The notes below the pieces were generated by a model. It was not told the DNA's origin, ran no database searches, and was given only the letters and a program-made list of their open reading frames with translations. This document shows, piece after piece, positions 1-39,866 of a stretch of 39,866 nt of DNA. The stretch's first letter is position 1. Every line of letters starts with the position of its first letter. The DNA is from an uncultured bacterium (GTDB lineage Bacteria > Bacillota > Clostridia > Oscillospirales > Oscillospiraceae): NCBI GenBank assembly GCA_945873205.1, contig CAMCCC010000021.1, positions 1-39,866 of the forward strand, given 5' to 3'. The position numbers and the translations under genes were made by a program.

Positions 1-531
1 GGTAAAACCGTGGCCCTGGTATGCAGCGGGGACGCGGGAGTGTACGGCATGGCCGCGCCCCTGCTGCAGCTGGCGGCGGACTACCCGGATGTGGAAGTGG
101 AGGTGGTGGCAGGGGTCACGGCGGCCCTCTCCGGCGCGGCGGTGCTGGGGGCTCCGCTGGGCCATGATTTCTGCGTCATCTCCCTGTCTGATCTGCTGAC
201 CCCCTGGGCGGTGATCGAAAAGCGGCTGCAATGTGCGGCCCAGGGGGATTTCGCCATCTGTCTGTATAACCCCAGCTCCAGAAAGCGGGCGGACCATCTG
301 CAAAGGGCCTGTGACATCCTCCTTGCCTCCGGGAAAGCCCCAAAAACGGTCTGCGGCTGGGTGCGAAACATCGGCCGGGAGGGCCAGGAGAAGCAGCTGC
401 TCACCTTAGAGGAGCTGCGCAGCTCCCAGCTGGATATGTTCACCACGGTTTTCATCGGTTCTGCCGGCACCCGGAACATCCAGGGGAACATGGTGACAGC
501 AAGGGGGTACGAAGCAAAATGCGAGTGGTAA
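1..531 (+). CDS. cobJ: Precorrin-3B / cobalt-precorrin-3 C17-methyltransferase, 5' end outside window
   Basis: This is the C-terminal 176 residues of a tetrapyrrole methylase that methylates C17 with ring contraction in corrin synthesis. The frame is open from base 1, so the N-terminal part with the start codon lies upstream. Visible are the SGDAGVYGMA segment of the SAM site near the window start, the VVAGVTAALSGAAVLGAPLGHDF segment split over the first 50 residues, and the LYNPSSRKR and FTTVFIGSAGTR blocks typical of CobJ/CbiH. The stop overlaps the next gene by 13 bases, so it belongs to the same operon. The anaerobic name cbiH would be equally suitable. The assignment is strong; oxygen dependence cannot be judged from this gene alone. 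Confidence 0.9.
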   Translation, partial: GKTVALVCSGDAGVYGMAAPLLQLAADYPDVEVEVVAGVTAALSGAAVLGAPLGHDFCVISLSDLLTPWAVIEKRLQCAAQGDFAICLYNPSSRKRADHLQRACDILLASGKAPKTVCGWVRNIGREGQEKQLLTLEELRSSQLDMFTTVFIGSAGTRNIQGNMVTARGYEAKCEW

Positions 532-1262
532 TTTTCGGCGGTACCACCGAAGGGCGCAGCCTGGCCTGCACTCTGGCCGGACTGGGGGCCCAGGTCTGCG
601 TCAGCGTGGCCACGGAATACGGCCGGGAGGAACAGCCCCTCCAGCCGGGGATTCAGGTGCACACCGGCCGGCTGGAAGCGGCGGAAATGGCGGCGCTGCT
701 GGCGGGGAATGACCTCTGCGTTGATGCCACCCACCCCTATTCCACGGCAGCCTCCGCCAATGTCCGCCAGGCGGCCCTCTCCGCCGGCGTGGCCTATCAC
801 CGCCTGCTGCGGCGGCCCAGCCAGATCCCGGCAAACAGCGTCCTTGTACCCAGCGCGGCCGTTGCGGCGCAGTACCTGACCGGCAGGGAGGGGAACGTCC
901 TGCTGGCCATCGGCACCAAGGAGCTTTCCGCCTTTGCCCCGCTGGAGCGGGAGCGGCTCTATCCGCGGATTCTGCCGGCCCAGGCCAGCCTTGCTGCCTG
1001 TGAGGCTGCAAGCATTCCCCACCGGAACATCATCGCTATGCAGGGGCCCTTTTCCCAGCGGCTGAACGAGGCCCTTCTGGAGCAGTTTGCCATCCGCTAT
1101 CTGGTGACCAAAGACGGCGGCGATGTGGGCGGCTTTGCCGAGAAGGCGGCGGCCAGCGCCGCCCTGGGTGTTACCCTGGTGGTGATTCGGCGGCCGGAGG
1201 AGAGCGGGGAGACCATGGAGGAAATTTTGCGGCTGTGCGAGGAGATGATGGCATGCAGGTGA
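519..1262 (+). CDS. cobK: Precorrin-6A / cobalt-precorrin-6A reductase
   Basis: A 247-residue CobK/CbiJ family enzyme that reduces the corrin macrocycle of precorrin-6A with a nicotinamide cofactor. The N-terminus RVVIFGGTTEGRSLA is the family's nucleotide-binding loop. The CVDATHPYSTAASANV block near residue 70 and the YLVTKDGGDVGGFAEK block near residue 195 are also characteristic. Length matches the family. The ATG lies inside the end of cobJ, and the 3' end overlaps cobL by 10 bases, implying translational coupling. Nothing is unusual. Confidence 0.92.
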   Translation: MRVVIFGGTTEGRSLACTLAGLGAQVCVSVATEYGREEQPLQPGIQVHTGRLEAAEMAALLAGNDLCVDATHPYSTAASANVRQAALSAGVAYHRLLRRPSQIPANSVLVPSAAVAAQYLTGREGNVLLAIGTKELSAFAPLERERLYPRILPAQASLAACEAASIPHRNIIAMQGPFSQRLNEALLEQFAIRYLVTKDGGDVGGFAEKAAASAALGVTLVVIRRPEESGETMEEILRLCEEMMACR

Positions 1263-2455
1263 CTTTGGCTGCCCTGGGCTCCGGCCGGTGGGATACCCTG
1301 ACCGGCCAGGTGCAGGCCCGGCTTTTACAGGCCCAGTGCATTCTGGGTGCGCCCCGGCTGCTGGCGGATCTGCCGGCGGAATGTACGCCAAACCGCATTG
1401 CCGCCACCACGGCAGGTGACCTGCTGGCCGCCATCCGGCGGGAAGGGTTGGAGCGCACCGTTGTGGTCTACAGCGGGGACAGCGGTTTCTATTCCGGTGC
1501 CAGGAGCCTGATCCCCCTGCTGGAAGCGGAAAAAATCGAATATACCCTGTTGCCGGGGCTTTCCAGCGTGCAGATGCTGGCGGCCCTGCTGGGCCGGCCC
1601 TGGCAGGATTGGCTGCTGGTTTCGGCCCATGGGGTGGACTGCGATCCGGTGGCGGCGGTGATGCAGGGGCGGCCTGCCTTCTTTCTTACCGGCGGCGCCC
1701 TTGACCCTGCAGCCCTGTGCAAAAAACTGGTGGAAGCCGGTCTGGGGCAGCTGCCGGTCACCGTGGGGGAGAACCTGTATCGCCCCCAGCAGCGCATTAC
1801 AGCCCTGACGGCCCGGGACGGCGTGGAGAAGCGCTTTGCTCCTCTTTCCGTCCTGCTGGCGGAAGCGGCGCCCATGCCGCCCCGCCGCAGCCCCGGCCTG
1901 CCGGACAGCACCTTTGTACGGGGAAAGGTGCCCATGACAAAGCAGCTGGTTCGCGCCGCGATCCTGGCCAAGCTGGCGGTGGCTCCGGAGCACACCCTGT
2001 GGGATGTGGGCGCCGGCACCGGCAGCGTCAGCGTGGAACTGGCGCTGGCCGCACCCAAGGGCCGGGTCTACGCCGTGGAATACAAGCCGGAGGCTTGCGA
2101 CCTGATCCGGCAAAACCGGGAGGCCTTCCACACCTGGAATCTGGAACTGGTTCCGGGCCGGGCCCCGGAGGCGCTTGGGGCTTTGCCCGCACCGGACGCC
2201 GTTTTTATCGGCGGCAGCGGCGGGGCCATGGACGCCATTGTGCAGGCGGCGCTGGAGAAAAATCCCCACGTCCGGCTGTGCATCAGCGCCATCGCCCTGG
2301 AAACGGTGCAGGCGGCGATGGCGGCCCTGGCTGCCAGGGGTATTCCCGCCACAGTGACGCAGCTGGCCGTCAGCGAGACCAGGCCCACAGGGGGATTAAA
2401 CCTGCTGATGGCCAACAATCCCATTTTCTTGATTACGGGGAACTGTGATGATTGA
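1253..2455 (+). CDS. cobL: Fused precorrin-6Y C5,15-methyltransferase (CbiE) and decarboxylating CbiT
   Basis: A 400-residue fusion. Residues 1 to about 200 form a CbiE-type tetrapyrrole methylase (YSGDSGFYSGAR and LPGLSSVQMLAALLG blocks). Residues from about 215 form a CbiT-type Rossmann methyltransferase with the SAM loop WDVGAGTGSVSVELA near residue 250 and FIGGSGG near 325. Together they methylate C5 and C15 and decarboxylate the C12 acetate. I chose ATG 1253, which has GGAG eight bases upstream, over an in-frame GTG at 1235. It overlaps cobK and is followed immediately by cobB. The cbiE-cbiT fusion is common and known as cobL. Confidence 0.92.
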   Translation: MQVTLAALGSGRWDTLTGQVQARLLQAQCILGAPRLLADLPAECTPNRIAATTAGDLLAAIRREGLERTVVVYSGDSGFYSGARSLIPLLEAEKIEYTLLPGLSSVQMLAALLGRPWQDWLLVSAHGVDCDPVAAVMQGRPAFFLTGGALDPAALCKKLVEAGLGQLPVTVGENLYRPQQRITALTARDGVEKRFAPLSVLLAEAAPMPPRRSPGLPDSTFVRGKVPMTKQLVRAAILAKLAVAPEHTLWDVGAGTGSVSVELALAAPKGRVYAVEYKPEACDLIRQNREAFHTWNLELVPGRAPEALGALPAPDAVFIGGSGGAMDAIVQAALEKNPHVRLCISAIALETVQAAMAALAARGIPATVTQLAVSETRPTGGLNLLMANNPIFLITGNCDD

Positions 2456-3830
2456 ATTTCTTCTGGCCGCGCCCCAATCCGGCAGCGGCAAAACCGTGAT
2501 GGCCTGCGCCCTGCTGGGGGCCCTCCGGCACAGGGGCTTCTCCCCCTGCGCCTTCAAGTGCGGGCCGGATTATATCGACCCCATGTTCCACCGCTCCGTC
2601 CTGGGGGTGGCCTGTCACAATCTGGATCTGTTCCTCACTCCGGAAGAGAGCCTGAGCCGCCTGTATGCGGCGGGAACAGCCGGGCATGACGCCGCCCTCT
2701 GTGAGGGGGCTATGGGCCTGTATGACGGCCTGGGCGGCACCGACCGGGCCAGTGCCTGGCATGTGGCCCGGGTACTGAGTCTGCCGGTGTTGCTGGTGCT
2801 GCGGCCCAAGGGGGCCAGCTTGACTCTGGCGGCCCAGGTGCGGGGCCTGCGGGACTTCCGGCCTGACAGTCCTTTGGCGGGTATTCTGCTGAATGACTGC
2901 CGCCCTGGGCTGTATGCCAGCCTTGCCCCCATGCTGGAAAAAGAAACCGGCCTGCCGGTGCTGGGCTATTTGCCGCCCATGCCGGAGGCAGTTTTTGAAA
3001 GCCGGCATCTGGGCCTTTATACCGCGGGCGAGATCAGCGATATAAAGGCGCGGATGGAGGCCCTGGCCCAGTGCGCCCAGCAGACAGTGGACTGGCAGCG
3101 GCTGCTGCCGCTGTGCCAATCGGAACGCAAAGCCCCTAATACGAATTGCGCTGCTGTCAACGGCGCGCCGGTTGCCCGGATTGCTGTTGCTCGGGATGAG
3201 GCCTTTTGCTTCACCTACGGGGAAACCCTGGAAACGCTGGAACAGGCCGGGGCAGCCCTTATGCCCTTCAGCCCCCTTCGTGACCCGGGGCTTCCGCCGG
3301 AAGCGGACGGCCTTTATCTGCCCGGCGGATACCCGGAGCTGTATGCTGCCCGGCTCTCCCAAAACCGGGCCATGCGGGGCTCCATCGCAGCCGCTCTGGC
3401 CCGGGGGATGCCCACTGTGGCCGAGTGCGGCGGCTTTCTGTACCTGGGTCAATCCCTGGAGGACACAGAAGGCCGCAGCTGGCCCCAGGTGGGAGCCTTG
3501 CCCGGCCATGGAAAAAAGACCGGCGGCCTGGTGCGCTTTGGCTATGCCATCCTGACGGCGGAAAAGGACAGCCTGCTGTTTCGCGCCGGGGAGCAGATTC
3601 CAGTCCATGAATTCCACCACTGGGACAGCGATGAAAACGGAACGGATCTGCTGGCGGAGAAGCCGCTCTCGGGGAAGAACTGGCGCTGCGGCTTTGCCAA
3701 TCCCCGGCTTTACGCGGCCTTCCCCCACCTGTATCTGGCGGGGCGGCCGGAGCTGGCCCGGCGCTTTGTGGCGGCTGCGGCGGCCTATCACACGGAAAGA
3801 GAGAACAAAACCTATGGAAGCGATGAATGA
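2448..3830 (+). CDS. cobB: Cobyrinate a,c-diamide synthase
   Basis: A 460-residue CbiA/CobB glutamine-dependent amidotransferase that converts the a and c carboxylates of cobyrinate to amides using ATP. The N-terminal synthetase domain starts with the P-loop APQSGSGKTVMA and continues with FKCGPDYIDPMFH and CEGAMGLYDGLGG. The C-terminal glutaminase domain has LPGGYPELYA, the nucleophile Cys at about residue 327 in AECGGFLYLG, and HEFHHWDS near residue 388. ATG 2448 follows GGGGAA; GTG 2445 is possible. Overlaps cobL and cobT. The anaerobic-pathway name is cbiA. Confidence 0.93.
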   Translation: MIEFLLAAPQSGSGKTVMACALLGALRHRGFSPCAFKCGPDYIDPMFHRSVLGVACHNLDLFLTPEESLSRLYAAGTAGHDAALCEGAMGLYDGLGGTDRASAWHVARVLSLPVLLVLRPKGASLTLAAQVRGLRDFRPDSPLAGILLNDCRPGLYASLAPMLEKETGLPVLGYLPPMPEAVFESRHLGLYTAGEISDIKARMEALAQCAQQTVDWQRLLPLCQSERKAPNTNCAAVNGAPVARIAVARDEAFCFTYGETLETLEQAGAALMPFSPLRDPGLPPEADGLYLPGGYPELYAARLSQNRAMRGSIAAALARGMPTVAECGGFLYLGQSLEDTEGRSWPQVGALPGHGKKTGGLVRFGYAILTAEKDSLLFRAGEQIPVHEFHHWDSDENGTDLLAEKPLSGKNWRCGFANPRLYAAFPHLYLAGRPELARRFVAAAAAYHTERENKTYGSDE

Positions 3831-4899
3831 ACAACAGCTGCGGCGTCTTCTGGCCGGGATCACCCCGCCGGATGAAGGGGCCCGCCGGGCGGCCCATGCC
3901 CATTGGGCGGCCTGTGCCAAGCCCCTGGGCGGCCTGGGCCTGCTGGAGACTGCATTGGAACAGGCCGCCGCCCTGACCGGCCGGGCGGAGCCGGAATTCT
4001 CCCGGCGGGCTGTGCTGGTGCTCTGCGCCGACAATGGCGTTGTGGCCGAAGGCGTGAGCCAGACCGGCAGCGAAGTCACCGGCATTGTGGCCCGCAACTT
4101 GGCGGCGGGGCGCACCTCCGTCTGCCGCATGGCGGCCACGGTCAACTGCCGGGTGCTCCCGGTGGATATGGGCATCCGGGATTTTGCTTCCACGCCGGGG
4201 GTACTGGATTGCCGCGTCGGGAACGGGACGGAGAACATTTCCCGCGGCCCGGCCATGACCCGGGCCCAGGCTGCGCAGGCCATCGGCGCGGGGATTGAGC
4301 TGGTTCGCTTGCAGAAAGAGGCGGGCTTTACTCTCCTGGCCGCCGGGGAGATGGGCATCGGCAACACCACCACCGCCAGCGCCCTGCTGTGCGCCCTGCT
4401 GGAGGAGAAGCCGGCCTCTGTCACCGGCCGGGGTGCGGGCCTTTCCGATGAAGGGCTGGGCCGCAAGGTGGCTGCCATCGAAAGGGCGCTGCAGGTGAAC
4501 CGGCCCCATCCGGAGGACCCGCTGGATGTGCTGGCGAAGCTGGGGGGCTTTGACATTGCCGGTATGTGCGGCCTGTTTCTCGGTGGGGCCGTTTATCGTG
4601 TGCCGGTGTTGATGGACGGCTTCATCAGCGCTGTGGCGGCGCTGTGCGCCGTGCGGCTGTGCCCGGCGGCGGAAAAGGCCATCTTTGCAAGCCATGTTTC
4701 GGCGGAGCCGGCGGGGGCTCTGGTACTGCACGCCCTGGGGAAAAAGCCGCTGATCACTGCCGAGCTGCACCTGGGCGAGGGCACCGGGGCCGTGGCGGCC
4801 ATCCCGCTGCTGGACATGGCCTGCGCGGTTTACCGGGACAGCTACACCTTTGCGGAGGGCGGGATTGAAGCCTATCGGGAGCAGGGGGGCAGGCCATGA
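3814..4899 (+). CDS. cobT: Nicotinate-nucleotide:dimethylbenzimidazole phosphoribosyltransferase
   Basis: A 361-residue CobT that makes alpha-ribazole 5'-phosphate from nicotinate mononucleotide and a lower-ligand base, for the nucleotide loop of cobalamin. Diagnostic blocks are KPLGGLGLLE near residue 30, LCADNGVVAEGVSQTGSEVT near 70, AAGEMGIGNTTTASALL near 175, and LGEGTGAVAAIPLLD near 320, which holds the catalytic Glu. The frame is open far upstream, but ATG 3814 gives the family's normal N-terminus and follows a GGAAAGAGAG purine tract. It overlaps the end of cobB and the start of cobU. Which base is used cannot be told. Confidence 0.93.
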   Translation: MEAMNEQQLRRLLAGITPPDEGARRAAHAHWAACAKPLGGLGLLETALEQAAALTGRAEPEFSRRAVLVLCADNGVVAEGVSQTGSEVTGIVARNLAAGRTSVCRMAATVNCRVLPVDMGIRDFASTPGVLDCRVGNGTENISRGPAMTRAQAAQAIGAGIELVRLQKEAGFTLLAAGEMGIGNTTTASALLCALLEEKPASVTGRGAGLSDEGLGRKVAAIERALQVNRPHPEDPLDVLAKLGGFDIAGMCGLFLGGAVYRVPVLMDGFISAVAALCAVRLCPAAEKAIFASHVSAEPAGALVLHALGKKPLITAELHLGEGTGAVAAIPLLDMACAVYRDSYTFAEGGIEAYREQGGRP

Positions 4900-5435
4900 T
4901 GACCCTGGTGATGGGCGGCGCCGCCTCCGGCAAAAGCGAGTTTGCCGAGCAGCTGCTCCTGCAAAGTGGGATTTTGCCCCGGTATTACATCGCTACCATG
5001 CAGCCCTTTGATGAAGAATGCCGCCTGCGCATTGAAAAACACCGCCAAATGAGGGCGCAAAAGCGATTTGAAACCATTGAATGCTATACCGGCCTGGCCG
5101 ATCTGCACCTGCCCCAAAAGGGGGCGGTGCTGCTGGAGTGCATGAGCAATCTGGTGGCCAATGAGCTGTACAGCCCCGAAGGAGCGGGGGAGGAGGCTCT
5201 CTCCGCCATCCTGACCGGGGTGGAGCAATTGGCGGCGCAGAGCCGCCAGCTGGTCGTCGTCTCCAACGAGGTGTTCTCCGGCGGCCTGGATTACGCGGGG
5301 GACACCGGCCGCTATCTCCGCCTGCTGGCGGAGGTGAACCGCAAGCTGGCGGCCCGGGCCCACCGGGTCTGCGAGGTGGTCTGCGGCATCCCCCAGGAAC
5401 ACAAAGGAGGTTGGCAGGAACATGCGGATGCTTGA
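4896..5435 (+). CDS. cobU: Bifunctional adenosylcobinamide kinase / guanylyltransferase
   Basis: A 179-residue CobU that phosphorylates adenosylcobinamide and then transfers GMP to it. It has the P-loop VMGGAASGKSEFAE at the N-terminus, YYIATMQPFDEE near residue 30, and RIEKHRQMR with His49, the expected guanylylated residue. VVVSNEVFSGG near 120 and KLAARAHRVCEVVCGIP near 150 complete the family pattern. Its start overlaps the cobT stop and its end overlaps cobS by 14 bases. This is the full-length, apparently active copy; a short paralog lies two genes downstream. Confidence 0.92.
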   Translation: MMTLVMGGAASGKSEFAEQLLLQSGILPRYYIATMQPFDEECRLRIEKHRQMRAQKRFETIECYTGLADLHLPQKGAVLLECMSNLVANELYSPEGAGEEALSAILTGVEQLAAQSRQLVVVSNEVFSGGLDYAGDTGRYLRLLAEVNRKLAARAHRVCEVVCGIPQEHKGGWQEHADA

Positions 5436-6198
5436 AACAGCCGCCGTGGCTTTGGCCATGTTCTCTGCAATACCGGTGAAGCAGCCGGTGTGGAACGAAA
5501 AAAATATGCGCTATGCCCTGTGCGCCTTCCCTCTGGTGGGTCTGGTGTGCGCGGCACTCTGGTGGGCTTGGCTGGCGGTCTGCCGCCTGCTGGGCCTGCC
5601 GGAGCTGCTGCGGGCGGGAGGGCTGTGCCTCCTGCCGGTACTGGTCACCGGCGGCATCCATCTGGACGGCTATGCCGACACCTGCGATGCCCTGGCAAGC
5701 TGCGCCGAGCCAAGCAAAAAGCGGCAGATTCTGGATGACCCCCACTGCGGCGCCTTCGCGGTGATTCGCTTATGCACTTATTTTGTCGCTTACTTCGCTC
5801 TGTGTGCCGCCCTGCCGGCGGATAGGAAGACCTTAGCCTGCATGGGCATTGGCTTCGTGCTGGAGCGGGCCTTGTCCGGCTTTGGGGTGGCGGCCTTTCC
5901 CCTGGCGAAGGACACTGGCCTTGCTCACACCTTTGCCTCCGCCGCGGACCGCCGCCGGGTGAAAAATATCCTGGCCGGCCTTGCTCTTCTCCTTTCCGCG
6001 CTGCTGCTGTGGCGGGGCGGCTGGACAGGGGCGGCGGTGCTGTTGGCGCAGATGTTGGCGCTGTGGCGGTATTACCGGGTGGCAATGCATCAGTTCGGCG
6101 GCATCTCCGGCGACCTGGCCGGGTGGTTCCTGCAAAAGGCGGAGCTTTGGGCTTTGGCAGCTCTGGTGCTGGGCCGGACGATGGAGGGATTCTTATGA
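5422..6198 (+). CDS. cobS: Adenosylcobinamide-GDP ribazoletransferase (cobalamin synthase)
   Basis: A 258-residue integral membrane enzyme that joins adenosylcobinamide-GDP to alpha-ribazole or its phosphate, the last condensation in cobalamin synthesis. The motif GGIHLDGYADTCDAL near residue 75 carries the metal-binding Asp residues of CobS, followed by KKRQILDDPHCGAFAV. Several hydrophobic segments (for example residues 33-55, 112-130 and 175-215) fit a multi-pass membrane protein. The frame opens inside the end of cobU, with AGGAGG at 5405-5410 upstream. The stop overlaps the next gene. Ordinary in length and content. Confidence 0.92.
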   Translation: MRMLETAAVALAMFSAIPVKQPVWNEKNMRYALCAFPLVGLVCAALWWAWLAVCRLLGLPELLRAGGLCLLPVLVTGGIHLDGYADTCDALASCAEPSKKRQILDDPHCGAFAVIRLCTYFVAYFALCAALPADRKTLACMGIGFVLERALSGFGVAAFPLAKDTGLAHTFASAADRRRVKNILAGLALLLSALLLWRGGWTGAAVLLAQMLALWRYYRVAMHQFGGISGDLAGWFLQKAELWALAALVLGRTMEGFL

Positions 6199-6542
6199 TT
6201 TTTATTACCGGGCCTTTATATAGTGGGAAAAGGGCCTTTGCCGCTCAGCTGCTGCACTGCACCGAGCAGCAACTGGGCCAATACGCGGTGTGGGATGTGC
6301 AGCAGCTGGCGGCGGACTGTGCCGGCACTGACGATCTGACCGCCCTGGCCGACCGGCTGGCGGCGCATCCGGTGGTGATCGCCACGGAGGTGGGCGGCGG
6401 TGTGGTGCCCGTGGACGAAGCCCAGCGGGCCGCCCGGGAGGCGGCGGGCCGCCTGGCCTGCCTGCTGGCGGCCCGGGCGGACACGGTGGTGCGTCTGTTC
6501 TGCGGCCTGCCCACGGTTTTGAAAGGGAGAATAGCGCCATGA
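6195..6542 (+). CDS. Short CobU-like protein lacking the guanylylation segment
   Basis: A 115-residue protein resembling the two ends of CobU joined together. The N-terminus IFITGPLYSGKRAFA is a P-loop-like start. Residues from about 62 (VVIATEVGGGVVPVDEAQRA, then LAARADTVVRLFCGLP and LKG) match the C-terminal half of CobU. The central stretch of about 60 residues with the RIxxHR histidine that accepts GMP is missing. It overlaps cobS and cobC by 4 bases each, so it is translated with the operon. It could be a degenerate duplicate, a kinase-only enzyme or a binding subunit; the frame is intact, which argues against simple decay. The CobU relationship is well supported, the function is not. 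Confidence 0.7.
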   Translation: MIFITGPLYSGKRAFAAQLLHCTEQQLGQYAVWDVQQLAADCAGTDDLTALADRLAAHPVVIATEVGGGVVPVDEAQRAAREAAGRLACLLAARADTVVRLFCGLPTVLKGRIAP

Positions 6543-7147
6543 AGATTTATCTGCTGCGCCATGGGGAGACTACTTATAATGTGGAGAAACGCTATCAGGG
6601 AATCATGGACATCCCCCTGTCCCCGAAGGGCCGGGCAGAACTGACCCAGGCAGACTTCTCCCCGGCAGTGGTATACGTATCCCCCCTGAGCCGGGCGCGG
6701 GAAACGGCACGAATCCTCTTTCCGCAAGCCCAACAGATTGTTGTTCCCGACCTGCGGGAAATGTGCTTCGGCATTTTCCAGGGGAAGAACTTTCCGGAGC
6801 TGGCGGATGACCCGGTCTATTCCGCATGGGTCAATGCCAACTGCGAGACCCCCTGCCCCGGCGGGGAGAGCAAGCCGGAATTCTGCGACCGCAGCTGCGC
6901 CGCCTTTGAAGCACTGGTGGATCAGGCTTTCGTGGAGAGAAAGCCACAGCTGGTCATTCTGGCCCACGGCGGCACCCAGATGGCCGTCATGGAGCGCTAT
7001 GCTTTGCCCCATCGTGACTATAATACCTGGTGCGGCCCCAATGCCGGGGGATACCTGCTGGAGGCGGATGAGGATACCTGGCATCGTTCCCACCAGCTGC
7101 TTCTGGTGGGCTTGCCCCGGTATACACAGAAAGGCGGCTCACGGTGA
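6539..7147 (+). CDS. cobC: Alpha-ribazole phosphatase (histidine phosphatase family)
   Basis: A 202-residue histidine phosphatase superfamily protein. The N-terminal IYLLRHGETTYN contains the catalytic RHG triad. VYVSPLSRARETARI near residue 47 and VILAHGGTQMA near 140 supply the other phosphate-binding Arg and His. In this operon the expected role is dephosphorylation of alpha-ribazole phosphate or of adenosylcobalamin phosphate during nucleotide-loop assembly. Assignment to CobC rather than another phosphatase rests on context. ATGA-type overlap with the gene before and a 4-base overlap with the gene after. Confidence 0.85.
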   Translation: MKIYLLRHGETTYNVEKRYQGIMDIPLSPKGRAELTQADFSPAVVYVSPLSRARETARILFPQAQQIVVPDLREMCFGIFQGKNFPELADDPVYSAWVNANCETPCPGGESKPEFCDRSCAAFEALVDQAFVERKPQLVILAHGGTQMAVMERYALPHRDYNTWCGPNAGGYLLEADEDTWHRSHQLLLVGLPRYTQKGGSR

Positions 7148-8115
7148 AAAACGGGATTCTCATTGCCATGGCGGCGGGCTTCGGTCTGGATCTGCTGTTT
7201 GGCGACCCGGCCTGGCTGCCCCACCCGGTGGTGCTGATGGGCCGCTGCATCACGGCGCTGGAAAAGCGGCTGCGCCGCCGCTTCCCCCAAACCCCAAAGG
7301 GAGAGCTGTGGGCCGGAGCTGTCCTGGCAGCGCTCCTGCCTCTGGGTACCCTGGCGGTAAGCGGCGGGGCCTGCCTGCTGGCAGCCCGGCTTCATCCGCT
7401 GCTGGGCCTTGCTCTGCAAAGCTTCTGGTGCGGCCAGGCCCTGGCCGTAAAGGGACTGGCCAGCGAGAGCCGGGCTGTCTACCGGCAGCTGGCCGCCGGC
7501 GACCTTCCCGCCGCCCGCAGGGCGGTCTCCCGCATCGTGGGCCGGGACACCCAGACTCTCAGCACTGAGGGAGTCACCAAGGCGGCGGTGGAAACCGTGG
7601 CGGAGAACTTCTCCGACGGGGTGGCAGCACCGCTGGTGTATATGCTGCTGGGCGGCGCCCCTCTGGCCCTGACCTATAAGGCCATCAACACCATGGACAG
7701 TATGCTAGGCTATAAAAATGAGAAGTATCTCTATTTCGGCCGGGCGGCGGCGAAGCTGGATGACGCGGCAAACTTCCTGCCCTCCCGGCTGGCCGCCCTG
7801 CTGTGGATTGCCGCCAGCGGCTTTACAGGCGGCAGCATCTCCGGGGCCTGGCGGATCTGGCGGCGGGACCGGCACCGGCACGCCAGCCCCAATTCCGCCC
7901 AGACGGAGTCCGCCTGCGCCGGAGCCCTGGGGGTACAGCTGGCAGGCCCGGCCTATTATTTCGGCCAGCTGCATGAAAAGCCCACCATCGGCGATGCCCT
8001 GCGCCCCATCGAGGCGGAGGACATCCTGCGGGCAAACCGAACCATGTATGCGGCCAGCGTCCTGGCCCTGTGCCTGGGTCTGGCGCTGCGCCTGGCGGTA
8101 CAAATTGTGAGGTGA
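7144..8115 (+). CDS. cbiB: Adenosylcobinamide-phosphate synthase
   Basis: A 323-residue CbiB/CobD-type membrane protein that attaches aminopropanol phosphate to adenosylcobyrate. Typical blocks are GFGLDLLFGDPAWLPHPVVLMGR (residues 12-34, quoted here as a block name only in part: LLFGDP and HPVVLMG), VSRIVGRDTQTLS near 122, and ETVAENFSDGVAAPLVYMLL near 150. The start is GTG 7144, inside the end of cobC; no better ATG is available. Several hydrophobic helices fit the membrane location. Note that the cobD gene that follows is the decarboxylase, so cbiB avoids confusion of names. Confidence 0.92.
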   Translation: MKNGILIAMAAGFGLDLLFGDPAWLPHPVVLMGRCITALEKRLRRRFPQTPKGELWAGAVLAALLPLGTLAVSGGACLLAARLHPLLGLALQSFWCGQALAVKGLASESRAVYRQLAAGDLPAARRAVSRIVGRDTQTLSTEGVTKAAVETVAENFSDGVAAPLVYMLLGGAPLALTYKAINTMDSMLGYKNEKYLYFGRAAAKLDDAANFLPSRLAALLWIAASGFTGGSISGAWRIWRRDRHRHASPNSAQTESACAGALGVQLAGPAYYFGQLHEKPTIGDALRPIEAEDILRANRTMYAASVLALCLGLALRLAVQIVR

Positions 8116-8120
8116 ATGGG

Positions 8121-9185
8121 ATGGAAGAAAAAACAACACTGGTGCATGGCGGTGACTGGGCCGGGTTCGCGGCGGAGTACGGCGCCATGCCCCTGGATTT
8201 CTCTGCCAATGTGAGCCCTCTGGGGGTGCCGGACGGGGTGCGCCGCGCCATCGAACAGGCTGCGGCCCAGGCCGACCGGTATCCTGACCCCCTTTGCCGG
8301 GCTCTGCGCGCCGCCATTGCCCAGAAGGAAGCTGTCCCTGCGGAGTATATCCTCTGCGGCAACGGGGCCGCCGACCTGATTTTCCGGGCGGTGCTGGCCC
8401 GGAAACCCCGGAAAGCCCTGGTGACAGCCCCCAGCTTTGCGGAATACGCGGCGGCCTTGGAGACTGTTGACTGTGAGATTATACGGTATGCGCTGAAAGA
8501 GGAGCGGGACTTCCGGCTGGAGGCGGATTTTTTGCAGGCCATCACCCCGGATGTGGACATGGTCTTCCTCTGCCAGCCCAACAATCCCACCGGCCTGACC
8601 AGCCCCCGGGAACTGCTGCTCCGCGTTGCGGCGCGGTGCCGGGACTGCGGGACTTTGCTGGTGCTGGACGAGTGCTTCACCGATTTTTTGGATGCGCCGG
8701 AAGCCCACAGCCTGAAAGGGGAGCTGGAACGCTTCCCCAATCTGCTGATTTTGAAAGCCTTCACCAAGCTCTACGCCATGGCCGGGGTGCGCCTGGGTTA
8801 TGTCCTATGCGCGGACGCCTCCCAGCTGGAAGCCCTGGCCAAGGCCGGCCAGCCCTGGGCGGTGTCCTCCCTGGCCCAGGCGGCGGGGATCGCCGCCCTG
8901 GGGGAAACAGACTATGTGCAGCGGTTGCGCCGCCTGATCGGGGCAGAGCGCCCCTGGCTGACGCAGGAGCTGACTGCGCTGGGCCTGCGGGTAATCCCCG
9001 GCGAGGCGAATTATCTTCTGTTTGCCTGCGCCCGGCCCCTGACTCTGCTCCTGCGGCAGCGGGGCATCCTGATCCGCAGCTGCGCCAATTACCCGGGCCT
9101 GGATGACCGCTGGTACCGGGTGGCGGTGCGCAGCCATGAGGAAAATCAGCGCTTGGTTGCAGCTCTCCGGGAGGTGCTGTTGTGA
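8121..9185 (+). CDS. cobD: Threonine-phosphate decarboxylase (PLP-dependent)
   Basis: A 354-residue class I/II aminotransferase-fold enzyme that decarboxylates threonine phosphate to aminopropanol phosphate, the substrate of CbiB just upstream. Evidence: HGGDWAGFA at the N-terminus, LDFSANVSPLGVP near residue 30, CGNGAADLIFR near 78, CQPNNPTGL near 152, LVLDECFTDFL near 180, and LKAFTKLYAMAGVRLGY with the PLP lysine at about 216. I chose ATG 8121, which follows GAGGTGA by five bases, over the longer open frame. The end overlaps cbiP. A histidinol-phosphate aminotransferase is the main alternative, but operon context favours CobD. Confidence 0.9.
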   Translation: MEEKTTLVHGGDWAGFAAEYGAMPLDFSANVSPLGVPDGVRRAIEQAAAQADRYPDPLCRALRAAIAQKEAVPAEYILCGNGAADLIFRAVLARKPRKALVTAPSFAEYAAALETVDCEIIRYALKEERDFRLEADFLQAITPDVDMVFLCQPNNPTGLTSPRELLLRVAARCRDCGTLLVLDECFTDFLDAPEAHSLKGELERFPNLLILKAFTKLYAMAGVRLGYVLCADASQLEALAKAGQPWAVSSLAQAAGIAALGETDYVQRLRRLIGAERPWLTQELTALGLRVIPGEANYLLFACARPLTLLLRQRGILIRSCANYPGLDDRWYRVAVRSHEENQRLVAALREVLL

Positions 9186-10663
9186 AAAAAGCGGCCAATA
9201 TCATGATTCAGGGCACCATGTCCGGGGCAGGGAAGAGCCTGCTCTGCGCGGCCCTGTGCCGGATTTTTGCCCAGGACGGCTACCGGGTTGCCCCCTTCAA
9301 AAGCCAGAACATGGCCCTGAACAGCTATGTGACCAAAGCGGGGCTGGAGATGGGCCGGGCCCAGGTGCTGCAGGCTCAGGCGGCGGGCAGGGAGCCGGAT
9401 GTGCGCATGAACCCCATCCTGCTCAAGCCCAGCAGCGACACCGGCAGCCAGGTGATCGTCAACGGCCAGGTTTGGGGGCAAATGCCGGCGGCGGAATATT
9501 ATGAAAGGAAGAGCAGCCTGATCCCCGCTGTTCTGGCTGCCTATGAGGGCCTTGCCGCAGAGAACGACATCCTCGTCATCGAAGGTGCCGGCAGCCCGGC
9601 GGAAATCAATCTGAAAGCCAATGACATTGTGAACATGGGCCTGGCGGCGCTGGTGGATGCGCCGGTTCTCCTGGCGGGGGATATTGACCGGGGCGGCGTG
9701 TTCGCCCAGCTGTACGGCACGGTAGCCTTGTTGGAGCCGGAGGAGCAGCGGCGAATCAAAGGGCTGCTGATCAATAAATTCCGTGGCGATCCGGCGCTTT
9801 TGCGTCCCGGCCTTGCCATGCTGGAGGAAAAGACCCAGATCCCGGTGCTGGGGGTAATTCCCTATTTGCACGTGGACCTGGACGACGAGGACTCCCTGTC
9901 TCCCCGGCTGGAGCAGAAGGAAGCGCCCAAGCCCATTGACATCGGGGTGATCCGCCTGCCACGCATATCCAACTTCACGGATTTCTCTCCTCTGGAGAGT
10001 CACCCGGCTTTAGGTGTACGCTATGTGCAGACGGCGGCGGAGCTGGGCCAACCGGATCTGGTTATTCTCCCCGGCACCAAGAGCACCATGGCAGACCTGC
10101 TGTGGCTGCGGCAAAAGGGACTGGAAGCGGCCATTCAGAAGCTGGCGGCCCGGGGCACACCCATCCTGGGCGTCTGCGGCGGCTATCAGATGCTGGGCCG
10201 CTGGCTGGATGACCCCACTGGCTGCGAAGGCGGCGGCCGGCTGCGGGGTATGAGCCTGCTGCCGGTAGACACGGTGTTCTGTGCCGAAAAGACCCGCACC
10301 CGTGTGCAGGCCAGAACCTTGACAGAACCGCTGAATGGTGCCAAACTGGATGCCTACGAGATCCACATGGGAACGACCGGGGGAGAGGGAGAACCCTTTT
10401 GCCGCCTGGATGATGGACGGCCGGAGGGCTGCGTCTGTGGGAACGTGTTCGGCACCTATCTGCACGGCCTGTTTGACCGCGGGGAGCTTACGGAAAAGCT
10501 GGCCCAGTGGCTGTGCCGCCGCAAGGGAATCCCCTGCCAAGGGGCAGCGCCCGCTTCCCATAGGGAGTATCAGGAGCGGCAGCTTGACCTTTTGGCCCAG
10601 ACTGTCCGCGCCGCGCTGGATATGAGGGAAATCTACCGCATCATGGGCCTGGAAAGGAGATAA
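9182..10663 (+). CDS. cobQ: Adenosylcobyrate (cobyric acid) synthase
   Basis: A 493-residue glutamine-dependent amidotransferase (CobQ/CbiP) that amidates the b, d, e and g carboxylates of adenosylcobyrinate diamide. The N-terminal domain has the P-loop QGTMSGAGKSLLCAALC, PFKSQNMALNSYVT and IEGAGSPAEINLK. The glutaminase domain has LPGTKSTMADL, the Cys nucleophile at about residue 332 in LGVCGGYQMLG, YEIHMG, and FGTYLHGLFD with the catalytic His. The start is GTG 9182, overlapping cobD. Length is normal for the family. Confidence 0.93.
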   Translation: MKKAANIMIQGTMSGAGKSLLCAALCRIFAQDGYRVAPFKSQNMALNSYVTKAGLEMGRAQVLQAQAAGREPDVRMNPILLKPSSDTGSQVIVNGQVWGQMPAAEYYERKSSLIPAVLAAYEGLAAENDILVIEGAGSPAEINLKANDIVNMGLAALVDAPVLLAGDIDRGGVFAQLYGTVALLEPEEQRRIKGLLINKFRGDPALLRPGLAMLEEKTQIPVLGVIPYLHVDLDDEDSLSPRLEQKEAPKPIDIGVIRLPRISNFTDFSPLESHPALGVRYVQTAAELGQPDLVILPGTKSTMADLLWLRQKGLEAAIQKLAARGTPILGVCGGYQMLGRWLDDPTGCEGGGRLRGMSLLPVDTVFCAEKTRTRVQARTLTEPLNGAKLDAYEIHMGTTGGEGEPFCRLDDGRPEGCVCGNVFGTYLHGLFDRGELTEKLAQWLCRRKGIPCQGAAPASHREYQERQLDLLAQTVRAALDMREIYRIMGLERR

Positions 10664-10668
10664 GCGTA

Positions 10669-11181
10669 ATGCAGCAGGGATTAATTCATCTATACTGGGG
10701 CGAGGGCAAGGGAAAGACCACCGCGGCCATGGGCCTTGCCCTGCGTGCCCTGGGCAACGGAAAGCGGGTGGTGCTTGTCCAGTTCCTGAAGGGCGGAGAC
10801 AGCGGGGAAATCCCGCTGCTGCGCCGCCTGGGCGCCACCGTGTACCGGGGGAAGGCCGGGCAGAAATTCGTGCATCAGATGAGCGAAGCGGAAAAAGTGC
10901 AGACCCGGGATATGCAGACCGAGAACCTGCGCCGGGCACTGCGGGAGCCGGCGGACTTGCTGATTCTGGACGAGGTCTGCGCGGCCTGCCAACTGGATAT
11001 GGTGGAGGAAAGCCTGATTAAGCAGGCGGTGCTGGAAAAGCCGGCGGAGCAGGAACTGGTGCTGACCGGCCGGGAACCGGCGGACTGGATGCGGGAGGCG
11101 GCGGATTATTCCACGGAAATGCGCTGCCACAGGCACCCCTTTAATCAGGGTATCGGAGCGAGAAAGGGCGTGGAATATTGA
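10669..11181 (+). CDS. cobO: Cob(I)yrinic acid a,c-diamide adenosyltransferase
   Basis: A 170-residue CobO/BtuR-type ATP:corrinoid adenosyltransferase that forms the Co-C bond to deoxyadenosine. The modified P-loop GEGKGKTTAAMGLALRA is near the N-terminus, followed by RVVLVQFLKGG and LLILDEVCAAC near residue 100, with ELVLTGREPADWMREAADY in the C-terminal part. It begins five bases after the cobQ stop, one of only two places in the operon with no overlap, with GGAAAGGAGATAAG as a strong ribosome binding region. The stop overlaps the cbiC start. Confidence 0.92.
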   Translation: MQQGLIHLYWGEGKGKTTAAMGLALRALGNGKRVVLVQFLKGGDSGEIPLLRRLGATVYRGKAGQKFVHQMSEAEKVQTRDMQTENLRRALREPADLLILDEVCAACQLDMVEESLIKQAVLEKPAEQELVLTGREPADWMREAADYSTEMRCHRHPFNQGIGARKGVEY

Positions 11182-11852
11182 TGGAAAAACACATCCTCCC
11201 AGCGGATATTGAGCGCACCAGCATGGCAATTATTACCCGGGAATTGGAAGAAGCAGGCATTGCGCTGCCGGCGGAGAACGCCGATGTGATCCGGCGGGTA
11301 ATCCATACCACCGCGGATTTCGACTATGTGGAGAATCTGATTTTTACGGAACATGCTGTGGAGAAGGCCATGGCGGCCCTGGGCCGGGGTGTCCCCATCC
11401 TGACGGACACCAACATGGCCCTTGCCGGGATCAGCAAACCGGCGCGAAGCCGCCTTCATGTGGAGGCGGCCTGCTATGTGGCGGATGCGGATATTGCTGC
11501 CGCCGCCAAGGAGCAGGGGACCACCCGGGCAGTGGCCTGCGTGAAGAAGGGGGCGCTGCTGCACCCGGAGGCGGTCTTTGCCGTAGGAAACGCACCCACC
11601 GCCCTGCTGGCCCTCTGTGAACTGATTGAGGAGGGGCTTCGGCCGTCCCTGGTGATCGGGGTGCCTGTCGGCTTCGTGAACGTTGTGGACAGCAAAGAGA
11701 AGATCTTTGCTGTATGTGAAAAACATCGGGTTCCCGCCATTGTGGCCAGAGGCCGAAAGGGCGGCAGCACCGTGGCTGCCGCCATATGCAATGCGCTTTT
11801 GTATGCCGCTGCGGATATGATAAATCCCACGAACCGAGGCTGGCAGGGATAA
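11181..11852 (+). CDS. cbiC: Precorrin-8X / cobalt-precorrin-8 methylmutase
   Basis: A 223-residue methylmutase that moves the C11 methyl to C12, giving (hydrogeno)cobyrinate. Visible blocks are RRVIHTTADFDYVENL near residue 36, whose His is the expected catalytic residue, ILTDTNMALAGISK near 73, AVGNAPTALLAL near 134 and VIGVPVGFVNVVDSKE near 157. The family usually has G(A/C)x ESK where NVVDSK stands here; this is conservative. ATG 11181 shares bases with the cobO stop (TGATG). It is the last gene of the operon; no gene on this strand follows for 7.6 kb. The aerobic name is cobH. Confidence 0.92.
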   Translation: MEKHILPADIERTSMAIITRELEEAGIALPAENADVIRRVIHTTADFDYVENLIFTEHAVEKAMAALGRGVPILTDTNMALAGISKPARSRLHVEAACYVADADIAAAAKEQGTTRAVACVKKGALLHPEAVFAVGNAPTALLALCELIEEGLRPSLVIGVPVGFVNVVDSKEKIFAVCEKHRVPAIVARGRKGGSTVAAAICNALLYAAADMINPTNRGWQG

Positions 11853-11905
11853 CATACGGTAGGGATGCAGTGCCTGCCGCCCAATACTATGTCTGAATTA
11901 TCAAT

Positions 11906-11931
11906 AAAAAATCCGGGTCAAAAAACCCGGA
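11906..11931 (-). terminator. Intrinsic terminator for the antirepressor/metallophosphoesterase unit
   Basis: A perfect 7-bp stem, TCCGGGT at 11912-11918 with ACCCGGA at 11925-11931, has a 6-base loop and, read on the - strand, is followed by six Ts (the A run at 11906-11911). It lies downstream of the - strand gene at 12047 and would also face the + strand cob operon, where it lacks a T run. Confidence 0.75.
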
Positions 11932-11938
11932 AAGGCTT

Positions 11939-12010
11939 GATGCCGTAGGCTTTGTGCCTACGGCATCTAAAGTGTTGCGATGTTATTCAACATCGAAAAA
12001 CTTTAGATGC
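11939..12010. repeat. Two overlapping, mutually exclusive inverted repeats
   Basis: GATGCCGTAGGC (11939-11950) pairs perfectly with 11956-11967 across a 5-base loop. GCATCTAAAGT (11963-11973) pairs perfectly with ACTTTAGATGC (12000-12010), enclosing an inner 7-bp stem, 11978-11984 with 11989-11995. The five bases GCATC at 11963-11967 belong to both stems, so only one can form fully. There is no T run. The rest of the 194-base gap 11853-12046 holds only the terminator described separately. Confidence 0.75.
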
Positions 12011-12046
12011 CAGCGTACCGTTACAAAATCAGTCATGCTTATAGAG

Positions 12047-12931
12047 TCATTTTTCCGTTTCTTCGGAATTATGTTCTGCAATAGTCCCCTCAATCAAATC
12101 GGTTATGACCTGGTTGAGTTGTGAAGCGTTTTGCGAAGTAATAACCGGTACGCCGGTTCTTGCTTCAACGGCTCTGCGCGCTTCTCCAGCGGCTTCGCCG
12201 CCTTCGCGGGCGACCTTCATGTTCTCGGCAAAAGTTTCGGGCACCCTTTGCTTGGAAATCTCTGTGGTAGTAGCCTCGGCCAGCATATTCAGGACAAGCT
12301 CCAGTGTGGTCATATTGTCACGGAGATTCTCCTTTTTCAGCCCCTTCAGATTCTTATACTGCCGTGTGCTCATGCCGGACCAGGCCCGCGTGATCTCATC
12401 GGTCAAAATTGCGTATTCGATGCCCTTCTGCACGCCCCGGGCATCCCACTCATCGGTCAGTTCCTTGCGTACCTGAATTGCTTGAAGACGCTGGTTGATC
12501 CATTCACGGGTATAGCCCTTTTTCAAATAGGTTTCCAGTGCCCGCTCGATGGTCAGCTCCGGGTCAATGGTTTCCTCAATGCGTTCCCGACCGACTTGGG
12601 CCAGCCAGAGTTTGAAAGGCTCGGCTTTGGGTGAAGGAATAGTCTGAATAATGCGGAGAAGCTGCTCGGTATCAGCCACATCGGTCAGGCGGCGTTTACC
12701 ATCAACGGCCGTCATTTTCAACTGACTACAGTTTGTAGGCAGTTCACTGCCTTCTTGCTTTAGCCTGGTCTTCAATACGCTCCAGTACTTTGCTGCATGG
12801 CGTTGATCGGGCTGGTCTGTCAGGACGGCCACCACATCCACAATAGAAAAGTACCATTCTTCCTTCTCCACGTCCCAAGCGGTGCGGATGCGCTTGTCCT
12901 CAAAAAGCTGAATTTGATCGTTCTGGCTCAT
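12047..12931 (-). CDS. BRO-type phage antirepressor-like protein
   Basis: A 294-residue soluble protein. The N-terminal 110 residues (FEDKRIRTAWDVEKEEWYFS, VVAVLTDQPDQRHAAKYWSV, and TDVADTEQLLRIIQTIPSPK) have the layout of a Bro-N domain, the DNA-binding module of phage antirepressors. The centre is helical and charged. The C-terminal part includes RAWSGMSTRQYKNLKGL and a Glu-rich tail. It starts 27 bases after the metallophosphoesterase, with a GAGGAG ribosome binding site, so both form one transcript. Related proteins are frequent in gut clostridia outside prophages. Its role is unknown; regulation or phage-related functions are possible. Confidence 0.7.
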   Translation of the reverse strand: MSQNDQIQLFEDKRIRTAWDVEKEEWYFSIVDVVAVLTDQPDQRHAAKYWSVLKTRLKQEGSELPTNCSQLKMTAVDGKRRLTDVADTEQLLRIIQTIPSPKAEPFKLWLAQVGRERIEETIDPELTIERALETYLKKGYTREWINQRLQAIQVRKELTDEWDARGVQKGIEYAILTDEITRAWSGMSTRQYKNLKGLKKENLRDNMTTLELVLNMLAEATTTEISKQRVPETFAENMKVAREGGEAAGEARRAVEARTGVPVITSQNASQLNQVITDLIEGTIAEHNSEETEK

Positions 12932-12957
12932 CTGGTGCGTCTCCTCTCTTTGCCGGA

Positions 12958-13704
12958 TTAAACCACGCGTATTATCTGCTCCCAGAGCAGAACAAAGCGG
13001 TCATCAATGACGCTGTTCTTGTGGTAGTGACCGAACAGCCATTGATGAAAGCTGACTTTCTCCTTCACTTCTTCCAGAAATCCTGTCAGGCGGTCGTGGA
13101 CATACCCGCCTTCCCCCACAATGTCCTCAATGCTGTTGGGGGCACAGTGGGTAATGATGTAATCCACCTGGTAGTCTACCCGTTCCAAACTGCACTGGGC
13201 TTCTGTGTACTCCGCCTCTGAGGGGAGCTCCTGCCGCCACCAGGAGCGGTGGTTGACCCGGAAGGGAACACCCATTCGCCGGAGCATCCAGTACTGCTCC
13301 TCAAAGTCTTCTGCTTTGGGGTCCAGAATGCCATAGTCAATATCGTGGCTGCTGGCACCGCCCATGGTGAAGAAGGTATGGCCCTGCAACTCAAATACTT
13401 GCCCACGCGTCAGGTGGATCACATGGGGCCGGATACGCTGGATCTTTCCGCCGCACCATTCCTCCACCGGGTATCTGGCCAGACGATCAAAATTCTCATG
13501 GTTCCCGCTGACGAACAGAGTGGTAAAAGGCAGATTCTCCAGCCAGTCCAGATTGCGCTTTTCCTTCTTGCTGCCGTCCCACACACCGCCGAAGTCTCCG
13601 CAGATGATCACGTAGTCATCTCGGGTCATCCCGGTCTGCTCAGGAAAGTTTTCCACTTGAAAGCGCTGAAAGCTGCCGTGCGTATCACCTGTGGCATAGA
13701 TCAT
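12958..13704 (-). CDS. Calcineurin-type metallophosphoesterase
   Basis: A 248-residue metallophosphoesterase. All the metal-binding motifs are present: YATGDTHG at residue 2, IICGDFGGVWDG near 34, SGNHENFD near 67, IITHCAPNS near 185 and FGHYHKNS near 222. These define a dinuclear metal centre that cleaves phosphoesters; the substrate cannot be inferred. It is first in a two-gene unit with the BRO-like gene, driven by the promoter at 13745-13773, and has a GAGGTGA ribosome binding site. No signal peptide, so cytoplasmic. It lies beside the recombinase end of the mobile element, but which side of the boundary is unclear. Confidence 0.85.
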   Translation of the reverse strand: MIYATGDTHGSFQRFQVENFPEQTGMTRDDYVIICGDFGGVWDGSKKEKRNLDWLENLPFTTLFVSGNHENFDRLARYPVEEWCGGKIQRIRPHVIHLTRGQVFELQGHTFFTMGGASSHDIDYGILDPKAEDFEEQYWMLRRMGVPFRVNHRSWWRQELPSEAEYTEAQCSLERVDYQVDYIITHCAPNSIEDIVGEGGYVHDRLTGFLEEVKEKVSFHQWLFGHYHKNSVIDDRFVLLWEQIIRVV

Positions 13705-13744
13705 GAGTGATCACCTCTGCGTCTTTAAAATTCTTCTTACACCG

Positions 13745-13773
13745 ATTATAGCACTGATACGCTGTGTTCTCAA
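13745..13773 (-). promoter_or_regulatory. Sigma-A type promoter for the metallophosphoesterase
   Basis: On the - strand TTGAGA (13773-13768) and TATAAT (13750-13745) are separated by 17 bases. The start codon is 41 bases further down. The remaining gap 13705-13890 should contain the end of the mobile element, but I see no clear attachment site or direct repeat. Confidence 0.65.
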
Positions 13774-13890
13774 GATTGTGCCAACACTGAAGGTAAGGGT
13801 TGCTGTTTTTCGTTCCTATTTTTCAGCAATTTGGAAGGAGAAATACTGGAACGAAGTTTGATTCAAACATCTTGAATTTCGGAGTAATTG

Positions 13891-15525
13891 TCATCTAGTT
13901 TTTTCCAGCTCCTGCTCAATCTCTATTCCGCCACGCAGGTAGACGATGATTTTATCTGCAGATACCACCTTTACGGTATCCACCAGCTGGCGGATGAGGG
14001 GTTCGTCCCACTGAGTGATGTGGGCGGATGCCTGCTCCAGTGCGTCGGCGGCATCTTCGATGCGCCGGATGGCCTGGCTGTTATTTTTCCGCTGCTCCTC
14101 GATGACAGCCCGCCGTTCTTTCAGGGCGGCGGCCTCGTCCATAATTGCTCTGAGCGGGGCTGTGTAATCGGAAGCGTCCTCCGCTTGCGCGGCCTTCGCC
14201 ACCAAGGACCGGGTCTGACTGCTCAGTTCTTCCAGCCGGCGTTCAATGTCCGCCAGGCTCATGCTCTCACCGGGGATGGGAGCCAGCTCCAGTTCCATGG
14301 CGCTGGTGATCTGCTGGATGAGGGCACTTTTCCGGCTCATGGCAGAATTGATGGCGGCCAGAATCGCCCTTTGGAGCGGTTCCTCGTCCAGGGTAGGGGA
14401 GTCATGGCAGTATTTCGTTCCATAGTCCAAACGGCTGACACAGCGCCAAACAACCCGCTTTCTGCCCCGTTTGGCCCAGGTGCAGCGGCGGTATAGGGTG
14501 CCGCACTCACCGCAGACCAGGCGCTCCGAAAGGGCGTATTTGCTGGTGTAGGAAGATTTGCCGGTGGGAGCATATTTCTTCGAAGGGCTCTTCCCTGCGT
14601 TGCGCCGGGCCATCTCGGCCTGTACGGCGTCAAAGGTCTTGTGATCCACGATGCCCTCATGATGGTTCTCTATCAGATACATGGGGAGCTGGCCGGTGTT
14701 GCGGATGACCTTGCGGCTGATGCAGTCGCTGATGAAGGTCTTCTGGAGCAGCACATCCCCACGGTATTTTTCATTGGTCAGGATGCTCCGGATTGCCGAG
14801 AGCGTCCACTGGGGTCCCTCGGCCACGTTGGGGATGTGCTCCGCTTCCAGTCTGTCCTTGATCATTCGGAGGCTGGCTCCGGAGAGATACTGCCTGTAGA
14901 TGGACCGCACCACCTGGGCCTGGTCGGGGATGATCTTGGGTTTGCCATCTTCGCCCTTTTCATAGGCATACAGCTTTTTATACGCGATGGTGGCTTTGCC
15001 CTCCCGCATGGCCTGCCGTTTGCCCCAGCGCACATTGGCGCTGATGATTTCACTCTCCGCCTGGGCGAAGGCTCCCAGCATGGTAATGAGAATCTCACTG
15101 TCCGATTCCAGAGTGTTGATGTTCTCCTTCTCGAAGATGACGGCAATGCCCAATTCCCGCAGTGCCCGGATATAGTTCAGGCAGTCTACGGTGTTCCGAG
15201 AGAAGCGGGAGATGGACTTGGTCAGGATGATGTCGATTTTCCTCTGCTTGCACAGCCGGATCATCCGCAGGAACTCCGGCCGCTTCCGGGCGGAGGTGCC
15301 GGTGATGCCCTCATCCGCAAAGATGCCGGCCATAGTCCAGTTCTTGTTGGCCATGATCTTGTCGGTATAGTAGGTCTGCTGGGCCGCATAGCTGGTGAGC
15401 TGCTCCTCTTCATCGGTGGACACCCGGCAATAGGCTGCCACCCGGAGCTGCAGCTGGATGGCATGCTGTTGCGCAATTTCCGGCTTGGCAGGGATGGTGA
15501 TAACTCTGGGCCGGGTTTCCGTCAT
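13891..15525 (-). CDS. Large serine recombinase (site-specific integrase family)
   Basis: A 544-residue large serine recombinase. The resolvase catalytic domain (residues about 25-170) has the Ser nucleophile in AAYCRVSTDEEEQ, GITGTSARKRPEF, LTKSISRFSRNT with the conserved Arg residues, and FAQAESEIISANVRWG. A recombinase domain follows to about 310, then a zinc ribbon (CGECGTLYRR and later WRCVSR and YCHD) and a coiled-coil, Glu/Gln-rich C-terminus. It is the last of three coupled genes, with its ATG overlapping the stop before it. It probably acts together with the 16274 gene to excise and integrate the element; which of the two is essential cannot be told. Confidence 0.9.
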   Translation of the reverse strand: MTETRPRVITIPAKPEIAQQHAIQLQLRVAAYCRVSTDEEEQLTSYAAQQTYYTDKIMANKNWTMAGIFADEGITGTSARKRPEFLRMIRLCKQRKIDIILTKSISRFSRNTVDCLNYIRALRELGIAVIFEKENINTLESDSEILITMLGAFAQAESEIISANVRWGKRQAMREGKATIAYKKLYAYEKGEDGKPKIIPDQAQVVRSIYRQYLSGASLRMIKDRLEAEHIPNVAEGPQWTLSAIRSILTNEKYRGDVLLQKTFISDCISRKVIRNTGQLPMYLIENHHEGIVDHKTFDAVQAEMARRNAGKSPSKKYAPTGKSSYTSKYALSERLVCGECGTLYRRCTWAKRGRKRVVWRCVSRLDYGTKYCHDSPTLDEEPLQRAILAAINSAMSRKSALIQQITSAMELELAPIPGESMSLADIERRLEELSSQTRSLVAKAAQAEDASDYTAPLRAIMDEAAALKERRAVIEEQRKNNSQAIRRIEDAADALEQASAHITQWDEPLIRQLVDTVKVVSADKIIVYLRGGIEIEQELEKTR

Positions 15526-16274
15526 TGTTCCAGGCTCCCTCCTATGACTTGATTGTTTTTCAGGCGGATGGCCAAGTCTCCGCTGCTGGTGGTGAAGATG
15601 GCTGATACTGTGGATTGCAGCAGTTCAGCGTCCAACTGGGTCATGGGCTGGGCTTGGGCGAATACCCGCTGAAGACGGGCAGTTTCATACTCCTCGTTGC
15701 CGATGGCTCCGTACTGCGCTGCGGCGATGGACAGGATCAGCTTTTGGGCGGCTTCTTCATCAATGGGCTGCTGGGCCATGACAGCATCTAATTCCCGCTG
15801 CAACTGCCATTGGTTGGATTGCGGGCTTTCTTTGGTGTGGGGCATTGCGATTCTCTCCGGCTTTCCGGCGAGACGGTTGAGCAGGTTCAGCACCTGCCGT
15901 TCCGTCTGCCCTGTGACCCTGTGGCCGCAGAGACGGCGGAGGACTTTCTGCTCCTCTGTTTGCTGGCTGGGCCGTTGTTTGGCACTGCGTTTCTCTGACG
16001 CCTTAGCCAGCGCTGCCGCTGGAATGATGGCCGGATAACCGCTTTCTCCTGTATAGCGCTTGTCCTCCAGAATGCGGGCCAGCATGTTCTTGTTCCAGAC
16101 CTTACCCTCGTCATACGGAACCGGCTGGCTCCGAAGCTCCGCAACCAGGGCATTGTAGGTAGAACCGGAAAGGTATTGCCGGAAGATCTGCTCCACCAGC
16201 GCCGCTTCCTGCGGATGGCGGACAATCACGCCCAGTTCCATCCGGTAGCCAAAGGGCTGCTTTCGGTTGCCCAT
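15522..16274 (-). CDS. Recombinase-family protein without the catalytic domain
   Basis: A 250-residue protein that begins where a large serine recombinase's DNA-binding recombinase domain would begin: KQPFGYRMELGVIVRHPQEA, then VEQIFRQYLSGSTYNALV and MLARILEDKRYTGES. No resolvase domain and no catalytic Ser motif precede it, because it starts directly on the ATGA overlap with the recombinase upstream. The C-terminal part has the same strand-rich IRLKNN tail as its neighbours. It is likely an accessory DNA-binding partner of the two full recombinases. The ATGA overlap at both ends implies fixed stoichiometry. Confidence 0.75.
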   Translation of the reverse strand: MGNRKQPFGYRMELGVIVRHPQEAALVEQIFRQYLSGSTYNALVAELRSQPVPYDEGKVWNKNMLARILEDKRYTGESGYPAIIPAAALAKASEKRSAKQRPSQQTEEQKVLRRLCGHRVTGQTERQVLNLLNRLAGKPERIAMPHTKESPQSNQWQLQRELDAVMAQQPIDEEAAQKLILSIAAAQYGAIGNEEYETARLQRVFAQAQPMTQLDAELLQSTVSAIFTTSSGDLAIRLKNNQVIGGSLEQ

Positions 16275-17881
16275 CAGCGTACCGTCCTTTCAATGGCTTC
16301 TGTCAGCTCCAGTCCGTTCTTCAGGCGGAACCGGAGCTGCTCATTGTTGTCCACGAAGATCTTGTCAACGAGTTCACCGAACAGCTCCGCATCGAAGGCG
16401 TCAAGGAAATCCGGGCCGGCTTCCAGAATGTCCAGCAGCTCCTGGGTTTGGTCGATGATGTCATCGCCGTCACTGACCAGAAGGCGTTCCTTTTTCAATT
16501 TTGCGGCCCGGAGCTGTTCGGTCAGCTCATTGCGCTGGGCGATAAAAATGTCAGGATCAATGAGGCCCTGCTGTTTCAGCTTGGCCAGCATCTGATTCTG
16601 ACTGGTGAGATCGGATATTTGTTTGTTCATTTCAATGACATCCAGGCTCCAGAGCATCCGGCGGTTGCGGATAGTCTGAAGCTCGGTGAGCATTTGGGAG
16701 AGCAGCGGCTCCCCGTGGTGCTTGAGCTTGTAGTAGAGGCGAAGGAAGGCCTCCGTGATTTCGTCCTCTGCCATTGGCATTATCCCGCATTGAATGCCGT
16801 GCCGCTTTTTATCGTGCCCTATACAGACCCAATATGGAGTACCTCTCACGACTTTCCTGCGATACAGTGATCCACAATTGTTGCAAAGCAGCTTTTTTCG
16901 GAATGCTAAGGGATCATTGCGTGTTAATGTGATTTTTTGTGCGCGAGATTTCATCAAAGCATTAGCTCGTTCGAAATCCTCCGAAGGTATAATTCCTTCA
17001 TGTGTCCCATGAGCATAATATGAATCCTTTTCACCACGGTTTATTAGATATCTATAAGGAAGTGTATCGGTTGAATAATACTTTTGCCAGATGGAGTTGC
17101 CTGTATATTTCTCATTTGTAATGATGTACCGAATTGCTGTTGAGTCCCAGGCAACTTTCCCAGATTTACAAGGTATATTGTCTTTGCACAAATCGGCTGC
17201 TATTCGTTCTGTGCTCTTTCCCGCAAGGTATTCACTAAAAATCCGCTGAATGACAACAGCTTGATTCGGTACAATTTGGATTGAGTGATCTTGTAGCATA
17301 TATCCATATGGGAGCTTTGAGGGGATATAGGTTCCTCTTTGCATCCGTTTTTGATAGCTCCACCGCATATTGCCGGAAATAGACTCGCTTTCTGCCTGGG
17401 CAAAGGAGGCGAACAGGGCGGTCATCATCTCGCCGGACATGGTGGCGGTGTCTATGTTCTCTTTTTCAAAGTACACGCTGACGCCCAGCAGCTTCAGTTC
17501 GCGGAGGGCTTCCAGACACTCCTTGGTGTTCCGGGCGAAGCGGGAGATGGATTTTACCAGCAACCGGTCGATGAGTCCCCGGCGGCAGTCCGCCAGAAGG
17601 CGCTGGAAGTCTTCCCGCTTTTCCACCGAGGTGCCGGTGATGCCCTCGTCCGCATAGATGTCCACCATTGTCCAGTTTTCCTTGCCGGAGATCAGGGCAG
17701 TGTAGTACCGGTTCTGGGCGGCGAAGGAGTTGAGCTGGTCATCAGAGGCGGAGCTGACACGGGCGTAGGCTGCCACCCGCAGCTTAATGTCCTGGGGCTT
17801 TTCTGTGGCATCGATGGTAATGACCCTGCATCGCTTCTCCTGAAGGGCCATGCTTCCGTCCGTCATTGTTTTCCCTGCCAT
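16274..17881 (-). CDS. Large serine recombinase with AT-rich central segment
   Basis: A 535-residue large serine recombinase. The catalytic Ser lies in VAAYARVSSASDDQ near residue 40, followed by DEGITGTSVEKREDFQRLL, LVKSISRFARNTKECL and ASFAQAESESISGNMRW. The recombinase domain (PYGYMLQDH onwards) and a zinc ribbon (CNNCGSLYRR and CGIMPM) follow, then a coiled coil. Bases about 16790-17390, residues about 165-365, are distinctly AT-rich (33-42% GC in three 60-base samples, against 50-55% in samples on both sides) with a different codon style. That segment is the DNA-binding part, so it may have been exchanged by recombination. ATG 17881 follows AGGAAG. Confidence 0.9.
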   Translation of the reverse strand: MAGKTMTDGSMALQEKRCRVITIDATEKPQDIKLRVAAYARVSSASDDQLNSFAAQNRYYTALISGKENWTMVDIYADEGITGTSVEKREDFQRLLADCRRGLIDRLLVKSISRFARNTKECLEALRELKLLGVSVYFEKENIDTATMSGEMMTALFASFAQAESESISGNMRWSYQKRMQRGTYIPSKLPYGYMLQDHSIQIVPNQAVVIQRIFSEYLAGKSTERIAADLCKDNIPCKSGKVAWDSTAIRYIITNEKYTGNSIWQKYYSTDTLPYRYLINRGEKDSYYAHGTHEGIIPSEDFERANALMKSRAQKITLTRNDPLAFRKKLLCNNCGSLYRRKVVRGTPYWVCIGHDKKRHGIQCGIMPMAEDEITEAFLRLYYKLKHHGEPLLSQMLTELQTIRNRRMLWSLDVIEMNKQISDLTSQNQMLAKLKQQGLIDPDIFIAQRNELTEQLRAAKLKKERLLVSDGDDIIDQTQELLDILEAGPDFLDAFDAELFGELVDKIFVDNNEQLRFRLKNGLELTEAIERTVR

Positions 17882-17957
17882 GTCAGTTCACTTCCTTTCT
17901 CACAGCAAACATATCACAAGAGTTCTTTAATAGCTATTCAGCATATGTAATGAAAAA

Positions 17958-18110
17958 TCAGAGGGGGAAAATGAGCGTAGCGCCAGATTGCGCAGCAATC
18001 CTATGGGCGATGTTCTTCGCTTCCGCACGGCTGCATTTGCCGGCCTGAACCAGCTGGCGCAGCAGGATAATGATCCCGCAATAGTCAATCTCTTCGCTTT
18101 GGACGAGCAT
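17958..18110 (-). CDS. Small conserved-type protein preceding the recombinases
   Basis: A 50-residue protein beginning MLVQSEEIDYCG and continuing with a helical stretch, IIILLRQLVQAGKCSRAEAK, then NIAHRIAAQSGATLIF. The 'xLLxxLVxAGxxSxxEAKxI' pattern recalls short helical SHOCT-like modules, but I do not assign a family. ATG 18110 has a perfect AGGAGG eight bases upstream, far better than longer in-frame starts, one of which would lie within the terminator before it. It lies just ahead of the recombinase operon and is probably cotranscribed with it. Confidence 0.65.
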   Translation of the reverse strand: MLVQSEEIDYCGIIILLRQLVQAGKCSRAEAKNIAHRIAAQSGATLIFPL

Positions 18111-18146
18111 AGGAAACCTCCTTTCCAGACATTGTTTTGATACCAC

Positions 18147-18178
18147 AAAAATAGAGGCCGCCCGGAAGGTGGCCTCCA
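18147..18178 (-). terminator. Intrinsic terminator or attenuator ahead of the recombinase operon
   Basis: On the - strand GAGGCC (18176-18171) pairs with GGCCTC (18159-18154); the stem extends inward by C-G pairs after one mismatch and is followed by TATTTTT. It sits 37 bases before the ATG of the 50-residue gene, so transcripts entering from the sigma gene or leader meet it before the recombinases. Confidence 0.65.
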
Positions 18179-18194
18179 TGACTTCTGATATCAA

Positions 18195-18593
18195 GACTTT
18201 TCAAATTGTCTTACTGGTTTGCCCGTATTTGACACAACTTCCCCAGGCGTGGGCGAACAGCTAAACTGCGTTTGGCAACGCACTCCGGGAATCTCACCCC
18301 TCCGAGGATCTCTCCGAGCTGCTCCCTTTGCGTGAAGGCTGAGGCTGAGCAGGGGTACCATTGTAGGCAGAGAAGATCATGGCGAAACAGCCGGCCATGG
18401 CTGCTTTGGGATGGGCTGAACCGCTGGGCACCTTGCTGCCGTTCGTTTGATGCAGGAGCAAGGCCCTGCACAGGTGGTCTTGGCGCACCCTCCGAATCGC
18501 TTATTTCTCTGCTGAAGTTATTTAGCTGCCGGATATGCTCTTTTCAAGGGACAGTGAGGAGAAAATATCCCCTCACTGTAGGTAGAGATAAAA
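18195..18593 (-). other. About 400 bases without a convincing gene: long leader
   Basis: This stretch lies between the sigma-like gene and the terminator at 18147. Short frames exist on both strands (for example 18294-18488 on the - strand), but none has a good ribosome binding site, recognisable domain or sensible composition. It is GC-rich with several local inverted segments, so a structured leader RNA of the recombinase operon is possible. I could not identify a known RNA family. Confidence 0.4.
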
Positions 18594-19046
18594 TCAAGGC
18601 TTTTCACAACCTCCAACAAAATATTTTTTTATTTTTTTAATTGCGGTGCGCATGTTGCTTGATACTGCCTGTTGAGGGATGTTCAGAAACGCTCCAATTT
18701 GCTCCTGCGAATACTCCAGATAAAAGCGCAGGTACAGTATGAATTTTTGCCGTTGCGTCAATTCCAGGACTGCAAAGTAGAGGGTTTCGTTTTCAAAACT
18801 TTCAAACCAGGACAGCCATGGGGCTTCTCCGCTGTGCAGCTCTTTGCCTTGCTTGGCTGCCAGTTGGAGCAGGATATCCCGATTCATCCGAATGGAATCC
18901 ATATCCGTAATTTCATCGTAAGAGAGAAACATAGTGTGGTACTTGGCAGTTTTATTTTTATCCCGTTCAAGCTCCTTTTTTATCATGCTATTGAAATAAT
19001 GCTCTGGATTTTTGATATTTTCAGCTTTTGTCTTACGCCGTGACAT
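18594..19046 (-). CDS. Sigma-70-like regulatory protein of the mobile element
   Basis: A 150-residue basic protein. The C-terminal third, LTQRQKFILYLRFYLEYSQE followed by QIGAFLNIPQQAVSSNMRTA, is a sigma-70 region 4 helix-turn-helix, ending in KKIKKYFVGG. The N-terminal part (MSRRKTKAENIKNPEHYFN) has no evident region 2, so this is a short, region-4-type sigma or a DNA-binding regulator like those of Tn916-type elements. ATG 19046 with GGAGGAT upstream is preferred over the longer frame to 19136, which crosses the leader. It probably governs element gene expression; its targets are not visible. Confidence 0.75.
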   Translation of the reverse strand: MSRRKTKAENIKNPEHYFNSMIKKELERDKNKTAKYHTMFLSYDEITDMDSIRMNRDILLQLAAKQGKELHSGEAPWLSWFESFENETLYFAVLELTQRQKFILYLRFYLEYSQEQIGAFLNIPQQAVSSNMRTAIKKIKKYFVGGCEKP

Positions 19047-19113
19047 GGCGGATCCTCCAATTCTTCTGAATTTTTGAAAAGTCAAAAATCTCAGAAGAGG
19101 AGAGGAGCGGCAG

Positions 19114-19168
19114 CGCAAAAAAACCACCATAGCCAAAAGACCTTTCGGCTCTTCTGGCTACGATGGTT
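19114..19168 (-). terminator. Intrinsic terminator in the leader of the sigma-like gene
   Basis: On the - strand a roughly 20-bp imperfect stem, AACCATCGTAGCCAGAAGAG (from 19168) with a matching arm ending at 19122, encloses a GAAA loop and is followed by a run of seven Ts. It lies between the promoter at 19224-19251 and the start codon at 19046, so most transcripts should stop here unless the hairpin is overridden. Confidence 0.7.
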
Positions 19169-19223
19169 CTGGACGTGGTCATATGCCAGTCAGAGCTTTT
19201 TTCTCTGGCTGGCTTCCGTTTCA

Positions 19224-19251
19224 CTAATAGAGACAACACACAACTTGTCAA
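19224..19251 (-). promoter_or_regulatory. Consensus promoter for the sigma-like gene
   Basis: On the - strand a perfect TTGACA (19251-19246) is 16 bases from TATTAG (19229-19224). The predicted start near 19217 gives a leader of about 170 bases containing the terminator hairpin. It has no GC palindrome, in contrast to the cargo promoters next to it. Confidence 0.65.
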
Positions 19252-19376
19252 ATTATGCGCTATTCCTATTTTTACATATTTTTTGTATCGAAAAAAGGGA
19301 GCTATTTATTTTTAGCTTCGATATCAGCGTTAGAGTGGATCCCCATTTTCACTCTGCTGAGGAGGGTGGGCTTTAT

Positions 19377-19419
19377 AACCCCTAGGGGGGCTTATTTTTT
19401 TGTTGGATGGTGTTATAAT
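19377..19419 (+). promoter_or_regulatory. GC-box promoter A (DUF364 gene)
   Basis: The palindrome AACCCCTAGGGGGGCTT (19377-19393) runs into a -35-like TTATTT (19392-19397), 16 bases before TATAAT (19414-19419). This is the most divergent of seven sites with the same layout; the others have longer C tracts. The start codon at 19480 is about 54 bases after the predicted start of transcription. Confidence 0.75.
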
Positions 19420-19479
19420 GAATTAACCGAAGTAGACCGTGAAAACAGACAGAGGATTGAGATAATGCCAGGAGGAACA

Positions 19480-20217
19480 ATGAATACCAAGTATTATGAG
19501 CTCTTGTTCAGAGGAATAGACAGCGATGACAGGGTTATAGATATTGTCCGTGGTTATGCATGGACAGCTGCTATATTGAGCAATGGGAATGTGGGAGTTG
19601 CGATGCATACCGAAGGGGAAACTGTCAGCCGTATGTTCCCATCCCTCGTTGGCATGAAGATATCTCAAGCCGCATATGCGGTAATGTCCTGGAATATGGA
19701 GGAAGCCAGCGAGGGTATGGCTGTCGTAAACGCATACTATAACACCCGGGAACGGACGGAAACGCTCTGCACAGGGATGAGTTTTTCAGGAGCACTCGAT
19801 GGCCTGGATATTTCAGGGAAGACAATTGGTCTTGTGGGCCATCTTGTTAACCACAGCGGGATAAGCCAGCAGCTGCTGGAAAAGGCGGGGAAATGCTACA
19901 TACTGGAAAGAGAGCCAAAGCCGGGCGATTATCCTGATTCGGCATGCGAATATCTACTGCCACAATGTGATATCGTTGTGATCACCGGCAGCGCAGCAAT
20001 CAATAAAACCATGCCCAGGCTTCTCACTTTGTCCCAAAACTCACAGATCATACTGACGGGGCCATCTGTTACTTTGTGCGCCGAGCTGATGAGTCTGGGA
20101 ATAAAGAGACTGTATGGTTTGGAAATAGAAGATTGTGAGGGCCTGTGCACTAGTATTGTGGAAGCCCCCAGCTCCATAAACCGCTTTGGCCGAAGATTCT
20201 GCCTCGATAAGATCTAA
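19480..20217 (+). CDS. DUF4213/DUF364 protein, putative heavy-metal chelation family
   Basis: A 245-residue cytoplasmic protein. The N-terminal 90 residues (VIDIVRGYAWTAAILSNGNV onwards) resemble the DUF4213 enolase-N-like module. The C-terminal part (DGLDISGKTIGLVGHLVN, LPQCDIVVITGSAAINKTMP and IILTGPSVTLCAELMSLGIK) is a DUF364 Rossmann-like domain, described in databases as putative heavy-metal chelation; no reaction is established. ATG 19480 is preceded by a perfect AGGAGG, so the longer upstream frame is rejected. It stands alone on the + strand, ended by the terminator at 20259-20299, and has GC box A. Metal or metallophore handling is an inference. Confidence 0.75.
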   Translation: MNTKYYELLFRGIDSDDRVIDIVRGYAWTAAILSNGNVGVAMHTEGETVSRMFPSLVGMKISQAAYAVMSWNMEEASEGMAVVNAYYNTRERTETLCTGMSFSGALDGLDISGKTIGLVGHLVNHSGISQQLLEKAGKCYILEREPKPGDYPDSACEYLLPQCDIVVITGSAAINKTMPRLLTLSQNSQIILTGPSVTLCAELMSLGIKRLYGLEIEDCEGLCTSIVEAPSSINRFGRRFCLDKI

Positions 20218-20258
20218 ACTGCGAAGCTATCTATTTCTCTTGACGAACAGATATAGGA

Positions 20259-20299
20259 AAAAACCCCATTTGCACATAAATGAAGCAAATGGGGTTTTT
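20259..20299. terminator. Bidirectional terminator between convergent genes
   Basis: AAAAACCCCATTTGC (20259-20273) is perfectly complementary to GCAAATGGGGTTTTT (20285-20299), giving a 15-bp stem with an 11-base loop and A/T runs on both sides. It serves the DUF364 gene on the + strand and the small membrane protein pair on the - strand. Bases 20300-20390 hold nothing else visible. Confidence 0.9.
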
Positions 20300-20390
20300 C
20301 TATATGCGTTTCACACTTCTATTAACACACAAGCGGCACCACTGTGTGTGACTGCTGCTTGTATGTTAGTGAAAAACGTGAATTACAAGA

Positions 20391-20702
20391 TCAGTTCTTC
20401 TTGGCCAGGGCGGCCTTTACGGTTCCCTTAGGATCCTTGATCAGCAGAATCACTAGCCATACAATCAAGCCTAGAGCCACAACGGACAAGCCCAGATAAG
20501 CATCGTTAAGCATATCGACCGGGGCAGGTGTAAAGAACTCTGCCTGCAGTTCCGCATATTCGAAGCATGCATCAATGAACCACATGAGGGAGGCACCCCA
20601 GTATATCCAGCACAGGGTACCTAACTTCAGTTCGCTGTGATTGCCTTTGTACCAGATAACGGTGCAAATAATGGCAGCGAACACAGTCACAAGCAATGTC
20701 AT
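20391..20702 (-). CDS. Small membrane protein, unknown function (second of pair)
   Basis: A 103-residue protein with three likely membrane helices: residues about 3-18 (TLLVTVFAAIICTVIW), 28-44 (LGTLCWIYWGASLMWFI) and 68-90 (LGLSVVALGLIVWLVILLI). An acidic loop, DACFEYAELQAEFF, lies between the second and third, and the tail is Lys-rich. I do not recognise a family. It starts 12 bases after its partner with AGGAGG before ATG 20702, and both share promoter B. The pair may form a complex in the membrane; regulon membership suggests a link to the ABC importer, but this is inference. Confidence 0.7.
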   Translation of the reverse strand: MTLLVTVFAAIICTVIWYKGNHSELKLGTLCWIYWGASLMWFIDACFEYAELQAEFFTPAPVDMLNDAYLGLSVVALGLIVWLVILLIKDPKGTVKAALAKKN

Positions 20703-20714
20703 AGGTAATCCTCC

Positions 20715-21128
20715 TTATACCGCGGCTGCAACAGGTGTCTTCTTCTTGAGAATGTGGTTGACTGCCACAACGATGAGTACCCAGACCAAGGTTACCTCAA
20801 TGGCCATAATACCGCCTACCGAACGCATTTCAGAGAGCATGACTGCCGCTTCAGCAGGATCGGCTGCAGCCGTCAGGAATGGGAACCATGGGACAACTTC
20901 ACCATGCCAGATATGCTCGAAGCAGAGCAGCAAGCAGCCGCCCCAGAGAAGATTGGCCAGCCACATCAGCTTGGTGGAGAGGGCCACCTTTACTTCTTCA
21001 ACCACCTCAGTAGCATCACTTGCAAGACTACTGTTCAGGGACTGCGCCTTCTTCTCCTTTGCCTTGAGACCACATGCCACAGCGGTGACAACGACTGCTT
21101 CTGCAGCCGGAACCAGGAAACATGCCAT
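20715..21128 (-). CDS. Small membrane protein, unknown function (first of pair)
   Basis: A 137-residue protein. An N-terminal helix, CFLVPAAEAVVVTAVACGL, is followed by a Lys/Glu-rich cytoplasmic-type stretch. Two more helices are likely, around residues 50-68 (STKLMWLANLLWGGCLLLCF) and 105-125 (IMAIEVTLVWVLIVVAVNHI). A His and acidic pair, CFEHIWHGE, sits at the end of the second helix and could bind a metal; this is only a suggestion. ATG 21128 follows AGGAG, and the frame to 21164 is rejected. Expression is from GC-box promoter B about 50 bases upstream. No family recognised. Confidence 0.7.
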   Translation of the reverse strand: MACFLVPAAEAVVVTAVACGLKAKEKKAQSLNSSLASDATEVVEEVKVALSTKLMWLANLLWGGCLLLCFEHIWHGEVVPWFPFLTAAADPAEAAVMLSEMRSVGGIMAIEVTLVWVLIVVAVNHILKKKTPVAAAV

Positions 21129-21185
21129 AAAAAAACTCCTCTCATTTTCTTTTGGATCCTTCACGCAGATCCACTTGCTGACTTC

Positions 21186-21230
21186 ATTATAGGCACGCTC
21201 TGATGCCTCTACAAGCCCCCCAGGGGGATA
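21186..21230 (-). promoter_or_regulatory. GC-box promoter B (small membrane protein pair)
   Basis: On the - strand TATCCCCCTGGGGGGCTT (21230-21213) overlaps the -35 TTGTAG (21214-21209), with TATAAT (21191-21186) 17 bases further. The box is identical over 18 bases to box C. Its centre lies about 43 bases before the predicted start of transcription. Confidence 0.85.
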
Positions 21231-21255
21231 AAATTTTCAAAAAGTCCGTTTCATT

Positions 21256-22116
21256 CTATTCGTTCTCCAGATCTGGGACACGCCAATAGATCATAGCCAT
21301 ATTCATCTGGCATTCTTCCGGAAGAACACCGTCTATGGCGTTGGCTTCCAGATAGCTTTCGAGGAAGGGAACGGAACGTGACTCCTCTATGCCAAAAATT
21401 TTAAAATACCGTGGGTAGCGATCCAATACTTCCTCTGCGGACATGGAATATTCAAAACGATCAGTCCAGCATTTTACGCTTGGCTGCCGCCCCATCATGT
21501 AGAGCACATTATAGTAAAAGAGCGCCTCGGTCGTCATTCCTGATGGCTTGATTCCCAGCAGGCGCATCATCTCCCTGCGATGTTTTTCATAAGAACCTCG
21601 GGCCACGGCTACAAGACAGGCAGTACGGCGGCTAAGCGCTTCCATTCGCTCCAACTCCTGCACGTTGCAGATTGCCGGGCACATGGCACTGAAGCATAAG
21701 TCGTATTTCTTATGCCGGGTTTCGGTGTCCAGCTGCTCCCAGAAAAGCGGGACGCATCTGATCCCCTTGATCCCTGCCTGCTCTGCTCTCCGCTTGAGTA
21801 CAGACAAGCAATCCTCATTGGCATCCAGGGCCGTCACCTGTTCACAGTGTTTGGCAAGTGCGAGACTGTATCCGCCCATGCCGGAACCAATGTCCAGAAC
21901 CCGGTCGCTGGTGCGCAGAATGTCCTCTCGGAGCATATAGCGTATCAGATGCTCCGTCTTGGAATCCTGTTTATACGCCATCTTGCTCTGCTGTCTGGCC
22001 AGATAGGAATAATAATCATTCCATCTCTGCGCCTGCTCCATACGTTCCCATCGATCTCCGGGCCGGACGGCTTCCTGCCATTCAGTTGCCACCGTTTCAA
22101 GTGTAAACACAGCCAT
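21256..22116 (-). CDS. Class I SAM-dependent methyltransferase 1
   Basis: A 286-residue Rossmann-fold methyltransferase. The SAM motif I, RVLDIGSGMGGYSLALA, is near residue 75, with the acidic end of the next strand in VTALDANEDCL. The post-II region has LCFSAMCPAICNVQELERME, where methyltransferases of small molecules usually contact substrate. The C-terminal part (about residues 150-280) is helical and not typical of UbiE-type enzymes. I chose ATG 22116, after GGAG, because the promoter's predicted start (about 22203) excludes the longer frame. Alone under promoter C. The substrate is unknown; the regulon suggests the same small ligand as its neighbours. Confidence 0.8.
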   Translation of the reverse strand: MAVFTLETVATEWQEAVRPGDRWERMEQAQRWNDYYSYLARQQSKMAYKQDSKTEHLIRYMLREDILRTSDRVLDIGSGMGGYSLALAKHCEQVTALDANEDCLSVLKRRAEQAGIKGIRCVPLFWEQLDTETRHKKYDLCFSAMCPAICNVQELERMEALSRRTACLVAVARGSYEKHRREMMRLLGIKPSGMTTEALFYYNVLYMMGRQPSVKCWTDRFEYSMSAEEVLDRYPRYFKIFGIEESRSVPFLESYLEANAIDGVLPEECQMNMAMIYWRVPDLENE

Positions 22117-22209
22117 CACTCCACACGCAATATATACAACACGGGGATGTGCCTGCTTACCGCACACCCCCGTACTGCTTGAAAGACCTAAAGCATTTAA
22201 GCTGTTTAC

Positions 22210-22254
22210 ATGATAGCATTGACATAAATTGCCTACAAGCCCCCCAGGGGGATA
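22210..22254 (-). promoter_or_regulatory. GC-box promoter C (methyltransferase 1)
   Basis: On the - strand TATCCCCCTGGGGGGCTT (22254-22237) overlaps the -35 TTGTAG (22238-22233), 17 bases from TATCAT (22215-22210). It is divergent from promoter D; the two boxes are 32 bases apart with an AT-rich spacer. Confidence 0.85.
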
Positions 22255-22286
22255 TTTTTTCATTATTTTTTCAGAAAATGAATTTA

Positions 22287-22331
22287 TATCCCCCCGGGGG
22301 GCTTACAGATCTTCTGCGGCGCTGATACAAT
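22287..22331 (+). promoter_or_regulatory. GC-box promoter D (Rex-like regulator)
   Basis: TATCCCCCCGGGGGGCTT (22287-22304) overlaps the -35 TTACAG (22303-22308), 17 bases from TACAAT (22326-22331). This is the most symmetrical box, with C6 followed by G6. Its position before the regulator gene suggests autoregulation. Confidence 0.85.
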
Positions 22332-22363
22332 GACATTAAAAACATTCGGATCGAGTGATCAAA

Positions 22364-23026
22364 ATGAGCAATCGAAATATCCCTGCCAGTATACGGCGCC
22401 TTCCCCAATATTATTGGATTGTCAAAAAACTCAGGCATGAATGCGAGGACTATATTTCCTCTGCTCGTATCGCCCAAGAACTGGGGATCTCTGCTGCCCG
22501 GGTCAGGAGTGACTTACACCAACAGAATATCTATGCAGAAAATTGTGTCGGCTATGAACCGGCTTATTTATTGAGTGCATTGCGTCATGTCCTGGGGATC
22601 GACTGTTGCCTTTCTGCCGTCCTTTTGGGTGCAACTGGCCCGGGGCGCTTGCTTCTTGATGGGAATTGTCTTTGCGAATGCGGCATGCGTCTCGCTGCTG
22701 TTTTTGACCGCCTACCCCTTGCCGACGATAAAGAGGTTCAAGGCATGGAAATCCAAGACTTTGCTGTCCTTCCGGCATTTCTTGATCAGTTTCCGGTTGA
22801 TATATCTATCATTGCATCCCCCTCCTTTGCAAACAATCAAACCTGTGAAATGCTCTCACAGTATGGTGTGAAAGCTGCCTTGGACATAACAGATACCTCG
22901 TTTGTTTGCGCGGCCTCTTCTTCTCTGATGGTGGACAAATTCAGCCTTGCGGAAAGCCTTCTATCGCTCAGCGGCATGCTGAACCAAAAAAGAGCAGGGG
23001 TGTTTAGTTCAACTACCCCTGCTTGA
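22364..23026 (+). CDS. Rex-like winged-helix transcriptional regulator with altered nucleotide loop
   Basis: A 220-residue protein. Residues 4-70 (NIPASIRRLPQYYWIVKKL, YISSARIAQELGISAARVRS, then a CVGY ending) match the Rex N-terminal winged helix closely. Residues from about 85 correspond to the Rex Rossmann domain, but the NADH loop, normally GxGNLG, reads GATGPG, and just after it stands NCLCECGMR, a Cys-x-Cys-x-Cys not expected in Rex. IASPSFANNQTCEMLSQYGV near 150 matches the later Rex region. It may sense a metal or thiol state instead of NADH. ATG 22364 is preferred; GTG 22355 is possible. The last 12 codons overlap a terminator for the opposite strand. Confidence 0.75.
   Translation: MSNRNIPASIRRLPQYYWIVKKLRHECEDYISSARIAQELGISAARVRSDLHQQNIYAENCVGYEPAYLLSALRHVLGIDCCLSAVLLGATGPGRLLLDGNCLCECGMRLAAVFDRLPLADDKEVQGMEIQDFAVLPAFLDQFPVDISIIASPSFANNQTCEMLSQYGVKAALDITDTSFVCAASSSLMVDKFSLAESLLSLSGMLNQKRAGVFSSTTPA
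22985..23023 (-). terminator. Terminator of methyltransferase 2, inside the regulator gene's 3' end
   Basis: AGCAGGGGT (22993-23001) is perfectly complementary to ACCCCTGCT (23015-23023). Read on the - strand the stem is followed by CTCTTTTTTGG, a T6 run. It lies within the last codons of the convergent Rex-like gene. Confidence 0.75.
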
Positions 23027-23037
23027 TGCGATATTCA

Positions 23038-23628
23038 TTACACGTTTTTAAGATTTCTCGCCCTTCCCGAAATCAAATACAAGTCCGGCGTATCACAGAG
23101 AATATCGACGGAGAAATAAGGTTCCCACAGCAGGCATTCTTTTCGGACAGGATTCAGTTGCACGCTCAGTCCATCCGGAACCATTTGCGAATAAATATTC
23201 ACTCGCTCCCTCCCTGCACCAAAGGCAACGGTAAATCTTCCGGAAGGTCTTATCAGGGAGTGTATTTTTTGAATGAGAGCAGAATGGTCTGTAAAAAACT
23301 GGTATGCATCAAACATAATGGCAGTGTCAAACCCGGCTTCATTGAACTCCATCAAGTCACAGCAGCAAAGGCTGACTCTTGGGTCGTATCCGGCTTTGGT
23401 TTCCGCATAGGAAATCATCCGGGGAGAGATATCCACGCCCATGATTTCGCTGGCCCCAGTCTCCAGAAGCTGGGCAAACATATCTCCTGCCCCACACCCG
23501 GCGTCCAATACATAGGAGCCGTATGATATGCCAGAAATAAATGCAGTCGCAATCCGTGCAGCAATGTTGTTCTCATAGTCACTGTCCCAGTATTCTGCAA
23601 CACTGTCAAAGTATTCCCGCTTCTGCAT
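23038..23628 (-). CDS. Class I SAM-dependent methyltransferase 2
   Basis: A 196-residue methyltransferase. Motif I is VLDAGCGAGDMFAQLLETGA near residue 44, with the SAM ribose-binding Asp in IMGVDISPRMISYA. IMFDAYQFFTDHSALIQKIH near 110 occupies the post-II position, and IRPSGRFTVAFG is motif III. It is shorter than its neighbours and ends in a basic tail. The start is ATG 23628 with GGAGGGGAG upstream; the longer frame is rejected. Alone under promoter E, with its own terminator. SAM binding is well supported, the substrate unknown. Confidence 0.8.
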   Translation of the reverse strand: MQKREYFDSVAEYWDSDYENNIAARIATAFISGISYGSYVLDAGCGAGDMFAQLLETGASEIMGVDISPRMISYAETKAGYDPRVSLCCCDLMEFNEAGFDTAIMFDAYQFFTDHSALIQKIHSLIRPSGRFTVAFGAGRERVNIYSQMVPDGLSVQLNPVRKECLLWEPYFSVDILCDTPDLYLISGRARNLKNV

Positions 23629-23660
23629 GAGCTCCCCTCCATATGGCTTGTTATGGGGCA

Positions 23661-23705
23661 ATGATATAATATTCTCATAACCGCTTCAAGCCCCCCAGGG
23701 GGATG
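23661..23705 (-). promoter_or_regulatory. GC-box promoter E (methyltransferase 2)
   Basis: On the - strand CATCCCCCTGGGGGGCTT (23705-23688) overlaps the -35 TTGAAG (23689-23684), 17 bases from TATCAT (23666-23661). Transcription should begin about 26 bases before the ATG. Confidence 0.85.
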
Positions 23706-23771
23706 AAATTCAGATATTTTTTAGGAGAATGTATGATTTTGACTTCCATTTGAACGTTTGTAAAAGATTTG

Positions 23772-24575
23772 CTAGATCTGCCGAAGAACGTTGCCCTGTT
23801 CAAGTTTAACTGCCTTAACCAGAAACATAGGAGTAGATGCAAAACTGACTTTTTCTTCCTCAGACCAGACTTGCTGCCAGATATCTTCTTCGACAGTTAC
23901 GGACAAACCCAAGCCCAAAAGCACTTCAAGGTCCCATGCGGGGCGAGAAACCTGGGATAGGGGAATGCGGCGTGCAATGTCCTCCATCACATCAAAGTTT
24001 TCCCCTACATTCTCATCCTTGAATCCCTGCTCTGCCGTATTGCGGCGATCCTCATCGTATGCGTCCCGGGCGCTTTTATCAAAGAGATAGTTGTACCAGT
24101 TGGCATCAAAGTTGAGAAGCAGCCCACCGGGCTTCAGCACACGTTCCCATTCTCGGTAAGCATTCTCCGGGTGAGGCAGATTCCATGTGAGATTGCGGGT
24201 GACGATCACATCAAAGCTCCCGTCCGTAAAGTCCAGTGTCTCGGCGTTCATCTCCATAAATCGTATTTTGCTGGCCAAAGAGCCGGCATTTTTCTTTGCC
24301 TCGGCCAGCATATTTGGCGTCAGATCGATGGCCGTTACATTGCAACCGAGCTCAGCCAGAATGATGGCAAAAAACCCCGGCCCGGTGCCAGCCTCCAGCA
24401 CATGCAATTCTTCCAGGCATCTGCCGGGAAACTGTTCCAGGATCTTTTCACTAAGAGTATGCCTCCAGACCGTATGCTGACCGGTGCGAAGCTCTTTCTG
24501 ATTAACCTGGGAATAGCCAGGAGCACGCTGGGCCCAGTAGGCCCGATTTTCATTCAATATTGTTTTGCAGGACAC
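23772..24575 (-). CDS. Class I SAM-dependent methyltransferase 3
   Basis: A 267-residue UbiE-like methyltransferase. Motif I is VLEAGTGPGFFAIILAELGC near residue 60, followed by VTAIDLTPNMLAEAKKNA. The FDVIVTRNLTWNLPHPENAY block near 125 and LKPGGLLLNFDANWY near 150 are shared closely with methyltransferase 4, so the two are paralogs. The likely start is GTG 24575, inside the end of the hydrolase gene; a TTG at 24557 is possible. The 26-base overlap and shared promoter F tie it to the hydrolase. A common substrate or product is therefore likely. Confidence 0.8.
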   Translation of the reverse strand: MSCKTILNENRAYWAQRAPGYSQVNQKELRTGQHTVWRHTLSEKILEQFPGRCLEELHVLEAGTGPGFFAIILAELGCNVTAIDLTPNMLAEAKKNAGSLASKIRFMEMNAETLDFTDGSFDVIVTRNLTWNLPHPENAYREWERVLKPGGLLLNFDANWYNYLFDKSARDAYDEDRRNTAEQGFKDENVGENFDVMEDIARRIPLSQVSRPAWDLEVLLGLGLSVTVEEDIWQQVWSEEEKVSFASTPMFLVKAVKLEQGNVLRQI

Positions 24576-25503
24576 CGTAGGTCACCATTGGCCCTTTCTC
24601 AATAATGTTCAGCGAGGAGCATTGATGTAGCAACACGCCGTCCTCCGGCGCATATTCGGTGAAAAGGCTGCGCCCGAAATAGTCCCGGATCTCGCCAAGC
24701 TTTTCACCCTTGTGGAAGAAGTCTCCAACCTTCTTTTCCGGGTACCAGCAGCCGGTGCAGGGGGCGTCGTTGCTGTATTCCAGAAGCTGTTGTTTCGGGT
24801 ATTCCGTCCAATCCCCTGACAGGATGCCTGCGTAGCGGAGAATGTTTCGTACATCGGCCTTATCCGCCTCAATTTCCTCCCGGCTGAACAAGCTCAGTTG
24901 CCCACGCTCAATCAGCACGCTGGGTATGCCGTAAATTGATGCCAGATTGTAGGCCCCACCCGTGCGGCAACGAGAACGGACATAGTACTTTGTATTCACA
25001 CAGGTCACCATTTTTTTGGCTTTTTCCTCGGCGGATGTATCACCCAGGTAGTAGACGTAGGGAACAAGCGTTTCATAGCCGTCGCCGCTGTGCAGGTCGA
25101 TGTAGAAATCCACGTTCTTGATGAACACTTCGAAAAGCGTGTGGGCCAATCGATCTGCTTCGGAGCCTTCCGCATCACCAGGGAAAACCCGGTAGAGATT
25201 CTTTCCATCCTCATAGACCATAGACATGGTGCGGTTTTCGAAGCCGGAGCGGTTTGCTAACGGCAGAATGATCACATTGCCGCGAAGCTCCTTCACGTCC
25301 AATTCATTACTCAGCTCAATGGCCGCCTGAATGCCTACATACTCGGCGTTATGGATTCCGGCGGAAATAAGCAGTGTGGGGCCGGGGTGTTCGCCGCAGA
25401 GCAGTACATGGGGGACATGTAATTCCGTACCCCGAACATGGATATGGTCTTTGATTGTCTTGCCGGGGGTCAACTCATGCCCGGCGATGCTTTTATAGCG
25501 CAT
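24550..25503 (-). CDS. Aspartoacylase / succinylglutamate desuccinylase-like zinc hydrolase
   Basis: A 317-residue M14-like metallohydrolase of the AspA/AstE family, which cleaves N-acyl amide bonds. The zinc ligands are visible as LLISAGIHNAEY (His and Glu, near residue 58) and YIDLHSGDGYE (His, near 138). VLIERGQLSLFSREEI near 220 carries the expected catalytic Glu. The last 80 residues form a beta-rich domain with VGDFFHKGEKLGEI, resembling a lipoyl/biotinyl-like fold often seen at this position. ATG 25503 follows GAGGAG. First gene after promoter F, coupled to methyltransferase 3. It may open an amide in an imported ligand; this is inference. Confidence 0.8.
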   Translation of the reverse strand: MRYKSIAGHELTPGKTIKDHIHVRGTELHVPHVLLCGEHPGPTLLISAGIHNAEYVGIQAAIELSNELDVKELRGNVIILPLANRSGFENRTMSMVYEDGKNLYRVFPGDAEGSEADRLAHTLFEVFIKNVDFYIDLHSGDGYETLVPYVYYLGDTSAEEKAKKMVTCVNTKYYVRSRCRTGGAYNLASIYGIPSVLIERGQLSLFSREEIEADKADVRNILRYAGILSGDWTEYPKQQLLEYSNDAPCTGCWYPEKKVGDFFHKGEKLGEIRDYFGRSLFTEYAPEDGVLLHQCSSLNIIEKGPMVTYGVLQNNIE

Positions 25504-25541
25504 GGGATTCTCCTCAGCTTACCATTTATAATCTCTCCCAA

Positions 25542-25586
25542 AAGGTAGCACGTTTCTTTCATAACCACAAGCCCCTGGGGGGGATG
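25542..25586 (-). promoter_or_regulatory. GC-box promoter F (hydrolase and methyltransferase 3)
   Basis: On the - strand CATCCCCCCCAGGGGCTT (25586-25569) overlaps the -35 TTGTGG (25570-25565), 17 bases from TACCTT (25547-25542). Here the C tract is long and the G tract short, shifting the symmetry centre by about 2 bases. The -10 is the weakest of the set. Confidence 0.75.
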
Positions 25587-25686
25587 CCTTTTGACGTGCC
25601 ATACATGTTTTGAGAAATGTATACCGCACCCAGCGCCCAGAACATCCTACATATGAACATGATTTTATTTTGTGAATATGAAAAAA

Positions 25687-25731
25687 ACATCCCCCTGGGG
25701 GGCTTACAATGCCTTAATTTGTGCCCTATAA
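25687..25731 (+). promoter_or_regulatory. GC-box promoter G (ABC importer operon)
   Basis: CATCCCCCTGGGGGGCTT (25687-25704) overlaps the -35 TTACAA (25703-25708), 17 bases from a perfect TATAAT (25726-25731). It drives six genes, 25782-31585, and diverges from promoter F. Confidence 0.85.
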
Positions 25732-25781
25732 TCATCTCATCAATTAAGTAAACTGCGATTACATACAATGGGGATAGCAAT

Positions 25782-26768
25782 GTGAGAAAGTATATTCTGC
25801 AGAGATTTTTACAACTAATCCCGGTTCTGATTGGGATCACGTTTCTTTCTTTTGCCATGATGCGTCTGGCAGGCAGCGACGCAGTGGAGGAACTGTACGC
25901 CAATGCAGGCGCTGCTGTGAGTCAAGATGTCATCGATGCGGCAAAGGCGGAGCTGGGGCTGGATAAGCCCTTCCTGGTGCAGTATTTCAGCTGGTTGGGC
26001 GGGATGCTTACCGGCGATATGGGTGTGAGCTTCATCTCCGGCCGGGATGTATTTCAGACCTTTGTCCGCAAGTTGCCGGCCACCCTGCTGCTGACAGCGC
26101 TGTCGATTGCTCTGACCATCGTTATTTCCATTCCGCTTGGCGTCCTGGCGGCCTATTCCTATAATCGTTGCGGGGAGGCAAAAAATGGTTGGGAACGTAT
26201 TTCGCTGGCCTTGATCGACTATGTTCTCCGCTTTTTCAGCTTCATCGGCAACTCTCTGCCCAACTTCTTCGTTGCACTGCTGCTGATGGAGCTTCTGGCA
26301 ATCCACTGGAAGCTACTGCCTGTCATCTCCAACGGCACCACGATTCGCAGCGCACTGATGCCCACCCTGACGTTGGCCATCGCCATGTCAGCCAAGTACA
26401 TGCGACAGGTGCGGGCAACTATTCTGGAGGAACTGAACAAAGACTATGTTACCGGCGCCAAAGCCAGAGGGGTGCGCAACAATGTGATTCTCTGGAAGAG
26501 CGTCATCAAGTCCTCCATGCTTACGATTGTGACACTGCTGGCCCTTTCCATCGGCAGTTTGCTGGGGGGAACTGCCATCATAGAGAGCATTTTCATGTGG
26601 GATGGTGTGGGTAAGCTGGCAGTGGATGCAATTACCATGCGCGATTATCCACTGATTCAGGCATATGTGGTCTGGATGGCGATCATCTATGTGGTGGTCA
26701 ACCTGATTACCGATCTGCTGTATCATGCCCTTGACCCGCGCATCCGACTGGGGGTGAGTGCTGAATGA
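25782..26768 (+). CDS. ABC importer permease 1 (NikB/DppB type)
   Basis: A 328-residue inner-membrane permease of the nickel/oligopeptide class. It begins YILQRFLQLIPVLIGITFLS, the conserved first helix, and has the ATPase-contacting loop EELNKDYVTGAKARGVRNN near residue 215. GSLLGGTAIIESIFMWDGVG near 260 and LLYHALDPRIRLG at the end are typical. The start is GTG 25782 after GGGGA. It overlaps the next permease by 4 bases. Substrates of this class include Ni(II), Ni-chelates, opine metallophores and peptides, which sequence alone does not separate. Confidence 0.88.
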   Translation: MRKYILQRFLQLIPVLIGITFLSFAMMRLAGSDAVEELYANAGAAVSQDVIDAAKAELGLDKPFLVQYFSWLGGMLTGDMGVSFISGRDVFQTFVRKLPATLLLTALSIALTIVISIPLGVLAAYSYNRCGEAKNGWERISLALIDYVLRFFSFIGNSLPNFFVALLLMELLAIHWKLLPVISNGTTIRSALMPTLTLAIAMSAKYMRQVRATILEELNKDYVTGAKARGVRNNVILWKSVIKSSMLTIVTLLALSIGSLLGGTAIIESIFMWDGVGKLAVDAITMRDYPLIQAYVVWMAIIYVVVNLITDLLYHALDPRIRLGVSAE

Positions 26769-27616
26769 GTGAGACTACTGTTCGTATCCAGAAGATCTGT
26801 CGGGATACAGTCAAGACCCGCCTGATCATTTTTGGTACGCTTGCCCTGCTCCTCGTTGCCTGCTCCCTGTTTGCAGAGCACCTCTGTCCATATGACCCAT
26901 ACCTGCAAGACCTGTCCAACGCCAAGGCGGCGCCATCAGCGGAACATATTTTCGGTACCGACCGCTATGGACGGGACATGCTCTCCCGCGTTATTGTAGG
27001 AAGCCGGACGAGCATTTTCTCTACGCTGCTTCTGGTAGCAATCATCACCGTCATCGGCACCGTTATTGGCGTGTTCTGCGGCTGGCACGGCAAATGGATC
27101 GACACGGTGCTCATGCGCATTTCGGATATGTTTCTGGCTTTTCCTGGCCTGGTGTTTGCGTTGGCTGTGGCCGGCGTTTTAGGCGGCGGACTGCAAAATG
27201 CCATTATTGCCCTAGCGGCCATCTCATGGCCCAAATATGCCCGCATTGCTAGGAGCCAGACTCTGGCGCAGAAGGAGACAACCTATCTGAAAGCGGCGAA
27301 GCTGGCGGGAGACAGCACTGCAAAAATTATTTTCAAGCATATTTTACCGAACATCATTGGCCCCATTCTGGTAACTTCCATGCTGGATATCGGCACCATG
27401 ATGATGGAACTGGCGGGACTCAGCTTTCTCGGCCTTGGCGCAAAGCCCCCCATAGCCGAGTGGGGTAGCATGATGAGTGATACCCGGAGCCTGCTGACCA
27501 CAGTTCCCTGGGTTACCTTTGCCCCCGGCCTCGCCATCTTTATCTCCGTTATGGTCTTCAACCTCCTGGGTGACACCATTCGGGACTATGCGGATCCGAA
27601 GAGCAGGGGGAGGTGA
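26765..27616 (+). CDS. ABC importer permease 2 (NikC/DppC type)
   Basis: A 283-residue permease that pairs with the gene before. After a first helix near residues 18-36 come HIFGTDRYGRDMLSRVIVGS (the DppC/NikC signature, near 60), FLAFPGLVFALAVAGVLGGG and the ATPase-contacting loop KETTYLKAAKLAGDSTAKII near 175. LSFLGLGAKPPIAEWGSM near 220 and LLGDTIRDYADPKSRGR at the end confirm the family. ATG 26765 overlaps the preceding stop, and the stop overlaps the ribosome binding site of the ATPase gene. Confidence 0.88.
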   Translation: MSETTVRIQKICRDTVKTRLIIFGTLALLLVACSLFAEHLCPYDPYLQDLSNAKAAPSAEHIFGTDRYGRDMLSRVIVGSRTSIFSTLLLVAIITVIGTVIGVFCGWHGKWIDTVLMRISDMFLAFPGLVFALAVAGVLGGGLQNAIIALAAISWPKYARIARSQTLAQKETTYLKAAKLAGDSTAKIIFKHILPNIIGPILVTSMLDIGTMMMELAGLSFLGLGAKPPIAEWGSMMSDTRSLLTTVPWVTFAPGLAIFISVMVFNLLGDTIRDYADPKSRGR

Positions 27617-27621
27617 GCGGT

Positions 27622-28404
27622 ATGGCTGAAATATTAAGATATGACCATGTGGAAATTGCCTACAACGGAAAAACCGCCGTGAGGGATGTTAGCTTTACCC
27701 TTAACGAGGGTGAGATCCTTGGCATCGTTGGGGAAAGCGGTTCCGGCAAGTCTACGCTTATCAAGGCCGCCATGGGTTTGCTGGGGCCTAACGGCTTGGT
27801 CACCCGCGGAGACATTTGGTATAATGGAAAAAGTTTGCCGGATTTGAAAGAGAATGAGCTGAGAAAGATTAACGGTCAGTCCATCGGTATGATTTTCCAG
27901 AGCGCTGGCGCGTCATTTTGCCCCATCCGTACAGTAGGTCGGCAGCTCTATGAGAGCATGACCGAACATGAACAGATCAGCAAAAAGGAGTTCCAGACCC
28001 TGGCCCTATCCCTTCTGCAAAAGCTTGGCTTTGAAAACGGCCAGCGCATTCTGCAAAGCTATCCCTTCGAACTCTCCGGCGGTATGCAGCAACGCGTGGG
28101 CATCGCCGCGGCCATGCTGCTTAAACCCAGCATCCTCCTGGCGGATGAGCCGACCTCCGCATTGGATGTTTCCGTGCAGAAACAAGTGGTGGAAGAAATG
28201 CTCTTGGTGCGAAAAACATTCGGTACTGCCATTGTAGTGGTGACACACAATATCGGCGTCATCGGGGCCATGGCTGACAATGTGCTTGTCATGAAAGATG
28301 GGGCGGTTGTGGAGTACGGAGAGACTAAGCAGGTGCTGGAAAACCCAAGAGAAGAATATACCCGGACGCTTATGGCGGCAGTTCCGCGTTTGAGGAGGAT
28401 GTGA
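27622..28404 (+). CDS. ABC importer ATPase 1 (NikD/DppD type)
   Basis: A 260-residue ATPase. Walker A is GESGSGKSTLIKAAMGLLG near residue 37, the Q-loop is IFQSAGASFCPIRTVGRQ, the signature LSGGMQQRVGIAAAML near 150, and Walker B ILLADEPTSALD. It lacks the usual Cys-rich C-terminal extension with the oligopeptide-type RxxxP motif and ends at PRLRRM, the short form seen in NikD. ATG 27622 lies after GGGGGAGGTGA; a GTG at 27613 is possible. It energises the two permeases together with the following ATPase. Confidence 0.88.
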   Translation: MAEILRYDHVEIAYNGKTAVRDVSFTLNEGEILGIVGESGSGKSTLIKAAMGLLGPNGLVTRGDIWYNGKSLPDLKENELRKINGQSIGMIFQSAGASFCPIRTVGRQLYESMTEHEQISKKEFQTLALSLLQKLGFENGQRILQSYPFELSGGMQQRVGIAAAMLLKPSILLADEPTSALDVSVQKQVVEEMLLVRKTFGTAIVVVTHNIGVIGAMADNVLVMKDGAVVEYGETKQVLENPREEYTRTLMAAVPRLRRM

Positions 28405-28405
28405 G

Positions 28406-29164
28406 ATGAAACCGATCTTGAAAGTGGAAAATCTCACCAAAGTCTTTAGCCGGCGAGGCCAGCCGGATTTCACTGCCGTGAAAAATGTGAGTTTTGAACT
28501 AATGACCGGCGAGTGCCTGGGCATCATCGGCGAGAGCGGCAGCGGCAAGACCACGCTGGTCAACATGATTACTCGCTTGTTAGATGCTACCGAGGGCAGC
28601 ATTATCCTGCGGGGCGAGGATATTACCCACATCAACGGAAAAGAACTTCGGACTGTCTACCGTAAGATGCAGATGGTCTTCCAGACACCAACGGATTCTT
28701 TTGATCCTCGCCGCAAACTGGGTGACAGTATTGGAGAAAGCCTGCGCAACAATGGAATGTCTGTCTCTGAGTCGAAACAGAATGTGACAAGGCTGCTAAA
28801 AATGTGTGGTCTCCCCGCCGAGTTTGCTGGCCGCTATCCCCATCAGGTCAGTGGCGGCCAGTGTCAGAGGGCAGCCATTGCCCGGGCAATTGCAATTAAG
28901 CCGGAGTTGCTGGTTCTGGATGAGGCGACCTCCGCCCTGGATGTGACCATTCAGAAGGAGATTCTCGAGCTGCTGACCATGCTCAAGGATGAACTGCACA
29001 TGTCCTATCTGTTTATCTGCCATGACATTGCTCTGGTGCAGCAATTCTGTGACCGGGTGCTTGTCATGTATAAGGGCAGCATCGTAGAGCAGGGAAGACC
29101 TGACGATGTGATTCAAAATCCGAAGGATGATTATACCAAGCGTCTGATCGACAGCATTTTATAA
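28406..29164 (+). CDS. ABC importer ATPase 2 (NikE/DppF type)
   Basis: A 252-residue ATPase. Walker A is GESGSGKTTLVNMI near residue 39, the Q-loop is MVFQTPTDSFDPRRKLGDS, the signature VSGGQCQRAAIARAIA near 150, and Walker B LLVLDEATSALDVT. The C-terminal tail is short (IQNPKDDYTKRLIDSIL), as in NikE. The start is ATG 28406 with GAGGAGG upstream, one base after the preceding stop. It forms the heterodimer with ATPase 1. Confidence 0.88.
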   Translation: MKPILKVENLTKVFSRRGQPDFTAVKNVSFELMTGECLGIIGESGSGKTTLVNMITRLLDATEGSIILRGEDITHINGKELRTVYRKMQMVFQTPTDSFDPRRKLGDSIGESLRNNGMSVSESKQNVTRLLKMCGLPAEFAGRYPHQVSGGQCQRAAIARAIAIKPELLVLDEATSALDVTIQKEILELLTMLKDELHMSYLFICHDIALVQQFCDRVLVMYKGSIVEQGRPDDVIQNPKDDYTKRLIDSIL

Positions 29165-29173
29165 CATGAGCCA

Positions 29174-29201
29174 CGGCTTTTATTGGAGCAAATAAAAGCC
29201 G
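29174..29201 (+). other. Strong intercistronic hairpin
   Basis: CGGCTTTTATT (29174-29184) is perfectly complementary to AATAAAAGCCG (29191-29201) with a 6-base loop. There is no T run after it, so it is more likely an mRNA-stabilising or processing hairpin, or a partial attenuator, than a full terminator. It lies between the ATPase and methyltransferase 4. Confidence 0.6.
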
Positions 29202-29226
29202 CATGATACAAGGAGAGGCATGGCAA

Positions 29227-29952
29227 ATGGAAAGAATCAAGCATCGCATCACCCACTACTGGTCCCATCGGGCGGAATCCTTTGCGGATCAGCGTATTCG
29301 GGAATTTGAGAGCGAAAAGAGAGAACGTTGGCTCGCGGAGTTCAAAAAATATCTCCCCCAGGGCAATCCGCTGCGTGTTCTGGATTTGGGCACCGGTACC
29401 GGCTTTTTTGCATTGCTGCTTGCGGCTGAAGGCCATGACGCCACAGGCATCGACCTGACAGCGGAGATGATCCATGGCGCGGAACATACTGCCGCCATTC
29501 TGGGGTTGGACGCCAAGTTTCAGGTCATGGACGCAGAATCGCCGGAGCTTGAGCCGGAGAGCTTTGACGTGTTGGTTAGCCGGAACCTTACGTGGACTCT
29601 GCCGAGATTGGCCAGGGCCTATCAGGAGTGGTACAAGCTACTGGCGCCCGGCGGTGTGCTCATCAATTTCGATGCGGACTACTGTGGGGCTGCGGAAGCA
29701 ACGGCGGAAATCGAACTGCCATCTAACCACGCCCATAAGCAGGTCAGCGCCGAGCTGATGGCTGAGAATGATTCCATTACGATGGAGCTCTCTGCCTATC
29801 AGCAACCACGGCCACAATGGGATGTGCAGCTTCTGATAGAGGCGGGCTTTGAACGTATCCTTGTGGATACCAGCGTTTACAAGCGTATCTACCCTGAGAA
29901 AGACGAGTTTTACAATCCGACGCCCATTTTTACCATTGCTGCGTATAAGTAA
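29227..29952 (+). CDS. Class I SAM-dependent methyltransferase 4
   Basis: A 241-residue UbiE-like methyltransferase inside the importer operon. Motif I is VLDLGTGTGFFALLLAAEGH near residue 51, followed by ATGIDLTAEMIHGAEH. FDVLVSRNLTWTLPRLARAY near 112 and LAPGGVLINFDADYC near 140 are nearly the same as in methyltransferase 3. I chose ATG 29227, nine bases after AGGAGAGG, over ATG 29203, which lies before that site. Its position between ATPase and binding protein argues that the transported ligand, or its breakdown product, is the methyl acceptor, or that it is made by methylation. No direct evidence decides this. Confidence 0.82.
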   Translation: MERIKHRITHYWSHRAESFADQRIREFESEKRERWLAEFKKYLPQGNPLRVLDLGTGTGFFALLLAAEGHDATGIDLTAEMIHGAEHTAAILGLDAKFQVMDAESPELEPESFDVLVSRNLTWTLPRLARAYQEWYKLLAPGGVLINFDADYCGAAEATAEIELPSNHAHKQVSAELMAENDSITMELSAYQQPRPQWDVQLLIEAGFERILVDTSVYKRIYPEKDEFYNPTPIFTIAAYK

Positions 29953-30025
29953 GATGTTGGGTCAGTTGAAATGACCTATCATGAGATACCCCAGTCAAAC
30001 ATCAAAAGAAAGGAAGATAATAAAG

Positions 30026-31585
30026 ATGAAAAAAGCACTGTCCCTTCTCCTTGCGCTGTGCCTGATGGTCGGCCTGCTGGCTGGCTGCGGCAGCTCCCAG
30101 ACCCAGAATAGCGACGCCGAAGCCGCCGTAACCAAGAAGACCATGGTTATTGGCGATACAACCTTTAACCCTGAGAATGCTGAGCCCGATGTAAACCCTC
30201 ATAACGACTATGCTGGTTGGGCCTGTATCCGCTATGGCGTGGGAGAGACACTGTTCAAGCTCAACGATGAGATGGCCCTGACCCCCTGGCTTGCCAAGGA
30301 GTGGGAAAATGTGGATGAACTGACTTGGGTCATCACCCTGCAGGACGGTGTCAAGTTCTCCAGCGGCCGGGATATGGACGCTGCTGCTGTCAAGCAGTGT
30401 CTGGAGCATTTGCTTGAGACCCATGACCGTGCCCCTGGTGATCTGATGATCGATGCCATTGAGGCCGATGGTCAGGTTCTGACCATCAAGACCAGTGTGC
30501 CTCGCCCCGCTCTGCTCAACTACCTCTGCGACCCCTACGGCTGCATTATTGATGTGGATGCGGGTTTTGACGGCGGCATTGTTGCCGGCACCGGCCCCTA
30601 CATCGCTGTGGACTGTGAAAGCGGCGACCATTTGAATCTGGTCAAGAATGAAAACTATTGGAACGGTACTCCTCATATCGATGAGCTGACGATTCGCACC
30701 ATTTCCGACGGCAATACCCTGGCTATGGCTCTTCAGGCTGGAGAGATTGACGCTGCCTACGGCATGGCCTATGAGAGCTATCCACTGTTCCAGAATGACC
30801 AGTTCCAATTCTCTCAGATTGCTACCTCTCGCGCCTTCTTCTGCTGGATGAACTATGAAAGCCCCCTGGCTTCCGACCCCGCTGTCCGCAAGGCCATTGC
30901 CATGGGTATTGACAAGGAAGGCTTTGTGGCCACTCTGCTGGACGGCAACGGCTATCCCGGCAACGGTGCATTCCCATCGGGCTTTGCCTTCGGCGGCGAC
31001 AAGGTAACCACCGAAACTTACGATCCTGAAGGAGCAAGGAAGGTTCTGGAGGATGCCGGCTGGGTGGACACAGACGGCGACGGCATCCGCGAAAAGGATG
31101 GCAAGAAGCTCCAAATTAAATGGCTGACCTATCCCAGCCGCCAGGAACTGCCTCTGCTGGCTGAATCCGCGCAGGCCACCTTGAAGGAAATTGGCATCGC
31201 AGTGGATATCAACTCTACCGCTGACCACAACAGCATTATCACTGATATGAACGCATGGGATGTGTATGCCTCTGCAAATGTAAATGCCAGCATTGGTGAT
31301 CCGGAATACTTCTTTACCTCCTTCTGTCTGGACAGCTCCTCCAAGAACAAAGGCCACTACCATTCCGATGCCATCGAGGAGCTGGAAAAACAGATGGCCA
31401 CCGAGTTTGACCCGGCCAAGCGCGCTGAACTGGCGCTCAAGATGCAGCAGGTTATTCTGGACGATAATGCATGGGTGTTCTGCTCTTTCCTGAAGATGAG
31501 TATGATCTCCAAGGCCAATGTTACTCGATATATTTCCCACCCCACCGACTTCTACCAGGTTACAGTCGACCTGGATATTAACTGA
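30026..31585 (+). CDS. Lipoprotein substrate-binding protein of the ABC importer (NikA/OppA/CntA class)
   Basis: A 519-residue family 5 solute-binding lipoprotein. The signal peptide ends in LLAGC, with the lipidated Cys at 21. Family blocks include YGVGETLFKLNDEMALTPWL, LAKEWENVDELTWVITLQDG, VKFSSGRDMDAAAVKQCLEH, GTGPYIAVDCESGDHLNLVK and PAVRKAIAMGIDKEGF. Size and layout fit nickel, opine-metallophore or peptide binders; I see no decisive His signature. ATG 30026 follows AAGGAAG; the longer upstream frame would add a stretch before a normal signal peptide. It is last in the operon, before the terminator at 31585. It acts outside the membrane, capturing the ligand for the permeases. Confidence 0.88.
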   Translation: MKKALSLLLALCLMVGLLAGCGSSQTQNSDAEAAVTKKTMVIGDTTFNPENAEPDVNPHNDYAGWACIRYGVGETLFKLNDEMALTPWLAKEWENVDELTWVITLQDGVKFSSGRDMDAAAVKQCLEHLLETHDRAPGDLMIDAIEADGQVLTIKTSVPRPALLNYLCDPYGCIIDVDAGFDGGIVAGTGPYIAVDCESGDHLNLVKNENYWNGTPHIDELTIRTISDGNTLAMALQAGEIDAAYGMAYESYPLFQNDQFQFSQIATSRAFFCWMNYESPLASDPAVRKAIAMGIDKEGFVATLLDGNGYPGNGAFPSGFAFGGDKVTTETYDPEGARKVLEDAGWVDTDGDGIREKDGKKLQIKWLTYPSRQELPLLAESAQATLKEIGIAVDINSTADHNSIITDMNAWDVYASANVNASIGDPEYFFTSFCLDSSSKNKGHYHSDAIEELEKQMATEFDPAKRAELALKMQQVILDDNAWVFCSFLKMSMISKANVTRYISHPTDFYQVTVDLDIN

Positions 31586-31614
31586 GAAAAAGTTGCATAA
31601 GATGCGGTTTTTCT
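31585..31614 (+). terminator. Terminator of the ABC importer operon
   Basis: AGAAAAA (31585-31591) pairs with TTTTTCT (31608-31614), enclosing a GCAT/ATGC inner stem (31595-31598 with 31602-31605). It starts on the stop codon of the binding-protein gene. Confidence 0.75.
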
Positions 31615-31633
31615 GTACCATGGAATAGAGAAG

Positions 31634-31673
31634 CAAAGGAGTTATGGAGCAGTATGGCTTCACAACTCCTTTG
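31634..31673. repeat. Inverted repeat after the importer operon
   Basis: CAAAGGAGTT (31634-31643) is perfectly complementary to AACTCCTTTG (31664-31673), with a 20-base loop. It may be a second terminator or mark the end of the cargo block. Bases 31674-31794 hold nothing else that I recognise. Confidence 0.55.
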
Positions 31674-31794
31674 TATACAATAAGAGTTCTTGCGAGAGAC
31701 AATGCGCTTAACTTTCTCCTCTCTGTATTAACCGTATCGTTAGACTTCTACCTTCTTCCCGACCCATCATGAACCCAGGCTGGGGCCAGTAACA

Positions 31795-31828
31795 AGGCGC
31801 AGCTTCCCCTTGGCGGGAAGCTGCGCCT
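31795..31828 (-). terminator. Terminator of the conjugation module
   Basis: AGGCGCAGCTTCCC (31795-31808) is perfectly complementary to 31815-31828, a 14-bp stem with a 6-base loop, just after the stop of the - strand HTH gene. The T run is poor (TTGTT), but the stem is very strong. Confidence 0.7.
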
Positions 31829-31831
31829 GGC

Positions 31832-32089
31832 CTATTTGATACGGTACAAATTCGACGTGTGGCTGCCGTTGTCACGGTAGCGGGACTCCCGTTCCAAATA
31901 GCCGTGCTTTTCCAGATCGGCCAGCGCCCGCTTGACGGTGGAGCGGGAGAGGGACAGGTCGGCGGCGATGGTGTTGATCCCGGGCCAGCACACGCCCTTG
32001 GAGGCGGAGCGGCCCTTGAGATACATGTACACGGTCTTTGCCCGGTGGGGCAGGGAGCGGTCACTGTAGATGCTGTCAAAATAGCTCAT
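31832..32089 (-). CDS. Small winged-helix DNA-binding protein
   Basis: An 85-residue protein that is almost wholly one helix-turn-helix/winged-helix domain. PHRAKTVYMYLKGRSASKG forms the first helices, GINTIAADLSLSRSTVKRAL is the recognition helix-turn-helix, and HGYLERESRYRDNGSHTSN forms the wing, as in replication-initiator or GntR-like domains. It overlaps the stop of the VirD4 gene and is the last gene of the conjugation module before the cargo. It probably regulates transfer or copy functions of the element. Its operator is not visible. Confidence 0.75.
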   Translation of the reverse strand: MSYFDSIYSDRSLPHRAKTVYMYLKGRSASKGVCWPGINTIAADLSLSRSTVKRALADLEKHGYLERESRYRDNGSHTSNLYRIK

Positions 32090-33860
32090 CAGACCTTGAT
32101 GTGCTCCTTGCCGCTCTGTCCACGAAACGTTTTGTGCTGGGTTTCCGCAATGCTGCGCATCAGCTCCGCCCGGCCGGCATAGTGCACCGTCCGGTTCTCC
32201 CTGGCCGGCACAACGTAAGGCTCCACAAAAGTAATGCCCCAGTCCAGGAACAGCCGCAGCCGGGTCATCATGGGGTGGGTGCCGGTCTTCATCACGACAA
32301 ACTGTCCCTTGGGAATGGCTTTCAGCTCATCCGGGGTCATCAGTGCCCGTTCCATCATCTGCAGGCTCTGGCTCCTGTTGTCCTTCCCCTGACTGACAGA
32401 GCCGGAGAGCACTGTCCGGCTGCCCAGGGCTTTGGACAGGGTCTCCGCCGTCTGGCTGTTGGGAGCAAAGCCGCCGAAGATGGTGTCCTGCACGTTGTCC
32501 ACAATGATCTCCGCTCCCTCCTTGCCGTAATTTTTCTCCAGCTGGGCAAGGCTCTGGATAATGGGCACCAGCGTCAGCTTCCGGGAGCGCCCGGCGGAGA
32601 ACAAGGGCAGAATGTCAAAGGGAGGCATGGTACCCAGCTCATCACAGAAGAACACCACCCGCCGGGGCAGCTTGCCGCCGTGCTCATCCGCCAGAGCAAA
32701 CAGCTCCCGGGCCAGGGTCTGGATCAAAAGTCCGGCCATGAAGTTCTTGGTTGTGTCCTCCTCCGGCAGGATGAGGAAGATGGCGGACTTCTCCGAGGAG
32801 AAGCGCTCCGCGTCCAGTTGGCTGTCAAAGCACAGCACCTGCTCCAGCTCCGTGTCCAGAAAGGCGTTGAGCCGGGAGAGCACCGTGGACATGACGGAGG
32901 CCATGGCCTGCCCGGAGGCATTCAGCGCCGCCCCGGCAAACCATTTGGCCTTGTGATCGGAGGGCAGCTTGTCCATCAGCACCTGAAACAGGTTCCGATC
33001 CCCAGTTCCGGCAGGGGACAGCAGCTCCTGCACCAGCTTGAACACCGACACAATGTGCCGGCACTCTCTGCCGTCGCACTTCTCCGGCGGCAGGTATTCC
33101 GCCAGCAGCAGAATCACCGCCGTCAGCAGCCCTTCCGCCGCATCGTAAAAATAGGCGTTTTGTCCCCGGTCGGAATCCTCCCCGGGGTTGATGATGGTCT
33201 TGGAGAGAATCTTGGCGTACTTCTCCGCCTTGGCCCGGCTGACCAGATCGTCTTCCTCCGTTTTCGCCCTGTCCATATAGCGGTTGATGAGGGTCAGCAG
33301 ATTGTTCCCGTCAGAGTGACTGGGGTTGCGCAGGTCGATGACCGCCACGTTGTAGCCGTAATACTTCCGGGCAATGGTGCCGTAGTTCCTGGCCAGGTCG
33401 CCCTTGGTGTCCAAAGCCAGAAAGCTCATGCCGCAGGCACAGGCGTATTCCAGGTTGGGGTAGAGGAAAAAAGCGGTCTTGCCCACGCCGGAAGCGCCGA
33501 TCATGAGACAGTGGACGTCATCGGCGTCCACCAGAGCAGAGAGCCGCTTCCCTTGCCCCGGCTGCCCAGCACAAGACCCTGCTGCTTGGGGAGATTCTTG
33601 CTCTGCCGCCACTGGCTCACCTGAAAGGGAACCCGATGGTAGGCGGCGCGAATCTCCGCTTCCGTGGCCCAGCGGGCCGTGCCGTACTGGCCGTCGCCCA
33701 CGGTCTGGCTCTTGATGCCGCTGAGCTTAAAGTTGCCCTCTGCTGTGGAGAGCAGCACCAGCACTATGACCAGCGCTCCCAGACCCAGAAGTGGCAGGTA
33801 GCGCATATTGGGGCCGGAGAGCAGATCCCGCCAGAATTCAATGATGCCGGGTAAGTTCAT
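32089..33860 (-). pseudogene. VirD4/TraG conjugative coupling ATPase with one apparent frameshift
   Basis: The type IV secretion coupling protein, about 590 residues if joined. The N-terminal frame (33860 to about 33550) has a membrane helix, YLPLLGLGALVIVLVLLS, and the family lead-in GQYGTARWATEAEIRAAY to QQGLVLGSRGKG. The family then expects KRLSALVDADDVHCLMIGAS, which continues only in the -1 frame. The second frame holds Walker A, GASGVGKTAFFLYPNLEYA, and the Walker B block VVFFCDELGTMPPFD. One base appears missing near 33550, in AAGGGAAG. No canonical slippery heptamer is present, so a mutation or assembly error is more likely than programmed frameshifting. The start overlaps the toprim gene. 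Confidence 0.85.
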
Positions 33861-34719
33861 CGTTCCAGTCTTTTGCTGAGGGGCGGAGCCGCCGGACGGA
33901 AAGCCCCCGGGTTTCCAGTTCCTTTGCTATACGCAGGCAGGCGGCCTCCCCGGCGGGGTCGTTGTCCAGACAGAGGAAAACCTGATTCAGTGCAGGCTGC
34001 TGCTCCAGCAGAAACAGCAGCGGCTTCATGCTGAGTCCGCAGCAGGCCAGGTAGCTGTGCTGTTCCCAGCCCTCCGGGTTCAGGGTGATGAAAGAGAGCA
34101 AGTCGATGGGCGCCTCAAAGACATAGAGGCGCCCATCGGTTCCTGTATGGTGAAAGCTGTACCGGCTGTCGCTGCCTGGAAGGTTCAGCCGGAAAGAAGG
34201 GCCCAGGGAACCGGTGCTGTGCAGGTGCCCATGGCGGGGGATGCCCCGGTCATCCCGCCCCACAAACACCGCGTTGTGAAAGCGAGCCTCCTCATAGAGG
34301 AGCCCCGCCCGGACAAAGGCAGCAACTACCAAAGAAGATATTTTGCGGGTGCTGCACAGATACGCAAACAGCCGGTGCATATTGCCGCTGGCTTCCGGCA
34401 GGGTAAGGACTGCTTTCGAAGGCTCGTCAACCGGAGTAGGGGAGACTTTAGCGTCCAGCAGCAACGCTACCGCCTGGGGATAATCTAGCCCGTAGTAGCG
34501 CATCACAAAGCTGATGGCCCTGCCGCCAGTTTCTGCCCCATGGTCGAACCACTGGTTGCCCCGGATGGTGACGCTGTGGTCATTGGCCAGCCGCTTGTCC
34601 CTGCCGGCGGGGAGCAGCTTCTCCCCACGGCGGCGAAGGAACTCTTCCAGGTCTGTCGCAACGGCTTTTTCCCGCTGTTCTAGCGTGAAGGGAATGTATT
34701 CAGTTGGAAACACCTCCAT
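33838..34719 (-). CDS. DUF3991/toprim-domain protein of the conjugative element
   Basis: A 293-residue protein of the primase-like family found in clostridial conjugative elements. Residues 15-100 (LEEFLRRRGEKLLPAGRDKR, SVTIRGNQWFDHGAETGGRA, then YGLDYPQAVALLL) resemble a primase N-terminal region without the zinc finger Cys residues. The C-terminal toprim domain includes LYVFEAPIDLLSFITLN near 200 and VFLCLDNDPAGEAACLRIA near 250, with the acidic metal ligands. It may process or prime transferred DNA. ATG 34719 stands alone after a 58-base gap from the Fic gene, and the end overlaps VirD4 by 23 bases. Confidence 0.8.
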   Translation of the reverse strand: MEVFPTEYIPFTLEQREKAVATDLEEFLRRRGEKLLPAGRDKRLANDHSVTIRGNQWFDHGAETGGRAISFVMRYYGLDYPQAVALLLDAKVSPTPVDEPSKAVLTLPEASGNMHRLFAYLCSTRKISSLVVAAFVRAGLLYEEARFHNAVFVGRDDRGIPRHGHLHSTGSLGPSFRLNLPGSDSRYSFHHTGTDGRLYVFEAPIDLLSFITLNPEGWEQHSYLACCGLSMKPLLFLLEQQPALNQVFLCLDNDPAGEAACLRIAKELETRGLSVRRLRPSAKDWNDELTRHH

Positions 34720-34777
34720 TTTGGGTTCTGTCGATTGATGAGAGCAAAAAAGGCAAAGAGCAAACGCTCTCTGCCTT

Positions 34778-35503
34778 CTAATCGTCTTCTCGTTTGTAAT
34801 GGGGTTCCGGCGTGTAGTTCTCGTACCGGTATTTCTGGTATACCTCTTGGCGTTGGGGCTGCTTCTCCGGAGTCAGAGAAGCAATGTCATAGCTGACCGG
34901 CTCTTCACATACCGCATCCAGAAGAATCTTTTCCAGGTGCTCGTATTCTGAAAACTGATCCAGAGATGCCATGACGAAAGAATCTCTCACATAGCCTGCG
35001 CTGGCGGCCATCAGTTCCTGATCCATGTAGTAGCCATGGCTTTCCACAAAGAAAGTCATCAGCATAACAACGGTACGGGTATTCCCTTCCCGGAACGGAT
35101 GCACTTGCCAGATGCGGGAAAAGCACCTGACCAGCATGGAAACAAATTCTTCCCGAGAAAGAGAAGACCACTGCTGCTCATTTATCTGGTCAAATGCGGT
35201 GCATAGATCTTTCTCAATGTCTTCGTCATTGCTGTACCATACGCTTCTTCCCGCTAAGAGCCGTTCTCTCTTTTCAATGTTGATGATCCGATACTCCCCG
35301 GCCCACTCATAAATATCTCCGAAGAGAAACCGATGAATGGAGCAAAGGCCACGAGGGGAAAAATCTTCAAAGCCCTGCTCATACAACAACATCATGTTGG
35401 CCCGGGACTGTTCCGCTTCCACCAGATCCAAAACCTTGTTGTCCTTAATTCCCAGAATGTTTCTGAGAACGGGGACATCGTCGTACAGATAGATATCAGA
35501 CAT
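34778..35503 (-). CDS. Fic-family AMP-transferase toxin
   Basis: A 241-residue Fic protein that transfers AMP from ATP to target hydroxyls. The core motif is HPFREGNTR near residue 135, with the catalytic His, the acidic residue and the Arg; a Thr stands where Gly or Lys is usual. FLFGDIYEWAGEYRIINIEK near 60 supplies the flap region. There is no inhibitory helix within the protein, as expected for class I, whose inhibitor is separate. The upstream gene is that inhibitor, overlapping by 8 bases. Placement among transfer genes resembles VbhA/VbhT-type modules and suggests element maintenance. The target cannot be predicted. Confidence 0.88.
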   Translation of the reverse strand: MSDIYLYDDVPVLRNILGIKDNKVLDLVEAEQSRANMMLLYEQGFEDFSPRGLCSIHRFLFGDIYEWAGEYRIINIEKRERLLAGRSVWYSNDEDIEKDLCTAFDQINEQQWSSLSREEFVSMLVRCFSRIWQVHPFREGNTRTVVMLMTFFVESHGYYMDQELMAASAGYVRDSFVMASLDQFSEYEHLEKILLDAVCEEPVSYDIASLTPEKQPQRQEVYQKYRYENYTPEPHYKREDD

Positions 35504-35684
35504 GGCGGGACTCCAGCCCGGCCATCTTTCTGTGAGAAGCGAGAAGGGCAGATTTCATCTGATCCCCGGTCAGCTCTCCTCTGGCCCAGGCGGCAGACAG
35601 GGTCTTGGCATAATCGGACACCGGCGCACCCTCAATAGCGTTGATTGCGTCCGCGGTTTTTACCGCCGCCAGCCGTCTATCCAT
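35496..35684 (-). CDS. VbhA-like antitoxin of the Fic toxin
   Basis: A 62-residue helical protein, MDRRLAAVKTADAINAIEG followed by APVSDYAKTLSAAWARGELT and GDQMKSALLASH. The layout is that of antitoxin VbhA, whose helix blocks ATP in the Fic site through an (S/T)xxxE(G/N) motif. Here the Glu-Gly is present but the residue four before Glu is Ile, not Ser or Thr. ATG 35684 follows GGAAG; a TTG start further up is possible. It overlaps the Fic gene, giving antitoxin first. The family call rests on context plus pattern. Confidence 0.75.
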   Translation of the reverse strand: MDRRLAAVKTADAINAIEGAPVSDYAKTLSAAWARGELTGDQMKSALLASHRKMAGLESRHV

Positions 35685-35748
35685 ATGCTTTGCTTCCAAT
35701 GGTATCACCTCTGGAAACAGTATATCACAAATGGCCGGAAAAATAAAG

Positions 35749-36338
35749 CTATACCTGTGCCTGCTGCTCATGGTCATTGGGTTTGTGGCCCAGGGCAATG
35801 CGTTTCTCCATCAGCTTTTTCCGGCGGCGGGAGTCGATGCGAATGCCCTGTGGATTGGCAGGGGCAATGGCGTTTTCCCGAAACACCCGGCTGAGATGGT
35901 GCAGCAGCCGGAGGGTGCAAGAGGCAAGCTCCGGCCTGGGTTCCGGCGGAGCAGGGGAGTACCCCTCTTCCAACTGCCCAAGGTTCAGACTCAGCGCTTC
36001 CCGGATGACCAGATTCTTGATGGCACGAAACTCCTTCTGCTTGGACCGGGGCAGATGCTCCCGGGGGCTGTCTTTGTAGTAGCTCTCCAGCTGATCCCGC
36101 AAAGCGTTCCACTCCCCGTAGAACTGCCGGACATCCGGCTGCTTTTCCAGCTCGTCCACAACCCGATCCACCAGCTGCTTCAAGTCCCTTTTTCAGATAG
36201 CCGTATTGTTTCTTGCCGGAAACTGTCCGCACTGCGGGCAGAAGTGGCTCTGCCGGGGCCGCCACGACCCCGGGTGTTTCTCCTGCTGCGTAGCTCCCTC
36301 ACAGCTCCGTAGAGTGAAATCTCCCTCTGGCTGCTCAT
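35749..36338 (-). pseudogene. C-terminal remnant of a MobP3-type relaxase, frameshifted
   Basis: From about 36240 down, VSGKKQYGYLKK continuing as LKQLVDRVVDELEKQPDV, then SKQKEFRAIKNLVIREALSL, match the C-terminal region of MobP3 relaxases as I know them. The two parts are in different frames; one extra base seems present near 36190, in the run AAAAAGGG. The roughly 300-residue N-terminal relaxase domain, with its His metal ligands and Tyr, is absent. Instead an ATG at 36338, coupled to DUF6103, opens a 53-residue frame (MSSQREISLYGAVRELRS and on) that stops near the shift. It looks like a deletion joining two gene ends. It cannot nick DNA as it stands. Confidence 0.7.
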
Positions 36339-36595
36339 GAGCTGGCCTCCACGGGGGCAGGCTTGGTTGCCGCCGGTTTGGCCGGAGGCTTGACCTTCGG
36401 CTTGGGCGGCGCGGCCTTCTTGCCGCGGCTATCGATGTAGTCACGCACATCGGGGGGAACTGTCTTCTCGTAAAGCTCCTCCACCATGCGCCCCAGCTCC
36501 TTTTGCAGGGAGCTGGTTTTCTCTTTCAGCAGGTAGTAGTTCAGAGCGTCCAGGCGCTCCGTGTCCATGCTGATGCTGAGACTGGTTTTGTCCAT
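36335..36595 (-). CDS. DUF6103-type protein of the mobile element
   Basis: An 86-residue protein. The N-terminal half, SLSISMDTERLDALNYYLLK followed by SLQKELGRMVEELYEKTVPP, fits a ribbon-helix-helix-like or helical DNA-binding module, matching what I know as DUF6103 of clostridial conjugative elements. The C-terminus is a Lys/Pro/Ala-rich tail (KPKVKPPAKPAATKPAPVEA). It may be a relaxosome accessory protein. ATG 36595 has AAAGGAGG upstream. The stop shares bases with the ATG of the broken relaxase gene. Confidence 0.7.
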   Translation of the reverse strand: MDKTSLSISMDTERLDALNYYLLKEKTSSLQKELGRMVEELYEKTVPPDVRDYIDSRGKKAAPPKPKVKPPAKPAATKPAPVEASS

Positions 36596-36609
36596 ATGCT
36601 TTCCTCCTT

Positions 36610-37790
36610 TTAGTCGTAGTTAATTCCGGGGATTTTCAGCCAGTGGGTCCAGCCCCGGCCCGCCAGCTGGGTCTTGACCACGCCGTAGCGGGTGCCCATG
36701 GCCTCGATTACTTCGCCGCCGCCGATGTAGACCCCAATGTGCCCGTCATGCCATACGGCAAGGCCGGGGATCTCCGGGATGGTACCGATGGGGCCGGACT
36801 CTGCCGCCGTGTAGTAGAACTGGTTGGCGCTGAGATCCGGCATCCCGTTGGCGGCATAGGTGATGGCCTGCGTCTGGGCGTCATACCAGCAGTAGCTCTT
36901 GATGAGCCCGGCGCAGTCCACCGTCCGCCGTCCCAGCCAGTTGGCGCGGATGAAGTCGGCATAGTTCCCCACACCCTCCGGATACTGGTTGAGCTTGGCA
37001 GCGAAGGCCTCCTCCGTCAATACATTGCCGAAGGTGCCCCACACATAGCCCCAGCCGGATTCGTAGGCGTTGCGGGCGTAGCGCACCAGGTCAGCGGCGG
37101 TCTTGCTGCCGTCCGTCAGCACCAGACCCGCCATGTCCTCGCTGTGCCCGCCGCTGACGCTGTACTGCCCATCGTAGTTCACATCGCCCATGCTGCCGGC
37201 CACCATGGTGTAGATGTGATGGATGTTCTTCCGGTCACTCTCCGTGATCTCCCGGCCCAGCAGGGCGGAGAGATTGACGCAGGCGGTGGACAGAGACAGG
37301 GGCGAGATCACGGTATAGCGCTCTTCCACCGTAATCATGTTCCCGTCCTCATCCGCCTGCTCCACCAGACGGATCTGCTCCGTCTCGGTGTAGAAGCAGT
37401 TCACAAAGCGCCCGGCAGCCCGGCGGCTGGGTGCATCCTCCCCAAAGCAGAGGGCAAGGAAAACGGCCTTGACCATGATGGGGTCAAGGCCGCCGGACTC
37501 CGCCCGACTGTTTACAGAGGCAACTGAGGAATCCAGAAGGAAAAAGGCCTGGCGCATCTCCCGGATATGCTCCCGGTATTCGGCAGGAGTCTTCTCTGAA
37601 AGCTCCGCCCCGTAGAAGCAGACTTCCACCGTGCCTTTGTTGTGCTGGGCCTCCCCGGATGCCAGACAGGCGATGACCGAGACCAGCAGAAGCAGGGGAG
37701 CGAGCACAAGGGCAGCACCCAGGCAAGGGCCTTTCGCCCATTCTCGCTGCCCAGAACAGAGAGGGCCAGCCTGGCCAGATGGGCATTCAT
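36610..37790 (-). pseudogene. NlpC/P60 cell-wall hydrolase of the conjugation machinery, frameshifted near its start
   Basis: About 390 residues if joined. The first frame starts at ATG 37790, overlapping the VirB4 stop (MNAHLARLALSVLGSENGRK). Its membrane helix continues only in another frame as LAPLLLLVSVIACLASGEAQ, so one base seems missing near 37712. The rest is intact: a helical middle domain (SGGLDPIMVKAVFLALCFGE), then a C40 peptidase with DCAGLIKSYCWYD (Cys) and HDGHIGVYIGGGEVIEA (His) near the end. It would cut peptidoglycan to let the transfer channel pass. A GTG at 37707 could give a shortened but membrane-anchored protein, so function may survive. Confidence 0.78.
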
Positions 37791-39866
37791 TGCCCGCCCA
37801 CCTGGCCGAAGAGGGCCTGCTTGTACGGGGGCGTCTTCACATCCAGCAGGTAGCGGTCGTTGCCGCACTTATACAGGCAGACCCCGCGGTGCCCCTGCTT
37901 GATGAGCGCAAACTCCGAGGGTTCCAGCTGCAGCATATCCCGGTAGGACTCATCCGCGATGGAGCCGGGACTGAACAGAAACTGATGGGGCGGGATGGAG
38001 AACAGAGGCTTGGTCATCTCCCGGATGTTGGGCAGGTTGAAGTCCTCCAGATTCTGGGAGGCCATCAGCAGGGCGGAGTTGCGTTTGCGCACCCGCTTGA
38101 GGCAGTTGCGGATGTAGGATAGCGCCACCGGGTTTTCCATCCAGATGTGCAGCTCATCCAGCGCCGCCACGGTGTTCCCCTCCACCAGCAGCTTGTTGGA
38201 CAGGAAGGAGAGGATGTTGAAGAGCATGGCGTTGCGCACACTGAGCGCCACATTGGACAGGCCGCCCACACCAAAGACCAGGAAGCGGTGAGAGCTTATA
38301 TTGGTGTGGCCGTTGAAGAACTGGGAGTCGGTGCCCACACACAGGGAACTGAGCCCCAGACTCACATCCTTCAGCTGCTTTCTGGAATAGAGGGCGGTGC
38401 CGTCATAGTTCTCCAGCTCCCGCTGCATCAGTTCATGCAGGTCGGCCAGGGTGGGGAACTGCTCCGGCGACAGGCTGTGGAGGTCGGTATCATCGCCAAT
38501 GCCCCACTGGGCGTAGAGCTCTGTCAGCATGATCTCCAGGGTGTCAAGCTGGGGATCGGGGAAGTATTTGTAGGCCCGGAAGAAGTCCTTCAGGAAGGAA
38601 ATGTGCTGGGCCAGCACCGTGCGGGTACAGGGCAGGTCCGCTTCCGATGCCTGGTCGCTGCTGTTCCAGAGCTTGGGCTCCAGCACATTGATCTTGTATT
38701 CTCCGCTCATCAGGTCAACGAAGCAGCCGCCCAGAGCCAGACACAGGTCTTTCAGCTCATGCTCCGCGTCCAGGGAGATCACGCTCTTGCCGGATTCCAG
38801 GATATTGATGATCAGGTGCTTCATCAGGTGGGACTTGCCCTGGCCGGAGTTGCCCAGGATGAGGATGTTGGCGGAGGTCTTGTCATCATCCCGCTGGTCA
38901 AAGTCCACCAGCAGGTTGGTGCCGAAGCGGTCTTTGCCGATGTAGAAGCCCCGGGGGTCGGTTTTGCCGGAGTAGTTAAAGGGGAAGAGATTGGCAACGG
39001 AACTTGCCGGGAGGACACGCTCAAAGGTGCTGCCCAGTGCGTTGTAGCCTGCGGGGTTTACGCAGCAAAAGCCCTCCTGCTGCTGTAAAAGGATGTGATC
39101 CACCGAGATCTTGCTGCGGGTCAGCTCTGCCTGCACGTCGCTCTGCAGCCGCCGCAGCCCGTCATAGCTTCCGGCGATCAGCTCAATGTACACCGTGCAG
39201 CGCACCAGCCGCTCGTTGCTTTTCTGCATCCGGTCAATGACCAGGGCCAGGTCTTCCAGATTGTTCCCCGCCGTGATGGCAGACTGCATGTTGTTGGGGT
39301 TGGCGCTGTTCATCCGGTTCTTGTTGGTGGCGTTGTCCATGATGCTGTTGGTCTCCGCCAGGCTCAGCCGCTTGCAGTACAGCCGCAGAGTCACCCCGTC
39401 CTTCTCGCCCAGATGCCGCAGCAGAGCCTGCTCCTCTGTGCGGGTAGGATAGCCCCGGATAGCCCAGACACAGCGGTAGGTGTTGCCGCAGATGTAGTAG
39501 TCCTCATAGAAGCGGAGAATGGAGGGGGCGATCAGGTCAAGGAAATCCTTTTCCGCTTCTACCGCTGCCTGCCGCCGGCGCTTTCGCCGCAGGGGCAGCT
39601 TTTTGGGCTTCTGGGGGAGGGGCGCGTCCTGCTGGCTGGGAGCTGCCTGCTCGTAGTAGACGCTGAGCATCTGACGGATGTCCGCCTCCGTGCAGCGGCG
39701 GACGCTGAAGCCGCAGTTTTTAATGGTGCGTTCAACGGTGGAGAGGTAGCGGAACACATCTGACTCCTGCCGGCCCCGCAGGCGGACAATGAGATAGAAC
39801 TCCCGGGCGGCGGAGAGCAGATCCTGCTTCTCGTCCAGATCCAGCAGATCCTGCCGCAGCAGCTCC
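37787..39866 (-). CDS. VirB4/TraE-type conjugation ATPase, 5' end outside window
   Basis: At least 693 residues; the frame is open to the last base, so the N-terminus lies beyond the window. Visible are FYLIVRLRGRQESDVFRYLS near the window edge, the Arg/Lys-rich linker, RLSLAETNSIMDNATNKNRM, Walker A LGNSGQGKSHLMKHLI, Walker B TVAALDELHIWMENP, and SALLMASQNLEDFNLPNIRE. This is the motor ATPase that drives assembly of the type IV secretion channel. The frame is intact, unlike those of the two transfer genes that follow. Its stop overlaps the start of the hydrolase gene. Confidence 0.9.
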   Translation of the reverse strand, partial: ELLRQDLLDLDEKQDLLSAAREFYLIVRLRGRQESDVFRYLSTVERTIKNCGFSVRRCTEADIRQMLSVYYEQAAPSQQDAPLPQKPKKLPLRRKRRRQAAVEAEKDFLDLIAPSILRFYEDYYICGNTYRCVWAIRGYPTRTEEQALLRHLGEKDGVTLRLYCKRLSLAETNSIMDNATNKNRMNSANPNNMQSAITAGNNLEDLALVIDRMQKSNERLVRCTVYIELIAGSYDGLRRLQSDVQAELTRSKISVDHILLQQQEGFCCVNPAGYNALGSTFERVLPASSVANLFPFNYSGKTDPRGFYIGKDRFGTNLLVDFDQRDDDKTSANILILGNSGQGKSHLMKHLIINILESGKSVISLDAEHELKDLCLALGGCFVDLMSGEYKINVLEPKLWNSSDQASEADLPCTRTVLAQHISFLKDFFRAYKYFPDPQLDTLEIMLTELYAQWGIGDDTDLHSLSPEQFPTLADLHELMQRELENYDGTALYSRKQLKDVSLGLSSLCVGTDSQFFNGHTNISSHRFLVFGVGGLSNVALSVRNAMLFNILSFLSNKLLVEGNTVAALDELHIWMENPVALSYIRNCLKRVRKRNSALLMASQNLEDFNLPNIREMTKPLFSIPPHQFLFSPGSIADESYRDMLQLEPSEFALIKQGHRGVCLYKCGNDRYLLDVKTPPYKQALFGQVGGQ

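Follow-up and report, generated by a model that had tools for sequence, protein, structure and literature searches.

The window, i.e. the whole stretch of 39,866 nt analyzed here, contains seven promoters in which a palindromic box is joined to the -35 element. The box is most likely the operator of a His-rich, InrS-type protein of the CsoR/RcnR family encoded elsewhere in the same genome (G000, 2.2 Mb; gene at C31:11532-11909), a candidate assignment based on sequence. It is fairly probable that the apo form of this regulator binds the box and activates the import genes behind it as a class II activator.

The box and its promoters in the window

The box is 17 bp long and reads ATCCCC-N4-GGGGCTT, the ungapped consensus of the seven sites of the window. 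All seven sites claimed in the earlier note were present, but its consensus and coordinates had to be corrected, several ends or starts being shifted by 1-2 bases; the consensus without its first Y (ATCCCCCYRGGGGGGCTT) was one base over-long and had zero matches in the genome even at 2 mismatches. The boxes and their promoters (-35, spacer, -10) are as follows:

Box 1: 19377-19393, plus strand, one mismatch (AACCCCTAGGGGGGCTT); TTATTT-16-TATAAT; upstream of the DUF364/DUF4213 gene
Box 2: 21213-21229, minus strand; TTGTAG-17-TATAAT; upstream of 20715-21128 (mem137)
Box 3: 22237-22253, minus strand; TTGTAG-17-TATCAT; upstream of MT1
Box 4: 22288-22304, plus strand; TTACAG-17-TACAAT; upstream of the Rex-like gene
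Box 5: 23688-23704, minus strand; TTGAAG-17-TATCAT; upstream of MT2
Box 6: 25569-25585, minus strand; TTGTGG-17-TACCTT; upstream of AstE-MT3
Box 7: 25689-25705, plus strand; TTACAA-17-TATAAT; upstream of the nickel-type ABC operon

The terminal TT of the box forms the first two bases of the -35 at all seven promoters, and the -10 follows after 17 nt at six of them and after 16 nt at the 19377 site; both the fusion and the distance of 16-17 bases had been proposed and are borne out by these -35/-10 pairs. With the 17-nt spacing and +1 assumed 7 nt past the -10, the centre of the box core lies at about -42.5, in agreement with the 42-43 bases predicted previously. As to a neighbouring promoter said to carry a perfect TTGACA, the hexamer is probably that at 19251-19246 (minus strand), but the -10 that goes with it, TATTAG at a distance of 16 nt, looks poor. 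Besides one at 18761 (minus strand), no promoter of the form TTGACn-16..18-TAnnnT was found in the window. When up to 3 mismatches were allowed, a less strict 19-base pattern matched the window 10 times versus 4.4 expected, a number reached by 2 of 100 shuffles; taken alone, this is weak evidence for the box.

Genes of the cassette

The genes of the cassette are listed below:

19480..20217, plus strand: DUF4213/DUF364 "putative heavy-metal chelation" protein (Pfam PF04016, PF13938; start chosen by us)
20391..20702, minus strand: mem103, small membrane-like protein (no Pfam match; relatives accompany box clusters of the genus)
20715..21128, minus strand: mem137, second small membrane-like protein (no Pfam match; relatives found; start chosen by us)
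21256..22116, minus strand: MT1, SAM methyltransferase (Pfam; start chosen by us)
22364..23026, plus strand: divergent Rex-like protein, Put_DNA-bind_N plus CoA_binding, a box target
23038..23628, minus strand: MT2, SAM methyltransferase (Pfam; start chosen by us)
23772..24575, minus strand: MT3, SAM methyltransferase (Pfam)
24550..25503, minus strand: AstE/AspA-type deacylase (Pfam PF24827)
25782..29164, plus strand: Opp/Nik-type ABC importer, two permeases and two ATPases (profile matches)
29203..29952, plus strand: MT4, SAM methyltransferase (profile match)
29981..31585, plus strand: solute-binding protein, SBP_bac_5 (profile match)

The top NCBIfam match of the first permease was Opp2B "nickel ABC transporter permease" (335.7 bits, below the cut-off of 350), and that of the SBP_bac_5 protein was Opp5A_nikA (334 bits, under the cut-off of 600). 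Recombinase genes adjoin this transporter/methyltransferase cassette, and cobalamin genes are located at 519-10663 of the window.

Distribution of the box

A motif scan of this and related genomes, as suggested previously, revealed that the box recurs across the genus, mostly before metal-import genes. The exact box had 8 matches in G000 and its backwards control none; six lie in the window, and the other two, outside it, are in the promoters of a CbiM metal-uptake gene and of the His-rich CsoR/RcnR-family gene (csoR). Twelve further places had one mismatch: one is the 19377 site and the other 11 all fall within mechanical ORFs of at least 100 aa, some of which may be spurious in GC-rich DNA. 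In the genus, the exact box was found in 92 of 102 genomes, the backwards control in 9 of 102. Its targets include csoR, cbiM, nik/opp, FecCD, HypB and methyltransferase genes; HypB exceeded the curated cut-off in one box cluster, and the CbiM matches, all under their cut-offs, bear the name of cobalt transporters. In the ATCCCCCCGGGGGG rows, CTT continues in 78 of 87.

These counts bear on the Rex-like protein at 22364, for which binding tests had been proposed. Its own gene has a box, amid six others; its top NCBIfam match was Rex (114 bits, below the cut-off of 130), with the N-terminal domain PF06971 over the Pfam cut-off. However, while 47 of 59 other genomes contained some match, none exceeded 34% identity (a second Rex-like match in G000 itself is 30% identical), and among 95 box sites only the window's own lies upstream of a gene that matches it best. 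With the exact box in 92 of 102 genus genomes, we rejected this divergent Rex as a conserved box binder, and that it binds the box at all is very improbable.

An InrS-like regulator

C-tract/G-tract dyads had been noted to recall CsoR/RcnR operators, a guess which is supported because a gene of this family lies elsewhere in G000 behind the same box. Its product, the C31 protein, is rich in His with a long His-rich tail and matches PF02583 with 97 bits (curated cut-off 22.8), placing it in the CsoR/RcnR family; RicR, FrmR and RcnR models of NCBIfam matched under their cut-offs, and no InrS model was among the matches. The top PDB match was InrS (5fmn, 2e-23), followed by an unnamed CsoR-like protein (6ahx, 9e-22). 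All four Ni ligands of InrS (H21/C53/H78/C82) align with H41/C73/H98/C102 of the C31 protein, the alignment of H41 to His21 being situated in a repetitive His tract; among 10 aligned sequences, C73, H98 and C102 are invariant and H41 nearly so. We infer that the metal sensed would be Ni(II), less likely Co(II); the cobalamin genes and the cobalt transporters named by the CbiM matches count against nickel.

A strong ortholog (E<=2.3e-37) was found in 88 of the 102 genus genomes. Of the 30 best-matching loci, 21 have a box with at most 1 mismatch directly upstream of the regulator, and the other 9 have no close box. Seven of the 88 lack an exact box. Of the 14 genomes without a strong ortholog, 11 keep boxes; these are all at most 84% complete, and one has a cut-off fragment of the gene. 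The three lacking both a strong ortholog and a box include the two most complete, G001 and G069. Among genomes sampled from the order, the exact box was present in 13 of the 27 that have a strong ortholog and in 31 of the 366 that do not (odds ratio 10, p=5e-7, kinship not controlled). At seven csoR loci, in genomes of five other families, a symmetric form of the operator starts 6 or 11 nt past the -10, which by its placement is a repressor position. The NikR_C profile had no match in the 102 genus genomes, so a NikR regulon is not indicated there.

Activation or repression

Box promoters have weak -35 elements, as had been claimed for the window: the last four bases match the consensus at 1.17 of 4 positions, hardly above the 1.06 predicted from composition, and the last three at 0.51, fewer than the 0.75 expected. 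Counting against weakness, the third -35 position has the consensus G at 63 of 95 promoters. The spacer is 17 nt in 78 of 95. The site thus abuts a weak -35 near the -41.5 of class II promoters (-42.5 with the assumed start). In the review PMC7055735, with reference to Foster 2017, InrS is described as also enhancing nik import. Taken together, the weakness of the -35s, the constant placement of the box near -42.5 and the precedent of InrS make activation the probable mode of control. Members of the CsoR/RcnR family are mostly repressors, which counts against it, and an argument from -35 weakness alone is tempered by the TGn preceding the -10 at 39 of 95 box promoters, some of which may therefore need no -35. 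Of the activator-dependent regulon proposed in the earlier note, the single regulon stands; activation itself is plausible rather than proven.

The proposed activation would proceed as follows: 1) in its metal-free form the regulator would bind the C/G palindrome, centred at about -42.5 next to the defective -35, and bring in RNA polymerase in the manner of a class II activator; scarcity of Ni(II), or less likely Co(II), would then switch on the import genes and the small RNA described below; 2) metal bound by H41/C73/H98/C102 would release the regulator from DNA and turn import off; and 3) the cassette of the window would be plugged into a chromosomal regulator of the host.

It is also possible, though we consider it unlikely, that the same regulator, loaded with metal, occupies the box and obstructs the -35; sufficient Ni/Co would then repress uptake, a NikR logic on a CsoR scaffold. 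The box does overlap the first two -35 bases. In f13 (L191), where csoR has the operator in repressor geometry, its operon also contains genes for an EamA-CbiQ fusion and an ABC ATPase; it looks like uptake rather than efflux, which would suit metal as a co-repressor, and the fusion weakens a reading of csoR-eamA as plain efflux. Moreover, all 30 promoters of the small RNA can be read by eye as having TGn-extended -10s and could fire without an activator. On the other hand, a site for repression would not have to hold the same phase at all promoters or to overlie -35s that barely exceed what composition predicts; 56 of 95 box promoters have no TGn, with -35s matching only 2-5 of 6 positions, and according to PMC7055735 the characterized nickel-responsive family members release DNA upon metal binding.

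Ordinary CsoR logic, in which the metal-free protein represses, metal induces and the genes handle metal surplus instead of import, is improbable, even though it is the default mode of the family according to PMC7055735. AstE, DUF364 and the methyltransferases have no proven role in import. Against this reading, the SBP-dependent ABC systems, CbiM and FecCD with a periplasmic binding protein are established importers.

A small RNA behind the box in sister species

In sister species, a covarying small RNA of about 140 nt with CU-rich loops lies behind the box, and it seems that the regulator predicted to act through the box also controls this undescribed RNA. The model matched in 49 of the 102 genus genomes. 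The 30 best loci all have the box, in a near form at four, and 22 of the 30 had not been used to find the RNA; relatives of mem103 (63-71% identical) adjoin 9 of the 30. The RNA was not found in G000, where the best match (E 0.005) had no box in the sequence inspected. At the gathering score, nothing in Rfam covered the small RNA genes in the RNA-bearing loci among 10 non-window sources. No known riboswitch or Rfam RNA was found behind the boxes, the sole non-tRNA matches being two pemK RNAs, and a plasmid search with one query of the small RNA gave zero matches.

Comparison with known systems

The nearest structural relative is InrS of Synechocystis, a Ni(II) sensor of the CsoR/RcnR family with four aligning ligands. 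It differs from the present system in that 1) the C31 protein has the long His-rich tail, 2) across the genus, numerous promoters have the box joined to their -35, and 3) the targets include importers, methyltransferases, HypB and the small RNA, with no nrsD-type efflux gene recognized behind a box in G000. The box resembles the usual CsoR/RcnR operator in being a G-tract/C-tract dyad, and elsewhere in the order other families have a symmetric form beside csoR, whereas in this genus the right half, GGGGCTT(G), doubles as the start of the -35. The NikR and Nur regulons likewise control nickel uptake, but the 102 genomes have no NikR_C match and the regulator fold is that of CsoR/RcnR. RyhB and its analogs with Fur, RsaC/MntR, NikS/NikR and s-SodF/Nur are likewise small RNAs under the site of a metal regulator, and FsrA, like the RNA here, has exposed C/U-rich loops; unlike the known metal-responsive RNAs, the present one is matched by no Rfam family where tested. 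CsoR/RcnR is absent from the available portion of the TF-sRNA table of PMC9294342.

Implications

CsoR/RcnR proteins are known chiefly for repressing export and for letting go of DNA when metal binds. Among related bacteria, the same operator occurs past the -10 in some families, whereas in this genus it is joined to the -35 at uptake promoters. These two positions offer a clean test of how the placement of an operator determines whether it activates or represses. The regulon would be a nickel-starvation response in gut/rumen Clostridia, where NikR was not found in 102 genomes. The full reading, in which an InrS-type protein of uncultured Oscillospiraceae has become a genus-wide nickel-starvation activator whose operator moved from the +1 (repressor) position to the -35 of import promoters and which directly drives a dedicated nickel-sparing small RNA, has in our estimate a little less than an even chance of being right. 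If it is true, the box-driven RNA would be the first small RNA linked to the CsoR/RcnR family within the literature passages covered, and metal-sparing RNAs would gain a family of regulators for which the review passages considered name none.

Box occurrence in the window and the genome

All seven boxes that the earlier note had placed in the window were found; their ungapped alignment gave the 17-bp palindrome ATCCCC-N4-GGGGCTT, with one mismatch at the 19377 site. As had also been claimed, the final TT formed the start of the -35 element at every one of the seven, and the -10, predicted 16-17 nt away, was at 17 nt for six boxes and at 16 nt for 19377. Scanning of the window's genome (G000; 2.22 Mb, 48 contigs, 91% complete) revealed eight occurrences of the exact 17-mer, six of them inside the window, and none of the backwards control. 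The two outside were located upstream of a CbiM gene on contig C6 (Pfam CbiM and PDGLE) and of a CsoR/RcnR-family gene on contig C31. One-mismatch places numbered 12, i.e. 19377 and 11 others, all 11 within mechanical ORFs 100 aa or longer. At up to two mismatches, 156 matches were obtained versus 42 for the control, and the loose pattern is therefore unspecific. The window surroundings were as follows:

519-10663 (+), left side: cobalamin biosynthesis genes (CbiJ, CbiA/CobB type, CobT-type phosphoribosyltransferase, CobS, CobD/CbiB, CobQ type)
13891-17881 and 33838-39757 (-): ranges containing two large serine recombinases with other flanking genes
18594-19046: sigma-70 region 4 protein, flanking the nickel cassette
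Also flanking the nickel cassette: Toprim/DUF3991 and TraG-like genes

The nickel cassette may thus ride on a mobile element.

Regulator and its co-occurrence with the box

The C31 regulator, which belongs to a known family, is a protein of 126 aa with a His-rich long N-terminus, whose nearest solved structure was InrS (5fmn, E 2e-23), followed by 6ahx, an unnamed CsoR-like protein (9e-22), with CsoR 2hh7 (9e-12) and FrmR ranking behind both. Residues H41, C73, H98 and C102 aligned to InrS H21, C53, H78 and C82, the H41 match falling inside a repetitive His tract; a passage of a review (PMC7055735) gives these InrS residues as the Ni(II) ligands. A second G000 CsoR gene, on contig C4, adjoined an apparent copper-type ATPase as judged by eye, and the exact box was not found in the 10-kb stretch read around it.

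Box and regulator co-occurred in the genus: C31 orthologs (E<=2.3e-37) were present in 88 of 102 genomes, G000 counted, and the exact box in 92, versus 9 for the backwards control. Seven genomes had the ortholog and no exact box. Among the 14 without a strong ortholog, 11 nonetheless carried boxes, these being at most 84% complete and including G082, whose ortholog is a fragment cut off by a contig end; G001 (95% complete) and G069 (87%) had neither. The box was also frequently autoregulatory, lying with at most one mismatch directly 5′ of csoR in 21 of the best-matching 30 loci (nine without). In the order-wide sample (n=394, G000 left out of the comparison), the exact box occurred in 13 of 27 ortholog genomes versus 31 of the other 366 (odds ratio 10, p 5e-7, kinship uncontrolled; ortholog threshold E<=2.4e-25, chosen after the list was seen). 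By position, it lay directly before csoR in only three of the 13 (G212, G369 and G456, all genus g30); chance may account for many of the 31, and for part of the 13 too, as these have non-C/G cores.

Promoter geometry and operator position

The geometry was fixed. Among 95 distinct exact-box contexts from the fetched loci, a good -10 followed the box in 87, with a spacer of 17 in 78, compared with 7 and 3 when the downstream sequence was shuffled. The -35s were weak: TTGACA was complete in none of the 95 and matched at five of six bases in four, base three was the consensus G in 63 and base four A in only 6, and consensus matches averaged 1.17 over the last four bases (1.06 expected by composition) and 0.51 over the last three (0.75 expected). 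The rigid phase and weak -35s, together with InrS, for which part of the same review reports binding upstream of nik and enhancement of import genes, argue that the metal-free C31-type protein would activate box promoters, a reading that we consider probable by a modest degree. Against it stand the habit of the CsoR/RcnR family and a TGn before the -10 in 39 of the 95 promoters and, by eye, in 30 of 30 promoters of the small RNA described below.

Operator position differed between families. Of 30 order-wide csoR loci fetched (L126-L155), 21 were readable by motif, one being G000's own; the other 20 comprised seven with a symmetric operator, two with the CTT form, both of f1/g30, and 11 with neither. 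The symmetric ATCCCC-N5-GGGGAT preceded csoR in five families (f13, f15, f16, f20 and f26), and all seven loci had a -35/-10 pair upstream, the operator starting 6 nt (six loci) or 11 nt (one) past the -10; it therefore covers +1, a repressor position. In five of these seven loci the -35 scored 5-6 out of 6 against the consensus, a result biased upward by taking the best pair within 70 nt. Within the genus, by-eye comparison showed that CTT continued 78 of 87 ATCCCCCCGGGGGG rows (G003 to G032:C12); the nine exceptions included the self-palindromic G006 and G085, counted on both strands, and G092:C29, just before a csoR gene. Fused-looking csoR promoters were seen by eye in three Lachnospiraceae or unplaced Clostridia loci (L249, L256 and L267), and the best upstream form in 80 named loci was CTT (<=2 mismatches) in 25, symmetric in 6 and none in 49.

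Repressor geometry was also found in an uptake-like csoR/eamA-cbiQ operon, which speaks against activation by the apo-protein. In L191 (5230-6897, -), an EamA transporter-CbiQ fusion followed by an ABC ATPase lies in the csoR operon, next to genes resembling, by eye, cobalamin biosynthesis; this EamA may be a substrate-binding subunit for cobalt. Repression through the box with metal as co-repressor appears unlikely, and repression by the apo-protein still less likely.

Genes of the regulon

A gene with a reference match (BLAST E<=1e-5) followed 81 of the 95 boxes, a few of these genes beginning more than 190 nt away; 14 sites had no assignment. The genes were csoR (21, inflated by the 30 loci fetched via csoR), methyltransferases (13), FecCD (12), cbiM (11), oppB (6), AstE (6), Peripla_BP_2 (4), nik-type SBP (3) and single cases of HypB, CobW-like, oppF, the small membrane-like mem137 and the window's own Rex-like gene. 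The HypB exceeded the NCBIfam equivalog cut-off (250.9 versus 121.2 bits). The window's divergent arrangement of AstE-MT3 (MT, SAM methyltransferase) and oppB was repeated in L194; in L203, AstE-MT3 diverged from an MT4-oppB operon, and in L196 and L197 divergent boxes preceded MT3 and oppB, with AstE unlisted by the ORF filter. This points to nickel; cobalt, though less likely, is kept as an alternative because cobalamin genes occupy 519-10663 of the window.

The divergent Rex-like protein (window 22364-23026, +), whose gene has a box upstream, had relatives of at most 34% identity in the 59 other genomes searched. A second CsoR/RcnR paralog was noticed within box clusters (L192 609-917, +; also L193, L196, L202 and L204), which retained the RDC motif-region Cys but not the DHxxHC His and Cys; judging from these residues, it is likely a sensor-dead partner.

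Small RNA behind the box

At several unassigned sites, the box was followed not by a protein gene but by a conserved transcript-like sequence beginning with AGATCAGATGC and ending with a strong terminator. A covariance model built from 11 sequences matched (E<=1e-3) 49 of 102 genus genomes, some weakly or partially. The RNA is about 140 nt (L286 1501-1638, -, and 29 further loci, L287-L315). In the best 30 loci, one per genome, an exact box lay at the same distance in 24 and a near box in four, and the two missed by the motif had an exact box as well. Setting aside the box-derived seeds (L286, L293, L296, L301, L302, L308, L313 and L314), all 22 non-seed loci had the box (18 exact, 4 near), L287 being identical to seed L286 across the match. 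The conserved start coincided with the predicted +1.

An alignment of 28 members, made by sequence only, supported a main stem, an inner hairpin and the terminator, with 14 of 24 pairs changing on both sides. Two-sided-change cells numbered 92 versus 32.9 +- 5.8 in shuffles (0 of 500 as high), and dropped to 7-16 when the pairing was slid by 1-3 columns. In 31 distinct full-length folded sequences, the CACCUCUC loop was predicted unpaired, the CCCUC loop likewise with some exceptions, and the AUCUCUCUU linker only in part. No Rfam family covered the genes at gathering score in the sources tested, and no convincing copy was found in G000. With oppD/oppF not counted among the regulon references, 21 of the 30 loci had a neighbouring gene that matched one, in some cases weakly. 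We infer a putative nickel-sparing RNA that would mask ribosome sites. Separately, pemK cis-regulatory RNA (RF02913) matches were noted by the recombinases (window 18284-18364, -) and near a small-RNA locus (L202 6674-6766, +).

In the portion of PMC9294342 considered, a table lists sRNAs together with Fur, Nur, MntR and NikR, and CsoR/RcnR is absent from that passage of the table. InrS is a precedent for an import role of a CsoR/RcnR-family regulator. As far as the literature searched shows, the link of a small RNA to a CsoR/RcnR-type regulon, the comparison of two operator positions between families, and a promoter-fused operator recurring through a genus-wide uptake regulon are new.
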